DNA from: a virus
Direction: 5' to 3' (one strand)
IMG/VR virus record: IMGVR_UViG_3300027759_003534
Coordinates: 62,001-126,000 of that record
DNA: 64,000 bases
In this document: in pieces, positions 1 to 64,000 of the stretch
Numbering within the stretch: the first letter of the stretch is position 1
Layout of the letters: every line of letters begins with the position of its first letter
Notes under the pieces: generated by a model
What the model was told of the DNA's origin: nothing
The model's database searches: none
What the model saw: the letters and a program-made list of their open reading frames with translations, nothing else
Program-made: the position numbers and the translations under genes

Positions 1-383
1 CCGTCGGTTACAAATGTAGCCGTGGTCCAACCCGGATAGGCCACGTTGGTAGTTAAACTACCGTCTGTGGGTGTTCCTAGTGGAATGAGATTGCCAGTAA
101 CATTGCCGGCAACATTGCCTATTGTTTGATCTACATAAAATTTGGTGGTGGCATCTGCGTTGGCTACTGGTTCTGCTAGGTTGTTGATGTTGACATTGCC
201 AGCACTGATATTACCAATGTTGGAAATTGTCACATTTCCAACTGTAAAAATACCAGCTACTTCAAGTGTGGATGAGGGACTAACAGTGTTAATGCCCACG
301 TTGGCATTACTAATAGACAGATCAATGCCATCTCGTTCAAGATTGCTTGATAGTATCTGCCCTTTTACGTAGTTAACTGCCAT
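1..383 (-). CDS. Tail-fibre-like structural protein, partial (3' end outside window)
   Basis: Reading leftwards from ATG at 383 the frame stays open to base 1, so only the N-terminal 127 or so residues are present. The protein begins MAVNYVKGQILSSNLERDG, then has the phrase VGINTVSPSSTLEVAG and later ADATTKFYVDQ; both phrases are common in phage tail-fibre and collar proteins that carry repeated beta modules. A late-promoter element sits 19 nt upstream with an AGGGA ribosome site between. It is the last visible gene of a set of short beta-rich virion genes on this strand. The exact role (fibre, whisker or adhesin) cannot be told from this fragment. Confidence 0.7.
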   Translation of the reverse strand, partial: MAVNYVKGQILSSNLERDGIDLSISNANVGINTVSPSSTLEVAGIFTVGNVTISNIGNISAGNVNINNLAEPVANADATTKFYVDQTIGNVAGNVTGNLIPLGTPTDGSLTTNVAYPGWTTATFVTD

Positions 384-402
384 AGATTGTCCCTGTATAG
401 GA

Positions 403-410
403 TATTTAGC
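403..410 (-). promoter_or_regulatory. Late promoter (GCTAAATA) for the fibre gene at 1-383
   Basis: On the minus strand the site reads GCTAAATAT and lies 19 nt before the ATG at 383. It matches the T4 late -10 box (TATAAATA) in its last six bases, as do the other sites in this window. Confidence 0.6.
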
Positions 411-413
411 TGA

Positions 414-812
414 TTAGTTTGTGGTGTGAATCACGTTGATTGGCACAGTATTGGGCGGTGCTGATGTAAATGTAATGTTATATCCACCGTCAACGGTATA
501 AGACGAAGCCGGGTCTTGGTAAATTGAACCTACAAATACTATAAGTTGTGTTGCTGTATTTTCTGCTACACTCATTAAGAACACTGTGGTGCTACCATCA
601 CCAACAAAGTCGTCCACAGTGTAAGTAATACTTCCGCCTGTGCTAAGTGTAGTCCAACTGCTACCGTTGAAAAACTCCACCAGGCCCGAATCTGTATTGT
701 AACGAATCATCCCAAATGCAGCATTATCAGGACGGTTAGCAGAACTGCCAGTGGGCAATACCACACCTGTACTGCCACTTTGCAACTGGCGATTTTTTAC
801 AAAATATCCCAT
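414..812 (-). CDS. Small virion / fibre-associated protein
   Basis: A 132-residue protein. The first 45 residues include RPDNAAFGMIRYNTDSGLVEFFNG, a short beta motif seen in many phage fibre proteins, here WTTL-terminated. The second half (VDDFVGDGSTTVFLMS ... TVDGGYNITFTSAPP) is a small beta-sandwich repeat of the kind found several times in the giant baseplate gene of this window. Its ATG overlaps the stop codon of the upstream gene (TAATG), so the two are translationally coupled. No enzyme motif is visible. Most likely a fibre tip or decoration subunit. Confidence 0.65.
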   Translation of the reverse strand: MGYFVKNRQLQSGSTGVVLPTGSSANRPDNAAFGMIRYNTDSGLVEFFNGSSWTTLSTGGSITYTVDDFVGDGSTTVFLMSVAENTATQLIVFVGSIYQDPASSYTVDGGYNITFTSAPPNTVPINVIHTTN

Positions 813-1129
813 TAAATTGTAGTATACGAAGTCACTGCGGTTACTGTATTAGCTGTGGCTACTACCTGTACAAAGTCTCCAGCACCTAACAATAATTTTT
901 CTCCAGCGTTATAAAGTTGATAGGTGTCGCCGCTGGACAGTGACAACGCATATAAAATTTGATTACTGGTTGTTGCGATGTTGCCGTTTGGTACCACAAA
1001 CACGTTGGCAGTCACATTTGCAGCGCCCCAATTGTTTAAACTGAGCCAGGTAATAGCAGTGTTTCCACCACTGGTGTAAACCACGTTACCAACTACTGTG
1101 TTACCGATTACTTGTGTTGTTATTGACAT
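812..1129 (-). CDS. Small hypothetical virion protein
   Basis: A 105-residue protein with no charged clusters, rich in Thr, Val, Asn and Ala, starting MSITTQVIGNTVVGNVVYTSG. The composition is typical of beta-structured virion proteins. An AAGGAA ribosome site precedes the ATG, and its stop overlaps the start of the next gene downstream. It lies between two fibre-like genes, which supports a structural role. I do not recognise the family. Confidence 0.6.
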   Translation of the reverse strand: MSITTQVIGNTVVGNVVYTSGGNTAITWLSLNNWGAANVTANVFVVPNGNIATTSNQILYALSLSSGDTYQLYNAGEKLLLGAGDFVQVVATANTVTAVTSYTTI

Positions 1130-1138
1130 TTTTGTTCC

Positions 1139-1744
1139 TTAAAGTATAATTGCGTAAACAATGGCTTTGCCTTTGCTGACCAATTCGTCGTTGGCTGATG
1201 CTGATGTAAAGTACAATCCTGTACCTCCGCCGCCTATCACATTGCTGTAAACAGCCACCGCATTGGCCACATTGGCTGGTGTAGCGGTATTGGCAAACAC
1301 TTGGTGTCCGCTTAAAAAAAGTTTGTTGGTTGCTGTATCAAACGACAAGTTTGCTGTTGCACCAAATGCACCAGAATTGTTAAACTGTATCTGGGTGTTT
1401 GATCCAGCGGCTGCTACTGCGCTAGTAGTGGTAATAATATTGGCGTAACTGGCAATAGGTGCACCCAAACTTGATACACTGTTGCTGATCTGCCAGGCAT
1501 TGGCCACTGAGTTGAATCGTAGTCCAGCAAAGGTAGTGGGTCCAGTTTGCCCAAGCAGGCCCATTTCTGTAACAGTACCGGTGTTGTTGGCGGCAACTAC
1601 AATAAAATCGTCCACTGTTGACAAGTTACCTGTGTAGGTTAAACTACCATTGAAAATGGTGTTGGCATAATTGATCGTAAGAGTGGCAACCCCGTCATCG
1701 CCGGTTAGAGTTAAATCGCCACTGGTGTTCTTGTATGTAGACAT
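1139..1744 (-). CDS. Tail-fibre-like structural protein
   Basis: A 201-residue protein. Residues around SNTQIQFNNSGAFGATANL and SFDTATNKLFLSG match a short repeat widely found in phage fibre proteins (N-Q-I-Q-F-N-N-x-G, then F-D-x-x-T-N-x-L). The ATG at 1744 has an AAGGAT ribosome site, and a late promoter lies 17 nt upstream inside the end of the previous gene. It opens the small fibre operon that runs left to the window edge. Confidence 0.7.
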   Translation of the reverse strand: MSTYKNTSGDLTLTGDDGVATLTINYANTIFNGSLTYTGNLSTVDDFIVVAANNTGTVTEMGLLGQTGPTTFAGLRFNSVANAWQISNSVSSLGAPIASYANIITTTSAVAAAGSNTQIQFNNSGAFGATANLSFDTATNKLFLSGHQVFANTATPANVANAVAVYSNVIGGGGTGLYFTSASANDELVSKGKAIVYAIIL

Positions 1745-2332
1745 CTATAGATCCTTTTTGTTATTTATGCGGTCTACAAAGGTATCTAAATCAACGTGTG
1801 TGAAGTTTGGTACAGCACTAAGCTCTGGTATTAGGGCTGTGGTTGTGCCTTGTACCCGTACAAATTGCACAAGAGGGTGATCTTGTGCAATACGACATAG
1901 TTGTTTGATCCAATTTCCAGTAAAAGTAGGAGGAGCGTCTACTCGTTTGTAAAATTCTGTGCCGGCATACAAGTTGTTAACCGTATTATTTTCTGTAGGA
2001 CCCATGTCAAATCCCAGCAGGTATATGCGGGTATTCCCGTCTTGTGCTGCCAACCCTGTAGCAATAGGACCACTACTAAATCCAAAGTATGGTTTGGGTA
2101 CCCCTTGTGCGCCTAGGCCTGCAATGGGTCTGCGAGTGTGAAATCTATGTTGGGCACTGTATCCAGATTCTTGTATGTGTGTGGCGATGGGTCGGTCAGT
2201 AGATATCAACACATCTGGAGTAAATTCTCTGTACAGGGCATTACAGCCGTAGACAGTGCCCAACAGTTGTAGTTGGTGTAAATCAACGCCTTGGCGGCTA
2301 ATGCCGTTGCCTAACACAAATGCTCGAGTCAT
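1745..2332 (-). CDS. DUF115 / CstII-sialyltransferase-like protein
   Basis: A 195-residue protein. The N-terminus reads FVLGNGISRQGVDL then GCNALYREFTPDVLISTDRPI. This order, a G-N-G-x-S nucleotide-binding loop followed by a C-N-x-x-Y strand and a D-x-x-x-x-x-D strand, is seen in the GT42 sialyltransferases (Campylobacter CstII) and in DUF115/MptE-like proteins. The length is shorter than CstII, so it may be a minimal transferase fold. It starts directly after the U-tract of the terminator at 2335-2366 and no late box was found in front, so its transcript may come from readthrough. A glycan-related role is inferred from the motif only. Confidence 0.5.
   Translation of the reverse strand: MTRAFVLGNGISRQGVDLHQLQLLGTVYGCNALYREFTPDVLISTDRPIATHIQESGYSAQHRFHTRRPIAGLGAQGVPKPYFGFSSGPIATGLAAQDGNTRIYLLGFDMGPTENNTVNNLYAGTEFYKRVDAPPTFTGNWIKQLCRIAQDHPLVQFVRVQGTTTALIPELSAVPNFTHVDLDTFVDRINNKKDL
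1762..1769 (-). promoter_or_regulatory. Late promoter (CATAAATA) for 1139-1744
   Basis: The minus strand reads GCATAAATAAC, 17 nt before the ATG at 1744, with AAGGAT between. It lies within the last codons of the upstream gene. Confidence 0.6.
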
Positions 2333-2334
2333 AA

Positions 2335-2366
2335 AAAATCCCCACAGTACTTATTGTGGGGATTTT
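2335..2366 (-). terminator. Intrinsic terminator after the 273-residue virion gene
   Basis: A perfect 12-bp stem (AAAATCCCCACA with TGTGGGGATTTT) encloses an 8-nt loop at 2347-2354. On the minus strand the stem is followed by a run of six T that ends at the ATG of the next gene (2332). The stem with its flanking A and T runs could also work in the other direction. Confidence 0.85.
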
Positions 2367-2381
2367 AGGGCTACAACAAAA

Positions 2382-3203
2382 TTAGCTTGTGTAGTTTTCT
2401 ACAATAGCAAGATCTAAAGCGCCTGTTGCCAATTGCTCTGAACCGTTGGTTCCCCATGTGTCAACTTCGGCACCGGATTTGGCTGTTGTGCCTTCGTCAC
2501 TGAAGAAGTTGTCAGCGTATACCACATTGTTAACAACCTGATCTGCATTCCAAACATCCCCGGTGTTAGCAACACCGCCAACTTCGCCGCCAGCAAAGTT
2601 TTGTAGGAACTTGTTGGTCAACTTACTGATTGCTGTTTCAACAGAGTCGTTACTAAAATAACTAATACTCATGTTTCCAGCAGTTGGTGTTAAATCACTT
2701 GTTAATACACAAATACCAACTTCTTGAGCTGTGCCAGTGGTGCCTGCACCAGCGGCTGCTGTTGGTGTGAAAACAGTACCTACACCATAGCCTGCTGGAG
2801 CACCCATGGCTGTCCAGTTAGTATCGCCAACTACTCGAATACGTAGTGCCACTGATGGTGATCCACCGATTACTGCGTTTTCTGGATCAATGCCAGCGTT
2901 AGTAGATACCAAAAACTTGTGTGAACCTTTTTGACGGATGATTAATCCGGCTGCTTGACCGCTGGAACTATTAGTAATATTTACTTCGCACTTGACTACT
3001 GGATAGTTTGCAGTGGCCACTGTTGGAGGCTGAACACCACCAACTACGCCAAGATATTCTGTGCCAGTCCAAGTATTACTTGGGTACACAGGTGCTGTTA
3101 AACTTGTTAGTGCATTGAAACCAATATCAACACCAGGGTTTGCACCGGTACTGGCGTTATAACTAGCTTCGGTAATTTTTTTGATTTTAAGAGGACGTCC
3201 CAT
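2382..3203 (-). CDS. Virion structural protein, family unknown
   Basis: A 273-residue protein beginning MGRPLKIKKI, a start shared by several marine phage virion proteins. It is rich in Gly, Ala, Thr, Val and Asn with few charges and no enzyme motif, as expected of a beta-rich decoration or fibre protein. It has a strong AAGGAG ribosome site, its own late promoter with a 94-nt leader, and its own strong terminator, so it is a single-gene unit. That arrangement suggests high expression, perhaps of a head decoration or head-fibre protein. The function itself is inferred. Confidence 0.6.
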   Translation of the reverse strand: MGRPLKIKKITEASYNASTGANPGVDIGFNALTSLTAPVYPSNTWTGTEYLGVVGGVQPPTVATANYPVVKCEVNITNSSSGQAAGLIIRQKGSHKFLVSTNAGIDPENAVIGGSPSVALRIRVVGDTNWTAMGAPAGYGVGTVFTPTAAAGAGTTGTAQEVGICVLTSDLTPTAGNMSISYFSNDSVETAISKLTNKFLQNFAGGEVGGVANTGDVWNADQVVNNVVYADNFFSDEGTTAKSGAEVDTWGTNGSEQLATGALDLAIVENYTS

Positions 3204-3224
3204 TTTGTTTTCTCCTTAAAGAAG

Positions 3225-3267
3225 TCCGATCGGAGTTCTAGTCCGTACGCGGTAGGGTTCTAGTCCG
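3225..3267 (-). repeat. Direct and inverted repeats in the mRNA leader of 2382-3203
   Basis: The 94-nt leader contains two copies of CGGACTAGAAC (minus strand; plus positions 3235-3245 and 3257-3267) spaced 22 bp apart, next to a 10-bp palindrome TCCGATCGGA at 3225-3234. The repeats lie between the late promoter and the ribosome site. Confidence 0.55.
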
Positions 3268-3297
3268 CCGCATAAAACGCATGATTGCGTTGACAAG

Positions 3298-3305
3298 TAT
3301 TTATG
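3298..3305 (-). promoter_or_regulatory. Late promoter (CATAAATA) for 2382-3203
   Basis: The minus strand reads GCCATAAATACTTG. The gap to the ATG at 3203 is 94 nt, the longest leader among the late promoters here. Confidence 0.6.
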
Positions 3306-3338
3306 GCACTGCAAATATTTTGGGTGCGTACCGAGCAA

Positions 3339-3346
3339 ATTAAATA
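3339..3346 (+). promoter_or_regulatory. Late promoter (ATTAAATA) abutting the TPR-glycosyltransferase start
   Basis: TAAATA ends 5 nt before the ATG at 3352 and no Shine-Dalgarno is visible. If T4 spacing holds, the transcript would begin at the start codon. Confidence 0.45.
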
Positions 3347-3351
3347 CATGC

Positions 3352-4500
3352 ATGGATACAGAACACTTGGTAGCACACGGCAATACCTGCCGAGAACAAC
3401 ACAACCCTGAAGGTGCCTTGGCCTACTATGCCCAAGCTCTAACACAGGATCGACATCACGCAGGTGCGTTTAATAATTATGGCAATGTGCTACGTGAATC
3501 AGGTGATCCTGCAGGTGGTATTCCGTTTTTGCAACGGGCTATACAACTGGATCCCACCAATGTCACTGCTCAATTTAATCTAGCTGTGGCTTACTTGCTG
3601 AGTGGTGACTATGCTCGCGGATGGCCGCAGTATGAGTGGCGCTGGCGGTACGAACACCTAAATGGTCAATTACCCACGTATGAGCAACCGCGCTGGACTG
3701 GCCAGGATTTAAAAGACAAAACTATCTTGGTGTTGGGTGAACAAGGGCATGGGGATAATATACAGTTTATCCGCTTTGTGGGTGACTTGTCTGGTCGTGG
3801 TGCTCGAGTACTAGTTGCTGTAAATCCGAGCCTTATTCCCTTATTCCAGAGCATTCCACAAATTACAGAATTATTTGGGCCAGATCAGCCGTTGCCAGCG
3901 TTTGATTATTGGACTCCTATCATGAGTATTCCTGGTGCAATTGGTAATACCTTAGACAATCTAAGTCATGTGCAATACTACCTTCGAGCTGACGAACAGT
4001 TGGCACGAGCTTGGCAAGAAAAATTAGGACCAAAGACTCGACTGCGTGTGGGCTTTTGCTGGTCGGGTCGAAAAGATACCTGGATTAATCAACACAAGGC
4101 CATGCCTTTTGAAACCATGTTGGCCTTGATCCAACGCAATCCCAGCTATGAGTGGGTTAATCTACAGTGCGATTGTAGTTCAGAAGAAGAACAGCAATTG
4201 GTTGCTGCTGGCGTTCGAGCATATCCTGGGGCTATCACCACGTTTGCAGATACAGCGGCCTTGATACATCACATGGATGTTGTGCTGGCTGTGGATACTG
4301 CTGTGGCACACTTGTCAGGTGCATTAGGACGACCTGTTTGGGTCATGTTAAATCAGTTTGGTCTAGACTGGCGCTGGTTGTTGAATCGTGATTCAAGTCC
4401 GTGGTATAGCACTGCCACCTTGTTCCGCCAACCAGTCATGGGCGACTGGGCCAGTGTAACTGACCGGATTGACAAATATCTCAGTTGGTATAAAGTCTAA
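3352..4500 (+). CDS. TPR-containing glycosyltransferase (OGT / GT9-like)
   Basis: A 382-residue protein. Residues 1-110 form about three tetratricopeptide repeats (for example AFNNYGNVLRESGDPAGGI and AQFNLAVAYLLSGDYARGW). Residues 120-380 form a GT-B type transferase: ILVLGEQGHGDNIQFIRF near the domain start, RVGFCWSGR in the middle, then VVLAVDTAVAHLSGALG and the WRWLLNRDSSPWY signature near the end. This is the common bacterial TPR-transferase layout, distantly related to heptosyltransferases. It is the only plus-strand gene in the left arm and its stop overlaps a convergent gene by 4 bases. It probably glycosylates a virion or host-surface target; the acceptor is unknown. It reads as a bacterial gene acquired by the phage. 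Confidence 0.85.
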   Translation: MDTEHLVAHGNTCREQHNPEGALAYYAQALTQDRHHAGAFNNYGNVLRESGDPAGGIPFLQRAIQLDPTNVTAQFNLAVAYLLSGDYARGWPQYEWRWRYEHLNGQLPTYEQPRWTGQDLKDKTILVLGEQGHGDNIQFIRFVGDLSGRGARVLVAVNPSLIPLFQSIPQITELFGPDQPLPAFDYWTPIMSIPGAIGNTLDNLSHVQYYLRADEQLARAWQEKLGPKTRLRVGFCWSGRKDTWINQHKAMPFETMLALIQRNPSYEWVNLQCDCSSEEEQQLVAAGVRAYPGAITTFADTAALIHHMDVVLAVDTAVAHLSGALGRPVWVMLNQFGLDWRWLLNRDSSPWYSTATLFRQPVMGDWASVTDRIDKYLSWYKV

Positions 4501-4799
4501 GGCTGGTAATAAATGACTTCGCCGGTGACAGGATTGTAGTACATGGCATAAAATCCTGCAGGTACAGTATTGCTGACTCTGGCAGGACCTAGATATAAGT
4601 TGGCGCCTGATCCTGATATGACCAAATTCAAGTTGCCATCCACATTGCCCAGATAGATATTTCCGGTGTTGGGATTCACAGTCATCTCACCTGGTCTAGC
4701 ATTGCCGTTGTAGTTGGTCACAGACTCCTGAGCGTTGTCTTTCATAACTGTTCTAGTGATGCCAGTTATGTCTGCGTATGGTGGAGGTGGATTTGCCAT
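4497..4799 (-). CDS. Small fibre-like virion protein
   Basis: A 100-residue protein, starting MANPPPPYADITG, with the motif ARPGEMTVNPNTGNIYLGN in the middle. The same G-E-x-x-x-x-x-x-T-G-x-x-Y-x-G-x phrase recurs in phage fibre and collar proteins. The ATG is 5 nt from a late box and lacks a Shine-Dalgarno. It is convergent with the TPR-glycosyltransferase and overlaps it by 4 bases. Structural role inferred from motif and composition. Confidence 0.6.
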   Translation of the reverse strand: MANPPPPYADITGITRTVMKDNAQESVTNYNGNARPGEMTVNPNTGNIYLGNVDGNLNLVISGSGANLYLGPARVSNTVPAGFYAMYYNPVTGEVIYYQP

Positions 4800-4804
4800 A
4801 CCAG

Positions 4805-4812
4805 TATTTAGC
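4805..4812 (-). promoter_or_regulatory. Late promoter (GCTAAATA) abutting 4497-4799
   Basis: The minus strand reads GCTAAATACTGGTATG; the gap between TAAATA and the start codon is 5 nt, with no ribosome site. The box overlaps the 3' end of the HNH endonuclease gene. Confidence 0.5.
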
Positions 4813-5548
4813 GGCTTGGGCAGTGATCGCCGTGCCAGCGGGCGTAACCATTCACAGCTACCAGTTGATCACAGTGCGGGCATAGCCGCTTTTCACGCTT
4901 CTTGCCCATGTTAGCTAGACTTCTTGCCAACTTTTCTTCTTCAGTTTGTTTACGGCCACGCAGTTTGTCTCCAATTTTTTTACGAGTGTTGTCTGATACT
5001 TCTGCTCCATAACGTGGGTTATTTTTTCCTGACTGTGCGGCTGATAATTTTGCTCGATGTTCTTCTGTTATAGGAGGTTTCGTTTTGCCAGTTGTGTTTG
5101 CCACCAATCTTGCATGTTGTTCTGGTGTCAGCGTATTACCTAGATTTTTTTGTCTAATTTTTTCTCTTGCTTCTGGTGTATGTGTTTTGCCCCACATTGG
5201 GTTTTTCTCCCCAAGGATTCTTTCACGTTGTAGTATTGCATATTCTTGTTTAATACTTTCATATACTCGTGCGGTAATTTTTGTAGCATAACGTTGTTGT
5301 CCTGATTTCTCTGCTCGCATCATCCTAAGTGCATTTAGCATTTTATGATGTTCTTGTCCTGTAGTCATTTTGACCAACAACCAATGGCATACAAAGTGTT
5401 CTCTAGCAGTTAGATTTACCAAGTTATCTGGCTCATCTCCACCACCTAAACTACGTGGTACTATGTGATGACTCTCTGTGTAAGTTTCTAGGACACGATT
5501 TTTGGCTCGATTTGTAATGTTTGCGTACCATTGTTTATATTTGTTCAT
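4808..5548 (-). CDS. HNH homing endonuclease with NUMOD3-like repeats
   Basis: A 246-residue protein when started at MNKYKQWY (5548). The HNH core is at residues 22-60: ESHHIVPRSLGGGDEPDNLV then LTAREHFVCHWLL. After it come NUMOD3-like DNA-contact repeats (NPMWGKTHTPEAREKIR, NPRYGAEVSDNTRKKIG) and a C-terminal zinc-finger-like CPHC ... H ... H-x-x-C. A longer frame begins at 5641 but would be read through the gp23 terminator, and MELTNINKH at 5575 is another possible start; I prefer 5548 because a late box lies 5 nt before it. It sits directly downstream of the major capsid gene, a usual place for free-standing homing endonucleases. Confidence 0.85.
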   Translation of the reverse strand: MNKYKQWYANITNRAKNRVLETYTESHHIVPRSLGGGDEPDNLVNLTAREHFVCHWLLVKMTTGQEHHKMLNALRMMRAEKSGQQRYATKITARVYESIKQEYAILQRERILGEKNPMWGKTHTPEAREKIRQKNLGNTLTPEQHARLVANTTGKTKPPITEEHRAKLSAAQSGKNNPRYGAEVSDNTRKKIGDKLRGRKQTEEEKLARSLANMGKKREKRLCPHCDQLVAVNGYARWHGDHCPSR

Positions 5549-5553
5549 ATGTT

Positions 5554-5561
5554 TATTTATG
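5554..5561 (-). promoter_or_regulatory. Late promoter (CATAAATA) abutting the HNH gene
   Basis: The minus strand reads CATAAATAAACATATG; TAAATA ends 5 nt before the ATG at 5548, without a Shine-Dalgarno. Confidence 0.5.
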
Positions 5562-5605
5562 TTAGTAAGCTCCATGATAACATTTATAAACAAAAATGTC
5601 AACAA

Positions 5606-5627
5606 AAAAGCGCCTTTCGGCGCTTTT
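5606..5627 (-). terminator. Intrinsic terminator of the capsid gene
   Basis: A 9-bp stem AAAAGCGCC / GGCGCTTTT closes a GAAA tetraloop (minus strand) and is followed by TTTTTTG. It lies 45 bp after the gp23 stop codon and ends the head operon. Confidence 0.85.
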
Positions 5628-5671
5628 CTGCTTCTTCCCATCCCTGAGAAAAATAAACAAACAATCTCTGA

Positions 5672-6868
5672 TTAAGAGAAAGACAAGTTTTGGACGGCAA
5701 TCTCCCCGACGTAGTCGGCAGCATTACCAAACGAACTTGCAGTATTTGTTAATTCTACGAAGCCATATCTCGTCATGAAACTTACGACTGGTTCGAATGT
5801 TGACGGATCCAATACCACGCCACTGCTCATCAACGGAATGTATGGGCAATAGAACGCAGCAGCATCAGCTTCGCTTGTACCCTTGTAGCCAACCAATACA
5901 CTAGCTGTATCACTAGCGTAAGAGTTTACAAACACACGCATTGCACCGTTCAATGTACCAACAAACTTAGTGTTTGTAGGAGCTTCAAATGTGCCTTCTG
6001 TTGTGCGGGCAAAAGCACTAGTTGTTGCACTTTGCAATACTGTCAAGCTAGCTGGGGAAACAACAGCCCAGTTACCAGCGCCACGACGTGTACGCTGAGC
6101 GATCAAGTTAGCAACGCGGTTGATCAACACTGCCAAAGCGGCATGCTCATCACCAACGAATGTTGCTGTACCAGATACAGTTGCTTGGTTGTATGTGTAC
6201 TCTGTAGCAGCCAATGTGCTCAAGGATAACAAGATCTCTTGATCAATCTCAGCTGTGATCTCTTGTGCAAGAGCAGCCATGATTTCAGCTTCTACGTCGA
6301 TACCGTGCATGGCTTGTGCATCTTGAGCAGATTCAAATGTCCAACGAGCTTGTAACTTGCGTGTCTTTGCTTCAACAGCTTGCTTCAAGATTTGTACGGA
6401 GATTTGCTTACCGCCTGTGCCTTCCATAACTGCTGTGTTGTTACCTGTGTAACCAGTAGCTGTTGTAGTAGCTTGTGGCACTGTAGAGTAAGCAGTAGCA
6501 ATTGTGAATGGGCTCAAAGCTTCTTGACCAGCTTGGACGCTAGTAGCGGCTGCTGAATTGTCTGTCAAACTCTGTGCATAGCGAACACGTAATGTGTGGA
6601 TTTGGCCTACTGGACCTGTCATTGGCTGTACGCCTACCAACTCGTTAGCAATAACTGTTGGCATAACACGTCGAATAACTGGCAGAATCACACGGTTTAA
6701 TGTGGCGATGTTACCAGAAACTGTAGAACCTGAACTTGCATTCTCACGCAAGTATTTTTTTGTGTTTTCGAGGATAACTGACATGGAAGTACGCTTAGAG
6801 CCGGACAAGCCTTCTAAGAGTGCATCTTTAGTTTCAGTCCAACGACCTTCTAATAATTCTTGTGACAT
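5672..6868 (-). CDS. 23: Major capsid protein gp23
   Basis: A 398-residue protein that forms the head shell. It starts MSQELLEGRW and contains IRRVMPTVIANELVGVQPM at about residues 65-85, the conserved gp23 stretch that begins the mature capsid in the family, followed by TGPVGQIHTLRVRYA. It is shorter than T4 gp23 (521 residues) but similar to gp23 of marine T4-like phages. The gene follows scaffold gp22 and is closed by a strong terminator. Its AAGGAG ribosome site is the best in the region, as expected for the most abundant protein. N-terminal processing by the gp21 protease is expected from the family; the cut site was not assigned. Confidence 0.93.
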   Translation of the reverse strand: MSQELLEGRWTETKDALLEGLSGSKRTSMSVILENTKKYLRENASSGSTVSGNIATLNRVILPVIRRVMPTVIANELVGVQPMTGPVGQIHTLRVRYAQSLTDNSAAATSVQAGQEALSPFTIATAYSTVPQATTTATGYTGNNTAVMEGTGGKQISVQILKQAVEAKTRKLQARWTFESAQDAQAMHGIDVEAEIMAALAQEITAEIDQEILLSLSTLAATEYTYNQATVSGTATFVGDEHAALAVLINRVANLIAQRTRRGAGNWAVVSPASLTVLQSATTSAFARTTEGTFEAPTNTKFVGTLNGAMRVFVNSYASDTASVLVGYKGTSEADAAAFYCPYIPLMSSGVVLDPSTFEPVVSFMTRYGFVELTNTASSFGNAADYVGEIAVQNLSFS

Positions 6869-6895
6869 TTAAGTCTCCTTATATTATGTCTTGGA

Positions 6896-7996
6896 TTACA
6901 GCCCTGCCAAACGCTTTAGATCGATCACATTGCTGGTATTCTCAGCTTGTTGATCTGCATCTGGACTGCGGGCAGATTTATCGCCAGTGGCTTCAGATAA
7001 TGACTCTGTGATTACCTTGGAGGCTTTCGCAGAACGATCTTCTAAAACTGCTGGTAGATACTTTTCAAATGCGTTGGACAAACGAGTTGTCTGTACGCTT
7101 TCGAGCAAACTACGCATCACTTGTTGCTTTTCTTTGTTTAAAGGAGCTAGCAATTCCTCTAAGGCAGCTTCACGCTGATTAGATTCTTTAAGGATACGCA
7201 TTTCGCGTTCTTTGTTTTCGACCAAAACTTTTGCTTTCTGGGCGAATCGGATGGCCTCTGACAGTTTGGCATCTTTGGCAGCGATTGTGTCATGTAGTTT
7301 ACGAACTTCTTGCTTCTCATTTAAATGAGTTGCACCAAATTCACTTGCATACGCTTCAAAAATACGACGTCCAAAATTGTTCTCACGAGCAACTTTGATG
7401 TCTTCTTGTAACTGACTGAGTTCAGCTTTAAGATGTGTGCTAACAGCGTTAGACATTTTCCGGGCACTTTCTGTAACAAAACGTGCTTTGAGTGTTTCTA
7501 ACTGTTTACGAGCTTCACGCACCAAACGAACTTTAGTTTCAACAACGTCCTGTTTGTCTTGTGCAAATTCTTGAATCTCACGTGCAAGTGCATGTACCAC
7601 AAACTGTTCTAGTTTCTGAACACCTTCTGTGTGCATCTTGCGGTCTCGACGCAATTCGCCAATTTCTTCAGCAAGTTTAGTAACCATAAACGAATTGAAC
7701 TTCGTTGCTGATTCTTTCATCTTGCCTTGGAATTTGACGCGATCTTCTGCAAGTGCTTGCTTTTCAGCTGCAACTGCTTGGATTTCTGCGGTAAGACCAT
7801 CTGTTACCATACGATCTAAGGCTTCCACCATCACTGTTTTATCATGCTCATAGCGTTGTGCAAACTCTTCGCGGAGTTCTGCACGTACCTGTTCACGAGC
7901 TTCGTTCAACTGTGTTTCCCATGCTTCTGAGATCTGTTGTTGAGCTTCTTCGTTAATCAAGTCGCTATCTAGTAACGGTTTAATAGCATCTAGCAT
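6896..7996 (-). CDS. 22: Prohead core scaffolding protein gp22
   Basis: A 366-residue, highly charged, almost entirely helical protein with long coiled-coil segments from about residue 30 to 310 (runs of Glu, Lys, Arg, Gln, Leu). The N-terminus MLDAIKPLLDSDLINEEAQ matches the gp22 scaffold start of T4-like phages. It fills the prohead and is cut up by gp21 before DNA packaging. An AAGGAAAA ribosome site precedes the ATG, which is one base after the gp21 stop. The order 21-22-23 is the T4 order. Confidence 0.9.
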   Translation of the reverse strand: MLDAIKPLLDSDLINEEAQQQISEAWETQLNEAREQVRAELREEFAQRYEHDKTVMVEALDRMVTDGLTAEIQAVAAEKQALAEDRVKFQGKMKESATKFNSFMVTKLAEEIGELRRDRKMHTEGVQKLEQFVVHALAREIQEFAQDKQDVVETKVRLVREARKQLETLKARFVTESARKMSNAVSTHLKAELSQLQEDIKVARENNFGRRIFEAYASEFGATHLNEKQEVRKLHDTIAAKDAKLSEAIRFAQKAKVLVENKEREMRILKESNQREAALEELLAPLNKEKQQVMRSLLESVQTTRLSNAFEKYLPAVLEDRSAKASKVITESLSEATGDKSARSPDADQQAENTSNVIDLKRLAGL

Positions 7997-7997
7997 A

Positions 7998-8648
7998 TTA
8001 TTTTCCTTCGATCTTGAGACTACGGATCAAACGAACTACTTCGTCTTTGACGTATCTCTGTGCTTTGCCGCTCTTGGCCGGGTCTTTGAACATATCCAAC
8101 AATCTTTGACCGCCTTTGTGATTCAAAAGGCCTTCATAAATTGCTGTGGGATATGCATTTGGAGCACTCGGCTGAGCAACTACATCTACAGTGACTATTT
8201 CAAAGTCACTGACATGTCCATTAGCGTCGTTTACATTACCCGATCCACGACTGCTAACACCTAGTTTAACACCCGAAGTCAACATGGTCTTAACCAGTTC
8301 TCCCATGGGTGTAGGTAGTATCTTTAGTGTGCCCATTCCAGCAGGGCCATCCATCCACATTTTTTCAATCATGTGACTGACACGATCCAAATTGATTTTT
8401 AAATCATCTGGGTGATCAACTTCGCCTAAAACTGAATGACCAGTTTTGATTTGTTCGTTGATGGTGTCTACTGCATTGGCTATTTCACTTACAGGATATA
8501 CTCGCTCGTTTGCGTTTCTAACGCCGCCCTCAATGCAGATACCTTTCAACTTCATGGTTTTCTGACCAGAGCCATCCATGGCTTCCTCAAGCAAGACTTC
8601 CGCCTGTGCTTGAGTGAAGCTTAGATGTTCTTGTAGATATCGAGCCAT
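7998..8648 (-). CDS. 21: Prohead maturation protease gp21
   Basis: A 216-residue serine protease of the phage prohead protease (U9/S-type, herpes assemblin-like) fold. The catalytic His lies in GEVDHPDD (about residue 78) and the Ser in KLGVSSRGSG (about residue 134). It cuts the scaffold and the N-terminus of the capsid protein during head maturation. Length is close to T4 gp21 (212). It is packed tightly between the acidic core gene and gp22 in the same operon. Confidence 0.93.
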   Translation of the reverse strand: MARYLQEHLSFTQAQAEVLLEEAMDGSGQKTMKLKGICIEGGVRNANERVYPVSEIANAVDTINEQIKTGHSVLGEVDHPDDLKINLDRVSHMIEKMWMDGPAGMGTLKILPTPMGELVKTMLTSGVKLGVSSRGSGNVNDANGHVSDFEIVTVDVVAQPSAPNAYPTAIYEGLLNHKGGQRLLDMFKDPAKSGKAQRYVKDEVVRLIRSLKIEGK

Positions 8649-8656
8649 ATCTGTAA

Positions 8657-9514
8657 TTAAGCCTTAGGAAATGGAGTTTTCGTATTCACACCACTGGCTT
8701 GTGTTGTAACCGGCTTTGGAGCTGCTGACATTTGTTTGTTGCCAGTAGCTGGAGAGTTTTGTACTTTACCAATTAACTCGCCGGTCTTAGGAGCAGGACG
8801 GCCTTGCGCTGTGTCACCGGTCATTTTTACAGGACTAGCTACAGCACCCTTAGCGCCACTGTTGTTGGCGTTTGTGCTTTTGGTGTTGGTACCAGCTGGC
8901 TCTGAAGTTACAGGAGCAGGAGCTTTGGCTAGGTTAATAGCTTCCATCATGCCCATTTCTTCATCACTGAATTCAGCTGTGTCTGTGTCATCCATTTCTA
9001 AAGCGTCGCCGCCGTCAATGTCAGATACACTATCGCCACCTTCACCGCCCATTAGGCTCTCAAATTCAGCCATGAGTTCGTCAAGTTTGTCTTCTAAATC
9101 AACCACGCGGTCTTCAATATCAGCACCGTCGTCATGATCTTTTTCCATGTCATGTGTGAGATCTTCGCCGTCTTCTTCAGCAGCGTCGTCAAATTCAACG
9201 TCAGACTCTTCGTCTTCTTGCATGCCTTGTTCCTCAGCTTCTACGTCGTCAATCAAGTCGTCACTAGCGTCGCCGCCCATGTCTTCGTGCATTTCGTCGT
9301 ATTCAATGTCTTTGGCAACTTTTTTGCCAGCTTTTTCAGCATGGTCGTCGCGGTCAGCGTCAGACTCTTCGTCCAACTCTTCTACTTCTTCGTCCATTAA
9401 ATTTTCATAAATTTCACGGGATTTTTCTACCACGATGTCGTGGAAAAGCTCTTTAGCTTTGGCTTCTTCATCATTGATCACGTATTCGATCAATTGTTCA
9501 AATTTCGATGTCAT
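8657..9514 (-). CDS. Acidic prohead core protein (gp67/gp68 position)
   Basis: A 285-residue protein with two parts. Residues 1-170 are extremely acidic, with runs of Asp and Glu, and are predicted helical; residues 180-285 are a low-complexity Ala, Pro, Thr, Lys tail ending TKTPFPKA. It lies where T4 has the small core genes 67 and 68, between portal and protease, so it is probably an internal scaffold or core protein that gp21 degrades. The strong acidity suits an internal protein that shapes the core. It has its own late promoter and an AAGGAG ribosome site. Confidence 0.7.
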   Translation of the reverse strand: MTSKFEQLIEYVINDEEAKAKELFHDIVVEKSREIYENLMDEEVEELDEESDADRDDHAEKAGKKVAKDIEYDEMHEDMGGDASDDLIDDVEAEEQGMQEDEESDVEFDDAAEEDGEDLTHDMEKDHDDGADIEDRVVDLEDKLDELMAEFESLMGGEGGDSVSDIDGGDALEMDDTDTAEFSDEEMGMMEAINLAKAPAPVTSEPAGTNTKSTNANNSGAKGAVASPVKMTGDTAQGRPAPKTGELIGKVQNSPATGNKQMSAAPKPVTTQASGVNTKTPFPKA

Positions 9515-9543
9515 AATTTCTCCTTAAGGTATGGCTCGTGAAG

Positions 9544-9551
9544 TATTTACT
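9544..9551 (-). promoter_or_regulatory. Late promoter (AGTAAATA) for the head operon 9514-5672
   Basis: The minus strand reads AGTAAATACTTC, 29 nt before the ATG at 9514, with AAGGAG between. No further late box was found ahead of gp21, gp22 or gp23, so this site may drive the capsid gene too. Confidence 0.6.
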
Positions 9552-9616
9552 ACAGAGCAGTAATACTAGTGTATTATGTGGAGAAAACTGGGTGTTTTTG
9601 ACTGCAAATGTTACAA

Positions 9617-9838
9617 TTACATTGCAGGTGCGGCTGGCGCAGGTGCATACTGCTTTTTGACTTTTTTAAGTTTTTCTTTGAATTCCCAACTTCTAACATC
9701 TTGCATTTGACGCAGTTTGTTTAGCTGGCGCAGAGTTAGTCGTGTTTTACGTAAATTATTCAGTTGAGGTTGGCTGTTATCTTGACTCAAGTCTTGATAT
9801 GCTTCAGGTTCTCGAGAATAAATTTCGTTTAAGATCAT
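9617..9838 (-). CDS. Small basic head protein downstream of portal
   Basis: A 73-residue protein from ATG at 9838: MILNEIYSREPEAYQDLSQD, then LRKTRLTLRQLNKLRQM and a C-terminal KKVKKQYAPAPAAPAM. Similar small proteins with the L-R-K-T-R-L-T-L and K-x-Q-Y-A-P phrases lie next to the portal in many T4-like marine phages, at the gp67 place. A longer frame to 9925 overlaps the portal gene and is rejected. TAAATA ends 4 nt before this ATG, with no Shine-Dalgarno. It is probably a core or scaffold component. Confidence 0.75.
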   Translation of the reverse strand: MILNEIYSREPEAYQDLSQDNSQPQLNNLRKTRLTLRQLNKLRQMQDVRSWEFKEKLKKVKKQYAPAPAAPAM

Positions 9839-9842
9839 GCTG

Positions 9843-9850
9843 TATTTATT
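9843..9850 (-). promoter_or_regulatory. Late promoter (AATAAATA) abutting 9617-9838
   Basis: The minus strand reads AATAAATACAGCATG; the gap to the start codon is 4 nt. The box overlaps the portal stop codon. Confidence 0.5.
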
Positions 9851-11678
9851 AAATTGATGGAATTGGGGGGGCGCCTGCTGGGGCAGCAGTTCCAGGAGCG
9901 GTGGTTGGGGCACCGGGCATGCCACCTTCGGGTGCTTCGGCTCCTGCTTCGCCGCCGGCTAGTTCTTCTCCGGTGGCAATGTCACTTTCCAATCCGGCGG
10001 GTGTAATACCGATTGAGCGTAGATCTTGCCCTTGTGTGGTGGTTAATTCTGGTTCGTCGCGCTCTTCAGCCCAAAGTGTTTCGTTTTCCACAATCTCTTC
10101 TTCGGTCAAGCCCAGGTAGCGTTTCATCATAAATCGCTTGCTCATGTAGGGCATTTGCTCCAGCTGTGTAAATGATGCAATACGGCTGGTATCCAGCTCG
10201 CTTTGACGATAGCTGGCAAAATTTTGTGGCTCGCACAGGCTGACTGAGAACAGTCCTGCGTCAATATTAAAGCCTCTCCAGCGCAGGAACATCTTGAATT
10301 CATCATCTAATTTTTGCATGATTAGCCGTTGTAGGCGCATGCAATACTGGTTAAAGCGGTATTCTTGGATTAGTGCTGTGCCTACTTTGCCGTCATTCAT
10401 GGCACGGTCTGAATCGTCTGGACCTGTGGGCAAATAACTGCTTGGAACACGCAGACCGCGGGCCATTTTGTTGTTGAAGTATTTTAAATCGTCAATTTCG
10501 CCTAGGTTTGAGCCGCCCGGTAGGGTAGTAACATCTGACCCACGACCTTCAGCGGTAACTGGAAAAAAGAAGTCTTCGTTGATGCTGAGTGGGTTATAAC
10601 TAGCATCCATCATGTTGGCGCCACCACCGGTATTAGTAGGAATACGCCGCTGATGCATTTCGTTTTTGACACGTTCTACAAACTGCATGGCCATATGACT
10701 GGGCATGTTGCCCACGTCAATTTTGAATATTCTGCGCTCTGGAGCACGTTGTACACGATAGATCAGCACTGAATCTTCTAACAATTCTTTTTGTTTGTAA
10801 ACTTTAAATATATTTTCTAGGATACTTTGTCCAAATGGCCAGAAAAAATCAAGCCCTTCGTTCAGTCCAATATGCACTACGTGACGTGCATCAATACAGG
10901 TTTCATTCATGGCCTGCGTAAATCTGCTGTTGCCAACCCCACCGTTGCCGGTGCCGCCACCTGCACCACCACCGCCTGGTGAAGTATAGTTGTTGGTAGT
11001 GCTACCACCGCCCATGGCACGGCTTACATAATAGTCTGATGTGGTTTTTTGAGCTACACTCATGTTTTGGAAGTTGGGATTGATGTCACGAATAATGTAC
11101 TGCTCAGGACGTTTGCCTTCGCTTTCGTTTACAATAACACGGGCCACTTTGACCATGTCTACCCACATCATTTCAAAGGTTTCTGGGTCACGCACAAACA
11201 CCTGATCACCGTACTTGATGGTGTTGCGGAACAGTTTAAAAATTCGTTGATCCAGCTTGTTTAATTTGGTCCACTGCTGTAGTTGCTTTTTGATAATTTC
11301 CACTTCGTGATCTGTGGGCTTGTCTGTAAAATTGATATCAAACGGTGTTTTGTTGTCGTCGTTGATCTGTGTTGAAAACTCAGCAATGATGTCTAAACAG
11401 GCATTAACTTCACTGTCCATGTCCATGTTTTCGTATTGATTATAGCGTTCAATACGGTTGGGATGTCCAGAATATACTTCGGGTAATCTGCTGGCATAGT
11501 TGCGGAAGGCAAAGTCATTGGGTGTGCCACCGGCGCCGTATCCGTCGCCTGTTTGTCTAGGATAGCCGTCAAGTCCAAATTGATTTTGCCCTGATATTGG
11601 ACTGAGTTGGCCACCAGCACTGGCCACTTTGAAATACTTTTTCCAACCGCGTTTACGGTTATTATCGTTATCTGCCAT
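9849..11678 (-). CDS. 20: Portal vertex protein gp20
   Basis: A 609-residue protein forming the dodecameric portal through which DNA enters the head. Diagnostic stretches include YENMDMDSEVNACLDIIAEF (about 80-100), IYRVQRAPERRIFKIDVGNM (about 310), and a middle segment with DLKYFNNKMARGLRVPSSYL (about 395). It is longer than T4 gp20 (524) because of a Gly/Thr/Asn-rich insert near residues 220-250 and an Ala/Pro/Gly-rich C-terminus. The late box ends 7 nt before the ATG and no Shine-Dalgarno is seen. Confidence 0.93.
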   Translation of the reverse strand: MADNDNNRKRGWKKYFKVASAGGQLSPISGQNQFGLDGYPRQTGDGYGAGGTPNDFAFRNYASRLPEVYSGHPNRIERYNQYENMDMDSEVNACLDIIAEFSTQINDDNKTPFDINFTDKPTDHEVEIIKKQLQQWTKLNKLDQRIFKLFRNTIKYGDQVFVRDPETFEMMWVDMVKVARVIVNESEGKRPEQYIIRDINPNFQNMSVAQKTTSDYYVSRAMGGGSTTNNYTSPGGGGAGGGTGNGGVGNSRFTQAMNETCIDARHVVHIGLNEGLDFFWPFGQSILENIFKVYKQKELLEDSVLIYRVQRAPERRIFKIDVGNMPSHMAMQFVERVKNEMHQRRIPTNTGGGANMMDASYNPLSINEDFFFPVTAEGRGSDVTTLPGGSNLGEIDDLKYFNNKMARGLRVPSSYLPTGPDDSDRAMNDGKVGTALIQEYRFNQYCMRLQRLIMQKLDDEFKMFLRWRGFNIDAGLFSVSLCEPQNFASYRQSELDTSRIASFTQLEQMPYMSKRFMMKRYLGLTEEEIVENETLWAEERDEPELTTTQGQDLRSIGITPAGLESDIATGEELAGGEAGAEAPEGGMPGAPTTAPGTAAPAGAPPIPSI

Positions 11679-11685
11679 AGTGTTA

Positions 11686-11693
11686 TATTTATC
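11686..11693 (-). promoter_or_regulatory. Late promoter (GATAAATA) abutting the portal gene
   Basis: The minus strand reads CGATAAATATAACACTATG; the gap from TAAATA to the ATG is 7 nt. The sequence after the box (TAAATATAACA) is shared with the tape measure promoter at 13945. Confidence 0.55.
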
Positions 11694-11698
11694 GTGAC

Positions 11699-13918
11699 CT
11701 AGCTGGCGTACTGCATTATTTTTGTACTGACGTCTAATTGATTTTTCATTACCGAAACCATTTCCTCTAGTTTTTCTAGTTGGGCGGCCATAAGACCTGT
11801 GCTCTCGCCACTGCCCAAGCCCATGCTTTGGGCTGCTGGACTGTTTAGCGGAACAATTGCTTCGGTACCGTGCATGGTTAAATTGGGACGATATCCGCCT
11901 GTTGGTCCACTTAATATAGCACCATTGGCTGCAGATACTTCTGCGTGAATATGTCCACCAGTACCGCCAGGACTTAGAGTAGCATATTCATCCTGAGCAT
12001 ATGATGCACCCATTTGCTGTAACATGCTAACAATACTAGCACCTTCTTCTCTAGATGGAGTTTTTCCTAAAGCAAAATCTAATGCCAGTCCCTTAACATG
12101 GTTACTTCCACCTTTTTTATCTTGATGGTATTGATCATTGAAACCAGAAAAATATGCAAACCCTGGAACACTTGCTTGAATTTGTTGGGCTAACTCAATT
12201 AGGTTTGTGCTAATCCCGCTGTCTCCGGCTTGAACATCACCTTTTTTAATTTTAAGGCCCATGCTTGCTAAATCGGCCTGGGTAGTTGGTACTACGGGTG
12301 CGGTTGCGCCGCCAGCTCCGCTAGCACCACGTTTAGGTGGTACTACACCAGGTCGACCTTGTTTTTCTAAATATTCCGATTCGTTATCAACCCGTTGTCC
12401 TTGTAGGAAATTTTTACCAGTGGTACTTACTACCCCCACTGCTTTTTCTAAACCGCGGGCAAGACTACTTTGGAATTTTTCCCCTGTGGTCATTTGTTTC
12501 CAGTTAGCTGCGTCTTGCTCTTCGGTATCTACATCTTGGCGGCCCATTTCTTTGTTAACCCATTTGATCATGTCTAACATAGTGTCAGTCATTTTTTTGG
12601 TAGCATAAGCGGCCTGTGGCATCAGTTTGATTGCCATCTTGCTAAATTCAATATTCATTTTTTCAAGATTTTGCTGGGCCTCAACCGTGGCCTTTGTTAG
12701 ATCGTCTGTTTTCTTAACTTGTGTAGCTTGTGTTGTTGCAGCTTTTTCGTAGGCACCTTCATTTTTGGCATTGATTGCATCCATCACACCGGCGGCTTTT
12801 AAATACACACCCGGAGCATCGCCTACTTGTCCTGCTGTTTCTAACTGTGCTTTACTATGGCGCTCCATAGCACCAACCAATTCATTCTGTGCTTGATCTT
12901 GATCAATCATGCCAGCTTTAAGTCGTGCCATAATGTCGCTTGCAGCACCACCAGTACTGCCCAGCAGTTTAATCGATGCATCTGTATCAGCTACGCCTGA
13001 TGATAGATCTCTGACTCCCTGTCCCATTTCTGCGTCAAACGACGACATGCGAGTTTGCAAGGTCATCATTGCTTTGGCGCCGCGAATTCGATCTTCGTCG
13101 CCACTTCGCATTGCTAATTCATAGTTGGCGCGGAATTTGCTTTCGCTTAAGGCAGCATCTTGTTGTTTTTGAATTGCGTCTCTGCTGAGACCGGTTACTT
13201 TGCTCAACAAGTCTAATTCCATTGCATACTGTTTAGATCCAGCAGTTAGCTGGTCTGTAGACATAGACTGTGCTTTGCCTAGTCTTGTTTGTTGTGTTAC
13301 AAAAGCAGCAGTTGTGGAAGAAATATCTTCGGCACTCATGCCTATCTTACGTAAGTCAGTATCTTGTTTTTGTGTTAGATTGCCAACTATTTGGCTGAAC
13401 TCTTCTGCGCCGTCGCCGGCTGTGCCGCTAAAACGTGCTAATGCTACAGAGTTTTGAGTAACAACTTTTTGAAATTGTTGTAAATTTAAACCAGCGGTAG
13501 TAAACTGACGAGATAAGCCTGTCATGCCGTCGGCAACAAGAGCTCCTGTTGCTGACATGGCGTTGAATGTTTTGGCTGTTGCGTCCAGTTGGTTAACTAC
13601 TAGTTTAGCGCCTTCAGCAACTGCCTTGGTTGCTGCTGACAGGGCTTCGCCAAATACCGGAACTGTTTTTGCCAAACCGCTAACAGCATTTGCAGCTACG
13701 TCAACTACTGTGTTCATGCTGCTAAGGCTAGTGTTTCCCTTAGTAATTTCGTTAACAAACCCACCCATGCCTTTGGCTATGTCAAGCGGTAGTCCTTTAG
13801 CTGTTTTCTTAAATGCATCAAGCCCTACAGTAGCATCTTTAGTAGCCGCAGTGATTCCTTGCATTGCATTGCGGTAGTCTTCTGCCATCTGCTGTAGTTC
13901 TTGATTTTCTAAAGCCAT
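11699..13918 (-). CDS. Tail tape measure protein with C-terminal M15-type peptidase domain
   Basis: A 739-residue protein. Residues 1-450 are long helices with Ala- and Thr-rich hydrophobic stretches, as in tape measure proteins. Residues 570-665 carry an M15 (VanY/D-Ala-D-Ala carboxypeptidase-like) signature: FSGFNDQYH, then SNHVKGLALDFALG (His and Asp, about 606) and GGHIHAEV (HxH, about 652), the usual zinc ligands. A tail-end phrase MHGTEAIVPLNSP is typical of tape measure C-termini. It would set tail length and cut peptidoglycan during DNA entry. It is divergent from the gp26-like gene, with a late promoter 26 nt upstream. T4 has gp29 in this role without such a peptidase. Confidence 0.8.
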   Translation of the reverse strand: MALENQELQQMAEDYRNAMQGITAATKDATVGLDAFKKTAKGLPLDIAKGMGGFVNEITKGNTSLSSMNTVVDVAANAVSGLAKTVPVFGEALSAATKAVAEGAKLVVNQLDATAKTFNAMSATGALVADGMTGLSRQFTTAGLNLQQFQKVVTQNSVALARFSGTAGDGAEEFSQIVGNLTQKQDTDLRKIGMSAEDISSTTAAFVTQQTRLGKAQSMSTDQLTAGSKQYAMELDLLSKVTGLSRDAIQKQQDAALSESKFRANYELAMRSGDEDRIRGAKAMMTLQTRMSSFDAEMGQGVRDLSSGVADTDASIKLLGSTGGAASDIMARLKAGMIDQDQAQNELVGAMERHSKAQLETAGQVGDAPGVYLKAAGVMDAINAKNEGAYEKAATTQATQVKKTDDLTKATVEAQQNLEKMNIEFSKMAIKLMPQAAYATKKMTDTMLDMIKWVNKEMGRQDVDTEEQDAANWKQMTTGEKFQSSLARGLEKAVGVVSTTGKNFLQGQRVDNESEYLEKQGRPGVVPPKRGASGAGGATAPVVPTTQADLASMGLKIKKGDVQAGDSGISTNLIELAQQIQASVPGFAYFSGFNDQYHQDKKGGSNHVKGLALDFALGKTPSREEGASIVSMLQQMGASYAQDEYATLSPGGTGGHIHAEVSAANGAILSGPTGGYRPNLTMHGTEAIVPLNSPAAQSMGLGSGESTGLMAAQLEKLEEMVSVMKNQLDVSTKIMQYAS

Positions 13919-13944
13919 ACGTTTTTATCCAATAAGTAATGTTA

Positions 13945-13952
13945 TATTTATG
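13945..13952 (-). promoter_or_regulatory. Late promoter (CATAAATA) for the tape measure gene
   Basis: The minus strand reads CATAAATATAACATTAC, 26 nt before the ATG at 13918. Confidence 0.6.
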
Positions 13953-13962
13953 GTGGACAAAA

Positions 13963-14805
13963 ATGACCCAAACTAACAACCCTTTACGTCGATATTTTCG
14001 ACAACCAGTGATTCATGTGCGTTTGCCCAGTGGCGGAAAATACTACCCCGCAGGCGCACTGGAACTGCCTCCCAACGGCGAAATACCAATTTTGCCAATG
14101 ACTGCTATTGACGAAATTACTAGTAGAACACCCGATGCATTGTTTAACGGGTCAGCTGTTATAGATATCATTGGAAGTTGTGTGCCGGCCGTTCGAGATC
14201 CGTGGCAAATGCCCATGGTTGACTTTAATACCTTGCTGGTGTCTGTACGATTGGCCAGCTACGGGCACGAAATGGAAATCGGTAGTACCTGCCCAAAATG
14301 CGGCCATATTCATGCACTAACTATAGACTTGCGAACTGTGCTTGATAATCTTGGCAGTCCCAATTACGACGAGTCTGTTAGCGCTGGCGATTTGACAGTG
14401 TACTTTACACCGTTAACCTATCGTCAGGTCAATGCCGTTAGCAGGACCAACTTTGAAGATCAAAAACTTGTACAGGCTGTGAATAGTGCTGAATTATCTG
14501 AAGAAGAAAAGTTGATAAAATTGGGCGACGCTTTTAGAAAAATAACCGAACTTACTATTCAATCAATAGCCGAGTCAATTGCAGTAATTAAAACCGCAGA
14601 TGCTATGGTCACCGATAAACCTAGCATATTAGAGTTTTTGCAAAATTGCCCAAAGCATGTATTTGATCAAATACGCGATCATACTGTTAAACTTCGAGAA
14701 GCAACTGATCTAACTCCAGTTAGTGTGACCTGTGAGGAATGTTCCGAACCATACAAACAGTCGTTTACACTAGATATGTCTAATTTTTTCGGGAACGCCT
14801 CCTAG
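13963..14805 (+). CDS. 26: gp26-like tail/baseplate-hub protein (zero-frame product)
   Basis: A 280-residue protein from ATG 13963 (an in-frame ATG at 13939 lies in the divergent promoter and is rejected). It starts with VIHVRLPSGGKYYPAGAL, a stretch conserved in the T4 gp26 family (T4 baseplate family), and holds two CxxC pairs, CPKCGH (about residue 111) and CEECSE (about 261), that could bind one zinc. Near its end it crosses a T TTT TTC heptamer and stops soon after as FFGNAS. The continuation in the -1 frame is annotated separately. The neighbouring tape measure gene suggests a role in tail or hub assembly, perhaps as a tape measure chaperone. Confidence 0.8.
   Translation: MTQTNNPLRRYFRQPVIHVRLPSGGKYYPAGALELPPNGEIPILPMTAIDEITSRTPDALFNGSAVIDIIGSCVPAVRDPWQMPMVDFNTLLVSVRLASYGHEMEIGSTCPKCGHIHALTIDLRTVLDNLGSPNYDESVSAGDLTVYFTPLTYRQVNAVSRTNFEDQKLVQAVNSAELSEEEKLIKLGDAFRKITELTIQSIAESIAVIKTADAMVTDKPSILEFLQNCPKHVFDQIRDHTVKLREATDLTPVSVTCEECSEPYKQSFTLDMSNFFGNAS
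14784..14790 (+). other. Probable -1 ribosomal frameshift site (T TTT TTC)
   Basis: The zero frame reads AAT TTT TTC GGG. The heptamer T TTT TTC fits the X XXY YYZ slippery rule: both tRNAs can re-pair one base back. The -1 frame then runs open as RERLLVLDSDSISNMVDAME into the gp51-like segment. The zero frame stops 15 bases after the heptamer (TAG at 14803). Confidence 0.75.
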
Positions 14806-15020
14806 TACTAGACTCTGATAGCATCTCCAACATGGTTGATGCTATGGAAAAAGAAACACGCGACATTCGGCTTGATGTTTTAAAATTGTGTTGGTATATG
14901 AGAGGCGGTGTAACATATGAAGAAGCCATGCAGATGAGTCAGCAAGAGCGTGGCATTATCAACGATATTGTCAAAGACAATTACGAAACAACTAAGAAAT
15001 CCGGAATGCCGCACTTTTAA
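14790..15020 (+). CDS. 51: gp51-like C-terminal extension reached by -1 frameshift
   Basis: In the -1 frame the sequence is open from 14790 to the stop at 15018-15020 and gives 76 residues: RERLLVLDSD, then ETRDIRLDVLKLCWYMRGGV and IVKDNYETTKKSGMPHF. The C-terminal part resembles the short gp51 (hub assembly) proteins of T4-like marine phages, which share W-Y-M-R-G-G-V and E-T-T-K-K-S-G. The only ATG candidates (14832, 14844) have no ribosome site, which favours synthesis as a fusion with the gp26-like protein (352 residues in all). Confidence 0.7.
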   Translation, partial: RERLLVLDSDSISNMVDAMEKETRDIRLDVLKLCWYMRGGVTYEEAMQMSQQERGIINDIVKDNYETTKKSGMPHF

Positions 15021-15529
15021 TGTTAAAATTAGACACAGTACAATACGAAATAGAACGCTGGATAGAAACGTTTGTAGAGGTTCCGCACCCAGCCCTAGGA
15101 GGCTGGGCTCCGTGTCCGTATGCTAGAAAAGCCAGACTAGACAGAGACTTCGAGGTTAGACTAGGGTTAGCACCCCTGCACGACTTGATTAAAATTAGTA
15201 AAAACGGATTGGGCGGCAAGAGTGTTGTTGTCATTGTCTACGATCCTAAACATTTTACATATGAGTCTTTTAGTAAGGATTTAGAAACTGCCAATAAAGA
15301 ATTTTTATTACCAAATAATTTATTGGTTTTAGAGGATCACCCGGGTGATCCAGAAATTGTCAACGGTGTTAGTATGAATCAAGGAACCTACGCACTAGCA
15401 TTAGTGCAGAGTCTCAGCGACTTAAATGAAAAAGCCCAACTTGTTGCCAAGAAGGGCTTTTATGACACATGGCCAGAAGAGTACTTAACCGCCTTGTTTA
15501 GACATCGTAAAGATCCGCGACAGATTTAA
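15020..15529 (+). CDS. Conserved hypothetical protein
   Basis: A 169-residue protein coupled to the previous gene by TAATG overlap. The N-terminus has a notable WIETFVEVPHPALGGWAPCP followed by YARKARLDRDF. The rest alternates short strands and helices (VVVIVYDPKHFTYESF, LLVLEDHPGDPE). The PCPYA-R phrase and its conserved Trp residues suggest a ligand-binding protein, but I do not recognise the family. It converges on, and overlaps by 32 bases, the next gene. Confidence 0.7.
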   Translation: MLKLDTVQYEIERWIETFVEVPHPALGGWAPCPYARKARLDRDFEVRLGLAPLHDLIKISKNGLGGKSVVVIVYDPKHFTYESFSKDLETANKEFLLPNNLLVLEDHPGDPEIVNGVSMNQGTYALALVQSLSDLNEKAQLVAKKGFYDTWPEEYLTALFRHRKDPRQI

Positions 15530-16175
15530 TCTTGCTGTCGCGTCGACATAGTTGGCGATATTGTTCTGCATTAGCTGTCCACTCTACTCCGTCCCACCAC
15601 TCAAATCCTTGTATGTCGGCCTTGTACAAACTGCTGCGCTCGTATCCGGGTCCTAGATAAACAAATTCATACCCGGCTTGTTTAGCCCAGGCAATTTCGT
15701 GTTCTAAACTGCAACTGCCCAATCTGCTAGAAGGTACGCTATAGTCCCATACAAACAATGCTGTTTCGATTGACCTCGGCGTGTAGTGTCTGAGTTTGGC
15801 CCAAGCTACCATTTCGTTGCTATCGTTGTAGTAGGCCATAAACTGATCAAACGGCAAGTGCTCGCCTACTTCAAAATATTTTTTAAACTTTTTGTAGTAG
15901 CAATAGGCAGTATAGATATGATCCATTTCTGCCACGGGCAGGGGTTTGCTCATTATATGTGCTGATTGGATTAATGCATAGTTGGTGTCGGTAGTACGCA
16001 CACGACAGCTACGGCTTTGATACCAGTGTGCCTGGCCTCGATCTACTGTGAGTAGGAATCCCATGGCCAGTGCTGTATCGTATTCCTCTGGAGAAACATC
16101 AACTAGACTGCACCCAAAGTGAAAACATTCGCCTTGTTCCTGGTGACCAAAATTATGACTGAACTGAATTTTCAT
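15498..16175 (-). CDS. GNAT-fold / arginyl-tRNA-protein transferase-like protein
   Basis: A 225-residue protein from ATG 16175 (a longer frame to 16199 has a poorer start). The C-terminal half reads like the GNAT core of ATE-type aminoacyl-tRNA-protein transferases: MAYYNDSNEMVAWAKLR, SIETALFVWDYSVPSSRLG, HEIAWAKQAGYEFVYLGPGY and YKADIQGFEWWDG, with the last two close to the family's L-G-Y-x-I ... Y-K and P-x-E-x-L-x-x-x-x-W stretches. The N-terminal cysteine-rich zinc domain of true ATE enzymes is not evident, though CSLVDVSPEEYDTALAMGF resembles its end. It might attach an amino acid or acyl group to a protein; specificity is unknown. Confidence 0.55.
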   Translation of the reverse strand: MKIQFSHNFGHQEQGECFHFGCSLVDVSPEEYDTALAMGFLLTVDRGQAHWYQSRSCRVRTTDTNYALIQSAHIMSKPLPVAEMDHIYTAYCYYKKFKKYFEVGEHLPFDQFMAYYNDSNEMVAWAKLRHYTPRSIETALFVWDYSVPSSRLGSCSLEHEIAWAKQAGYEFVYLGPGYERSSLYKADIQGFEWWDGVEWTANAEQYRQLCRRDSKIKSVADLYDV

Positions 16176-16213
16176 ATAATTATGTATGTACTTTACCACT
16201 CAAGGAAAAAATA

Positions 16214-16549
16214 ATGGCAGACTTATACACAATATGGGCAAACAAAGAAGGCGACATTAGCGACATTGATTTTGTAAACAACATGAAGGGTTTTTTGCAA
16301 CATCTTGTAGACGAAGATAAAATGATATCATTTAGAATTACTCGATGCAAGATGGGTTTTCGCAGTGTAGCAGACATGCCCGAATGGTTTATTATTATGG
16401 AATTTAAGGATATGGCACAGATTGATGAAGCATTCCATCGTGTTGCTCCACTAAAGGGCGAACTCGAAGACAAACATCGTAGCTTTAATCAATTTGTTGC
16501 AGGAGACATTCAACATGCACTTTGGCGAGATTATCCTGATACATTCTAA
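16214..16549 (+). CDS. DUF6614-like small protein
   Basis: A 111-residue protein: LYTIWANKEGDISDIDFVNN at the start, ITRCKMGFRSVADMPEWFII in the middle, and ALWRDYPDTF at the end. This pattern resembles DUF6614, a small ferredoxin-like (dimeric alpha-beta barrel) family found in marine bacteria and phages. A strong AAGGAAAAAATAATG start is present. Function unknown. Confidence 0.65.
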   Translation: MADLYTIWANKEGDISDIDFVNNMKGFLQHLVDEDKMISFRITRCKMGFRSVADMPEWFIIMEFKDMAQIDEAFHRVAPLKGELEDKHRSFNQFVAGDIQHALWRDYPDTF

Positions 16550-16560
16550 GTGGTACTAAA

Positions 16561-16949
16561 AGATTAGCTACGCTAATCTGTGTCTTTCGCTTTAGCTCAG
16601 ACACATTGTTTCTTCTTACGCATTATCCAGATTATGTGGTCACAATTCACCGTATGCACGGTGAATTGACTCTTTTCACATTATCCGAGTGACAGCAGTC
16701 ATTTATTATAAAGAGATTGTATGTACCACCATACACGGAGGCGGTTGACCGGTACCCCCTACTCTAGCTTCACAAATCAACGGAACCCTAGTGACCCGAT
16801 AACAAATCCAAGTCCTACGAGCATGAGTTGTATCTTTTTCTACAGAGCTCAAACCATTTGTTGCCTTAAGTTAGCAATTGCCTTTCGCACACAAGATTAT
16901 CCGGACCGGGTATCTCACCGTTCCTCCTTGCAAGTCTAGCATCCTAGAC
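16561..16949. ncRNA. Candidate structured RNA: 429-bp gene-free, hairpin-rich stretch
   Basis: Between convergent genes (stop at 16549, stop at 16979) there is no credible gene. At least five hairpins are visible: 8-bp stem AGATTAGC/GCTAATCT (16561-16579, loop TAC); GTGTCT/AGACAC (16580-16604); 11-bp CAATTCACCGT/ACGGTGAATTG (16643-16668, loop ATGC); TGTATG/CATACA (around 16718-16736); and GTCTAG/CTAGAC (16934-16949). TGAG.TGTA/TACA...CTCA (near 16825-16852) is a sixth candidate. ATTATCC appears three times here. This density is beyond what two terminators need. Strand and identity are undecided. Confidence 0.4.
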
Positions 16950-16978
16950 CAAACATAGCGGATTGTTGCCTATCTGGT

Positions 16979-17407
16979 TTAAATTTTGTTTTTTATGTGA
17001 CTACCGTGTATTCGGCACACTATCTGCCCATTGTAGTAGTCGTCTGACTCTAATACTCTATGATTGAATTGTTCTCTAGCTTCTATGTAACTACACGCGG
17101 CCTTTGATGTACAATAAAATAATATTTCTCTTGTGAAGTGGTCAGCGCCCAGCGCCTCAATGTCTTTGTTGAGTTGATCGTTGCTGCCATAATACAGTTG
17201 CCAGTCAGAATCTATTTTGCTTTTAATTCGTTTACGTTTCTTGTTGCCGTTCTTTAATTTTACTACTTTGTATGTGGTTTTACTAAATTTTGCTAATTTC
17301 TTTCCAATATATTTTCTACCAGATACGTTATTTGTGATCAAATAAACAAAGCCGACACAATCTTCGGGTAACGTTTCAATTTGAGAGTTTTCGTACAACC
17401 ATACCAT
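16979..17407 (-). CDS. GIY-YIG endonuclease
   Basis: A 142-residue protein with the GIY-YIG nuclease core at residues 18-40: GFVYLITNNVSGRKYIGKK, the GIY and YIG elements being replaced by V-Y-L and Y-I-G as is usual in phage versions. A basic stretch (KLKNGNKKRKRIKSK) follows, then SDWQLYYGSNDQL and the helix with the catalytic Glu (YIEAREQFNHRVL). This is the free-standing Seg-like homing type. It borders the hairpin-rich stretch and the radical SAM gene. Confidence 0.8.
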   Translation of the reverse strand: MVWLYENSQIETLPEDCVGFVYLITNNVSGRKYIGKKLAKFSKTTYKVVKLKNGNKKRKRIKSKIDSDWQLYYGSNDQLNKDIEALGADHFTREILFYCTSKAACSYIEAREQFNHRVLESDDYYNGQIVCRIHGSHIKNKI

Positions 17408-17425
17408 GGACTAATAGTTATCATT

Positions 17426-18439
17426 TTACCACTCGGTTGCATATTTTTCATCAACCCTGCCTGCTACACACTTAGTTTGGCATTCTTGCCACCCAAACGT
17501 TTTAAATGTTGTCTCCCAAAAATTATCAGTTACTGCGTCGGTAAGTGTGCGCTGATTTAAATCAAATTTAGTAGCAAGATCTTTCCACTGTGAGTTGTGA
17601 CTGTATCGGTTAGCTACCCAACAGCAGGGAAATAATCTACCTTGTGCATCAATGTAAAGCCCTTTGTTGCCAATTTCACACAGGGGTTTTACACCGTTGA
17701 CTTCTTGCACTGAGTTGTATAATTGTATATTCTGCTTGTTTACTTGTGAATTAAGACCACGTGAACTTAATATTGTAACCTTTCTTTCAAATCTATGCGA
17801 TCCGCTGACAAACTTTTTGCTAGGTTCGAGTGGGTCGTTGGTGCCATAATTAGGATACACGCTACCAAACTTAGTAGATTTAGTAAGTTGAAACGCATCC
17901 ATTCCTAATTTTACTGCTAGAGATTGCATATAGTCAACTTGGGCTTCGTTAAACTTAAATGCTATAGCCGCCCATACTAGGCTACATTTGCTTGTAAGCC
18001 TAAGAGTCTCAATGCCTTGAATGATTGATACAAAATCACTGTTTACCCTGTACAAATTATTACTAGCATTATCGTAACCGTCTATACTAAAATGAACAGT
18101 ATCTTTGTCAGTGAGTACACTGCCTAGTTCTTGCCACCACTCTGGTTTCTTGTGTGAGCCGTTGGTAATAATAACAATCTCAACAGGCTTAATGCCTTTA
18201 ATGTATTCAACAACCGTAATGAGATCGTGTGCATATATAGGATCCCCATCATCTCCACAAAATGTAATTTTTTCTAAATTAGATAGAATAAAGTCTGGAG
18301 TAAAGTTACGTTTAAAAAATTCTAAATTTAATTCGGTATTAATTAAACTGTCTGGAACTTCTTGACGAGCACACCGAGGACAACGTAATGTACACTTTGA
18401 ACTTATTTCAATATGAAAGTGCCAAGTAGCTAATGTCAC
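17426..18439 (-). CDS. Radical SAM protein with C-terminal SPASM-like region
   Basis: A 337-residue protein with the radical SAM cluster motif CTLRCPRC at residues 16-23. The C-terminus has a second cysteine-rich segment (PLCEIGNKGLYIDAQGRLF, then PCCWVAN, and ECQTKC near the end) like a SPASM domain with auxiliary iron-sulfur clusters. The start is GTG in a GTGA overlap with the gp46 stop, so translation is coupled to gp46. Radical SAM enzymes with SPASM often modify peptides or proteins; the target here is unknown. Unlike the four radical SAM proteins on the right, its extra domain follows the core. Confidence 0.85.
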   Translation of the reverse strand: MTLATWHFHIEISSKCTLRCPRCARQEVPDSLINTELNLEFFKRNFTPDFILSNLEKITFCGDDGDPIYAHDLITVVEYIKGIKPVEIVIITNGSHKKPEWWQELGSVLTDKDTVHFSIDGYDNASNNLYRVNSDFVSIIQGIETLRLTSKCSLVWAAIAFKFNEAQVDYMQSLAVKLGMDAFQLTKSTKFGSVYPNYGTNDPLEPSKKFVSGSHRFERKVTILSSRGLNSQVNKQNIQLYNSVQEVNGVKPLCEIGNKGLYIDAQGRLFPCCWVANRYSHNSQWKDLATKFDLNQRTLTDAVTDNFWETTFKTFGWQECQTKCVAGRVDEKYATEW

Positions 18440-20199
18440 GCTATTTCCACATCCGTATTGTAACTGGTAAAGCCGCCTTCTTTGACAACCTTGAGAATAT
18501 TTTCAACTCGACCAGCTAGTTCATCTCTATGACTTACTAACCAAATACTCTTGTGTCGTTCACGACTCATGTGTTTTAATAAAGCTAACGCATTTTCTAC
18601 ACCTGCTGTATCTAAGCCGTTGTCGATCATTTCGTCTATAAACAATAGATTAATAGGTTGATACAAGGACTCAAACACATCGCGGAATGCCCAGCTCATG
18701 CTTAAAATCAAACGATTGCGTTCACCGCGACTTAAATTATCAAAGTCTAGCTCGCGGCCTAACTCTTCGATACTGACAGTCAAGTCGTTTTGGAATACCA
18801 CGGTATGTGGCAACCCTACACGATCTAAATAGTGTGTGAGCCTGACATTTAGATAGCTAAGATTCTGTTCAATAATCTTTTTACGGATAAAACTGTCTTT
18901 ACTAGTGAGCAACTTGAGCAAGAATTCTTGATGTTCTTGTAAGCGAGTAAGTTCATTAAGTGCGTCATATGTTATCTGTTGTAAGGCTTGTTGTTGCATT
19001 TCCTCAATCTGTTCACCGTAAGGATCTGTTTCAGTTTGTTTAGCAACAATCTGTTGTTCTAAGTTAGCCAATGTAGCTTGATGTTGTATAGCGTCTGACT
19101 CTTTGTCATAAAACATCTTAGGTGGTTTGCCTAACGTGCCCAAGGCTGTGTGGGCAGTCTCCAACTCTGATAATAAGGTGCTAAATTCTTGGCCACTCGC
19201 TCGAGCTGTAGCCAACTCCGTCTTCTTGCTTTCCAAGACTTGTTCGTGCTTACTGTCGTGGAAGGCCTGTCCGCACGTATGACACTCATGATTCTCGAGC
19301 GTTTCAATTTCTTTTGATAGTTTGGCCGCCAGCTTTTCTTCTCGATTAATATCCAATTTGATCCGCGAGATCTGACCAGATAGTTCATTGATATCTTTCC
19401 TGGTTTGATCCCACGCCTTGTGATCTTTGTGCGCCGCAATCTCGTCTTCAATCTGTATATTCTGTAACGCCTTAAGGGCTTTCTTAAGTTCTTTGATATC
19501 TTCGCCATGTTTAGTGACCCATAATGTTTGTCTACGCTTCAATGATTCGATCTGTTCTTCAATACGTTTGTTGGCTTCTTGAACAGCACGGATACGGAAT
19601 TCTTCTTGTGTAATGCCTTCTTTAGTAGCTCTATTATGTTCTTTAATCTTGTCAGCACGCTCACTCAGCATGGTAATACCTAATAATTGTTCAATGATAG
19701 TACGCTGATCGTTTGCTTTGAGACTTAAAAAAGGTTCTGTATAAGTGTTAAGTGCTAGGATATGTTTGAACATATCGTGACTTAGTCCTAAGGTTTGTTC
19801 AATAGCGTCCTGTGTTTCTCTGCTGTCGCCCTGTGCTTCATCGGTGACCGCTTGTTCTTGATTGTTTACAAAGAATCTTAGCAAGTTGGGTTTACGACCA
19901 CGTTCGATACGATAATCTTTGCCACCTACACTAAAATCTAAACTGACCAACATATTCTTGTTGTTGGTTTTGTTTACAAGATTATCCTTACGGATATTGC
20001 TGAGTGCTTGCCCGTATAGACTATAGCTAAGAGCATTGATAATTGTAGTCTTGCCGGTTCCGTTACGTGATCCGTCACCACCCAGGTCTAAATTTTCGCC
20101 TAAGACAAGCGTCAAGTCCTTACGGTCAAAGTCGATTGCCTGAGTAGCGTTACCTACGCTCATAAAGTTTTTAACGGTTAGATTTTTTATATGGATCAT
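18436..20199 (-). CDS. 46: Recombination nuclease subunit gp46 (SbcC/Rad50-like)
   Basis: A 587-residue SMC-like ATPase. Walker A is GSRNGTGKTT (residues 43-52), a CHTC zinc hook lies at about 306 between coiled-coil arms, the ABC signature is NLSRGERNRLILSM, and Walker B is INLLFIDEMIDNGLD (about 520). With gp47 it processes DNA ends for recombination-dependent replication. It has a sigma70-like promoter whose -10 box ends 8 nt before the ATG, and no Shine-Dalgarno. gp47 is separated from it by two inserted genes. Confidence 0.95.
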   Translation of the reverse strand: MIHIKNLTVKNFMSVGNATQAIDFDRKDLTLVLGENLDLGGDGSRNGTGKTTIINALSYSLYGQALSNIRKDNLVNKTNNKNMLVSLDFSVGGKDYRIERGRKPNLLRFFVNNQEQAVTDEAQGDSRETQDAIEQTLGLSHDMFKHILALNTYTEPFLSLKANDQRTIIEQLLGITMLSERADKIKEHNRATKEGITQEEFRIRAVQEANKRIEEQIESLKRRQTLWVTKHGEDIKELKKALKALQNIQIEDEIAAHKDHKAWDQTRKDINELSGQISRIKLDINREEKLAAKLSKEIETLENHECHTCGQAFHDSKHEQVLESKKTELATARASGQEFSTLLSELETAHTALGTLGKPPKMFYDKESDAIQHQATLANLEQQIVAKQTETDPYGEQIEEMQQQALQQITYDALNELTRLQEHQEFLLKLLTSKDSFIRKKIIEQNLSYLNVRLTHYLDRVGLPHTVVFQNDLTVSIEELGRELDFDNLSRGERNRLILSMSWAFRDVFESLYQPINLLFIDEMIDNGLDTAGVENALALLKHMSRERHKSIWLVSHRDELAGRVENILKVVKEGGFTSYNTDVEIA

Positions 20200-20207
20200 G
20201 GATTTAT

Positions 20208-20236
20208 ATTATAACAATTTTTTTTAACTTCTGCAA
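20208..20236 (-). promoter_or_regulatory. sigma70-like promoter abutting gp46
   Basis: The minus strand has TTGCAG (20236-20231), a 17-bp spacer, and a perfect TATAAT (20213-20208). The ATG follows 8 nt later, so the transcript would have almost no leader. It fits early or middle transcription by host sigma70. Confidence 0.6.
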
Positions 20237-20284
20237 TGAAAAAGATAAAGTTTGTGTAGATTATCTTTTATTTGTTATCTGATA

Positions 20285-20932
20285 TCAACGGTACCAATGA
20301 GATAAATCTTTTTTGATAAAATTACCAAAATTAGTAATATATTGATTAATAATTGTTTTCTCCATTGCGGAAAAAACTAAACTGGTACGAGTTGCTTGAG
20401 TGGATGCATTTTTTATTTTATCAAAGTCGGATTTTATTACAATATCTAGATCACAAAAAGTAAAATAATCTGATAAAAATTGTTTTGGAGTTTTTACAAT
20501 GTCATCATAATATAAAACTTTAAATTTAGTCTCTGGTGGTATGTTTGTTAGCCACCGTGTGCATATTGTTTGATAATCTATTAACTGAGTGTTAATTAAA
20601 GAATCTTTCAGAAAGAGATCTTGATTTAAAAAATCGTAGTATCGTTCAATCCACCCATACGGATCCCGCACTAAAAATGATATGTGAGTGGCCGTTTGTC
20701 CAAGTTGCTTAATTAGATCAGTATCTAATAGGTAAAGACCTGGGTTAAAATTAGCAGAAACTGGATACTGACTATAAAAATTATGGTACGAGTTAAAATC
20801 AGCCCCTAACATAATAGGATTTTCTTTTTCGTATTGAGGATTGTTTAGGGCTGGATGCGTTGCTAAATTACTCCATAGCCACGTAGTTGCACATCTTGGA
20901 AGTCCGATATTAATAATATGTTTATTTTTCAT
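20285..20932 (-). CDS. Sulfotransferase-like protein
   Basis: A 215-residue protein with the PAPS-binding loop near the N-terminus (NIGLPRCATTWLWSNLATHP, residues 8-27) and the second PAPS motif FLVRDPYGWIERYYDF at about 105. These are the two signature motifs of sulfotransferases. It would move a sulfate group from PAPS to a glycan or other alcohol. It is much richer in A and T than gp46 and gp47 on either side and its start overlaps the previous gene by 11 bases, which suggests that it came in as an insert. Confidence 0.75.
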   Translation of the reverse strand: MKNKHIINIGLPRCATTWLWSNLATHPALNNPQYEKENPIMLGADFNSYHNFYSQYPVSANFNPGLYLLDTDLIKQLGQTATHISFLVRDPYGWIERYYDFLNQDLFLKDSLINTQLIDYQTICTRWLTNIPPETKFKVLYYDDIVKTPKQFLSDYFTFCDLDIVIKSDFDKIKNASTQATRTSLVFSAMEKTIINQYITNFGNFIKKDLSHWYR

Positions 20933-21359
20933 AAACTATGTTTCTGTAAAATGGCCATTTGAACGTATAAATTAATTTACCAACAAAACTTAAACAATTA
21001 TCATCGACTGTTGACAAATCTAAATAAATGTTTTTTTCTTTAGCATACGTTAGAAATTCTTTGGTAAATTCTCTGCGTGCCGAATGAGTAATACTGGGTA
21101 AAGAATAAAAATTATCTAACTCTATATTTTTTACTACAATAGGTGAACGGACAATATCTAAGTCTACTGTAGAAAAACTTATAGTTAGATTTGTATACTT
21201 GATAGGAGGAAAATCAAAAAGTAATTCAACAATTGTGTGTTTGGTTTGTAAATCTATCTGGGTTTGTTGCAGAATATTATAGTCAGCATCTTGTAAAATA
21301 ATATCTACGGGTAATTTTTTTTTTGAACAAGGATAGTTAATTAAAAATTTTATAATCAT
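20922..21359 (-). CDS. Hypothetical protein in the gp47-gp46 insert
   Basis: A 145-residue AT-rich gene product starting MIIKFLINYPCSKKKLPVDI. Its ATG overlaps the gp47 stop (ATGA) and its end overlaps the sulfotransferase start, so the two inserted genes are translated with gp47. The middle alternates short hydrophobic strands (HTIVELLFDFPP, LTISFSTVDLDIVRSP), like a small beta-sandwich. I do not recognise it; its pairing with a sulfotransferase suggests carbohydrate binding, which is inference only. Confidence 0.6.
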   Translation of the reverse strand: MIIKFLINYPCSKKKLPVDIILQDADYNILQQTQIDLQTKHTIVELLFDFPPIKYTNLTISFSTVDLDIVRSPIVVKNIELDNFYSLPSITHSARREFTKEFLTYAKEKNIYLDLSTVDDNCLSFVGKLIYTFKWPFYRNIVYEK

Positions 21360-22369
21360 AAGTTTTGGTATATTTTTAATAACAACTTGGGATCGTAAAA
21401 TTCACTCTCAATGTTGGTCAGTTGATCTGTTACGATCTGATCTACACTTTCAAACTTGACTTCTCCGGGTGCCATGTCAGCATCTATAGCACTACTTTTA
21501 ACAGGAATCAATGCCATTTCTCTTAGGTTGTAATCCTTAACAAATGTGTCTTTGATAAAATTAGCTTCTTCGTAACTGATGTCAATGTCCAATTCTACAC
21601 GAACATGCATATTGGGCACAAGTATTTTAGGTGCATTATCGATTACTTGACTTAGTTTAAGCACACGATACAAGGGTTGACCAGGCCACGCATGATACAC
21701 CGGTTCACTGCCCCACTCCAACGTCATCATACCTCGATTGCTGTCACCGGCATCAGCATAGTTGTGTGGAAAGCAGTTACCGATATAGTTGATGTTCTTT
21801 TTCTGCTGTCTAAGATGGAAGTGCCCTGAAAACACTCGGTCAAAGCCTCCAAAGCTCTCTACCTTGACTTCACCGTGATCTGGCATTTCTACCATGGCGT
21901 TCATTTTAAAGTGTGGCAATTCAAAATGGCCAAACATGTACTTGGCTGACATTTTTGGTATGCGTTTATGGTCATCGCCAACCAACCAAGGAGCGATTAT
22001 GACATCGCCGTCTTGGAACCAATCGTTAACAATTTGGATATTGGGTATGTGTTTGGCCCACTCTGTTGAATAGATATCACGCTTGTCACGATAGTACAAA
22101 TCGTGATTGCCAGGAATAAAATAAAAACGGTCAAAGGCTTTGGATAATTTTTCCAAACTACGCAAACTATATTGCAAGGTCTGCATGTTAATAGCCGCAC
22201 GTTGATGGCTCCAATCACCGAGAAACATGCCAGTTTCACATCCATTGGATCGGGCTGTATCTATAAACCAATCAATAAAATCAGAGCAATCTTGATTGTG
22301 CTGTTGACTATTTGACTTTAGGCCAAAGTGGATATCGGTGCAGACTGCTACTTTTTTAAATAGACTCAT
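21356..22369 (-). CDS. 47: Recombination nuclease subunit gp47 (SbcD/Mre11-like)
   Basis: A 337-residue calcineurin-type metallophosphoesterase. The metal-binding motifs are in order: CTDIHFG (residues 9-15), MFLGDWSHQ (about 44-52), FIPGNHDLYY (about 95-104) and FSGHFHLRQ (about 179). It supplies the nuclease for the gp46-gp47 complex. It has a sigma70-like promoter (TTGCAA-17-TATACT) with the -10 box 7 nt before the ATG. Confidence 0.95.
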   Translation of the reverse strand: MSLFKKVAVCTDIHFGLKSNSQQHNQDCSDFIDWFIDTARSNGCETGMFLGDWSHQRAAINMQTLQYSLRSLEKLSKAFDRFYFIPGNHDLYYRDKRDIYSTEWAKHIPNIQIVNDWFQDGDVIIAPWLVGDDHKRIPKMSAKYMFGHFELPHFKMNAMVEMPDHGEVKVESFGGFDRVFSGHFHLRQQKKNINYIGNCFPHNYADAGDSNRGMMTLEWGSEPVYHAWPGQPLYRVLKLSQVIDNAPKILVPNMHVRVELDIDISYEEANFIKDTFVKDYNLREMALIPVKSSAIDADMAPGEVKFESVDQIVTDQLTNIESEFYDPKLLLKIYQNL

Positions 22370-22376
22370 AGATTAT

Positions 22377-22405
22377 AGTATACAGGAGTAAAACAAGTTT
22401 TGCAA
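22377..22405 (-). promoter_or_regulatory. sigma70-like promoter abutting gp47
   Basis: The minus strand has TTGCAA (22405-22400), a 17-bp spacer and TATACT (22382-22377), with 7 nt to the ATG at 22369. No Shine-Dalgarno is seen. The layout matches the gp46 promoter. Confidence 0.55.
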
Positions 22406-22414
22406 CTGGTCTGG

Positions 22415-23329
22415 TTAAGTTTCGTCGTTGTATTCGGCAATGTCAATGTTTGTGACCACAGCGCCAAAGTTAGGATTCTTTTTTCCAGCATTTTGCCTAG
22501 TCCAACTCGGGTTTAGTCCTGCTTGCTCTAGCATGTCATCACGAATATTTTGATTTTTCTTTTCTAAATTTAATATACGGGTAAATGAGTTAGTGATAGC
22601 CGCTGTGTAGTAGGCAAAGGGATTTTGACTTTTGCTTTCATCAAACTGTAGACCAATTTGACTCAACTGTAACAAGGCCTGCCCCCTCATCTCCTCATTG
22701 TAGGTATAGCCACGCCAGTTACTACGAGTAGCATAACGCTCACATAATTTCATATACATGGTAGCAAGTGTGCGTGTAGCATTGCCGTGATCCTTGCTGA
22801 ATTCACCTGTTTCAAAATCGCCAACCCAGTGACTTTTGCCTACCTGGAACGGTTGTTTGTTTTCATCCAACCGATAATGATAAAATGGTGGAAAGTTTAG
22901 ACGCACATGCTTTTCATCCAACACAGGAATGTCCAGCAATTCTGCCAGGGGATCTTCTTCTGCGTCTAGTTCCAGCTCAAAGATATCCTCAATTTTTTTC
23001 TTTTTTGCCGCAGTCTTGGGTACTTTTTTGGGTGCCATGGGTATGTGATCCCAACAGGTAATGCGGAACACTAGGTCGGTATTTGGTATCTTTTTAGGGT
23101 CTACAATTGTACCTTCACGCTTGAGTCTATCGGCTCGATTGCGTCTGGCTTCGGCAATGGTGCGTTGATTGATCCGGGCCAAGGTGGGCAAAATGATGTC
23201 ATACTGATGATCTGCCACAGGATCTAGGTAGCTACAGTAGGTATTTTTGCTCAGGTGTATTTGTTTTAAGATGTCACGATTATTTAAATAATTCGTTTTT
23301 GCTGGTGTTCTTGTGGGTGTAGTTGACAC
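22415..23329 (-). CDS. 55: Late sigma factor gp55
   Basis: A 304-residue protein. The C-terminal half is a reduced sigma region 2: NWRGYTYNEEMRGQALLQLS then NPFAYYTAAITNSFTRILNL and EKKNQNIRDDMLEQ, as in gp55 of T4-like phages. The first 110 residues (NYLNNRDILKQIHLSKNTYC, ... TDLVFRITCWDHIPMAP) form an additional conserved domain absent in T4 gp55 (185 residues). The start is GTG at 23329 with AGGAG 7 nt before it; a longer frame to 23602 would overlap the divergent gene and is rejected. gp55 directs RNA polymerase to the TAAATA late boxes and is itself preceded by such a box. Confidence 0.85.
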   Translation of the reverse strand: MSTTPTRTPAKTNYLNNRDILKQIHLSKNTYCSYLDPVADHQYDIILPTLARINQRTIAEARRNRADRLKREGTIVDPKKIPNTDLVFRITCWDHIPMAPKKVPKTAAKKKKIEDIFELELDAEEDPLAELLDIPVLDEKHVRLNFPPFYHYRLDENKQPFQVGKSHWVGDFETGEFSKDHGNATRTLATMYMKLCERYATRSNWRGYTYNEEMRGQALLQLSQIGLQFDESKSQNPFAYYTAAITNSFTRILNLEKKNQNIRDDMLEQAGLNPSWTRQNAGKKNPNFGAVVTNIDIAEYNDET

Positions 23330-23349
23330 TCGTTGATCTCCTAATAGTG

Positions 23350-23357
23350 TATTTATT
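23350..23357 (-). promoter_or_regulatory. Late promoter (AATAAATA) for gp55
   Basis: The minus strand reads CAATAAATACACTATTAGG, 20 nt before the GTG start, with AGGAG between. A late box before the late sigma gene suggests self-amplifying expression. Confidence 0.6.
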
Positions 23358-23416
23358 GTAGCACAAAAACCACACTTGTCAACCTTTAAATCATTATCTG
23401 GGTGGTTTATTTTTAC

Positions 23417-23424
23417 GATAAATA
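23417..23424 (+). promoter_or_regulatory. Late promoter (GATAAATA) for the baseplate operon
   Basis: The plus strand reads CGATAAATATTG, 18 nt before the ATG at 23443, with AGGA between. It is divergent from the gp55 box 60 bp away. Confidence 0.6.
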
Positions 23425-23442
23425 TTGTATAGGAAAATAAAC

Positions 23443-24870
23443 ATGCCATCAGCGCCATCAATCGGATTAGACCGTTCACTAAATGCCAAGTTATACAAGG
23501 AAACTGGAAAGGTTGAATTTGTGTCGACTTATTCTGTCTACGACGACAAAACTGGAAAATTAACAAACTTTGACAGCTACCAGGCAGCCGCTGACTACAC
23601 AAACAGCATCGGCGGCAGCGCCATGTCTAACACAGAACTTCAAGCCCAGGTTAAAAATTCAGGCGGCGCTGTAACCGCAGTTTATGAAGATGGCAAACAG
23701 GTAGATTTACAAACCGGCAAGGTCCAGAATGAAGTGCTGTTGGATCAAAACAAAGCTATGGCAACCGGAACGCCGCCGCCTGCAACAGTGAGTCCCGCCA
23801 CAGATCCACAAGCCGGTTCTGGTGAAATTGTGGCCACTCCACCTGCTGATGCACAACAGGACGGCAATACTTCTGGCTACGGTGAACAAAATGAAACTCA
23901 AGTTCCTGCCAGCGAAGTCAAATATTCCGCTAAAGAGTTGGACGCACTAGCCGCAGCCAACGGTGTAGATGCCGGCAACGTTGACACCGAAGTTGGTATT
24001 GTTGAAGCACAATTATATCGAGATGAAGCCACAGCCCGCGGGCAAAGCGAAGTGTCGTCTCAAGTGATCCAGGCACAGAATCAAGAAACCAACATGAGTT
24101 TGTCACAACAGATGCCAGCCAACACTGACTGGCGTGTGACATTGAGATTGGCCCCGGGCGCTACGTATCTATACAATGCTCCAGATGCCGGATTACTACA
24201 ACCACTAAAGGTTACCAACGGCGTAATATTTCCCTACACCCCAACAATTGGCACCGCTTACAAAGCCAATTACGACACTTATGATTTAACACACTCAAAC
24301 TATCGTGGTTATTTTTATAAAAACAGTTATACTGATGCAGTTTCTTTAAAAGCAACATTCACAGCACAAAGCACAGCCGACGCGGCCTATGTGCTGGCAG
24401 TGATACATTTTTTCCGTAGTGTGACAAAAATGTTTTACGGACAGGATGCACAACGTGGAAGCCCACCACCCTTGGTATTCCTTAGCGGACTAGGTGATTA
24501 TCAATTTAATAATCATCCTTGTGTGGTCAGCAGTTTTAGCTACAACTTACCGGCTGAGGTAGATTATATCAGTTCCGGTTCGCCTAACAATCTAGGATTA
24601 AATTTACAACCCTTACAAAATTTATACTCTACTACACTGAATGCTGTGTCGCCAACTGTGACCCGACTGGCCACTGCCTTCCTGCCCCCTGGCGCACAAA
24701 ATGCCATACCTGCACCCTTGCAGGGGTTGTTAAGTAATCCTACCTATGTGCCTAGCAAGATAGATATAGACATTACCTTGTTGCCAGTGCAGACTCGTCA
24801 GCAGGTCAGCAAACAGTTTAGCCTTAAAAACTTTGCCAACGGTAACTTACTCAAAGGAGGATTTTGGTAA
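23443..24870 (+). CDS. Tail-tube / baseplate junction protein (gp48/gp54-like)
   Basis: A 475-residue protein from ATG 23443 (an upstream TTG at 23425 lies in the leader). Residues 1-220 are low complexity (Gln, Ala, Pro, Thr). From about 230 a tube-like beta domain follows: WRVTLRLAPGATYLYNA, YFYKNSYTDAVSLKATF, AVIHFFRSVTKMFYGQDA, PPPLVFLSGLGDYQFNN and VVSSFSYNLPAEVDYI. This order resembles the gp48/gp54 tube-initiating baseplate proteins. It heads the plus-strand baseplate operon and shares a TAATG junction with the gp53 gene. Confidence 0.6.
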   Translation: MPSAPSIGLDRSLNAKLYKETGKVEFVSTYSVYDDKTGKLTNFDSYQAAADYTNSIGGSAMSNTELQAQVKNSGGAVTAVYEDGKQVDLQTGKVQNEVLLDQNKAMATGTPPPATVSPATDPQAGSGEIVATPPADAQQDGNTSGYGEQNETQVPASEVKYSAKELDALAAANGVDAGNVDTEVGIVEAQLYRDEATARGQSEVSSQVIQAQNQETNMSLSQQMPANTDWRVTLRLAPGATYLYNAPDAGLLQPLKVTNGVIFPYTPTIGTAYKANYDTYDLTHSNYRGYFYKNSYTDAVSLKATFTAQSTADAAYVLAVIHFFRSVTKMFYGQDAQRGSPPPLVFLSGLGDYQFNNHPCVVSSFSYNLPAEVDYISSGSPNNLGLNLQPLQNLYSTTLNAVSPTVTRLATAFLPPGAQNAIPAPLQGLLSNPTYVPSKIDIDITLLPVQTRQQVSKQFSLKNFANGNLLKGGFW

Positions 24871-25172
24871 TGGCTGCAGATTACACCTCTACTAGTCCTT
24901 ACTTCAACACAGGGTATAGTCAATTCTTTTTAGATGTTATGATCAATCGACCCATACCCAAAAGTACCGACGACATCCTGTTTACCATCAATACCACGTT
25001 CCAATACAGACCAGATCTGTTGGCATTTGACTTGTATAGTGACGCTGGCTTGTGGTGGGTGTTTTACCAACGCAACCCCAACACCCTAACTGCTCCACCC
25101 ATGGACTTTGAAGCAGGTACTGTAATTTATCTGCCAAAAATTGACACCTTAAAGACAGTGTTGGGATTCTAA
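24870..25172 (+). CDS. 53: Baseplate wedge protein gp53 (LysM-like)
   Basis: A 100-residue protein with the gp53 phrase FQYRPDLLAFDLYSDAGLWW then VFYQRNPNTLTAPPMDFEAG and IYLPKIDTL, a short LysM-type ending. T4 gp53 (196) is longer. The ATG at 24870 overlaps the previous stop and has a GGAGG ribosome site. gp53 joins baseplate wedges around the hub. Confidence 0.75.
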   Translation: MAADYTSTSPYFNTGYSQFFLDVMINRPIPKSTDDILFTINTTFQYRPDLLAFDLYSDAGLWWVFYQRNPNTLTAPPMDFEAGTVIYLPKIDTLKTVLGF

Positions 25173-25173
25173 C

Positions 25174-28116
25174 ATGGCAAATTATACCGTACCGCCAATA
25201 ATAGGTACCCTTAGATTAAACAACGGACGAGTTGCCACTTTTTATGAATCTCAGCGTGATCAATACGAACGGTCATTGGCCTCAGGAGCAACCCCTGTAG
25301 ATCCGCCGCCAGCAGATACCACAACTGTTGACGGAAAGGAAGTTTCAACTACTGCAAATGTACCGCCGCTTGCTAATACAGTAACAACCAGCGAAAGCCA
25401 AGCTACCCCACAACCCGCAACTCCGCCAACTCAGCCCGGGCCAACTAGTGCCAACGACGATGGCCCTACCCAAGCTCCTACATCAGGCGGAGCTGGATCG
25501 GGCACTAGTTCCAGCTCTGCTGACAGTGTTCGGCCAGACGATAATCCCGGATCATCAGTCAGCACCAAAAACGCCACAGTTACTGCGGTTGATAACTTGT
25601 TTGGCGAAGGCTCAATTGTGCCACAGGCCAACGTGCTTGATCAGTATGCCAGTTACACTTATCAAGCATCAGTATATTTAATGAAGCCCGAAACATTTCA
25701 ACAGATGGTCAAAAGTAGAAAAAAAACACTAAATGGTACTCAGTTGTTATTTCAAAGTGGTGGTGCCCCAGTCGGTGGCCGTAATCCTTATTTTAGTGAC
25801 GATTATTACATTGATAAAATTGAACTCAAATCCACACTGCAAGGCAAAGGAACAAATGCCGCACACAATGTAAGCACTATTAAGATGACCTTGATTGAAC
25901 CAAATGGAATTACTTTGCTTTCTAATCTTGACCGGGCTGTAGAACAGTATTTAGGTGCTGCAAGTAAAAAACAAAACTATGCTTCGCCATTATATTTGTT
26001 GGTTATTAAATTTTTTGGATATGATGCAAACGGGAACTTGGTGCAAGCGGGTCAAGCAAACGGCACCACAAACCCAATTGGCAATGTTCCTGGAATATCT
26101 GGCGCTGTTGTTCCGTCTACTGGTGCAGCATTTGTGGAGAAATACTATCCCATGGCCATTAGTAAACTTACTTTTAAAGTGGCCAATAAATTAGTTGAAT
26201 ACGAAATTCTAGCCACAGCACCTCAATATCAAATTGGTGTAGGGCAAAGTCGCGGCACCATTCCTTATAACGTAGAATTAAGCGGCATGTCAGTAAAAGA
26301 AGCATTGGCAGGCAGTGCCGAAGTTGGCACATCAACAGCAACAGCAACAAGAACAAAACAGTTGACCGAAGAAGAAAGGCAAGAACAAGACGGTAATGGA
26401 AAAAGTCCGCCATCTGCACCACCCACTGCTGCATCTGCACCAAGTCCAAAATTGACCATACGCAAAGGATTGATGGAAGCATTGAATCAGTATCAAAAAG
26501 ATTTAGTTGATCAAAAAATTTACACTGTAGCCGACCAGTACAGCATAGAATTTACCGACTCTGTTCTTGAACAAGCAAAGATTACTGTGCCCGGAACTGA
26601 TTTTAAAAATACAAGTCCACAAATAGCAAAAACTGCCGGGGATCAAATCCTTAAAGAAAAACAAGCAGTAGATCCTAACAGTAGAATTCTTACAATAACA
26701 GCAGGCCAACAAATTGTTCAAGTCATTGACCAGGCCATGCGTAACAGCAGTTATATACGATCCCAACAAACAGCAGAAGTGATAGAAAATACACAAAAAC
26801 AAAAAATCAATGGGAGCCCTGGAAAAAATGTAGCTTGGTTTAAAATTAATTTAGAGTGTGTGCCTATTAAATGGGACCCAAAACGCAATGACTATGCCTA
26901 TAAAGTAAAATATATTATAAGTCCTTATCGAATCTTTACGACCAACAGCAACTACTTTACAACTCCAATCTACAGAGGAGCACAAAAACAATATAACTAC
27001 TGGTTTACAGGACAAAATACCCAGGTACTCAGTTATGAACAAACTTATAACTCCTTGTATAACTATGTGCTGTCTGGCGGAAATACTGATGTAGCAAAGA
27101 CTACAACCGCCAAGCTCACCCATCAACCACGCAGTGGTCAGTCCAGTCAGGGTGCTGATCTTAGAACCAACGAACCTGCGGCAAACTTAGCTGATTCATT
27201 GTATAATCCAGCAGACTTAGGCACAGCCAATTTGACCATTGTAGGCGACCCTGCATGGCTACAACAAGGTGAAGCATCGTTTTCTGCACCTGGTAAAGAT
27301 AGTTTTATTGCTGGCGCATTTTTACCAGATGGCACAATTAATTTTGATAGCCAACAAATACTGTTTGAAATTGTAATCAACACTCCTACTGACTATGATT
27401 TACGCACAGGACTTATGGATGTTAATAACAGAAGTGTTGGTCAAAATAATATTCAGGCAAAACCACTTAACGAAAGTTATGTATACATTGCCAATACATG
27501 TACAAGTGAATTTAACAAAGGCAAATTTACACAGAATCTTAAAGGTACGTTGTTACAACGTACAACACCAAAATCAGCTGCTAGTGATGGTCGCTCGTCT
27601 GCTAATACAAATAGAAATATTGCAGGAACTCTGCCTAGTCGTACCACAAATGCACCAGGTACTGGGTTTGGTGACGAAGAAGAAACGTACACTGCTGATA
27701 GTAAAGGTAATACATTTAAAGATGGAACCTTATACCGTGCAGCCGAAGTTGAGGAGTTCCCAGAAAATCAACCGCCGGCATCTCCACAACCAGCACCACC
27801 GCCGGGAGACCCAACCTCTAGTGGAGATATTGACTTCAATGCTGGACTTGCAGGCAGTGGCGAATCAGTAGCAGCGCCGCCTAATGCCAGTGACGCACCT
27901 GCCAATAATAATAATATTGACGACCAAGCGTCCAAAGCTATTAAAAATCAGGCCGCAGCAGATGCTGCAACTGCGTCTGGAGATTTATATGCAGCTGCCT
28001 ACTATAATAACATAGCAAAAAACAACAGAGAAAATGCAGCCGCAAATGCTCGCAGTGCTGCCAAATATGGAGTAGTAACTACTCCACCACAACAAATAGC
28101 AAGGGATGATGCATAA
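25174..28116 (+). CDS. Baseplate hub protein (gp27-like, enlarged)
   Basis: A 980-residue protein lying directly before the gp5-like spike gene, the T4 place of the hub subunit gp27 (391 residues). Residues 1-150 are a Pro/Thr/Ser-rich linker. From about 165, YASYTYQASVYLMKPETFQQ starts the hub-like domain, with IELKSTLQGKG, VSTIKMTLIEPNGITLLSNL and a long middle with YPMAISKLTFKVANKLVEYE. The central and C-terminal regions add WFKINLECVPIKWDPKRND and an Ala/Asn-rich tail. The size is unusual. Identification rests on position and the N-terminal hub pattern. Confidence 0.6.
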   Translation: MANYTVPPIIGTLRLNNGRVATFYESQRDQYERSLASGATPVDPPPADTTTVDGKEVSTTANVPPLANTVTTSESQATPQPATPPTQPGPTSANDDGPTQAPTSGGAGSGTSSSSADSVRPDDNPGSSVSTKNATVTAVDNLFGEGSIVPQANVLDQYASYTYQASVYLMKPETFQQMVKSRKKTLNGTQLLFQSGGAPVGGRNPYFSDDYYIDKIELKSTLQGKGTNAAHNVSTIKMTLIEPNGITLLSNLDRAVEQYLGAASKKQNYASPLYLLVIKFFGYDANGNLVQAGQANGTTNPIGNVPGISGAVVPSTGAAFVEKYYPMAISKLTFKVANKLVEYEILATAPQYQIGVGQSRGTIPYNVELSGMSVKEALAGSAEVGTSTATATRTKQLTEEERQEQDGNGKSPPSAPPTAASAPSPKLTIRKGLMEALNQYQKDLVDQKIYTVADQYSIEFTDSVLEQAKITVPGTDFKNTSPQIAKTAGDQILKEKQAVDPNSRILTITAGQQIVQVIDQAMRNSSYIRSQQTAEVIENTQKQKINGSPGKNVAWFKINLECVPIKWDPKRNDYAYKVKYIISPYRIFTTNSNYFTTPIYRGAQKQYNYWFTGQNTQVLSYEQTYNSLYNYVLSGGNTDVAKTTTAKLTHQPRSGQSSQGADLRTNEPAANLADSLYNPADLGTANLTIVGDPAWLQQGEASFSAPGKDSFIAGAFLPDGTINFDSQQILFEIVINTPTDYDLRTGLMDVNNRSVGQNNIQAKPLNESYVYIANTCTSEFNKGKFTQNLKGTLLQRTTPKSAASDGRSSANTNRNIAGTLPSRTTNAPGTGFGDEEETYTADSKGNTFKDGTLYRAAEVEEFPENQPPASPQPAPPPGDPTSSGDIDFNAGLAGSGESVAAPPNASDAPANNNNIDDQASKAIKNQAAADAATASGDLYAAAYYNNIAKNNRENAAANARSAAKYGVVTTPPQQIARDDA

Positions 28117-29630
28117 TGGCAGAAAACGTACAACGCAGTAAAGGCCGGCCCGAGGGATATAAATTTGACCGTGGCGGGCAACCAGCGGAAATGGGTCCAT
28201 ATATCGGCATTGTCGTCAACAATGTTGATAACACCCGTAGCGGCCGATTACAAGTTTACATTGAAGAATTTGGAGCAATTACAAAAACTGGCTCACCTAA
28301 CCTCGCTGATAAAAGTTTATGGAGAACCGTAAGTTATTGTCCTCCATACTATGGAGCAACCCCACAGTCTGGTACCAGTGCCGGTTCAGGAAAATATCCA
28401 GGAAACACCAATAGTTATGGTATGTGGTTCACACCACCAGACTTGGGTGTTAGTGTATTGTGTTTCTTTGTAGGCGGCGATCCTAAACAAGGTTATTATG
28501 TTGGTTGTGTGCCAAATCAAGGTGCCAATCAAATGATTCCAGCTATTGGTGCTGTTAAGAATTTTCAAACGAATAATGCTAGTCAAAAAAAATATTTTGC
28601 CGATGCAACACAATTGCCTGTTACGGAGATCAATACTAAAAATGCAGCAATTGAAAGTAATCCTAAATTTTTTGATCAGCCTAAACCTGTACAAAGTTAC
28701 GTAGCAGGTATAATGTTTCAACAAGGATTAATAACTGACAATGTACGAGGGCCAATTGCAAGTTCAAGTCAACGTGAAAGTCCTAGTAATTGTTACGGTA
28801 TTAGTACTCCGGGCCGCGCCATTTATCAAGGCGGTTTAAGTGACAAAACGATCCAACAACAGGTTCAGTCGGGCGGAGTTAAACTAGAAGAGATTAACAT
28901 CATTGGACGTCGTGGGGGTCATACTCTGGTCATGGACGACGGAGACTTATCGGGCAAAGACAACCTAGTTAGAATACGTACAGCTAAAGGTCATCAGATT
29001 ACTATGAGTGACGATGGTGATTGTTTTTATATCTGCCACGCCAATGGACAAGCCTGGATTGAAATGGGGCAAGAAGGCACGTTGGATGTGTACACATCCA
29101 ACAGTGTAAATTTACGCACACAAGGCACTATAAATTTACATGCCGACGAGGACATTAATATGTTTGCAGGCGGTAAGATCAACATGAAAAGCAACAAAGG
29201 TACTACCATGCAAAGTAATACCGATATGAGTATATCAAACAAGGGCCAATTGACCTTGTTTAGTCAGGGCTCTGTTGGTATTAAAAGTGCCGGAACAGTG
29301 GCTATAAGCAGTCAGCTGGGCAGCTGGGCCGCAAGTTCTGAACTGAGTCTTAACGGCAGTAAAATACAACTCAACGGTGGGCCAAAGGCCGAAGTTGAGA
29401 CTCCTGCCGGGCTAACCACATACCTACATCCAAAGGTTGAATTTGATGCTAGTGTTGGCTGGTTAGCCATTCCGTCTGCTGAGGAAAGTATAGTAAGTCG
29501 TGCTCCTACACATGAACCATATCCTTATCATAATAAAGGTGTAAGTGTGTCAGTTAAATTTAGTGGATCCCCAAGTCCTCCGCCCGATGCTCCAGATGTT
29601 CCAGCAGACAACACAATTACAGCAGAATGA
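28116..29630 (+). CDS. 5: gp5-like central spike protein without lysozyme domain
   Basis: A 504-residue protein. Residues 25-140 form the OB-fold of gp5/VgrG spikes (GPYIGIVVNNVDNTRSGRLQ, SLWRTVSYCPPYYG, FTPPDLGVSVLCFFVGGDP). Residues 285-450 form the triple beta-helix spike: RIRTAKGHQITMSDDG, GTLDVYTSNSVNLRTQGTIN, DINMFAGGKINMKSNKG. T4 gp5 carries a lysozyme domain between these parts; here the linker (about 150-280) shows no E-x8-D/T lysozyme pattern. Cell-wall cutting would then need another protein, such as the tape measure peptidase. Its ATG overlaps the gp27-like stop. Confidence 0.8.
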   Translation: MAENVQRSKGRPEGYKFDRGGQPAEMGPYIGIVVNNVDNTRSGRLQVYIEEFGAITKTGSPNLADKSLWRTVSYCPPYYGATPQSGTSAGSGKYPGNTNSYGMWFTPPDLGVSVLCFFVGGDPKQGYYVGCVPNQGANQMIPAIGAVKNFQTNNASQKKYFADATQLPVTEINTKNAAIESNPKFFDQPKPVQSYVAGIMFQQGLITDNVRGPIASSSQRESPSNCYGISTPGRAIYQGGLSDKTIQQQVQSGGVKLEEINIIGRRGGHTLVMDDGDLSGKDNLVRIRTAKGHQITMSDDGDCFYICHANGQAWIEMGQEGTLDVYTSNSVNLRTQGTINLHADEDINMFAGGKINMKSNKGTTMQSNTDMSISNKGQLTLFSQGSVGIKSAGTVAISSQLGSWAASSELSLNGSKIQLNGGPKAEVETPAGLTTYLHPKVEFDASVGWLAIPSAEESIVSRAPTHEPYPYHNKGVSVSVKFSGSPSPPPDAPDVPADNTITAE

Positions 29631-31324
29631 GCCAATTTAAATATACACTTCCGTCTGGCGCAACATTTACCTTGGAGGCCCCAGCTGGCACTACCCAGGA
29701 TCAGGCTGACTATACATTTTATAGTCAAGTGGCTGCAGGCGCACTAGTAGGATTCCTTCCAGGGCAAAGCATTAGCGGAACTACCTCGTCTTTGGCCAAG
29801 TTTGAACTCAGTCGCTTAGATCGTGGCACCGCTGGTGTAGACGACACAGTAATCCTTGCTATTATCAATGGATTGCCTACAATTAATACCACAACAGGTG
29901 CAATTCCATCGTTAGTTAACACGCCATTAACTAATCCTGTGACGCAGGCCAATATAGCGGCAATTGCAGGCACTGGATTTACTGCACCAGCAATAGGGTC
30001 GTTGACCTCTACACAAATTCAAACACTCATGGCTCAAGTGGTTAACACAGTAGATCAACCAGCTACAACAATAACTAACACTAGAGGAGCTGGCAAATAC
30101 GGACTTAGTTGTCAACAGTTAGAAAACGCTGGGTATGTGAAACCAGGAACATGGCAACAGTTTATACAAAACGGTCCTAGTACAGAAGTTGAGGTGCTTA
30201 ATGCTCCGGCTATCTGGACAGGATTAAACGGGATTTATTCACTTGACGAGTTTCTTAATAGTCCTGCAACTCAAAATAACGCTCAAGCAAGATTAATGCA
30301 AAACGGGTATGAAAGTTTACAAGCCACTGGCGTGATAACAACCCCGGCGGCCCAATCTGTTTCAGCTGTGGTAGGCACGGTCTATACTGGAAGCAATGTG
30401 GCCTTGACAACAGCAACAACAACAATCACCAACGATGTAAACGGTCAAGTAGCAGCATTAATTACAAATTCTAGCCAATATGGAACTGCGCTCACAGCAC
30501 AATGGGCCAGCGACTTGCCTCCTGTGACTAATCTTACTTCTAATCTGGTTGGCATACAGGGACTGTTGCCAACTGTGGACGGGCTACCCGGATTAGGATC
30601 ACTTACTTCTGGAATAACTCCCAATTTAATGTCAGTAAAAACAGCCATGGATACTTTAGGCAAAGCTTCACAATTTGCTGCTACAGCTTCTAGTACGCTA
30701 ACCAGTGGACTAACATCTTTATCCAATCTTAGCGTTGGCGGATTGAGTGACAAATTATCTAATCTTAGCGTCAGTGGGTTAGCAGACAAATTAGGAGGAT
30801 CAGCTACAGCATTAGCAGGGCAGATACAAGGTCAGATAGTAGGACAGGCCAACGCCTTGGTTGGTCAAGTACAAGGACAGGCTAATGCGTTAATAGGACA
30901 GGCACAGGCACAGGCTAATGCGTTGATTGCACAAGCACAAAGTCAGGTTAACTCGTTGATTGCACAAGGACAAGGTCTCGTTGCAGGTGTAGAAAAAGCT
31001 GCAGGATTTGCTAATACTGTAAATCGTGCTACAGTTGACACAGCATTTACAAAAATACTTGGCAGTTCTAAAATATCTGTTCCTAGTTTTGGAGCGGACT
31101 TGCCTAGCTCAGCTAGCATTGGAGCTGCCCTTGACATCAGTAAAGCTCAAGCTGTATTAACAAATTTGCAAGGACAAGGAACGGCCCTACTTAATCAAGC
31201 ACAAGGCCTGGCTAGCCAAGCTCAGAGACTGGCTAGCCAAGCTCAGGGACTGGCTAACCAAGCCCGAGGACAGGCCAATAACTTGCTAGCCAGCGCCAGA
31301 ACCAGTGTAAATCAGATAGTTTAA
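29627..31324 (+). CDS. Baseplate/hub-associated protein with muramidase-like segment
   Basis: A 565-residue protein following gp5 with ATGA overlap. Residues 150-235 read GAGKYGLSCQQLENAGYVKP, then IWTGLNGIYSLDEFLNSPAT, a phrase met in phage hub-side proteins and resembling lysozyme or transglycosylase helices (weak match). Residues 380-560 are a long Gln/Ala-rich coiled coil with heptad-like tandem repeats (QANALIGQAQAQANALIAQA and LASQAQGLANQARG). The layout suggests a trimeric spike-side or tail-tip protein with a possible cell-wall role. Confidence 0.55.
   Translation: MSQFKYTLPSGATFTLEAPAGTTQDQADYTFYSQVAAGALVGFLPGQSISGTTSSLAKFELSRLDRGTAGVDDTVILAIINGLPTINTTTGAIPSLVNTPLTNPVTQANIAAIAGTGFTAPAIGSLTSTQIQTLMAQVVNTVDQPATTITNTRGAGKYGLSCQQLENAGYVKPGTWQQFIQNGPSTEVEVLNAPAIWTGLNGIYSLDEFLNSPATQNNAQARLMQNGYESLQATGVITTPAAQSVSAVVGTVYTGSNVALTTATTTITNDVNGQVAALITNSSQYGTALTAQWASDLPPVTNLTSNLVGIQGLLPTVDGLPGLGSLTSGITPNLMSVKTAMDTLGKASQFAATASSTLTSGLTSLSNLSVGGLSDKLSNLSVSGLADKLGGSATALAGQIQGQIVGQANALVGQVQGQANALIGQAQAQANALIAQAQSQVNSLIAQGQGLVAGVEKAAGFANTVNRATVDTAFTKILGSSKISVPSFGADLPSSASIGAALDISKAQAVLTNLQGQGTALLNQAQGLASQAQRLASQAQGLANQARGQANNLLASARTSVNQIV
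31208..31270 (+). repeat. Three 21-bp tandem repeats within 29627-31324
   Basis: The unit CTGGCTAGCCAAGCTCAG plus three bases occurs three times (31208, 31229, 31250), the third copy being diverged. It codes for L-A-[SN]-Q-A-[QR]-[RG]. Related 7-residue units lie further upstream in the same gene. Confidence 0.7.
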
Positions 31325-31327
31325 TAG

Positions 31328-31335
31328 AGTAAATA
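31328..31335 (+). promoter_or_regulatory. Late promoter (AGTAAATA) abutting gp25
   Basis: TAAATA ends 4 nt before the ATG at 31340, without a Shine-Dalgarno. Confidence 0.5.
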
Positions 31336-31339
31336 CAAC

Positions 31340-31714
31340 ATGCCCACATTTATTGGATTCAACACTATAGGTCAAAACAAAAAGTTCACAGCCGTGGATT
31401 TTGATCTAATCAAAATTGACCTGCTTAATGCCTTTAACATACGCCAAGGCGAGTTAGTGGGACGTCCTGGCTACGGCACTGTAATCTGGAATTACCTGTT
31501 TGAAAATCAAACTCCAGAAACACAGTCAGCAATCTACACAGAAATCCAGCGGGTATGTGCCGGAGATCCTAGAGTGTTTATCAGTGGCATACAAGTATTT
31601 CCTCAACAAAACGGCATCTTAATACAACTAGGCCTAGCTGTAGTACCTAGTACTACAGCACAGCAAGTAAGTCTGTTTTTTGATCAACAACAACGCACGG
31701 CCACCTACGTTTAA
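31340..31714 (+). CDS. 25: Baseplate wedge protein gp25
   Basis: A 124-residue protein of the gp25/GpW lysozyme-like fold family that joins the baseplate wedge to the sheath. Typical segments are RQGELVGRPGYGTVIWNYLF and ETQSAIYTEIQRVCAGDPRV. Length is close to T4 gp25 (132). It lies just before gp6, as often in T4-like phages. Confidence 0.9.
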   Translation: MPTFIGFNTIGQNKKFTAVDFDLIKIDLLNAFNIRQGELVGRPGYGTVIWNYLFENQTPETQSAIYTEIQRVCAGDPRVFISGIQVFPQQNGILIQLGLAVVPSTTAQQVSLFFDQQQRTATYV

Positions 31715-31733
31715 CTACCCAGATTATTAGTTC

Positions 31734-31741
31734 CATAAATA
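31734..31741 (+). promoter_or_regulatory. Late promoter (CATAAATA) for gp6
   Basis: CATAAATACTTTAACATTGG lies 19 nt before the ATG at 31761, with a weak GGAA ribosome site. Confidence 0.6.
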
Positions 31742-31760
31742 CTTTAACATTGGAATAACT

Positions 31761-34700
31761 ATGGCCACAACCTCAAGACAAACTGTGATATTTGGCGTTG
31801 AAGATTGGAAACGAATCTTTCAAACCTACCGCGAAGCTGATTTTCAAAGCTATGATTTTGAAACCCTACGCAAGAGTTTTGTAGATTATTTGCGCCTTTA
31901 CTATCCAGAAACATTTAACGATTACATTGAGTCAAGTGAGTTTATTGCCCTGCTTGATGTCATGGCTTTCATGGGTCAAAGTCTGGCATTTCGCACAGAT
32001 TTAAACACTAGAGAAAACTATCTAGACACAGCAGAACGTAGAGACAGTGTTGTTAAACTTGCAAATTTAGTCAGCTATACACCCAAACGTAACACCGAAG
32101 CAAGCGGATACCTCAAAGTATTTTCTATCTCAACCACAGAAAATCTCACCGACTACAACGGCATTAATCTAGCCAACCTTACAGTCAACTGGGCTGACCC
32201 AACCAACCTTGATTGGCAAGAACAGTTTATTACAATTATCAACGCCAGCCTGACCAATGCACAAAAATTTGGAAATCCTGGCAATCGTCAAACACTTTTA
32301 GGCGTAGACACACAAGAATATACCATTAACTTAGTGCCTGGGTTCTTGCCAGTGATTCCATACACTGCTACAGTAGACACAGTAAATATGCCATTCGAAG
32401 TGGTTAATGCTACATCTATTGGTGCAGATTTTGTGTATGAACCTCCTCCGTTGCCCAATGGACAATTCAATGTATTGTTTCGCAACGATCAACAAGGATT
32501 CCTTAGCAACAACACAGGATTTTTCTTCTTATTCAAGCAAGGCGTACTACAGAATCAAGATTTTAATTTGCCCGAGCGAATTGACAATCGTGCAGTGGCT
32601 ATCAATATTGAAGGCATCAACAACACCGACATTTGGTTGTATCAATTAGACAACTTGGGTAATGTTGCAGGTTTTTGGGAACGAGTGCAAAGTGTGTATG
32701 CGGCTGCAGTAGAACAACTGGCACCCGGCACAAGAGATATCTATAGCGTGAGCAGTAGAACCAATGACCAGATCACTTTAAACTTTGGTGATGGTATATT
32801 TGCTACTATACCAGTTGGCACTTTCCGTACCTATGTTCGCGCCAGCAACGGTCTGACTTACATTATTAACCCTGTGGAAATGCAAAGCGTTAGTGTGCCT
32901 ATCAGCTACGTAAGCCGTACAGGACAAATTGAAACACTGACATTTACCTGTGGTATTACCGAGCCGGTGACAAATGCTCAAGCACGTGAAACTATTCAAG
33001 AGATCAAGCAACGTGCCCCGGCTCAGTACTACACACAAAACCGTATGGTCAACGGCGAAGACTATACAAACTTTCCGTTTACCCAATACAACAGCATTCT
33101 CAAAAGTTCAGCTATTAATCGCGCCAGCATTGGCACCAGCCGCTATCTTGACCTAGTAGACGGCACAGGAAAATATTCCAGCACCAACATATTTGCCAGT
33201 GATGGTGCCTTGTATGAATCTAATAATTTATACGCTTTTCAGTTCAGTTGGTTGACTAGCAATGACATTAGTGATGCTGTAGTTAATCAGATTAATCCCT
33301 TGGCACTAAGAGCAGGCCTACAACAATTTTACTACGCTAATTTTCCACGCCCTAATCTAGCTGTGTTGAATTACACTTGGCATCAAAGTACTTCAATTAC
33401 CAACGAAACCACAGGCTATTTTGAAAATGCACTAGGCAATCCAGTATCTATTGGGGTCTTTGCTAGCAACAGTGGCAAGTACATTACTGAAGGCAGTTTA
33501 GTTGAATTTGCAGCACCCACAGGATATTATTTTAATGCTAGCAATCAATTAGTAGTTGGAGCCCCTACACAGCCAGACGAAAAACTCACAATCTGGGCTA
33601 GCCCTACCGCAGTATATCTAGCAGGAACAGCACAAGGCCTGGGTAATTTACCATCAGGTGTTGGTCCAGTGGTGTTGAATAATTTTGTACCCACAGGAGC
33701 AATTCCTGTGCAAGTGATTCCAGTATTCACCACAGATATTCCTACTAGTGTGCAACAGACCGTGGTTGCACAAATTGCATTAAATCAGAATTTTGGTTTA
33801 GGATATAATAATCTCACTAACACTTGGTATGTGATCACTTCCAGCAATCTTGACGTAGATGCAAACTGGAGCCAATCCAATGCACAAAGCACCGCAGGTA
33901 CCAATAGTGATGCCAGTTGGTTAATACAGGCCACCTACAGTGGGGCAACCTACACTGTGGGTTCAAGAAGCTTGGAATATTATTTTGGCAGCGTGTTGCA
34001 AACTAGATTTTTCTTTTACACCAGCGATCCTATTTACGACAGCAGAACTGGCACAGTAATACGCGATTATATCAATGTACTTAAGGTTAATAGCCAACCA
34101 GATAGTTCGGCTCCAATGGGCGCAGATAATGTGTTGACCATTATTGATCAACCTGTGCTTAGTGATGGACTAGTTGACGACTTCCAAGTTGTAGTTAGTT
34201 TTGATAGATCTGGCGGAGACCTAGCACCGGTCAATCCAGATTTCTTTGACGAAATTGTAGCACCCACAATAGATCCTACCCAGAAATTAGTGTTCTTCCA
34301 AGCCACTGTGGACTTTGATAATTTACAACGCTACTTGTTAATTGAAGCAGGCATAGTCAACAGTGAATATGCAACTCTAGCAGACATTCAAGTAGTTCAA
34401 ACACAGTATGTGACCGGCCAGGTATTTTATGCTTATAATCCCACTAGCGCTGCCACAGTTAATTATAATGCTGGAACATTTTACATCTTAGGAGTAGACA
34501 GTTTAGGTAATCCTACACTAACTGTAACCTATAATTACATTGCTCGTGTAGGCCGTCAAGACTTGTACTTTCAGTATCGTCACAACAGCCCGTTGACCAG
34601 CAGAATTGATCCTGGCTCCACCAACATCATTGATGTATACGTGGTCACTAATGCTTATTACACTGCCTATATCAATTGGTTGCAAGATACTACTGGCACT

Positions 34701-35195
34701 GTTACAGAGCCACAAGCTCCAACTATAGATGAGTTAAATACTGCTTACCAGGGCCTACAAAATTACAAAATGATATCTGACAACATGATTCTCAACACCG
34801 TAGACTTTCAACCGTTGTTCGGTCAAAAGGCAGAGCCAGCGTTAAGAGCCACAATTAAAGTCATCCGAGCATACGGTAGCACTGCTAGTGTTAGTACTAT
34901 TAAAAATTTAGTAGTGTCTAACATGAATGCGTATTTTAATCTTGACACTTGGAACTTTGGTGATACTTTCTATTTTAGTGAACTTGCAGCCTATATTCAT
35001 CAAAACATTGCTGACGTTGTTAGTAGTGTAGTTTTAGTTCCGCTAGACACACAAAAAAGCTTTGGTGACCTATATGAGATTAGGTCAGCACCTAACCAAA
35101 TTTTTGTTAACGGAGCCACAGTGAACGACGTGGAAGTTATCACTGCCTTGACCAGTACTAATCTACAGACTGCTCCAGGCAGTGGAGTAATTTGA
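31761..35195 (+). CDS. 6: Baseplate wedge protein gp6 (baseplate J family)
   Basis: A 1,144-residue protein, larger than T4 gp6 (660). The N-terminus is characteristic: YPETFNDYIESSEFIALLDV, then MAFMGQSLAFRTDLNTRENY and VKLANLVSYTPKRN. The middle has INFGDGIFATIPVGTFRTYV-like strands (QITLNFGDGIFATIPVG) as in the baseplate J fold, and the C-terminal half is enlarged. It forms the ring that links wedges. Its stop overlaps the ATG of the giant gp7-like gene (TGATG). Confidence 0.9.
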   Translation: MATTSRQTVIFGVEDWKRIFQTYREADFQSYDFETLRKSFVDYLRLYYPETFNDYIESSEFIALLDVMAFMGQSLAFRTDLNTRENYLDTAERRDSVVKLANLVSYTPKRNTEASGYLKVFSISTTENLTDYNGINLANLTVNWADPTNLDWQEQFITIINASLTNAQKFGNPGNRQTLLGVDTQEYTINLVPGFLPVIPYTATVDTVNMPFEVVNATSIGADFVYEPPPLPNGQFNVLFRNDQQGFLSNNTGFFFLFKQGVLQNQDFNLPERIDNRAVAINIEGINNTDIWLYQLDNLGNVAGFWERVQSVYAAAVEQLAPGTRDIYSVSSRTNDQITLNFGDGIFATIPVGTFRTYVRASNGLTYIINPVEMQSVSVPISYVSRTGQIETLTFTCGITEPVTNAQARETIQEIKQRAPAQYYTQNRMVNGEDYTNFPFTQYNSILKSSAINRASIGTSRYLDLVDGTGKYSSTNIFASDGALYESNNLYAFQFSWLTSNDISDAVVNQINPLALRAGLQQFYYANFPRPNLAVLNYTWHQSTSITNETTGYFENALGNPVSIGVFASNSGKYITEGSLVEFAAPTGYYFNASNQLVVGAPTQPDEKLTIWASPTAVYLAGTAQGLGNLPSGVGPVVLNNFVPTGAIPVQVIPVFTTDIPTSVQQTVVAQIALNQNFGLGYNNLTNTWYVITSSNLDVDANWSQSNAQSTAGTNSDASWLIQATYSGATYTVGSRSLEYYFGSVLQTRFFFYTSDPIYDSRTGTVIRDYINVLKVNSQPDSSAPMGADNVLTIIDQPVLSDGLVDDFQVVVSFDRSGGDLAPVNPDFFDEIVAPTIDPTQKLVFFQATVDFDNLQRYLLIEAGIVNSEYATLADIQVVQTQYVTGQVFYAYNPTSAATVNYNAGTFYILGVDSLGNPTLTVTYNYIARVGRQDLYFQYRHNSPLTSRIDPGSTNIIDVYVVTNAYYTAYINWLQDTTGTVTEPQAPTIDELNTAYQGLQNYKMISDNMILNTVDFQPLFGQKAEPALRATIKVIRAYGSTASVSTIKNLVVSNMNAYFNLDTWNFGDTFYFSELAAYIHQNIADVVSSVVLVPLDTQKSFGDLYEIRSAPNQIFVNGATVNDVEVITALTSTNLQTAPGSGVI

Positions 35196-38100
35196 TGAAA
35201 CAAGTTCGCAGTGTAGATTTCCTACCAGAAATATTTCAAACACCGGTTAACAAACAATTTTTGTCTGCTACTCTGGATCAGTTGATTCAGAATCCAGAGT
35301 ATACCCAGACACAAGGATTTATTGGCCGTAGAGTTGGTCCTGGAGTTAATGCCAATGACCGGTATGTAGTTGAGCCCACCAAGACTCGCACAGACTATCA
35401 ACTAGAGCCAGGAGTAGTACAGGTTAATCCTGAAGATACTCGCAAAGTTGTGGATGCTATAACTTACCCTGGTATCACGAATGCACTTCAATTACAAGGG
35501 GCATTTACCAACAACGGTGATAGACTTTATACCAGTGACTATTATACCTGGGATCCATTTGTTGACTTTGATAAATTTATAAACTATGCCCAATACTATT
35601 GGGTTCCAGAGGGACCACTAGCAGTAGATGTGTCATCTACAGATATTCCGCTCACCGATAACTTCACAGTCACTAGAGCCAATGGAGTATATACGTTTTC
35701 GGGGATTGCTGGAGATAATCCAGCAATTACTTTGGTACGTGGTGGTAATTATACTTTTAATGTAGCCCAGAATCAAACAGAAACTGTAAACTTTCGTGTG
35801 ACTAACAACAATGCCAGTAGTTGGAACATAGATTTTTTACCAAACCCTACACTGACATTGACTCGTGGCAACACTTATGTGTTTAATCTATCACAATCGT
35901 TTCCTTGGGCATTTTATTTCAAAACAGAACTTAGCTTAGGCACAACCAATGTGTACTCAGATGGAGTATTCAACAACGGTGCCGCTAATGGTCTAATTAC
36001 ATTTACAGTGCCTCAAGATGCTCCGGATGTGTTGTTCTATTGCAATGATGTAGAAATAAACCTGCGTGGTCAACTTAATATTGTAGACGGTACACCCGGT
36101 ACTGGTCCTGGATTTTGGATACAAAGCGATCCTGGCGTTAATGGACGTGTGATTGCAACTCCTAACATTAGCAGTAGAGATGTGCTAGGTGTGAGCAACA
36201 ACGGCGAAGACCTTGGCACCGTTACTTTTGACGTGCCGCTAGCCACAGCTCAGAATTTTTATTACAACATGCCTAGCATTGGCACCGTGGATTTGGTTAC
36301 TAACTTACAATTTGATCAGATTAACAATCAATTCTTAGAACCATTTTTTGCGGCCAATCGCAATGGTATTGATGGCATTACAAATTTAGAAAATCGTACC
36401 ATAGCTTTTATTACACAGGATTCAAACCCCGATACCGGAGGATGGCAACAGACTACATTTTTTGATCCTTTGCTCAATGCAGGTAATGTACAAAGTGGAA
36501 TTGGATCGTTTGACTCTACTACTTTTTCTCAAACTACTGTTATTGCAGATCAGGCCACGCAATATAGCGTATGGCGCATACAGTATCTAACTGCTGAAGG
36601 CGGCGGTGGCATCTACATGTCATTGCAATTTGTAGAAAATGTAGATCTTAATAATAAATTTACAGTTGGGTTTGGTACCGAGTATTCCAGCACTGGTTGG
36701 TATAAAAATGCAGATGGTTTTTTTGAACAAATTCCGTTACTTACCGCTGACAAAAATGTTTTGTTTTATCAGGACGGCACTGATCCTGAAATAGTAGGAC
36801 GAATTAATTTAATTGATCTTGATATGTCAACTACCATTGATGTTGATGCTATCATTGGATCGCCTACTTACACCAGCCCTAATGGAGTAACTTTTACTAA
36901 TGGCATGAAGGTAGTGTTTCGTGGCAATGTTTACCCTACCGGTTATCGAAACAATGAATACTATGTAGAAGGAGTAGGCACAGCAATACAGTTATTATCT
37001 GTACTTGATTATGTTACTCCAGAGACTTATACCAACAGTCAAACAATACCATACGATTCAACACCATACGATTCTAACAATTTTGATGGAAATTTAAATC
37101 AGCCCACAGTGCCAGATTACTTGACCATCAACCGTGCTAGCCTAGATCTCAATGCTTGGACTCGAAGCAATCGTTGGTTCCATATTGACGTGATTACTGC
37201 CAGTGCTGAATATAATAACACAACGCCCGTAGTAAACAATTTATTCCGTGCTCGTAGACCTATCCTAGAATTCCGAGCCGGTACACGGTTGTTTGATTTT
37301 GGTACCGATGGCCTAGCACCAGTAGACATTATTGATACTGTACAAACCGATGCTATAACTAACGTCAACGGCGCTCTTGGTTACAGCACCGACGGCTACA
37401 CGTTAATCAACGGCAGTACAATTATTTTTGCTGCAGATACCGATCCAGAAGTGCGTAGAACAGTGTATGAAGTACAATTTGCTATTACCAACACCAATGC
37501 TGACGATTCTACCATTGTAGATGTGCCTGTGATTGTACTAATGCCTATTGCCACAGCACTAATAGATCAAACAACAGTGATCGTTAGTGGTAACACTGAA
37601 CAAGGATTGTCATATTACTATGATGGTGTGGCCTGGATTGAAGCACAACAAAAAATTAGTGTAAATCAACCTCCATTGTTTGACATCTATGACACTAACG
37701 GCATCAGCTTTGGCAATCGTGCTATCTATCCTAGCTCAAACTTTACAGGTAGCCCTTTATTCAGTTATGCCATAGGCAATGCTGATCCCGATTTGATACT
37801 AGGATTTCCACTGACCTATCTTAGTCTGACCAATATTGGTGACATTGTGTTTGACAATAATTTCTACAAGGATTCATTTAACTACACTATCAACAGCGCG
37901 GGACAAACAGTACCTCTTAGTACTGGCTTTGTGCGTGAATACAGTACTAGAGTTACATTTAACCGAGAAATTGGTTGGCAGACCGCAGTTACTCCTAGCC
38001 TGGTACGCCAGCAGTTTCAATTCACCTATGATGGCAACCCACTCTTGCTGGACGTGGCTGTTAATGCTAATACTATAGTTCCTGCTGTACAAATATATGC

Positions 38101-41100
38101 CAATGGACAATTTCAAGAGGCCTATAATTATCAGTACACAGTAGGCTCCAACACAACTACAATTAATTTGTTGACCATGTATGTACCCGGTGATTTAATT
38201 GAGGTAACAGTGCTAAGTGACCAAGTTAGCGCGGCTGGATTTTATGAAGTTCCTATTAATTTAGAAAACAATCCGCTAAACGGCAACAGTGATCAATTTA
38301 CATTAGGAACCATACGCAATCACTACATTGGACTTACAGAAAATCTCATAGCATTACAAGGTCCTCCTATTGGTGCAAACAACACTAGAGACCTAGGCAA
38401 TATCGTTCCTTACGGTTTACAAATATTACAACAGAGCTCACCGTTAACCTTAACTGGTTATTTCATGCGAGATGCCAACTATAATATATTTGCTTCTCTT
38501 GCCTACAACAGCACAGAATATATTAAATTTAAATCACAGTTGTTGAATGCTGTGACCACATTCAGTATTGCAGACTATGGCAATTGGACCGTGGCTAAAT
38601 TACTAGATCAGTCGATTGCACAAATTACAACAGGCAGAACTAATATAAATCCATTCTATTGGAGCGACATGTTGCCCACAGGCACAGTGTTTACTTCAAA
38701 TAGTTATACTGTTAATCCTATAACTACTAACAGATTTAACACAGAACAGACCTATGACTTTACCACTTCAAACTATAAAGGTCTTTGTGTTTATATTAAC
38801 AATATATTATTGACTCGTGATTACGGATATGTGGTCAGCATCGAAAGTTCTACGTTAACCATCCTATTACCATTAACAGTAGGTGATGTAGTTACCATCA
38901 ATGAATATGCTGATACGGCTGGTAATTTTGTTCCTAACACTCCTACCAAGCTAGGTCTATATCCTAAGTATGAACCTAAGATTTTCTTAGATGAAGATTA
39001 TGTAAATCCTACGCCAGTAATCCAAGGACACGATGGAAGTATTACTGTGGCCTTTGGCGACATTCGCGACCAAGTGCTATTGGAATTTGAACAACGTATT
39101 TTTAATAACCTTAAGAACGACGGTAACCCTCCTCCAGTAGTAGCCGAGGATGTAATTCCTGGATATTTCCGCACTACAGATTATACACAAGCCGAAGTTA
39201 ATCAGATCCTAGGTGAAAATTTCTTAGCCTGGGTAGGTGCCAACAAGTTAAACTATACCTCACAGACATATATAGCCGACAATGAGTTTACCTACAACTA
39301 CAGTCAGGCTGGCAACAGAATTGACCAACAACCGTTGTTAGGTGCCTGGCGCGGAATTTATCGTTGGTTCTACGATACCTTAACTCCAAATATCACGCCA
39401 TGGGAAATGTTGGGTCTGAGCGAACAACCTGACTGGTGGGAAAACACTTATGGTCCAGCGCCATACACCAGTGATAACTTGGTGTTGTGGGAAGATCTAG
39501 CAGCAGGGTTGATTAAGGATCCTGTTGCACCTTACATAAATCCCAAGTATATACGGGCAGGACTAACATCTGTAATTCCAGTTGATAGTCAAGGGCAATT
39601 ATTGCCACCGTTTTACAGTGTTATGGGGGCTTACAATCCCAACGGGTTTGTCAAGAGTTGGCAAGTAGGCGATGGCGGCCCTGTAGAAGCATCGTGGTGG
39701 TCCAGTTCAAGTTATCCATTTGCCATTATGCGCCTGCTGATCCTTACACGCCCAGCAGATTTCTTCAGCTTGTTTGCTGATCGTGATCTGTACAAGTACA
39801 GTGCAGAATTTGATCAATATCTTTATAACGGTCGCTATAGAATACAACCACAAAACATACAAGTCTACGGCAACGGCGTCAGCAAGGCCAGTTATATCAA
39901 CTGGATTATTGACTACAATCAACAGTTAGGTATTGATAGTACCGACGCCTTGACTACCGACCTAGCTAACCTAGATGTGCGCCTGTGCTATCGTGCTGCG
40001 TCATTTATTGCACAACAAAACTTGGCCATGTACCTGGAGAAAGGTAGCCCCAACAGCCAAAACAGCAGTTTATTGATTCCTCCTGAAAGTTACAACTTAT
40101 TGTTGTACAAAAATCAGCCATTCAACAGAATAGACTACAGTGCTGTGATTGTAGAAGTAGTTGATGGTGGGTACAGTGTGTATGGCTACAGTACCGTCAC
40201 TCCATATTTTTCAACTCTAGCTAGCCAAGTCACTGGACTTACACAAACATTAACAGGTGGAAACATATCAGTAACTGTTCCTAAACAATACACTGACCGC
40301 ACAATACAAATACCGTACGGCTATACCTTTACCAACTTGACTAGTGTGGTGGATTTTTTATTGAGCTACGGCCAGTACCTAGGCAGTCAAGGTCTTAGAT
40401 TTATCACTAGAGAAAATGGCTATACATTGGACTGGATTCAGATGGCCCAGGAATTCCTATACTTTGCTAACCAAGGTTGGGCTGACGGGACTATCATTAA
40501 CCTAAATCCATCTGCAACCCAAGTCATATCATTCCGTGCTGGTGCAGTGGTAGATTCCATTGTGACCTACACTCCAGAGAATTTGTTGTTGGATCAAAAT
40601 CGTCAGGCATTTAATGCTAGAAATTTGATTATTCAACGAGAAGGAAATACATTTAGATTAAATCCAGAACCTGGTGGAAGCCAAACTATCAATTATCTAC
40701 AGTTGAAATTCACTGATTATGAAGATATGGTGGTGCTAGACAATCGCACAATCTTTAACGATTTAATCTACAATACTGTCACAGGCGAAAGACAAAATCG
40801 TCTCAAGCTGATTGCGGCCACGAGCACTCAATGGAACGGTACCTTAAATGCCCAGGGATTTATATTAAATCAAAACAACGTAGTGGCATGGAAGGCCAAC
40901 ACCAAGTACACCAAAGGCGACATTGTCATTTACAAAAATAGTTATTGGCAGGCTGCAACAATTATACAGCCCAAACTCAAGTTTGAATATGCGGACTGGT
41001 ACAAGAGCAACTATGATGCTATACAACAAGGACTATTACAGAACTTGGCAACCAAGGCTGATCAGTTGGCCAACAGTTATAACACACAAACAGCCAATCT

Positions 41101-44100
41101 TAATAGAGACAATGACCTATTGGCCTACAACCTAATTGGTTTTACTCCAAGACAGTACATGGTGGATTTGAATTTAAGCGACACTAGTCAAATAAGTTTA
41201 TATCAACAATTTATTAAAACCAAAGGATCCACGCAGGCCACAGATTTGTTTACTCAGGTTGACTTTAATCCGTTAACCGCTCAATACAACATATATGAAA
41301 ATTGGGGTATTCTAGTCGGAACATACGGCGCACAAGCCAATCGAAGTTGGTTTGAAATTGCGCTTAATGAAGCAGTATTAACTGGCAATCCTAGCACAGT
41401 ACAAATTATTCAACCAGGCACTATAAGTCAGGCAGATCAGTCCATCCTGTTAAGCAATCTCTGGGCCGAAAGCTATGCAATACCCAATACCGACATCTTG
41501 CCTACAACCTACAACACCAATTCAGACACTGCTTTGCCAAGTGCAGGCTACGTCAACATCAATGACGTAGACATCACAGTATTCAATCTCAACAATCCTA
41601 GCAATATTGCTGCAAACCTCAGTACAGTTGGCAACGGCACTACAATTTGGGTGGCACAAGACAACAGCTACGACTGGAACATTTATCAATGTGCTCAAGT
41701 TACAGGTCGTGTAACACAGTTAACTGACAATCTCAACGGCACAAGCCGCGCACAGTTTAGCACCACCGTTGATCTTGCAGTAGGTGACTTAATAATTATT
41801 CGCTACTTCAGCGATGCAGTAGACGGTGTGTATCGTGTGTTGAGCCGCCCAACTATTGACAGTGTGGTCATCCAGTACGCATTTACTAACTCTAACCAGA
41901 CCACACTCACCGGAATAGGCATTGTATTTTACCTACAGACCATGCGTGTAAGCCAGGCCAGTGATGTTGGGACTTTACCTTATGTAAATCAACTCATACC
42001 CGGTGCCACAGCCTGGGTCGACAATGATGGGTCAGGCCGTTGGGAAGTAATACAAAAAACCAATCCGTTTGCGCCTATAGATACCCTGTCAGCAACCACC
42101 CCAGAAGCTAATTCATTGTTTGGCGCCAGTGTATCTCAAAGTGCTGATCGTTATGCTTTGTTAGTAGGTGCTCCTGCTGCTGCAAGCGGCTCAGGCGCAG
42201 TGTACACTTATCGTTTGGGTAACGTCAACGACTATGTTGAAAATACAGAACTATTACTGCTGGCCACAGACACTAGTGGATATGGATGCAGTGTAGACTT
42301 TGGTAATCGTACCTGGGCAGTGGCTGGTGCAAACACCAGTAACTCTGGCGCAGGATATGCCACAATACTTTACTTGATTCCTGGCACAAACGATTACGTA
42401 CAAACACAATTGTTAGTGGCACCAGACCAAGACTTTAGTGCCATTGGATTTGGAACCTCAGTCCAAATAAGCGACAACGAGCGTTGGATTTATATCAGTG
42501 CTCCTGGTGCAAATCAAGTGTATGCCTATGGACGAGTTGATGTTCCTAGTCAATCAGTATCTTACATTGCAAACGGAACAACGGCTACATTTGTTTACAA
42601 CAATAATATCATGATTGATTCAACATATCCTGACCAGTTGTTGGTGACTGTTAATAATAACCTGCAGGTGTATGGCACAGATTATACCATTAACGGTGTG
42701 CTGATTCAATTTTTAACTACGCCCGGTGCTAATAATACTGTACGTATCCAGCGCCGCACAGCAGTGCAACTGGATTTTGAAACTTATGTTGGAGTGACCC
42801 AAAGCAGTACTACCGGATCAGGATCTGGCTCTACATTTACTGTGACTAACACTCGCGGAGATTATTCAGTCAGCTTGACAGCACCTGGTATTAATTATGC
42901 AGTTGGTAATCAATTGACCATTAGTTACCTACAGGTTGATCCTGTTGGAAGTGCGGCCAACAATATCACTGTTACTGTGACTGCGGTTACCAGTGGTGGT
43001 ATCACTGGATTTACATGGACTGGTAGCGGTGTCAACAATACCGCAGTATTTTCTCTAACAAATTATTTGTACACAGTGACCACATATGATTCATTCCGTG
43101 TGAATGTCAACGGTGTACTACAACGTCCTTACATTGATTACACGTTCAGCAGTGGTACACTTACATTTGTTACTGTGCCTATACCAGGCGCCATCATTAC
43201 AGTACAGTCGGCTGAAGAGGGCGCATATTGGCAGTATGTAAATACTCTTGATTCCAATTATTATCCTATCACTGTAGATCCCAATGCTCAACTTGGACAT
43301 AGCCTCGCTACCAACATAGTAGGCACACAAATTTTAGTAGGCGCACCGTATGACAGTGCTGTAAATTCTGCCGGGGATACCATTGACAATGCAGGTGCGG
43401 TGTATGCATTTGATCGTAGTATAGTCAAGTACATAATCACCAATACCACACAACTGACCTATGCAATTCCTGGAGAATATACCAATCCTGTGGCAGTGGT
43501 ATTAAACAAACAATATCTAACCAATACAGCTCAATACATCAATGGTGAATTTACTGTGAGTGGAAGTGCTATTGTGCTGTCTAGTTCAGTGCCCTTAACT
43601 GTGGGCGACACGTTAGAAATTGAAACTAACCAATTCCAATTTGTGCAGAGATTCACAACCAATACCGTGATTGATGAATCACAATTTGGTCATAGCATAG
43701 ACATCTGTCCTAACAGTTGTAGTGTATATGTTGGCGCTCCATTGGATTCGTTTGCTAGTGGGGTTCCGCAAGCTGGAATGGTTCAACGTCAAGTAAATCA
43801 GTCAAGGGTATATGGCATAACCACCAGCACTGTGGCCAACCCTACTTTGACTGCTGGCGATACTATTCGTGTTAACCATACAGAAGTAACTGTACCCAAC
43901 AGCCCCAATAATACTGTGGCCGGGTTAGTAACCGCTATTAACTCTGCTGGTATACCCAATATTGTAGCAACCAACGCAACTAATGTTATATTAATCGGCG
44001 ACGGCGCAACAAAAATATTTAACATTGGCAACATTTATTCTGCTGCCAGTGCATATACCACAGTAGTCTACATTAATAATGCGTTACAAGTTGCTGGGAT

Positions 44101-47100
44101 GAACTACACCTACAACAACACTACACAACAAATTGCATTTGTATCAACTCCAGCATTAGGCGCAGAAATTTTAGTAGTAGCTGGCCGTATGACAGTAAGT
44201 GTGATCAATCTTGCAGCCTCTGAAGAATTTAACAAGCTCACTGTGTTACCTGGTGTGGCCGCAAATGATAGTACAATTGGGTCAGCATTTTATGATCTTG
44301 GCTTTGTAACCTATGCCTACACACAAACTATTACAAGCCCAGCACCTACAGACTTTGCACAATTTGGTGCCGCAGTGAATGTAAACACCGGTGCTGTAAA
44401 TTTAGTAGTAGGCGCACCTAATGGCAACGTGTACGAACCAACCACCTTTGATGCTGGCGAAACTTATTTTGATGATCGTAGCACTACGTTCTTTGGATAC
44501 ATTCGTAATTCTGGAGTGGTATTTACATATGATTTCTTGCCTAGCGCCGACGGCAGTATATCTAATCCAGGACAGTTTGTATTTGGACAACAAGTTTATG
44601 TGACTACTTTGGCCACTGGAGATCTATTTGGTACAGCAGTCAACTATCGAAATGGTAGATTACTAGTAGGTGCACCAGGCAGCGACCTGGGCGATAGCAG
44701 TGTAAACTATGGCAGTGTATCAGTATTAAACAATGCCAATGACGCCGCAGTATGGCAGGTACTCTATGCTCAACAACCTGTAGTTGATGTAAATTTAATC
44801 AATTCAGTTTATTCATATGATAAACTACTGAACAGCACACAGACCTACTTTGACTATATTGATCCGTTACAAGGCAAAATCCTGGGTGTGGCTCGTAGAA
44901 ACATTGACTACATTGGTGCAGTTGATCCGGCTAGTTACAACACTGGAACAGTACATAACATAGGCACCAGCTGGGGACCAGCACACGAAGGCGAGATCTG
45001 GTGGGATACCAATTCAGTTAGATTTATTAACGCCAATCAAGACAATATAGATTATGCCAGCCGCAGATGGGGTCAAGTATTTCCAGGCAGTACTATTAAT
45101 ATCTATCAGTGGACTGCTAGCTCAGTGCCGCCTGTAAACTACACAGGCACAGGCATACCACTTAGTACCACTAGTTATACTGTTTACTCGTCCGTTGACA
45201 ATCAAGGCTTGTTAATTACAACTTATTATTTTTGGGTAGTTGGAATCAATACCGTGGCAACCACACACGGCAAAACTCTAAGTGCCACAGCCATTGCTAG
45301 TTATATTTTAAATCCTAGCAGCAGTGGCTTGCCCTACATAGCTGCCTTGTCTGCCAACTCTGTTGCTATTTACAATGCTGACACTCTGCTGTCAGCATTT
45401 GATACTATATTACATATTGAGTATGACCGTCAAGCACCTGGTGGCGACAATGACATACACACAGAATATGCGTTTATTGCTGACGGCCAAGCTGATGCAT
45501 TTTTAAATGCAAATTTATATCGTAAATTCCTAGACAGCTTCTGTGGTGCAACCGTCACAGGTGCTGCTGTACCAGATCCTCTGTTAAGCCCAGGCATACA
45601 GTATGGCGTACAGTTCCGCCCACGCCAGAGCATGTTTGCCAACCGCTTTAAAGCACTTGAAAATTATTTAGGTTATGCTAATACTGTACTGGCACAATAT
45701 CCTATAAGTGAAACTCGCAGTTTCCGTTTGTTAAACAGCAGCGAACCCACTCCAGCAGTCAACTCTGGTGCTTGGAATTATGAAGTGGCTACGCTGGAAA
45801 TATTGGCCTACCAAGATCTTTATGTAGTACCCATTGGATATCTATATTTAGTGTTATCTGACACCAGCCAAGATGGACGTTGGACCATATACGAAGTTGC
45901 TCTTGGCACCTTGCCCGGTGAACGTGTATTAAATCTAGTGCAGGTACAAAACTATGACACTCCACTATATTGGAATTACATCAACTGGTACCTGCCCGGA
46001 TACAATAGCAGTATTCAACCTGTTGCCACTGTGGCCAACACAGCTGGCTTACAAACATTAAGCCTAACACAAGCACCTGTGGGCGGCAGTGTCAAAGTTA
46101 CTGCAAACGGTCAAGGCAAATTTGAAATTTATTTACGTACCACTCTTGGTTTTGACCGTGTGGGACTTGAAGATGGAACCATTAAGTTTAGTTCAGTGCT
46201 GTGGGATTATGCCGCAGGCGGATACGGATTTGATGCTGAAGTATTTGATGCAAATTATTTTGATCAAGAACCTGTACTTGAAACTCGTCAAATTATCAAA
46301 GCCATCAATGAAGAACTGTTCATTGACGATTTACTTATCAATCGCAACCAAGCATTGATCCTGGCATTTAAATTTATCTACAGCGAATTTACTAGCCCCA
46401 ACTGGTTGTTTAAATCCAGCTACATCAACGTAGATCATGTGATCCGTGGCCTGTTGCCATATGAACTTTATCAACCAGACAACCAAACTTTTGTGTTGGA
46501 TTATCTCAACGAGGTCAAGCCATACCACGTACAAAATCTTGCGTTTAATCTAATCTATGATGGCATTGACACTTATCCGGGTGCATTAACTGACTATGAT
46601 GTCCCAGCCTACTGGAATACCACGCTAGCCCTCCCACAGTTTATAAGTCCTGTATTAACTCCATACACTTATAGCGACAGTGTAAACCAATCGTTCACCA
46701 GTGATACTGCTAGTAATGCACAGATATGGTTAGAACGTCCGTGGAGCGACTGGGTCAATAACTATACATTAAACGTAGACAGCATTGATGTAATTGATAC
46801 CACAACTACATATACCATAGTACCGGTTATAACTATTGGTGCTGAATGGACTGCTGATACCGCATACACTGTTGGGGAGCAAATTGCTTATCGTAACAAT
46901 CTCTATACTGTAACTGTGGCTGGAACCACCAGCAACACTGCACCAACAATTACCTTAGGAAGCGTAGTCAACGGCACTGCAACTTTAACTTACACAGGAC
47001 CACGTGCCCAAGCCTCAGCCGTTCTTAGAGCAAACGGCACCATTGCCACGGTTACAATAACCGTACACGGATCTGGTTATTTGACTACTCCATTAATTGC

Positions 47101-49939
47101 TATTGACGGAGACTATCCTAACTTTACTACAGCCGCTATAAAATTAGTGCCTGTAATGAGCAACAATTTAGTCAGAAGCATCAAGACCACTATCAAGTAC
47201 GACCGTTATCAATATGTCACTACCATTTATGAATGGCAGGCCAATGTAGTCTATTCTGAAGGCGAGCAGGTGCGTTGGAACAATCGTGTTTGGTCAGCCA
47301 ATACCACACAATCGTCTTCAACCTTTGTTATTGAAGAGTGGAATTTAGTCGACGCTGATTCATTAAGTGGTGTAGATCGCACCATGGGATTCTATGTGCC
47401 TACGGTTAATATGCCTGGACTTAGCTTGCCACTTTTAATTGATGGAGTTAGCTATCCAGGTGTACAAGTTGATGCTCCGGACTTTAATCAAAACACTGGG
47501 TTTGATGTGGGCAACTACGATATCAACCCATTTGACAATCTTTCGTATGATGCTTCTGGTCGCCCAACTTACGACCCGGCAATCTTGGATGCTCGCTACA
47601 GTAGCGAATATATAGACCCATACCTTGGTACCAGAGCTACAGACATCAACGTGGACGGCGGCAAATATGTTGGGCCTTACAGTAGCCATGCGCCAGAAGA
47701 GCTAGTACCAGGTGCAGAATTTGACACCCTAGATCTACGTGTGTACACACGTCCTGGAGCGGACTGGTTGCAACGCGGTCATGGATTCCCAAGTGCCAAC
47801 ATTAAATACACTGTAAGTTTATCCGAGTTAATTTTAAGTTTTGCTGGACTATTGCCATACACAGCCCTAGTATCAGTGGCCAATCAAACCCAAAGTATAG
47901 ACCTGCACCTAGATGGTGATTACACAGTAGACTATGTAGCCCAAACTGTAACCATGATACCCAGTGGCAATGTCAACACTGACGACATAATTGTAATCAC
48001 TGCCTACGAAATTGGAGGCGGTAATCAACTTTACAAAAATATATACAACGGTGCTGATGTAGGCAATACTATTACAGTTCCTGTGGCCTATTATACTGCT
48101 ACCGGCACTGAACAAATACAAGAATTTGTAATTTTTGTAAATGGCGTAATAACCACTGATTATACCTATGCCGCAGATGGTGCGCAAAATACCACTGTTA
48201 CGTTTGACACAACCTACACAAATACCGATAGCATTGCCTTGTATGTGCTGGCACCTACCGTAGTAAATGATACCACAGTTAATTACAGTTGGAGTGCACC
48301 ACAAACACAGTTAATTGATGGTGTTACTTCTGTGTTGACTTATACCCTTGACAACAATCTTGAGTATGTAAATCCAGACAGTGTAATAGTCACAGTCAAC
48401 GGTGTTCGTGCTAGAACTGCGGCAGGAATCCGTCATGTGGGCGATGGTAGTACAGCTTACACCTTGCCAGACAGACTAGGATTCAGTCAGTCTATAATTG
48501 TAGACAACGAAGTACATGTGTATATTGATGATGAGCCGCAAATATTGTATGTGGATTTTGTATTAGAACCCTACGATGGCACGCTAAGAGAAGTGATCTT
48601 TATTACAGAACCGCCTGTTGGTTCAGAGATACTGATCTATGTAATAACCAATACTCAATGCTATGTCAACGGTAATCAACTGGTATTTAATTCAATCGGC
48701 GGTCTTGTTCCTATTGACGGCGAGGTTATAGCTGTTACCACCTGGAATGACACACGTCAACAACAAATATTAAGTCAGTGTTTTGTAGGCCCTGTTACTA
48801 CCGGAGTCACAGTAGTAGAACCCTACGACAGTACCGACTTTGATGTAGGAACTGTTACTGGTGCCGCAGGTAGCTATGATTATAGCTCTGGTGTTACTGT
48901 GACTATAAACAATCTTGATATGGGCGTTGTAATAACCGACCCAGATCGTTTGTGGGTATCATTAAATGGGCGTAGACTGTTTAACAATATTGGATTCACT
49001 GTGAGCGGCACTGAGGTAATTTTGACGTCTGGTATCTTAGGAGCAGCTGACGTGGTTATGATCACACAGTTTACAAATTTTGTAGTGCCAGAAAGCATGG
49101 CTTTCCGCATATTCCAAGACATGCGTGGAGTGCAGGCTACTTACCGCATCACCCCAGCAACTACCACCACTACTACATCTGCTGTGACTGTCAATACTGA
49201 CATAATCTATGTGGCCAATGCTGGTGCACTAGCTGAACCTAATTTTGATATCAACATTTGGGGAGTTGCAACCATCAACGCCGAACGCATTATGTATCGT
49301 TACAGAGATACAGCAAATAATACTATCAGTGGGTTGATGCGTGGCACGGCTGGCACAGCCATTACAGCACATGCCAATGGATCCATAGTGTACAATATGG
49401 GTCGTAGCAACTTGTTGCCAGAAAATTATCAAGATTACCTTGTGAGTACCAATACCCTGGGTGATGGAACCACTACTGTTTTTACTGCTGATAATATCAA
49501 TTTAACCTCCGAAGATAGTACATTGCGCTTAGATGCACTTGAAGTATACGTGGGTGGAATCAAACAATCAGAACATTTTATTGGTAACGGTAGTACTGTT
49601 AAATTTGCACTAACTGGAATAGTTGCGTTAACAGATTCAATTGTAACTGTTAACGGAGCCGTGCAAACCAGTGTTACAGATTACTCAATAACCAACACAA
49701 CATTGACATTTGTGACCGCTCCAGAATCTGAATCCATAGTTCAAGTTTCTGGCTATACACTTGTTGCTAGCAACCCAGTTGAAATTGTGTTTGAAACAGC
49801 GCCAGCAGCTGGTAGCGAGGTTACACTGTTGGTACGCCGTGGAGTTACATGGTATGCGCAAGGCTCTGGCACCGCCAGCAATGGTAATCCGTTGCAGATT
49901 ACCGAAACAGCGGCCGCAAGGTTTTTACGGGGCTTATAA
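35195..49939 (+). CDS. 7: Giant gp7-like baseplate wedge / receptor protein
   Basis: One open frame of 4,914 codons; T4 gp7 has 1,032. The N-terminus (DFLPEIFQTPVNKQFLSATL, then YYTWDPFVDFDKFINYAQYY) matches gp7-like proteins of marine T4-like phages, and DYLNEVKPYHVQNLAFNLIY (about 3770) is another family landmark. Inserted modules include a cupredoxin-like beta domain (about 177-310), three CBM5/12-like chitin-binding-type motifs (around W1899, W3885, W4014), seven FG-GAP repeats (2309-3145) and many beta-sandwich units with the phrase V-N-G-V-L/Q. It probably builds the baseplate rim and may bind the host surface. GGAG precedes the ATG, which overlaps the gp6 stop. Confidence 0.75.
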   Translation: MKQVRSVDFLPEIFQTPVNKQFLSATLDQLIQNPEYTQTQGFIGRRVGPGVNANDRYVVEPTKTRTDYQLEPGVVQVNPEDTRKVVDAITYPGITNALQLQGAFTNNGDRLYTSDYYTWDPFVDFDKFINYAQYYWVPEGPLAVDVSSTDIPLTDNFTVTRANGVYTFSGIAGDNPAITLVRGGNYTFNVAQNQTETVNFRVTNNNASSWNIDFLPNPTLTLTRGNTYVFNLSQSFPWAFYFKTELSLGTTNVYSDGVFNNGAANGLITFTVPQDAPDVLFYCNDVEINLRGQLNIVDGTPGTGPGFWIQSDPGVNGRVIATPNISSRDVLGVSNNGEDLGTVTFDVPLATAQNFYYNMPSIGTVDLVTNLQFDQINNQFLEPFFAANRNGIDGITNLENRTIAFITQDSNPDTGGWQQTTFFDPLLNAGNVQSGIGSFDSTTFSQTTVIADQATQYSVWRIQYLTAEGGGGIYMSLQFVENVDLNNKFTVGFGTEYSSTGWYKNADGFFEQIPLLTADKNVLFYQDGTDPEIVGRINLIDLDMSTTIDVDAIIGSPTYTSPNGVTFTNGMKVVFRGNVYPTGYRNNEYYVEGVGTAIQLLSVLDYVTPETYTNSQTIPYDSTPYDSNNFDGNLNQPTVPDYLTINRASLDLNAWTRSNRWFHIDVITASAEYNNTTPVVNNLFRARRPILEFRAGTRLFDFGTDGLAPVDIIDTVQTDAITNVNGALGYSTDGYTLINGSTIIFAADTDPEVRRTVYEVQFAITNTNADDSTIVDVPVIVLMPIATALIDQTTVIVSGNTEQGLSYYYDGVAWIEAQQKISVNQPPLFDIYDTNGISFGNRAIYPSSNFTGSPLFSYAIGNADPDLILGFPLTYLSLTNIGDIVFDNNFYKDSFNYTINSAGQTVPLSTGFVREYSTRVTFNREIGWQTAVTPSLVRQQFQFTYDGNPLLLDVAVNANTIVPAVQIYANGQFQEAYNYQYTVGSNTTTINLLTMYVPGDLIEVTVLSDQVSAAGFYEVPINLENNPLNGNSDQFTLGTIRNHYIGLTENLIALQGPPIGANNTRDLGNIVPYGLQILQQSSPLTLTGYFMRDANYNIFASLAYNSTEYIKFKSQLLNAVTTFSIADYGNWTVAKLLDQSIAQITTGRTNINPFYWSDMLPTGTVFTSNSYTVNPITTNRFNTEQTYDFTTSNYKGLCVYINNILLTRDYGYVVSIESSTLTILLPLTVGDVVTINEYADTAGNFVPNTPTKLGLYPKYEPKIFLDEDYVNPTPVIQGHDGSITVAFGDIRDQVLLEFEQRIFNNLKNDGNPPPVVAEDVIPGYFRTTDYTQAEVNQILGENFLAWVGANKLNYTSQTYIADNEFTYNYSQAGNRIDQQPLLGAWRGIYRWFYDTLTPNITPWEMLGLSEQPDWWENTYGPAPYTSDNLVLWEDLAAGLIKDPVAPYINPKYIRAGLTSVIPVDSQGQLLPPFYSVMGAYNPNGFVKSWQVGDGGPVEASWWSSSSYPFAIMRLLILTRPADFFSLFADRDLYKYSAEFDQYLYNGRYRIQPQNIQVYGNGVSKASYINWIIDYNQQLGIDSTDALTTDLANLDVRLCYRAASFIAQQNLAMYLEKGSPNSQNSSLLIPPESYNLLLYKNQPFNRIDYSAVIVEVVDGGYSVYGYSTVTPYFSTLASQVTGLTQTLTGGNISVTVPKQYTDRTIQIPYGYTFTNLTSVVDFLLSYGQYLGSQGLRFITRENGYTLDWIQMAQEFLYFANQGWADGTIINLNPSATQVISFRAGAVVDSIVTYTPENLLLDQNRQAFNARNLIIQREGNTFRLNPEPGGSQTINYLQLKFTDYEDMVVLDNRTIFNDLIYNTVTGERQNRLKLIAATSTQWNGTLNAQGFILNQNNVVAWKANTKYTKGDIVIYKNSYWQAATIIQPKLKFEYADWYKSNYDAIQQGLLQNLATKADQLANSYNTQTANLNRDNDLLAYNLIGFTPRQYMVDLNLSDTSQISLYQQFIKTKGSTQATDLFTQVDFNPLTAQYNIYENWGILVGTYGAQANRSWFEIALNEAVLTGNPSTVQIIQPGTISQADQSILLSNLWAESYAIPNTDILPTTYNTNSDTALPSAGYVNINDVDITVFNLNNPSNIAANLSTVGNGTTIWVAQDNSYDWNIYQCAQVTGRVTQLTDNLNGTSRAQFSTTVDLAVGDLIIIRYFSDAVDGVYRVLSRPTIDSVVIQYAFTNSNQTTLTGIGIVFYLQTMRVSQASDVGTLPYVNQLIPGATAWVDNDGSGRWEVIQKTNPFAPIDTLSATTPEANSLFGASVSQSADRYALLVGAPAAASGSGAVYTYRLGNVNDYVENTELLLLATDTSGYGCSVDFGNRTWAVAGANTSNSGAGYATILYLIPGTNDYVQTQLLVAPDQDFSAIGFGTSVQISDNERWIYISAPGANQVYAYGRVDVPSQSVSYIANGTTATFVYNNNIMIDSTYPDQLLVTVNNNLQVYGTDYTINGVLIQFLTTPGANNTVRIQRRTAVQLDFETYVGVTQSSTTGSGSGSTFTVTNTRGDYSVSLTAPGINYAVGNQLTISYLQVDPVGSAANNITVTVTAVTSGGITGFTWTGSGVNNTAVFSLTNYLYTVTTYDSFRVNVNGVLQRPYIDYTFSSGTLTFVTVPIPGAIITVQSAEEGAYWQYVNTLDSNYYPITVDPNAQLGHSLATNIVGTQILVGAPYDSAVNSAGDTIDNAGAVYAFDRSIVKYIITNTTQLTYAIPGEYTNPVAVVLNKQYLTNTAQYINGEFTVSGSAIVLSSSVPLTVGDTLEIETNQFQFVQRFTTNTVIDESQFGHSIDICPNSCSVYVGAPLDSFASGVPQAGMVQRQVNQSRVYGITTSTVANPTLTAGDTIRVNHTEVTVPNSPNNTVAGLVTAINSAGIPNIVATNATNVILIGDGATKIFNIGNIYSAASAYTTVVYINNALQVAGMNYTYNNTTQQIAFVSTPALGAEILVVAGRMTVSVINLAASEEFNKLTVLPGVAANDSTIGSAFYDLGFVTYAYTQTITSPAPTDFAQFGAAVNVNTGAVNLVVGAPNGNVYEPTTFDAGETYFDDRSTTFFGYIRNSGVVFTYDFLPSADGSISNPGQFVFGQQVYVTTLATGDLFGTAVNYRNGRLLVGAPGSDLGDSSVNYGSVSVLNNANDAAVWQVLYAQQPVVDVNLINSVYSYDKLLNSTQTYFDYIDPLQGKILGVARRNIDYIGAVDPASYNTGTVHNIGTSWGPAHEGEIWWDTNSVRFINANQDNIDYASRRWGQVFPGSTINIYQWTASSVPPVNYTGTGIPLSTTSYTVYSSVDNQGLLITTYYFWVVGINTVATTHGKTLSATAIASYILNPSSSGLPYIAALSANSVAIYNADTLLSAFDTILHIEYDRQAPGGDNDIHTEYAFIADGQADAFLNANLYRKFLDSFCGATVTGAAVPDPLLSPGIQYGVQFRPRQSMFANRFKALENYLGYANTVLAQYPISETRSFRLLNSSEPTPAVNSGAWNYEVATLEILAYQDLYVVPIGYLYLVLSDTSQDGRWTIYEVALGTLPGERVLNLVQVQNYDTPLYWNYINWYLPGYNSSIQPVATVANTAGLQTLSLTQAPVGGSVKVTANGQGKFEIYLRTTLGFDRVGLEDGTIKFSSVLWDYAAGGYGFDAEVFDANYFDQEPVLETRQIIKAINEELFIDDLLINRNQALILAFKFIYSEFTSPNWLFKSSYINVDHVIRGLLPYELYQPDNQTFVLDYLNEVKPYHVQNLAFNLIYDGIDTYPGALTDYDVPAYWNTTLALPQFISPVLTPYTYSDSVNQSFTSDTASNAQIWLERPWSDWVNNYTLNVDSIDVIDTTTTYTIVPVITIGAEWTADTAYTVGEQIAYRNNLYTVTVAGTTSNTAPTITLGSVVNGTATLTYTGPRAQASAVLRANGTIATVTITVHGSGYLTTPLIAIDGDYPNFTTAAIKLVPVMSNNLVRSIKTTIKYDRYQYVTTIYEWQANVVYSEGEQVRWNNRVWSANTTQSSSTFVIEEWNLVDADSLSGVDRTMGFYVPTVNMPGLSLPLLIDGVSYPGVQVDAPDFNQNTGFDVGNYDINPFDNLSYDASGRPTYDPAILDARYSSEYIDPYLGTRATDINVDGGKYVGPYSSHAPEELVPGAEFDTLDLRVYTRPGADWLQRGHGFPSANIKYTVSLSELILSFAGLLPYTALVSVANQTQSIDLHLDGDYTVDYVAQTVTMIPSGNVNTDDIIVITAYEIGGGNQLYKNIYNGADVGNTITVPVAYYTATGTEQIQEFVIFVNGVITTDYTYAADGAQNTTVTFDTTYTNTDSIALYVLAPTVVNDTTVNYSWSAPQTQLIDGVTSVLTYTLDNNLEYVNPDSVIVTVNGVRARTAAGIRHVGDGSTAYTLPDRLGFSQSIIVDNEVHVYIDDEPQILYVDFVLEPYDGTLREVIFITEPPVGSEILIYVITNTQCYVNGNQLVFNSIGGLVPIDGEVIAVTTWNDTRQQQILSQCFVGPVTTGVTVVEPYDSTDFDVGTVTGAAGSYDYSSGVTVTINNLDMGVVITDPDRLWVSLNGRRLFNNIGFTVSGTEVILTSGILGAADVVMITQFTNFVVPESMAFRIFQDMRGVQATYRITPATTTTTTSAVTVNTDIIYVANAGALAEPNFDINIWGVATINAERIMYRYRDTANNTISGLMRGTAGTAITAHANGSIVYNMGRSNLLPENYQDYLVSTNTLGDGTTTVFTADNINLTSEDSTLRLDALEVYVGGIKQSEHFIGNGSTVKFALTGIVALTDSIVTVNGAVQTSVTDYSITNTTLTFVTAPESESIVQVSGYTLVASNPVEIVFETAPAAGSEVTLLVRRGVTWYAQGSGTASNGNPLQITETAAARFLRGL
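42119..44700 (+). repeat. Seven FG-GAP (integrin-type) repeats within the giant protein
   Basis: Seven segments share F/L-G-x-x-V/L ... V/I-G/S-A-P: residues 2309 (FGASVSQ...LLVGAP), 2362 (GYGCSVD...AVAGA), 2419 (FGTSVQI...IYISAP), 2700 (LGHSLAT...ILVGAP), 2831 (FGHSIDI...VYVGAP), 3057 (FGAAVNV...LVVGAP) and 3145 (FGTAVNY...LLVGAP). Seven units are what one seven-bladed beta-propeller needs. Beta-sandwich modules are inserted between blades 3-4, 4-5 and 5-6. Confidence 0.75.
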
Positions 49940-49943
49940 TCCA

Positions 49944-49951
49944 GGTAAATA
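49944..49951 (+). promoter_or_regulatory. Late promoter (GGTAAATA) abutting the 43-residue gene
   Basis: TAAATA ends 7 nt before the ATG at 49959; no Shine-Dalgarno. Confidence 0.5.
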
Positions 49952-49958
49952 AATTACA

Positions 49959-50090
49959 ATGAGCGATAATACTAAACAACCAACTCCTGCACCAAAACGC
50001 CCCAACGAAACTGGGTCTATCAGTGTTGAAGGATTTATAAAGATTTTTGATCCAAAAACCAAACAAGTATTTGTGGAGAAACGAGCATGA
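49959..50090 (+). CDS. 43-residue protein resembling the N-terminus of the next gene
   Basis: The frame codes for 43 residues: MSDNTKQPTPAPKRPNETGS then ISVEGFIKIFDPKTKQVFVE, ending KRA. Its second half aligns with the start of the next protein (CKIEGFVKITDPTTGAVLLD), sharing E-G-F-[IV]-K-I-x-D-P. Its TGA overlaps the next ATG (ATGA), so translation is coupled. It may be a small interaction peptide or a split-off copy of the neighbour's N-terminal strand. Confidence 0.6.
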   Translation: MSDNTKQPTPAPKRPNETGSISVEGFIKIFDPKTKQVFVEKRA

Positions 50091-50692
50091 TCCAACCAGG
50101 CCTATGTAAAATTGAAGGGTTTGTTAAGATTACAGATCCCACCACAGGCGCAGTCTTGTTAGACAAAAAGAACGCAATTCACTACGAAAACATCAGTATT
50201 TGTATGGCCAATACTTTAGCTGATAGAAACACTGGATACATTTATAAAATGGCATTTGGCAATGGTGGCAGTGCTGTAGATCCCACAGGCGTTATTACCT
50301 ATTTGCCACCAAACACCACTGGACAAAATGCCAGCCTGTACAACGAAACCTACAGCAAAGTAGTTGACGATAACTCAGCTGCCAATACAGATCCTGCTAA
50401 CAACTACATGACTGTGGTACACACGTCGGGTAATGTGTACACTGATATCATAACCACTTGTTTGTTGGATTACGGCGAGCCTGCTGGACAGCAAGCATTT
50501 GATAATAGCACCAACTTTAATGGTGAATATGTGTTTGACGAGCTAGGGCTACAGTGCTGGAACGGAAGCGCCAGTGATTTATTATTAATCACCCATGTAA
50601 TTTTTCACCCGGTACAAAAGAGTTTAAATCGTCAGATACAGATAGATTATACTTTACGTATTCAAACTTTAACTAACTTGAGTGCGGCATAA
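50087..50692 (+). CDS. Baseplate/virion protein at the gp8 position
   Basis: A 201-residue protein: LCKIEGFVKITDPTTGAVLL, then YIYKMAFGNGGSAVDPTGVI and LITHVIFHPVQKSLNRQIQI. The phrase K-M-A-F-G-N-G-G is common to a family of phage virion proteins. It follows the gp7-like gene, where T4 has gp8 (334 residues), but the match to gp8 is not clear from sequence. A GGAG ribosome site lies in the end of the small gene before it. Confidence 0.6.
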   Translation: MIQPGLCKIEGFVKITDPTTGAVLLDKKNAIHYENISICMANTLADRNTGYIYKMAFGNGGSAVDPTGVITYLPPNTTGQNASLYNETYSKVVDDNSAANTDPANNYMTVVHTSGNVYTDIITTCLLDYGEPAGQQAFDNSTNFNGEYVFDELGLQCWNGSASDLLLITHVIFHPVQKSLNRQIQIDYTLRIQTLTNLSAA

Positions 50693-50712
50693 ATATGAGT
50701 ATATTATTTTGC

Positions 50713-50720
50713 GGTAAATA
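50713..50720 (+). promoter_or_regulatory. Late promoter (GGTAAATA) for the tail-fibre gene 50740
   Basis: GCGGTAAATAC lies 19 nt before the ATG at 50740, with CGGAGC between. A five-codon frame starts at 50722 within the leader and ends in the ATG region. Confidence 0.55.
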
Positions 50721-50739
50721 CATGAATACGGAGCAATAA

Positions 50740-52020
50740 ATGTCATATACAATTAACTTAACAGATGGTGCGTTATTTGCTACCATAGCAGATGGTACAA
50801 TCAATACCTCCAGCTCAATGACTTTGGTAGGTAAAAACTACGCCGGATACGGTCAGTTTTTGGATACTAACTTTATCCATCTGTTGGAAAATGCATCAAA
50901 TACTACAGCCCCGGGTGCACCGCTTACTGGTCAACTTTGGTGGGACTCCGGCAACGGCTTAATGAAGGTGTATACCGGTACTACATGGAAAACCATCAGT
51001 AGTGCTACTTCTAGTTCAACTGCTCCAAGTAATAATGTAACCGGTGACTTGTGGTACGACACAGTAAATCAACAGTTAAATGTATGGACTGGTACAGCAT
51101 GGTTATTGGTTGGTCCACAATTCACAGCCGGTCAAGGCACAACAGGGGCCATTGCAGCTACAATTACAGATAACACAAGTGTTACTCACACTGTTATTGA
51201 ATTATATGTAAACGATAGTATTGTGGGTATTGTAAGCAAGGACGCTACCTTTACTCCAGCTGTAGCAATTCCTGGATACACTACAGTTCGCCCTGGTATT
51301 ACTTTAGCTACAATAGTTGGCAGTCAAGTTCCATTGTTTCAAGGCACCTCTACTGATTCACTATCGTTGGGTGGAGTGCTTGCTACCTCGTTTATGCGCA
51401 CAGATGCCAACACCAGTACAAGTGGTACTTTATCGGTACTTAACAACACTGGCCTAGCAGTTGGCGCAAGCAGTAACTTTAGAGTTTCAGTATCTGGTAA
51501 TGATGTTACCCTAAGAAATCAAACATCAGGTGGCAATCTTTATTTAGGTGTCAACGTGGCAGGAAATGTCTCGCCAACCCTAACCATGTTTGGATCCAAT
51601 GGTGCCATCAGCGGTAATCAAATCAATGCCAACTATGCCGACGTTGCAGAACGCTTTGAAGCTGACGAAGTCATGCTTCCTGGCACTGTGGTTGAGCTTG
51701 GCGGCTCAGCAGAAATCACTCAAGTTTCAGCTGAATTAAGCGAAAAAGTGTTTGGAGTCATAAGTACACGAGCAGCATATTTGATGAACAGTTCAGCAGG
51801 CTCAGACGCTACACATCCCCCAGTTGCAATGACTGGACGAGTACCTGTTAATGTTGTTGGTTCAATTGCCCGAGGCGATAGATTGGTCAGTGCTGGCAAT
51901 GGTCTAGCGAGAGCTGCACAAGCAGGAGAAGCTACTGCGTTCAACGTAATTGGCCGTGCATTAAGAGATAAATTAGACACAGGCCCTGGCACTGTAGAAG
52001 CTATCGTAACAATTAAATAA
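50740..52020 (+). CDS. Tail fibre protein with peptidase_G2-like C-terminal chaperone
   Basis: A 426-residue protein. The N-terminus carries two W-x-D modules, TGQLWWDSGNGLMKVYTGTT and GDLWYDTVNQQLNVWTGTAW, that recur in phage fibres. The C-terminal 120 residues (YADVAERFEADEVMLPGTVV, then KVFGVISTRAAYLMN and RVPVNVVGSIARGDRLVSA) look like the peptidase_G2/intramolecular chaperone domain that helps fibre trimers fold and may be cleaved. It lies next to other fibre genes after the baseplate operon. Confidence 0.75.
   Translation: MSYTINLTDGALFATIADGTINTSSSMTLVGKNYAGYGQFLDTNFIHLLENASNTTAPGAPLTGQLWWDSGNGLMKVYTGTTWKTISSATSSSTAPSNNVTGDLWYDTVNQQLNVWTGTAWLLVGPQFTAGQGTTGAIAATITDNTSVTHTVIELYVNDSIVGIVSKDATFTPAVAIPGYTTVRPGITLATIVGSQVPLFQGTSTDSLSLGGVLATSFMRTDANTSTSGTLSVLNNTGLAVGASSNFRVSVSGNDVTLRNQTSGGNLYLGVNVAGNVSPTLTMFGSNGAISGNQINANYADVAERFEADEVMLPGTVVELGGSAEITQVSAELSEKVFGVISTRAAYLMNSSAGSDATHPPVAMTGRVPVNVVGSIARGDRLVSAGNGLARAAQAGEATAFNVIGRALRDKLDTGPGTVEAIVTIK
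52012..52019 (+). promoter_or_regulatory. Possible late promoter (ATTAAATA) for 52037
   Basis: TTAAATAAT overlaps the stop codon of the previous gene, 17 nt before the ATG at 52037, with AAGGA between. The overlap with coding sequence makes it less certain than the others. Confidence 0.4.
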
Positions 52021-52036
52021 TATCAAGGATTAAACA

Positions 52037-53020
52037 ATGACTTATTCAGCAGGTGGACTAATACAAGCAACAGACTATAATGGGTTTGTTAGCACAACAT
52101 CGGGTGCAAACGTTAATGCAACGTGGAGCACTGGAACTACCAATGCTGGATGGGGTCAAACAGCACTAGGCACAGTAAGTGCTGGTGGCACGGTAACTGC
52201 AACACAATGGGCTAGTTTAGTCAACACCTTGTCAGCCATGGGCAGTCAAACCGGTACCTCAATTACCAGTAGAAGTGCACCAACTGCTGGTCAAACTATC
52301 AGCGTGTTGGCGGCTGTTAACACAGACTTGACAAACTGTTACACCAATCGTGGTAATGCTGCAGGATCTGGAACAGCATATGGCACGTTCTCAGGTACAA
52401 CAAGCAAAACTAGTGCCACAGGATCTGGTCAATCTGCCTGGACTATTACATTTACACACACTATCACATTCCCAAGTGCAGATCAAACCCGTTATTTCTT
52501 TAACGCTGGTGGCATTATAAAACTTCAGTACGGAAAATCAAGTACAGGCACCGACGTTGACCCAGACTGGAACACTCTTGCAGGATGGTGTGGAAGTATC
52601 AATATTACCGGCGGTGCGCAAACCATTGCCGGCCAAGCCTATACAGGAACTACCAGAATTGGCGGCACTGGCGGCACACAAACTACATTGGCCACTGGAA
52701 CAGGGTGGTATGCACTTACAGGCTCGCCCGCTACTATATTCCAACTAAATAATTCAGGTGGGCCTTACACAGGTGAGTATATTCGTACCACAGCCACAGC
52801 AACTTCAAGCACAGTTTTGACCTTGGTTACAACTTGGGTCAGTGACGGATCAACCGGTGCTGGTACTAGTGCTAATATTTCTGGTGGCACAGCCACTGCC
52901 AGCCCAAACACCACAATCACCGGTACAGCACCAACTACTTTGGTCACGTACCTTCCACCAAGCACAACTTATCTAACCGATTCGTGGGGAACCCCAACTA
53001 TTGCGGCTAGTGTAGCCTAA
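52037..53020 (+). CDS. Virion structural protein
   Basis: A 327-residue, Thr/Gly/Ser-rich protein with few charges, beginning MTYSAGGLIQATDYNGFVST. The phrase GWGQTALGTVSAGGTVTATQ, and repeated Y-F-F-N-A-G-G-x-I units, resemble virion proteins of T4-like marine phages with a similar start (Q-A-T-D-Y-N-x-F-V). AAGGA precedes the ATG and a terminator follows the stop. It ends the long plus-strand structural operon. Role not known; decoration or fibre-side protein is likely. Confidence 0.6.
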   Translation: MTYSAGGLIQATDYNGFVSTTSGANVNATWSTGTTNAGWGQTALGTVSAGGTVTATQWASLVNTLSAMGSQTGTSITSRSAPTAGQTISVLAAVNTDLTNCYTNRGNAAGSGTAYGTFSGTTSKTSATGSGQSAWTITFTHTITFPSADQTRYFFNAGGIIKLQYGKSSTGTDVDPDWNTLAGWCGSINITGGAQTIAGQAYTGTTRIGGTGGTQTTLATGTGWYALTGSPATIFQLNNSGGPYTGEYIRTTATATSSTVLTLVTTWVSDGSTGAGTSANISGGTATASPNTTITGTAPTTLVTYLPPSTTYLTDSWGTPTIAASVA

Positions 53021-53039
53021 TAGCAGTTTAGCTTTACCA

Positions 53040-53059
53040 AAAGGGTCTTAGGACCCTTT
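53040..53059 (+). terminator. Intrinsic terminator of the structural operon
   Basis: AAAGGGTC/GACCCTTT, an 8-bp stem with loop TTAG, followed by a T-rich tract (ACTTTTATCTTCTTTT). It separates the structural genes from the accessory operon. Confidence 0.75.
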
Positions 53060-53091
53060 ACTTTTATCTTCTTTTGTAGTACAATAAATGT

Positions 53092-53397
53092 ATGAATACT
53101 GACGAACTTGTTGCCTACGCTCGTGCCCGTTTTGACCATGCAACCGCGCGACGCACACTTAAAGAAAAATATCAAGCCAAACTAACAGTTGCCCATGCTG
53201 GCGGAATGTGGTTAGCTGGTCCAGAATTATTGGCTGTATTGGCCGCTTGTGCAGGCCCATCAGCAGTTGTCCTTGACTTATATGACACGCCAGTGAAAGT
53301 AGTGCCTAACGAGTTTCAAGATTTAGTGCGTACTCACTGGCAAGAACAAATGAACGCTTGGCTTGTAGAATACGAAGAGCTTAATCAAAATAGATGA
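53092..53397 (+). CDS. Conserved small phage protein heading the accessory operon
   Basis: A 101-residue protein: ARARFDHATARRTLKEKYQA, then LTVAHAGGMWLAGPELLAVL. The L-K-E-K-Y-x-A and H-A-G-G-x-W phrases occur in a small conserved family of T4-like phage proteins. A TAAATG sequence ends one base before the ATG and no Shine-Dalgarno is seen; TACAAT just upstream is another possible -10 box. Function unknown. Its stop overlaps the next ATG. Confidence 0.7.
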   Translation: MNTDELVAYARARFDHATARRTLKEKYQAKLTVAHAGGMWLAGPELLAVLAACAGPSAVVLDLYDTPVKVVPNEFQDLVRTHWQEQMNAWLVEYEELNQNR

Positions 53398-54149
53398 CAA
53401 CAGGTGCATTAATATTTGCCCGCAATAATGAGCAGATTAACTATGAGGCAATGGCTCACTGGTCGGCTAAGAATATTGAACGACATCTTGGTATCCCAAC
53501 ACACATTGTAACCGATGATTCTGCACCATCTACCAACACAAGACACTTTACAGATGTTGGCCCAGTTACATGGCACAATCTCAATCGCATGGATGCTTAT
53601 CAACTGAGTCCGTGGGATTGCACTCTAGTGCTAGATGCAGACTATGTTGTGGCTAGCGATCAGTTACAATCTGTGCTAGACATAGACCAAGATTTTTTAG
53701 CACATCGCTGGGCGTACGATATTACCGGCAACAACAACTTTGAAGGGCTTAATTACTTTGGAAACAATCGTATGCCCATGTGGTGGGCAACTGTAATGAT
53801 GTTTCGTCGCAGTCGACACGCAGAATTAATTTTTGACTCAATGCAGATGATCCGAGACAACTGGACTCATTATAGGAATTTGTATAAAAATACAAATGCA
53901 ACTTATCGTAACGACCATGCGCTTAGTATTGCCCTAGGCATAGTTAACGGGCATACATTAGATCATGCTGGTATTCCTTGGGCATTGGCCAGTTTAACAC
54001 CTGATCATAAATTAACACAGCTAGATCAAGACAGTTACAGAGTAGATTTTGTAAACACAGAAAATAACCTACGCTGGATAACATTAACACAAGACTTCCA
54101 CGCTATGGGCAAACAACAACTAGGAGAGATCGTTGCCAATCACTGCTGA
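53394..54149 (+). CDS. Glycosyltransferase-like protein (GT-A, GT8-like)
   Basis: A 251-residue protein. The nucleotide-sugar region has LVLDADYVV (DxD at about residue 80) after LNRMDAYQLSPWDCT, and a start (TGALIFARNNEQINYEAMAH) like the first Rossmann strand and helix of GT-A enzymes. MPMWWATVMMFRRS and NDHALSIALGIVNGH follow. These are features of GT8-type transferases. It is coupled to the previous gene by ATGA. Donor and acceptor are unknown. Confidence 0.65.
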   Translation: MTTGALIFARNNEQINYEAMAHWSAKNIERHLGIPTHIVTDDSAPSTNTRHFTDVGPVTWHNLNRMDAYQLSPWDCTLVLDADYVVASDQLQSVLDIDQDFLAHRWAYDITGNNNFEGLNYFGNNRMPMWWATVMMFRRSRHAELIFDSMQMIRDNWTHYRNLYKNTNATYRNDHALSIALGIVNGHTLDHAGIPWALASLTPDHKLTQLDQDSYRVDFVNTENNLRWITLTQDFHAMGKQQLGEIVANHC

Positions 54150-54858
54150 ACGCGGTTACTTAATACCTGCAATTGGTGATGTATATGTAGGTTGCGCCAA
54201 CCGGTTAGCAGACAGCATACACCGCTTCCACCCCAACGCCAACGTAACTATTCTTACCAAGGACATGTTGCCCTATGGTGATCAAGGTGGTTACGCCAAC
54301 GACTGGCAAGTGTTTGTTGCTAGTCCCTACAGGCAAACTATTAAACTAGAAGCTGACATGATTTGTGCTAGCCCTATAGATCATTGGTGGCCGCTGTTTG
54401 AACGGCGTGATGTTGTTATTAGCCAAGGTGCTAGAACGTTTTATGATCAACCCGCGGTGTCACGCTACTACAGAAAAATATTTGATGCTAACAAGTTACC
54501 AGACGTTTACAATGCTATTACTTATTGGAGATTAAGTAACACAGCCAAAGAGTTTTTTAATTTAGTTAGACAAATATTTGAACAATGGGATAGCTATAAA
54601 CGAGTATTAAAGTTTCCAGATGATATGCCAACTACTGATGTAGTCTATGCTATTGCGGCAGTTATTATAGGTCCAGAAAACATTACATTGCCTTCTGGTC
54701 TAGGACCAACCATAGTACATATGAAACGCTACATTAACCCTACACAAAGTAACAATTGGACAAGAGAATTAGTCTGGGAAAACAATCCGTTTCGTATTAA
54801 TACAGTAGCACAGTGGGGATTGGTGCATTATCATATCAAGGAGTGGGCAAATGAGTAA
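54133..54858 (+). CDS. Glycosyltransferase-like protein with TTG start
   Basis: A 241-residue protein with the DxD-like motif IKLEADMICASPIDHWWPLF at about residue 70-90 and NAITYWRLSNTAKEFF further on. The start is TTG at 54133, supported by AGGAG 7 nt before it; no ATG stands near. It overlaps the previous gene by 17 bases. It resembles the neighbour in fold, so the two may add successive sugars. Confidence 0.65.
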   Translation: MPITAERGYLIPAIGDVYVGCANRLADSIHRFHPNANVTILTKDMLPYGDQGGYANDWQVFVASPYRQTIKLEADMICASPIDHWWPLFERRDVVISQGARTFYDQPAVSRYYRKIFDANKLPDVYNAITYWRLSNTAKEFFNLVRQIFEQWDSYKRVLKFPDDMPTTDVVYAIAAVIIGPENITLPSGLGPTIVHMKRYINPTQSNNWTRELVWENNPFRINTVAQWGLVHYHIKEWANE

Positions 54859-55114
54859 AGACGAAGATAAATTTAAACACAGTAAAAGGCTACATAAAGA
54901 CCAGGCCACCATTGAGAAACAATTAAAGATTGCTAAAAGCCATGGCATGACTAATAAGGTTGTTGAAGAGCCACACCGTTTGGCCAAACATCATGCAATG
55001 GATTGTGGCGTTCCTCATTGTCCTATGTGTTCGAATCCAAGGCACAATAAAACAGTTAAAGATCATTTGACTATCCAAGAAAAACGCAATCTTCAAAAGG
55101 CCAAAGATGAGTGA
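54851..55114 (+). CDS. Small CxxC protein, conserved in phages
   Basis: An 87-residue, basic protein with DCGVPHCPMCSNPRHNK near residues 51-67. The C-x5-C-x2-C-x-N-P-R pattern is a small metal-binding knuckle known from many phage proteins of unknown function. Its start overlaps the previous stop region by 8 bases. Confidence 0.7.
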   Translation: MSKDEDKFKHSKRLHKDQATIEKQLKIAKSHGMTNKVVEEPHRLAKHHAMDCGVPHCPMCSNPRHNKTVKDHLTIQEKRNLQKAKDE

Positions 55115-55457
55115 TATGACTGAAGAAGAGTTTTGGTTGATCTTACATGCAACACCACAAACTAAGCAAGTATTTTATAGATTATATTACAACAAGGACG
55201 GCTCGCCTATTATCTACAGCATGGAGGACTTGCTAGGTAATTACATAGAAGTTGATCAATCGACATACGTGTTAGCGCCGTTTAATGTTAAGGTAATTGA
55301 CGGTAAACTTGTTTATATTAACCCAACGATTACTGTTAAAAAATTACAACCCACAAACTCAACCGGCACCGCATGCGACCCCCAAGATGTGTGCATAGTA
55401 GTCGATACAGATCAACCACATACAAAATGGAATATAGTAAACAATGAACTCAATTGA
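55107..55457 (+). CDS. Hypothetical protein
   Basis: A 116-residue acidic protein: FWLILHATPQTKQVFYRLYY, then SPIIYSMEDLLGNYIEVDQS and TACDPQDVCIVVDTDQPHTK. No family is recognised. It overlaps both neighbours by a few bases and so belongs to the operon. The short strands and two Cys near the C-terminus suggest a small beta domain. Confidence 0.65.
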   Translation: MSDMTEEEFWLILHATPQTKQVFYRLYYNKDGSPIIYSMEDLLGNYIEVDQSTYVLAPFNVKVIDGKLVYINPTITVKKLQPTNSTGTACDPQDVCIVVDTDQPHTKWNIVNNELN

Positions 55458-56361
55458 TATAGCAGATTTAGACTGTGTATTTTTAACCTATGATGAACCC
55501 AACAAAGAAGAAACATGGGTTAAAATTAAGAATATGGTTCCTTGGGCCCGCCGTGTAGATGGAGTTAAGGGCAGTGATGCTGCACACAAGGCAGCCGCTG
55601 ATGCTAGTACTACAGATCGATTTGTGTTAATTGACGGAGACAATATTCCCGACGCTAAGTTTTTTAATCTTACCTTAGACACAAACGAGGTTTGTGTGTA
55701 TCGTTGGAGAGCCCGTAATCACATCAATGGGTTGATGTACGGTAATGGAGGCCTAAGCATATGGTCTAAGGAATTTGTATATGCTATGCGTACACACGAA
55801 GCAAGTGATGGCACTACCGAAAACGATGTAGAGTTTTGTTTTTATTCCAACTACTATGCTATGCACGATTGCTATAGTACAACATATCCAAACGGATCGG
55901 CCTTCCAGGCATGGAGGGCTGGCTTCCGCGAAGGTGTTAAGATGTGCTTAAACAAAGGTGCACGTCCTACCTTACAAGAATTTAAACAACGAGTACACCA
56001 ACGCAACTTAGATCATCTTACTATCTGGCACAACGTAGGGCGCGATGCGGATAACGGTATCTGGGCCATAGCCGGAAGTCGCATGGGCACATACATGACT
56101 ATGATTACTCCTCAGTGGGACTATCGTGCTGTACAAGATTTTATAGAGTTAGAAAAGTTATGGGACACAGTAAAGGATGACAATCCTGAAATGTTAGCAG
56201 GCCACGTAGGCGAGCCATTAGTAGAACAGCTAGATTTACCTATCAACATGATTGGCTCAGCCGAAAGCAAATTCTTTAAGCATCACTACCGCAGTAACTG
56301 GCACAACCAAGGAATAATGGTTAAAGAAATTGATGTAATAAGAAATCAGGAAGGCTGGTAA
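55444..56361 (+). CDS. Glycosyltransferase-like phage protein (IDGDN motif)
   Basis: A 305-residue protein: LDCVFLTYDEPNKEETWVKI, then VPWARRVDGVKGSDAAHKAA and FVLIDGDNIPDAKFF (D-G-D at about residue 65). The L-T-Y-D-E-P start and the G-D-N aspartates are conserved in a family of phage proteins with a GT-A-like core. It is likely to be a sugar transferase or sugar-nucleotide binder; the assignment is tentative. Confidence 0.6.
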   Translation: MNSIDIADLDCVFLTYDEPNKEETWVKIKNMVPWARRVDGVKGSDAAHKAAADASTTDRFVLIDGDNIPDAKFFNLTLDTNEVCVYRWRARNHINGLMYGNGGLSIWSKEFVYAMRTHEASDGTTENDVEFCFYSNYYAMHDCYSTTYPNGSAFQAWRAGFREGVKMCLNKGARPTLQEFKQRVHQRNLDHLTIWHNVGRDADNGIWAIAGSRMGTYMTMITPQWDYRAVQDFIELEKLWDTVKDDNPEMLAGHVGEPLVEQLDLPINMIGSAESKFFKHHYRSNWHNQGIMVKEIDVIRNQEGW

Positions 56362-57062
56362 TGATTATTGCTTTTTATCCTGGCGCTGGCGGAAACAGGT
56401 ATTTACGCATGTTAAAAGAATTAAAATGGACTGACTCAAACACATCATATGATCGATTGGTTAGCGGTCAAGAATTCAAACACAGATATTTAACTGACGA
56501 TGTCAGCAACGGTGCTCAAGATTTTATCTTAACACATTGTTTAAATGAGCCACATATACGTTCAAAATTTCCTAACCACAACATTGTTTTTATACTTGGC
56601 AATTTTAAAAAATGTCTACAACGTGAGTGGATATTAGCTGGACATGAGAGATACATTCAAAAAAACATACAACATACCTATGACTATGATAGGATAGAGC
56701 ACTATAACGCATTTAAAGATAATTCGTGGCCAGCCTGTTTTACTATTAATGATATAGAAAATTTGCCAGTTTCTATTCTTAACGAGATTACTCAAGAGTT
56801 TAAAAAAATACAAAAAAGACAAAATGCCACTAACATGCTAGCTGACCTTGAAAACCGTATAATTGGTAAAGTGAACTCTGCATATGAAATTATATGTTGG
56901 CATAAAAATTATTATGATCAATATCCTTTGTTAATTTCAAATGAGTCTACAGTAATTGATATTAATTGTGATGAGGATATTTTTTCAAAAACAATGCAAA
57001 AAGAATTAGACTTCTACAACAGCGAAATATTTGATGAAGTGTGGAAGGAATTAAATGTCTAA
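56361..57062 (+). CDS. Sulfotransferase-like or P-loop protein (tentative)
   Basis: A 233-residue AT-rich gene product that begins MIIAFYPGAGGNRYLRML, a loop that resembles the PAPS-binding P-loop of sulfotransferases. LTHCLNEPHIRSKFPNHNIV and LGNFKKCLQREWILAGHERY follow. The second PAPS motif is not clear. Its base composition differs from the neighbours. It shares one base with the previous stop (TAATG). Confidence 0.45.
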   Translation: MIIAFYPGAGGNRYLRMLKELKWTDSNTSYDRLVSGQEFKHRYLTDDVSNGAQDFILTHCLNEPHIRSKFPNHNIVFILGNFKKCLQREWILAGHERYIQKNIQHTYDYDRIEHYNAFKDNSWPACFTINDIENLPVSILNEITQEFKKIQKRQNATNMLADLENRIIGKVNSAYEIICWHKNYYDQYPLLISNESTVIDINCDEDIFSKTMQKELDFYNSEIFDEVWKELNV

Positions 57063-58086
57063 AGTAAACGCATTCAATGGGTTTGATAAGTTAACAGAAG
57101 TATGGTTAGGCGATGTTTATCCAACGGATTTTTATCAAGATTTTGATTCAGAAGTTCGAGATGCCTTTGAACAAATTACCGCGATGACTATTGAAGATCT
57201 TTCCAAGATACAAACAGTTTTAGAATCAAAAAATGTTAAGGTACAACGTCCTCAATTTAGTTCAAATCTTGAAAATTATCTCAACGATTCTGGAACTTTA
57301 ATAAAACCTCCAATAATGCCTAGAGACACTGAATTATCCTTGGGTAATACGTTCTATCATTTAAGATCTGATTACAAAATAGATCCTTGGCAAAAACAAA
57401 TTGATGCTATGCTAGACAATGGAGTAGACATAAAAGTTGGACCATCCGGAAATGATTTATCTTGTATACAGCCACCTAGTATAGTTCGTTGCGGCAATGA
57501 TCTTTATGTTGACATTGATTCGCATAAGCATGTGATGCCTCAAATCGCGTTAACTTTAATAGAATGGTCGAAACAGTATAGGGTTCACTTGATTTCTACA
57601 GGTGGACATAGCGATGGTGTATTCTGTCCAATTCGTGAAGGATTACTTATTACCACTCACTGGATAGACGATTACAAAAAAACATTTCCGGGATGGGAAG
57701 TATTTAAAATACCCCGGGAGCTTACTGGTATTGCTGGATCTTTACAGAATTGGTGGGTTCCGGAGATACAAATTTCGTCAAACAGTTTATTTGCAAAACA
57801 TATAGAAGAAAGAGCAATAGATTGGGTTGGAAATTATCAAGAAACGCAATTTAGTGTCAACATGCTGGTTGTTGATCATAATACAGTGATTGCCGTAAAT
57901 CAAAATCCTGTGTTGACTGAATTTTTAACCAAAAAAGGAATAGAAGTAATTATTGTTGATTTTAGATGTAAAGAATTTTGGGATGGTGGTATGCATTGCC
58001 TAACGTGTGATACTCAACGCAATGGCTTGATTAAAAATTATTTTCCAGAGCGCCCAGTTGCAAACTATTTAGATTGGATAAAATGA
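57055..58086 (+). CDS. Amidinotransferase / arginine-deiminase-superfamily enzyme
   Basis: A 343-residue pentein-fold enzyme. The start KLTEVWLGDVYPTDFY resembles glycine and inosamine-phosphate amidinotransferases (GATM, StrB1). IKPPIMPRDTELSLGNTFYH lies near residues 83-102, the catalytic His in STGGHSDGVFCP (His185) and the catalytic Cys in DGGMHCLTCDTQRNG (Cys315). It would move an amidino group from arginine to an amine, or hydrolyse a guanidine. It lies directly before the radical SAM group and shares an ATGA overlap with it, so it is probably part of the same pathway. The substrate is unknown. Confidence 0.75.
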   Translation: MSKVNAFNGFDKLTEVWLGDVYPTDFYQDFDSEVRDAFEQITAMTIEDLSKIQTVLESKNVKVQRPQFSSNLENYLNDSGTLIKPPIMPRDTELSLGNTFYHLRSDYKIDPWQKQIDAMLDNGVDIKVGPSGNDLSCIQPPSIVRCGNDLYVDIDSHKHVMPQIALTLIEWSKQYRVHLISTGGHSDGVFCPIREGLLITTHWIDDYKKTFPGWEVFKIPRELTGIAGSLQNWWVPEIQISSNSLFAKHIEERAIDWVGNYQETQFSVNMLVVDHNTVIAVNQNPVLTEFLTKKGIEVIIVDFRCKEFWDGGMHCLTCDTQRNGLIKNYFPERPVANYLDWIK

Positions 58087-59495
58087 ACAACAAAGGCGAC
58101 GAAAGTGTAAACAATAAAAGCAAGTTTCTCAGCGGTGCCGAGGAAATGCAAAATCTGCTTGGCCCAGCACTTTGTCTGGCCAAATGGAAACAGGTTAGTT
58201 TACATTTACCCACGGGCCTTAACAACAGTTGTTATCATCCTCCACTACACCCTATTCCCGCTGAGTTGTTGACTGATAATCCTGGTGCGCTACACAATAC
58301 TCCACACAAAAAAGAACAGCGCAAGATCATGTTACGGCAAGAACGCCCTAGCGAATGTAGTTATTGCTGGGCTATGGAGGACAATGACAAGTTAAGTGAT
58401 CGTCATTATCGCAGTGGTGAGCCATGGGCTGCCAAATACTTTGATATTATAACCAATTCAAATGGAGATGAAGATGTCATACCTAGTTATGTGGAAGTTA
58501 ACTTTAATCATGCTTGTAATTTGGCATGTAGTTACTGTAGTCCTCAATTTAGTTCAACTTGGCAACAAGAAATGGATCAGCATGGCGCTTACCCTACTAG
58601 CACTAGACACAACGATCCTAGTCATTTTGTTGGTCGCAATCGGCCTATCCCAGTTCGCGAGCATAATCCCTATGTAGAAGCTTTTTGGGCCTGGTGGCCT
58701 ACGCTTTATCCAGAACTAGAGCACTTTCGTATGACCGGTGGTGAGCCCATGTTGGACAAGAACACGTATAGAGTGTTTGATTATGTATTAGCCAACCCTA
58801 AACCCAACTTGCATTTAAACGTAACCAGTAATTTCAGTGTAGATGAAAAGACTTGGCAAAAGTATAAGGGATATGTAAAAGAATTATGCAAAGGTGAGCG
58901 GATTGAACACTTTATGCAGTTTGTTAGTCTGGACAGCTTCGGTGATCAAGCAGAATATATTAGACACGGCTTGGACTTTGATCTGCTGTGGGATCGTGTA
59001 AATCAATTCTTAACAGAGATACCTGGACGTAATTCAATTACCTTTATTGTGACTATGAATAATCTTAGTGTAACAGGATTACCGCACCTGTTTGCTGGCA
59101 TACTAGGCCTGCGTAAGTTATACAGCAAGACATATCAGCGTGTGTGGTTTGACACACCTGTGCTCAGACAACCCACATGGCAAAGCCTACAACTGCTACC
59201 AGAATCGTATGTGGATCAACTTGAACAACTTTGGGCTTGGATGATTCGTCAAATTGAAACAGAAGAAACTCGTTTCCACGGATTTAAAGACTACGAGATT
59301 GCTCGCTTGGACAGAGATATTGCCTGGATGCGTGATGGACAAAAGTTGGATCCTGCTGTGATCAATTGTAATAAAGCAGACTTCTATAGATTCTTTGCAG
59401 AAGCTGATCGCAGACACAGTACAAACTTCTTAAAAACTTTTCCAGAAATGACAGCTTGGTGGAAAGAATGCAAATATTATGCTAAACAATCATAA
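58083..59495 (+). CDS. Radical SAM protein with N-terminal twitch domain (1 of 4)
   Basis: A 470-residue protein from ATG 58083 (a TTG at 58074 is an unlikely start). An N-terminal Cys region (LNNSCYHPP about 50, ECSYCWAMEDN about 95) precedes the core motif CNLACSYC (about residues 145-152), then FRMTGGEPMLD. The extra cysteines before the core fit the class named twitch-domain radical SAM, which binds an auxiliary iron-sulfur cluster. Its start overlaps the amidinotransferase stop (ATGA), so it is translated with it. Confidence 0.85.
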   Translation: MNNKGDESVNNKSKFLSGAEEMQNLLGPALCLAKWKQVSLHLPTGLNNSCYHPPLHPIPAELLTDNPGALHNTPHKKEQRKIMLRQERPSECSYCWAMEDNDKLSDRHYRSGEPWAAKYFDIITNSNGDEDVIPSYVEVNFNHACNLACSYCSPQFSSTWQQEMDQHGAYPTSTRHNDPSHFVGRNRPIPVREHNPYVEAFWAWWPTLYPELEHFRMTGGEPMLDKNTYRVFDYVLANPKPNLHLNVTSNFSVDEKTWQKYKGYVKELCKGERIEHFMQFVSLDSFGDQAEYIRHGLDFDLLWDRVNQFLTEIPGRNSITFIVTMNNLSVTGLPHLFAGILGLRKLYSKTYQRVWFDTPVLRQPTWQSLQLLPESYVDQLEQLWAWMIRQIETEETRFHGFKDYEIARLDRDIAWMRDGQKLDPAVINCNKADFYRFFAEADRRHSTNFLKTFPEMTAWWKECKYYAKQS

Positions 59496-60618
59496 AATTG
59501 TATTAAACAATTTTTGTGAAATTGATCGTCTTATCCGCCCATTTGCCGATGACGAGTTTTACGATTTAACCAAGCACACTATAGTACCAGGCGCCATATA
59601 CATAATTGGCCGAGAGCAATTTACAACTAACCGACAGCTTATTAAACAATTAGTTGATAGCGGTACTATACGAGCAGTATTATGTAATCCTGCCGAGGGG
59701 TCTGAGTCAATGTATTGGTTATATCAGACATTAGGAATAGGCAATTTTACCAAACATGCCGCTGTTATCACTGGCGGATATTTGCCCGATGGTATTCCGC
59801 ATATGTACCATGAACATTTTCTACCGTTGATATTAGATTACGATGAAAACATAAAAGCTATAGAAGATTATAAAAACAGAAAAACAACCGACCGCCCTTA
59901 CAAATTTTTATTTTTAAATGGTAGATTGCGTGTACACCGAAAATATCTATTAGAATATTTTAGATTAACTGGGTTGTTAGACCAAAGTCTCTGGACAAAT
60001 CTAGACCATAGAAATAGTCAGCCACCAAAACTAAAATTAGAACATAACGGACAAGATCTTATCAATAGTCCATTTCCTGTACACTATCTACCAGCCCAAT
60101 ATGAGATCGACCGTTATCAACAACAAGCAGTTAAAGTGCCAACAGAGTTATCGGGCGACCTGGCTGCCAAACGATATTTGTTTAACAACGAATGGGGCGA
60201 CATTTATATTGCACCCGCGCCTTACCTAGACACTTATTTTAGTTTAGTAACCGAAACAGTATTTGATTATCCGTATACATTTAGAACAGAAAAAATTTGG
60301 AAACCTATAGCAATTGGACATCCGTGGATTGCCGCTACTAACCGTGGCTATTATAGAGATATGCACAACCTAGGATTTAAAACTTTTGGACACCTAATTG
60401 ACGAAAGTTTTGATCAAATAGAAAATGGTCAAGATAGAATTGAGCGTATAACTCAAGTAGTGGAGGATCTTTGCCGGCAGGACCTTCCAGCTTTCTTAAC
60501 AGCAGCCAAAGATGTGTGTAAATACAATCAACAATTGCTTGCGGAGTTAAGGATTAAAGTCCGCAGTGAGTTTCCTGATCGTTTCCACCAATTTATTAAT
60601 CAACAATTCAATGCATGA
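59479..60618 (+). CDS. Conserved phage protein, possibly fucosyltransferase-like
   Basis: A 379-residue protein. The best landmark is FRTEKIWKPIAIGHPWIAAT (about residue 268-287); the T-E-K-x-W-x-x-x-x-x-G-x-P phrase is close to the donor-site motif of GT10-type fucosyltransferases. KFLFLNGRLRVHRKYLLEYF (about 137) and HLIDESFDQIENGQDR are also conserved in a family of phage proteins. It lies between two radical SAM genes with overlaps on both sides. The sugar-transfer assignment is tentative. Confidence 0.5.
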   Translation: MLNNHKIVLNNFCEIDRLIRPFADDEFYDLTKHTIVPGAIYIIGREQFTTNRQLIKQLVDSGTIRAVLCNPAEGSESMYWLYQTLGIGNFTKHAAVITGGYLPDGIPHMYHEHFLPLILDYDENIKAIEDYKNRKTTDRPYKFLFLNGRLRVHRKYLLEYFRLTGLLDQSLWTNLDHRNSQPPKLKLEHNGQDLINSPFPVHYLPAQYEIDRYQQQAVKVPTELSGDLAAKRYLFNNEWGDIYIAPAPYLDTYFSLVTETVFDYPYTFRTEKIWKPIAIGHPWIAATNRGYYRDMHNLGFKTFGHLIDESFDQIENGQDRIERITQVVEDLCRQDLPAFLTAAKDVCKYNQQLLAELRIKVRSEFPDRFHQFINQQFNA

Positions 60619-61942
60619 TTTAGAATTCAAACAACAAGTGTTAGACACAAAGAGTGCCAGCTTTTGTGCAGCCAAGTGGTATAATGCTACTATATGGTTA
60701 GGTTCAGGACAGACTACAAGTTGTCATCACCCACCCGCACACAAGATTGATCTAGAAGAATTAAAAACAAATCCAAAGGCATTACACAACACGGTAGAAA
60801 AGAAAATAGATCGATTGAACATGCAGTTGGGCAATCGTCCTAAGGGGTGTGAATATTGCTGGAAGATTGAAGACATGGGCCGCGATAGTATTAGCGACCG
60901 TGTATATAAAAGTAAAATTTACCCTATAAAGGCCCTAGATGAAGCATATCAAACTCCGCATCAAGCAGATGTCAATTTACGTACACTGGAAATTGCGTTC
61001 GATCGCACTTGCCAATTTGCTTGTAGCTATTGTAACCCTGCTTTCAGTAGCACATGGGTTAAAGACATACGATCCAACGGTCCCTATGAGTCCTTGGTGT
61101 CTGATGGGCGTAACCACTTTACTCACGATCACCCTAGCAGTCAACTATACCGCGTTGGCGAAACTAATCCCTATGTTGAAGCGTTCTTTGCTTGGTGGGA
61201 AACGGATCTTCACCGGACTCTTCAAGAGCTGAGGATCACTGGTGGTGAACCCTTAATGAGTGGCGAAACCTGGAAGCTGTTGGATTGGTTTAAAACCAAT
61301 AAAGGTAAAAGCTCAACTCGGTTGGCCATCAACAGTAACTTGGGTGCAAAAGTGGATTTAGATCGTTTGCTAGACAGCATAGAAGGATTAGAAGTAGATA
61401 TCTATACTAGTCAAGAAAGCGTATACAATCAAGCTGAATACATTCGAGATGGATTAGATTATGATGCTTGGATATCCAATGTTCAAAAGTTACTAGACAG
61501 CGACTGTGTAAGAGCTGTACATTGCATGGCTACTATCAACGCATTATGCTTAGATAGTTTGACTAGCTTGCTGTATCAATTGCTAGAATTTAAACAAATG
61601 TACGGGCGTGAGCGAGTGAGTTTTACACTGAACATTTTGCGTTTTCCTAGTTTTCAAAGTCCATTGGTATTGCCTGACGACTTGCGCACACACTATAAAG
61701 ATCGATTACAAGACTTCCTGGATCGCAATCGCAACAATAAATTCATACACGAGCACGAGCTCAATCACATACAACGGTTGATTGATTATCTAGATGTGGT
61801 TAAGACCCCGCATTCGGATTCATTTGATATGCCTAAATTGTTAAATGATTTTAAACAGTTTCATACTCAATACGATCAGCGTCGTAACAAAAATTTTACC
61901 GCAACATTTCCTCAATTGGCAGACTGGTATAACACATTATGA
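60611..61942 (+). CDS. Radical SAM protein with N-terminal twitch domain (2 of 4)
   Basis: A 443-residue paralogue of the gene at 58083. FCAAKWYNATIWLGSGQTTS, CHHPPAHKID and GCEYCWKIEDMG parallel the first protein, and the core is CQFACSYC (about 133-140) with LRITGGEPLMSGE. The ATG at 60611 is preferred to a GTG start at 60566. It overlaps both neighbours (8 bases upstream, ATGA downstream). Confidence 0.85.
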   Translation: MHDLEFKQQVLDTKSASFCAAKWYNATIWLGSGQTTSCHHPPAHKIDLEELKTNPKALHNTVEKKIDRLNMQLGNRPKGCEYCWKIEDMGRDSISDRVYKSKIYPIKALDEAYQTPHQADVNLRTLEIAFDRTCQFACSYCNPAFSSTWVKDIRSNGPYESLVSDGRNHFTHDHPSSQLYRVGETNPYVEAFFAWWETDLHRTLQELRITGGEPLMSGETWKLLDWFKTNKGKSSTRLAINSNLGAKVDLDRLLDSIEGLEVDIYTSQESVYNQAEYIRDGLDYDAWISNVQKLLDSDCVRAVHCMATINALCLDSLTSLLYQLLEFKQMYGRERVSFTLNILRFPSFQSPLVLPDDLRTHYKDRLQDFLDRNRNNKFIHEHELNHIQRLIDYLDVVKTPHSDSFDMPKLLNDFKQFHTQYDQRRNKNFTATFPQLADWYNTL

Positions 61943-63630
61943 ATTTAGATGATAAAATTATTGAACTTAAAACAGCGTACAACGTAATTGACGTGGTAAA
62001 TTTGGACCAGTGGAGTAACAGTATTAATGAAGGCAAAAACTGGCTCGAGCACACCTGTCGCCGTCTGCACAAGGATCCGTACAAAAACAATGAGCGTATT
62101 GTTTTTACACACTCGGCAGATTTTTACACAGAAGATGATTTAACAACAGCTGGGATTATACTTAGAAACTTACAAGTTATTTTAAATTCAGTTGATATAT
62201 CAAACTTTTTTGTTATTGTTGTATCAACCAATAACAATATAGCAGAAGAGTGGAACATTATAAATGAACTAAGCAAAGACCCGGTGCCATTGGCAGTTGA
62301 AATTGTCGATGGAAAATTTACTCAAAACATTATAAAAGATTATTCAAAACGCCAGGAAACTTATAAATATGGGTCAGTCGATCCTGTAAAAATACGATTA
62401 GACGAGCTTACAACTCAAGAAAAATTTTTACTTACAGAAAGTAAAACCTTCTGTATCTACCCCTGGATACATCTACATGCTTATCCAACTGGGGAGGCAT
62501 ATCCTTGTTGTCATGCTGAAATGGCGTATCCGGTAGGCAATACAAAATTTAAAACCCTTGAAGAAATATATCGTGATGCGCCCATGCGTGAGCTAAGAAA
62601 GGACATGCTGGCCGAGCAACCAAACCCTGCATGCGGTCGTTGTTACGAGCAGGAGGAAGCAGGTTTCTTCAGCGGTCGCCGGAGTGCCAACAAGCACCAT
62701 GGACACCATGTCAAACGTATCGATGATGATCAGTTTCAAATGAGCTACTGGGATATTCGTTTCAGTAACTTATGCAACCTAAGTTGCCGTAGTTGTGGGC
62801 ATATATTCAGCTCTAGCTGGTATCAAGATCAGGCCAAGTTGGCTGGTGGTGATTGGAAAGATCGCAACCAAGTGTTAAACTATGCAGGCCGTACAGAGAC
62901 AGACATGTGGGAACAGTTGATTCCGCATCTGGACTATGTAGAGCAAATTTACTTTGCTGGCGGCGAACCCTTAATGATGAAGGAACACTACAACATTTTA
63001 GATGAACTGGAACGTCGTGGGCGGTTTGATGTCAGACTGATATATAATACTAACTTTACACATGTCAAGCTGAAGGATCGCACAGTATTTGATTATTGGA
63101 AACGCTTTAAAAGTGTAGCGGTAGGAGCCAGTTTAGATGCTATGGGCCCACGTGCAGAGTATATACGAAAAGGCACTGAATGGGACCAAGTAGAACGCAA
63201 TCGTGCGCAAATGCTAGAAATATGCCCCAATATAGACTTTTATATAAGCCCTACACTAAGCATAATGAATGCACTACACCTACCAGAGTTTCACCGCAAC
63301 TGGGTTGACAAAGGATTTATTAAACCGCAAGACTTGAATGTGAATATTTTGCAAGACCCAACGCATTTCAGAATAGACATAGCACCTGTTGAATATAAGC
63401 AACGTATACAAGTAGCATACGAAGAACACTTGGAATGGTTGCGCCCATTGGATTCACTACAGCGAGCAACTGTGGGGTTTGAGAGTGCTATCAACTTTTT
63501 GATGTCCACAGACAATTCTGCATTGTTACCTAAATTTTGGTCGGCGTCTGACAAATTAGATCACATTCGATCCGAAAGTTTATTAGACGTAGTTCCGGAA
63601 TTGACATTAATCGAACAATATAGACAATAA
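61939..63630 (+). CDS. Radical SAM protein with N-terminal twitch/SPASM-like domain (3 of 4)
   Basis: A 563-residue protein. The first 165 residues are an added domain without a recognised family. Then FCIYPWIHLHAYPTGEAYPC (about 170) and NPACGRCYEQEEAGFF form the auxiliary-cluster region; the core motif is CNLSCRSC (about 279-286) with IYFAGGEPLMMKEHY. The aux region before the core is the opposite of the usual SPASM order. Coupled by ATGA to the preceding gene. Confidence 0.85.
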   Translation: MNLDDKIIELKTAYNVIDVVNLDQWSNSINEGKNWLEHTCRRLHKDPYKNNERIVFTHSADFYTEDDLTTAGIILRNLQVILNSVDISNFFVIVVSTNNNIAEEWNIINELSKDPVPLAVEIVDGKFTQNIIKDYSKRQETYKYGSVDPVKIRLDELTTQEKFLLTESKTFCIYPWIHLHAYPTGEAYPCCHAEMAYPVGNTKFKTLEEIYRDAPMRELRKDMLAEQPNPACGRCYEQEEAGFFSGRRSANKHHGHHVKRIDDDQFQMSYWDIRFSNLCNLSCRSCGHIFSSSWYQDQAKLAGGDWKDRNQVLNYAGRTETDMWEQLIPHLDYVEQIYFAGGEPLMMKEHYNILDELERRGRFDVRLIYNTNFTHVKLKDRTVFDYWKRFKSVAVGASLDAMGPRAEYIRKGTEWDQVERNRAQMLEICPNIDFYISPTLSIMNALHLPEFHRNWVDKGFIKPQDLNVNILQDPTHFRIDIAPVEYKQRIQVAYEEHLEWLRPLDSLQRATVGFESAINFLMSTDNSALLPKFWSASDKLDHIRSESLLDVVPELTLIEQYRQ

Positions 63631-63632
63631 TC

Positions 63633-64000
63633 ATGACTGATAAAATTATAGGCAAATACAACTGGCAAGATCGAATTCCCAGTTACATTCCGTTAGAACA
63701 GCTAACCGACATTCAACGGCATAGACTAATGGAAAGTAAAACTTTTTGCATGTTACCTTGGATACACTTACATGCATGGCCCGATGGCCGCGCTTATCCG
63801 TGTTGTTTAGGCAATGCTCGACATCCTGTGGGTAACTTTAAAGAAAAATCCATGAAGGAAATTTGGAACGACGACGCCATGCGGCAAATGCGAGTCAACA
63901 TGCTCAATGATCAGCCTTGCAAGGAATGTAGTGACTGCTACGAGCAAGAAGAGTACGGCTTCGCTAGTATGCGCAACAACAGCAACAAAAACTTTGGACA
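63633..64000 (+). CDS. Radical SAM protein with N-terminal twitch domain, partial (4 of 4)
   Basis: Open from ATG 63633 to the window end (122 residues seen). It matches the previous gene without its added N-terminal domain: FCMLPWIHLHAWPDGRAYPC (Cys39, Cys57-58), GNFKEKSMKEIWNDDAMRQM and CKECSDCYEQEEYGF. The radical SAM core would lie beyond the window. Two bases separate it from the previous stop. Confidence 0.75.
   Translation, partial: MTDKIIGKYNWQDRIPSYIPLEQLTDIQRHRLMESKTFCMLPWIHLHAWPDGRAYPCCLGNARHPVGNFKEKSMKEIWNDDAMRQMRVNMLNDQPCKECSDCYEQEEYGFASMRNNSNKNFG

What the first reader, a model, noticed from the sequence alone, without database searches (positions are those of the whole stretch)
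57055..64000. Amidinotransferase plus four N-twitch radical SAM genes in one phage operon
A pentein-fold amidinotransferase (His185, Cys315) is joined by ATGA overlap to the first of four radical SAM paralogues, all with the cysteine-rich domain before the CxxxCxxC core where that core is in the window. GT-like and sulfotransferase-like genes share the same operon (53092-64000). Known amidinotransferases make guanidino groups on amines such as inosamine phosphate; radical SAM enzymes with auxiliary clusters oxidise or cross-link peptides and sugars. Together they resemble a pathway that makes or attaches an unusual guanidino-sugar or modified peptide, perhaps to alter the host surface, the virion or the DNA. 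I know of no described phage system with this make-up. No short precursor-peptide gene was found in the window.
Basis: partly seen in the sequence, partly recalled or inferred. Interest (0 to 1): 0.8.

Follow-up and report, generated by a model that had tools for sequence, protein, structure and literature searches.

The report
Phage amino-sugar glycan cassette, radical SAM-rich
A family of large, uncultured viruses of bacteria carries next to its tail-fibre genes a conserved gene cassette (five or six radical SAM enzymes, a carbamoyl-transferase, an amidinotransferase-like enzyme and probable sugar-attaching enzymes) that may build an unusual decorated sugar; pieces of this make-up were already known in other phages, but what it does has not been shown.

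Summary
The genes are real. The window ends inside a tight 19-gene run (genome 115092-133489) with six tandem N-twitch radical SAM genes, not four; the phage has 11 over the NF033640 cut-off and two amidinotransferase-like genes (AMTs). The AMT of the finding (AMT1) sits in a variable slot: it is absent there in 13 of 13 readable relatives. The second, AMT2 (outside the window), is the conserved one: in 66 of 66 viral loci with enough flank it lies near a NodU/TobZ-type carbamoyltransferase and two or more N-twitch radical SAM genes, and in 72 of 72 near a GT-B-like gene or its homologue. In two phages an AMT1-like gene overlaps a sugar dehydratase/epimerase and a DegT aminotransferase. Best reading: an O-antigen-like sugar pathway in the tail-fibre region of T4-like phages. 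Against it: in 34 of 79 more distant loci AMTs keep other company. 'No described phage system' is wrong in part: Campylobacter phages CP220/CPt10 (2010) carry an AMT with five radical SAM genes, and a T4-like genome with 12 radical SAM genes is published. The conserved combination was not found in print. Substrate and target are unknown.

The parts
50740..52020 (+). g105, tail-fibre-like protein upstream (by eye); possible acceptor (inference)
   Evidence: ORF; upstream neighbour also in relatives
52037..53020 (+). g106, tail-fibre-like protein upstream (by eye); possible acceptor (inference)
   Evidence: ORF; upstream neighbour also in relatives
53092..53397 (+). g107, 101 aa, unknown; first gene of the run
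   Evidence: ORF; orthologues in relatives
53394..54149 (+). g108, GT-A-like (LDADYV motif by eye)
   Evidence: ORF; in relatives; no Pfam match, no PHROG: assignment is inference
54133..54858 (+). g109, GT-A-like (by eye)
   Evidence: PHROG 1903, function unknown, E 1e-9; in relatives
54851..55114 (+). g110, small cysteine-containing protein, seen in few relatives
55107..55457 (+). g111, small protein, in relatives
55444..56361 (+). g112, GT-A-like (LIDGDN motif by eye), conserved
   Evidence: no Pfam match over cut-off, no PHROG, no PDB relative
56361..57062 (+). g113, 'sulfotransferase-like' in the finding; unverified; in the variable slot
   Evidence: no family match over a cut-off; no orthologue in the slot of 13 relatives
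57055..58086 (+). AMT1 (g114), pentein of the AGAT/StrB1 branch; in the variable slot
58083..59495 (+). g115, N-twitch radical SAM (NF033640, 303 bits); ATGA overlap with AMT1
59479..60618 (+). g116, remote homologue of the GT-B-like g128
   Evidence: no family; aligns with g128 at 18% identity with the shared TEK..K..P motif; sits inside the array
60566..61942 (+). g117, N-twitch radical SAM (NF033640, 294 bits)
61939..63630 (+). g118, N-twitch radical SAM with N-terminal extension (390 bits), closest paralogue of g119
63633..64000 (+). g119, N-twitch radical SAM, cut by the window end (full gene genome 125633-126961, 406 bits)

Best explanation
A glycan-biosynthesis cassette in the tail-fibre (host-recognition) region of a lineage of large T4-like phages. 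DegT-type aminotransferases put an amine on a keto-deoxy sugar nucleotide; the amidinotransferase-like enzyme moves an amidino group from arginine to that amine, giving a guanidino sugar; GT-type enzymes assemble the chain; the NodU/TobZ-type enzyme O-carbamoylates it; the five conserved N-twitch radical SAM enzymes do oxygen-independent C-H chemistry (epimerisation, dehydrogenation or dehydration) on the sugars or on the acceptor. The product probably decorates tail fibres or other virion proteins, or the infected cell's surface. AMT1, inserted in a variable slot in this phage, would add a second guanidinylation. Shown here: gene content, order, conservation within the lineage and catalytic cysteines. 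Inferred: the sugar substrate, the order of steps, every enzyme's reaction and the target.
For: Conservation: of the 66 AMT2 loci with at least 7.5 kb on that side, 66 have the carbamoyltransferase and 66 at least two N-twitch radical SAM genes; 72 of 72 with at least 3 kb on the other side have g128 (69) or g127 (58); 60 of 62 with 7 kb have the DegT gene. 15 of 15 radical-SAM-seeded loci carry 5-6 N-twitch radical SAM genes in the same order where visible, with some insertions. AMT1-like genes (44-46%) lie between, and overlap as called, a dehydratase/epimerase-type and a DegT gene in two phages, L076 and L112. Carbamoyltransferase: PF02543 and PF16861; solved relatives include novobiocin carbamoyltransferase, GdmN and TobZ. 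g128 model: GT-B, Z 11.3 to T4 beta-glucosyltransferase, 10.6 to a fucosyltransferase. The same genome has a dTDP-glucose-4,6-dehydratase-like gene (302 bits, under the 365-bit cut-off) and an RfbH-type gene over its cut-off (435 against 423), a UDP-sugar dehydrogenase, cytidylyltransferase and GT8 genes and a GT2 gene. Orthologues of six array genes keep CxxxCxxC in 160 of 160 distinct sequences; the four auxiliary cysteines are 98-100% conserved in the five genes aligned. In a cyanophage the AMT lies next to KdsA and near KdsB, but also next to 2OG-Fe(II) oxygenase genes. The radical SAM profile weakly matches enzymes that act on sugars (BlsE 1e-7, BtrN 7e-4).
Against: In the wider viral AMT family (79 loci) only 11 have an N-twitch-like radical SAM gene in the fetched flank and none was counted with a carbamoyltransferase (many of these loci are short). 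The commonest AMT neighbours there are relatives of g84 (34 of 79 within four genes) and of the arginyl-tRNA-transferase-like g85 (19 of 79), beside what look by eye like glutaredoxin and ribonucleotide reductase genes. One relative (L042) keeps the array and carbamoyltransferase but has no AMT2, g127 or g128 at that place. g108, g109 and g112 have no family evidence for being glycosyltransferases, and Foldseek finds no match at E 0.001 for the g128 model. The best solved relative of the radical SAM profile is an enzyme whose title states no function (8vpo, 6e-14), then viperin (2e-8). The AGAT triad acid is missing, so even the AMT reaction is not certain. The conservation counts come from one lineage and show retention, not independent linkage.
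Confidence: 0.5

Rival explanations
1. The AMTs belong to a different small-molecule or amino-acid-transfer pathway, with the ATE-like g85 and the unknown g84, and their place beside the radical SAM array is incidental.
For: g84-family genes near the AMT in 34 of 79, g85-family in 19 and g86-family in 16 of the wider AMT loci (35, 19 and 16 over the whole fetched loci); g85 matches ATE_C over its Pfam cut-off (27.1 against 25 bits); L188 has g84-g85-AMT-g86; our phage keeps g84-g85-g86 at window 15020-16549 without an AMT; in 2 of the 18 large relatives with a g85 match (G014, G018) an AMT lies next to it.
Against: In the lineage AMT2 lies in the radical SAM/carbamoyltransferase cassette in 66 of 66 loci with enough flank and overlaps g127 in our phage; AMT1-like genes sit in a sugar-type operon in L076 and L112. 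In the other 16 large relatives with a g85 match no AMT was listed next to it.
Confidence: 0.2
2. Virion-protein or peptide modification: the radical SAM enzymes modify tail-fibre proteins or a hidden peptide (RiPP-like), and the AMT converts lysine or ornithine side chains.
For: SPASM/twitch radical SAM enzymes often act on peptides (recalled); weak matches to peptide-maturase models; the run lies directly behind tail-fibre-like genes.
Against: No room for a separate precursor gene in the run (largest gap 94 bases), though the small proteins g107, g110 and g111 are not excluded; no peptide-maturase model near its cut-off; does not explain the DegT and dehydratase-type genes.
Confidence: 0.15
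3. DNA hypermodification: the cassette decorates phage DNA, as T4 glucosyltransferases do.
For: The g128 model superposes best on T4 DNA beta- and alpha-glucosyltransferases; some neighbours in the wider AMT family look like dNTP-synthesis genes (by eye).
Against: Among the 57 of 206 ORFs put to family libraries none matched a base-hydroxymethylating enzyme or DNA-base kinase; the other 149 were not tested. The GT-B superposition is a shared fold only; the fucosyltransferase is within 1 Z of the T4 enzymes.
Confidence: 0.08
4. Auxiliary metabolism: the radical SAM and AMT genes boost host metabolism at low oxygen, as proposed for CP220/CPt10.
For: Proposal in PMC2853527 (passages).
Against: The genes keep company with tail-fibre-like, carbamoyltransferase and sugar-type genes, not with a recognisable host pathway among the genes tested.
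Confidence: 0.05

Closest known systems
CP220/CPt10 module of Campylobacter phages (PMC2853527, passages; record FN667789)
   Same: Putative glycine amidinotransferase among radical SAM genes (five per cluster in the paper); in CPt10 the AMT gene overlaps the next radical SAM gene; AMT is a remote homologue of AMT1 (24% identity); function unknown
   Different: Of the six radical SAM genes annotated in the 41 kb seen, three match our N-twitch profile at 18-28 bits and the others not at E 1e-4; no carbamoyltransferase or DegT gene annotated there. CP220 itself not looked at
Host recognition cluster of pelagimyophages and cyanomyophages (PMC7029224, passages)
   Same: T4-like phages, variable region with tail fibres, glycosyltransferases and radical SAM gene cassettes
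   Different: No AMT-carbamoyltransferase-array unit in the passages seen; the freshwater pelagimyophages are said to lack LPS and radical SAM genes
T4-like marine genome TARA_ERS488813_N000010 (PMC5332604, passages)
   Same: 183 kb, 12 radical SAM genes in one phage
   Different: Interpreted there as Fe-S metabolism; its gene order was not examined here
Viral amidinotransferases already named in databases
   Same: A0A6J5LX73 'Inosamine-phosphate amidinotransferase 1' of an uncultured Caudovirales phage, 37% identity, and Campylobacter phage CP20 'Glycine amidinotransferase', structure matches to AMT1; S-SCSM2R 'glycine amidinotransferase'
   Different: S-SCSM2R context has 2OG-Fe(II) oxygenases and KdsA/KdsB, a single radical SAM gene 19 kb away in the stretch seen; contexts of the others not examined except CPt10
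AGAT, StrB1, SxtG, HsvA amidinotransferases
   Same: Pentein fold; Cys, His and the positions of AGAT Asp170 and Asp305
   Different: No conserved acid at the AGAT Asp254 position; Trp233, Glu263 and Asp310 invariant in the 50 viral rows
NodU/TobZ O-carbamoyltransferases
   Same: Both Pfam domains; PDB homologues down to 2e-49
   Different: Far below the NodU equivalog cut-off (129 against 1000 bits)

Membership tests
AGAT/StrB1-type amidinotransferase | Pentein fold closer to amidinotransferases than to deiminases | tested here: met
   Z 28.8 SxtG, 28.7 AGAT, 28.5 StrB1, 28.1 HsvA (rmsd 2.9-3.8, 285-292 aligned); best deiminase 23.1
AGAT/StrB1-type amidinotransferase | Nucleophilic Cys, catalytic His, and the two substrate Asp (AGAT 407, 303, 170, 305; roles recalled) | tested here: met
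   C315, H185, D91, D187; C, H and D187 in 50 of 50, D91 in 49 of 50 rows (rows chosen with motif-based patterns)
AGAT/StrB1-type amidinotransferase | Acid pairing with the His (AGAT Asp254; role recalled) | tested here: not met
   Gln139 in AMT1, Ser in AMT2, Asp in 8 of 50 rows. Sequence alignment only; invariant Glu263 could stand in. So filed as amidinotransferase-like, not as a proven member
AGAT/StrB1-type amidinotransferase | Transfers amidine from arginine to an amine | not testable with these tools
   needs an enzyme assay
N-twitch radical SAM proteins (NF033640) | Score over the curated cut-off of 170 bits | tested here: met
   six of six tandem genes, 274-406 bits; 11 in the genome
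N-twitch radical SAM proteins (NF033640) | CxxxCxxC core and four N-terminal cysteines | tested here: met
   11 of 11 own genes
NodU/TobZ carbamoyltransferase | N- and C-terminal carbamoyltransferase domains | tested here: met
   PF02543 9e-38, PF16861 1e-47
GT-B glycosyltransferase (g128; g127 and g116 as remote homologues) | GT-B fold | tested here: inconclusive
   g128 model Z 11.3, rmsd 4.9, 280 aligned to T4 BGT; Foldseek best E 2e-3; no sequence match in PDB. g127 and g116 not modelled
CP220/CPt10 radical SAM-amidinotransferase module | AMT embedded among radical SAM genes | tested here: met
   AMT1 next to the array in our phage; CPt10 gene table
CP220/CPt10 radical SAM-amidinotransferase module | Same radical SAM family | tested here: not met
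   three CPt10 genes at 18-28 bits with our profile, the rest not at E 1e-4
RiPP cluster | Precursor peptide gene | tested here: inconclusive
   no gap over 94 bases in the 19-gene run, but ORFs of 87-116 aa (g107, g110, g111) are not excluded as substrates
Viperin-type anti-phage radical SAM (PADLOC pVip) | Viperin family identity | tested here: not met
   four array proteins tried, 18-33 bits in PADLOC; six under 33 bits against the NCBIfam cut-off of 180

The most novel reading that the evidence does not exclude
A lineage of large T4-like phages carries a largely self-encoded route to a guanidino- and carbamoyl-decorated amino-deoxy-sugar glycan, built with an array of five oxygen-independent radical SAM enzymes, and mounts it on its own adhesins: antibiotic-like sugar chemistry used as a virion glycan code.
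Probability: 0.25. Interest if true: 0.8.

Novelty: new variant of a known kind. Interest (0 to 1): 0.55.

Why it matters
Phages with ten or more radical SAM genes have been noted since 2010, and the papers seen propose host metabolism or Fe-S metabolism without a test. The unit found here (AMT2, GT-B-like gene, carbamoyltransferase, several N-twitch radical SAM genes, in 66 of 66 loci with enough flank) narrows the question to one testable pathway: guanidino and carbamoyl groups can be looked for by mass spectrometry. If right, it would reveal O-antigen- or aminoglycoside-like sugar chemistry in virions or infected cells and give five new radical SAM reactions.

Tried and rejected
'Four radical SAM genes': corrected to six in tandem and 11 over the cut-off. 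'AMT1-radical SAM linkage is conserved': rejected; slot read in 13 relatives (L029 and L030 do not show it; L037, L038 and L043 have the same coordinates and look like the same phage) with AMT1 in none. 'Nothing like it in print': rejected. The statement that the AMT-carbamoyltransferase-array combination was not found in print rests (held open-access library; listings, and passages of eight papers). Viperin-type defence: rejected. Bacterial origin of the AMT: the one genome-contig scan gave 2 loci, both from MAGs; the bacterial spread of the radical SAM family was not surveyed. Profile searches of g122 and g112 in the PDB gave nothing usable; g122 stays unknown though seen in 57 of 66 loci. 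PMC12619734 (passages) describes another aquatic large-phage lineage; 'amidino' and 'carbamoyl' do not occur in it. PMC8226683 (passage) lists a glycine amidinotransferase in a table of a lake-virus study. PMC11360552 (passages) discusses viral guanidinoacetate methyltransferase. PMC12398825 (passage) counts five radical SAM proteins in CC_R7.

Weak points of my own counts: the DegT model failed to build, so that call says nothing on DegT; its carbamoyltransferase model came from one sequence. One search counts include two MAG loci; one search is the clean count over the 80 viral loci, limited to those with enough flank. A first version of that count missed overlapping genes and gave 57 of 66 for the carbamoyltransferase. 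The 20 large relatives were picked by me from loci already found by AMT2 or g119, so they are not a random sample. 57 of 206 ORFs of the genome were put to family libraries. With looser E-values NF033640 also gives sub-cut-off matches in 14 of 14 control genomes. The habitat of the relatives was not shown by any search.

Full report
WHAT IS THERE. The window is positions 62001-126000 of a 182,566-base virus record; genome coordinates below minus 62000 give window coordinates. The record is a T4-like phage: its major capsid protein is 62-66% identical to those of the listed best hits, jumbo phages such as PA5oct, CBB and Vibrio phage 2.275.O, and it has T4-type terminase and baseplate domains. 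Behind tail-fibre-like genes (g104-g106, by eye) runs a string of 19 genes, 115092-133489, that overlap or nearly touch; the largest gap is 94 bases. It holds GT-like genes g108, g109 and g112 (assigned by eye), AMT1 (g114, 119055-120086), radical SAM genes g115, g117, g118, g119, g120 and g121, a remote homologue (g116) of the GT-B-like g128, the unknown g122, a carbamoyltransferase (g123, 130573-132045) and two unknowns. On the other strand follow AMT2 (g126, 133494-134528), g127 and the GT-B-like g128; then g129 (+), and on the minus strand a DegT aminotransferase (g130), a dehydratase/epimerase-type gene (g131) and a further radical SAM gene (g133).

THE RADICAL SAM GENES. All six in the array exceed the NF033640 cut-off (274-406 bits against 170); in the record 11 do, one further match contains two stops (9706-10593), and two more are weak. 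In 11 of 11 the three core cysteines and four N-terminal cysteines are invariant. Orthologues of g115, g117, g118, g119, g120 and g121 keep CxxxCxxC in 9 of 9, 15 of 15, 7 of 7, 17 of 17, 49 of 49 and 63 of 63 distinct sequences. At E 1e-30 the family was found in 20 of 20 large relatives (chosen because they carry the cassette; 2-16 matches each) and in 0 of 14 control bacterial and archaeal genomes; at looser E the 14 controls give matches, none over the cut-off. So these are catalytically plausible enzymes of a family abundant in these viruses; its spread in bacteria was not surveyed.

THE AMIDINOTRANSFERASES. The two are related to each other (E 1e-37). Neither AMT1 nor AMT2 has a Pfam or NCBIfam family over a cut-off. 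A profile of viral AMTs finds AGAT, SxtG, HsvA and StrB1 in the PDB; the AMT1 model (mean pLDDT 87) superposes on the same four at Z 28-29, on deiminases at 23.1 or less. Cys315 aligns with the residue that is Ala in AGAT entry 4jdw. The AGAT Asp254 column is not conserved (Asp in 8 of 50); Glu263 is invariant in those 50 rows. I therefore say 'amidinotransferase-like', with the reaction unproven.

CONSERVATION. Seeded with g119, 15 viral loci were found; all have 5-6 N-twitch radical SAM genes, in the same order where visible, with insertions in some. AMT1 and g113 occupy a variable slot between g112 and g115: AMT1 is there in 0 of 13 relatives in which the slot can be read; a near-identical contig (L023, 100%) has it. 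Seeded with an AMT profile, 589 stretches encode relatives, of which the 80 best were kept, 78-100% identical to AMT2. Of the 66 with at least 7.5 kb on the array side, 66 have the carbamoyltransferase, 66 at least two N-twitch radical SAM genes and 66 g121; 70 of 70 with 2.6 kb have the carbamoyltransferase; 72 of 72 with 3 kb on the other side have g128 (69) or g127 (58); 60 of 62 with 7 kb have DegT and 35 of 62 g131. The 80 loci form 60 clusters at 98% AMT identity and belong to one lineage, so the counts show retention under divergence, not repeated independent assembly. AMT2 overlaps g127 by 8 bases, and L042 lacks AMT2, g127 and g128 together at this place while keeping the array: AMT2 looks tied more closely to the g127/g128 pair than to the radical SAM genes. 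In the annotated phage collection AMT2 has 3 matching records, all under 60% identity, so no close cultured relative is in it.

WHY SUGAR. (a) In L076 and L112 an AMT1-like gene lies between, and overlaps on both sides as called, a dehydratase/epimerase-type and a DegT gene. (b) The own genome carries a fuller sugar-nucleotide set: a dTDP-glucose-4,6-dehydratase-like protein (302 bits, under the 365-bit cut-off), an RfbH-type protein over its cut-off (435 against 423 bits), a DegT protein nearest to PseC but far under its cut-off, a UDP-sugar dehydrogenase and a methyltransferase, GT8 and a cytidylyltransferase/mannose-phosphate-isomerase-like fusion and a GT2. (c) O-carbamoyltransferases of this type act on sugars and antibiotics (recalled; nearest solved relatives). 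(d) g128 models as GT-B. (e) In a cyanophage the AMT is beside KdsA and near KdsB. None of this shows the substrate.

AGAINST. In 79 more distant AMT loci only 11 have an N-twitch-like radical SAM gene within the fetched flank (many loci are short). There the steady neighbours are relatives of our g84 (34 loci), g85 (19) and g86 (16) (35, 19 and 16). g85 is related to arginyl-tRNA-protein transferase C-termini, over the Pfam cut-off; g84 has only sub-cut-off matches (DUF6875; a relative of it DUF1415). Our phage keeps g84-g86 at window 15020-16549 without an AMT, and 2 of 18 large relatives with a g85 match still have an AMT next to it. An older, different AMT pathway is therefore a serious rival, and AMT2 may have been recruited from it. 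The g128 model has no Foldseek match at E 0.001.

KNOWN OR NEW. Campylobacter phages CP220 and CPt10 have clusters with five radical SAM genes and a putative glycine amidinotransferase each (PMC2853527, passages; CPt10 gene table). Radical SAM cassettes with glycosyltransferases in the host recognition cluster (PMC7029224, passages) and a T4-like genome with 12 radical SAM genes (PMC5332604, passages) are published; viral amidinotransferases are already named in databases. Nine searches of the held library did not show the conserved AMT2-GT-carbamoyltransferase-radical-SAM unit. I rate it a new variant of a known kind.

VERDICT. Observation confirmed; interpretation partly supported, with the conserved partner being AMT2 rather than AMT1. 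Glycan pathway 0.5; other AMT pathway 0.2; peptide or protein 0.15; DNA 0.08; metabolism 0.05.

Noticed in passing
window 15020-16549: g84 (unknown; sub-cut-off DUF6875 match), g85 (ATE_C-like, arginyl-tRNA-transferase C-terminus) and g86 (DUF6614): their relatives are common neighbours of viral amidinotransferases elsewhere, but here no AMT lies with them.
   Followed up: partly
genome 173780-178721 (L019, L013): Sugar-nucleotide genes: RfbH-type gene over its NCBIfam cut-off, 4,6-dehydratase-like gene, epimerase-type gene, i.e. a possible 3,6-dideoxyhexose route in a phage.
   Followed up: partly
genome 155516-156535 (L018:5519-6535, minus): TctC-type periplasmic solute-binding protein (E 1e-57) in a phage; such proteins are very numerous in Betaproteobacteria (recalled), a weak hint at the host.
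   Followed up: no
genome 9706-10593 (L012, minus): A further N-twitch radical SAM match with two stop codons inside.
   Followed up: no
L027:11998-13293: Amidinotransferase-like protein of marine virus AG-345-D19 that by eye lacks the cysteine of the C-terminal motif, perhaps a non-catalytic paralogue.
   Followed up: no
G011 (346,856-base record, locus L094): 16 N-twitch radical SAM matches at E 1e-30 or better in one phage record, the most of the 20 searched.
   Followed up: no
genome 136988-139393 (L010:2988-5393): g129, 801 aa, has four imperfect repeats in its N-terminal half and a C-terminal part resembling g112 (both by eye); found in 72 of the 82 loci.
   Followed up: no
window 35192-49939: One ORF of 4915 codons before the tail-fibre-like genes; perhaps the counterpart of VrlC of pelagimyophages; identity not tested.
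   Followed up: no
genome 161151-162206 (L011:7151-8206): A different radical SAM protein with a C-terminal SPASM-like stretch, distantly like the tungsten-cofactor oxidoreductase maturase model (45 bits against a cut-off of 380).
   Followed up: no
L205 (Vibrio phage K566): Three radical SAM genes within four genes, one matching g119 at 25% identity; no amidinotransferase annotated in the 25 kb seen.
   Followed up: partly
G001-G020: Many of the 20 large relatives carry further AMT-like matches besides AMT2, among them a short, distant one of about 310-325 aa in several records.
   Followed up: no
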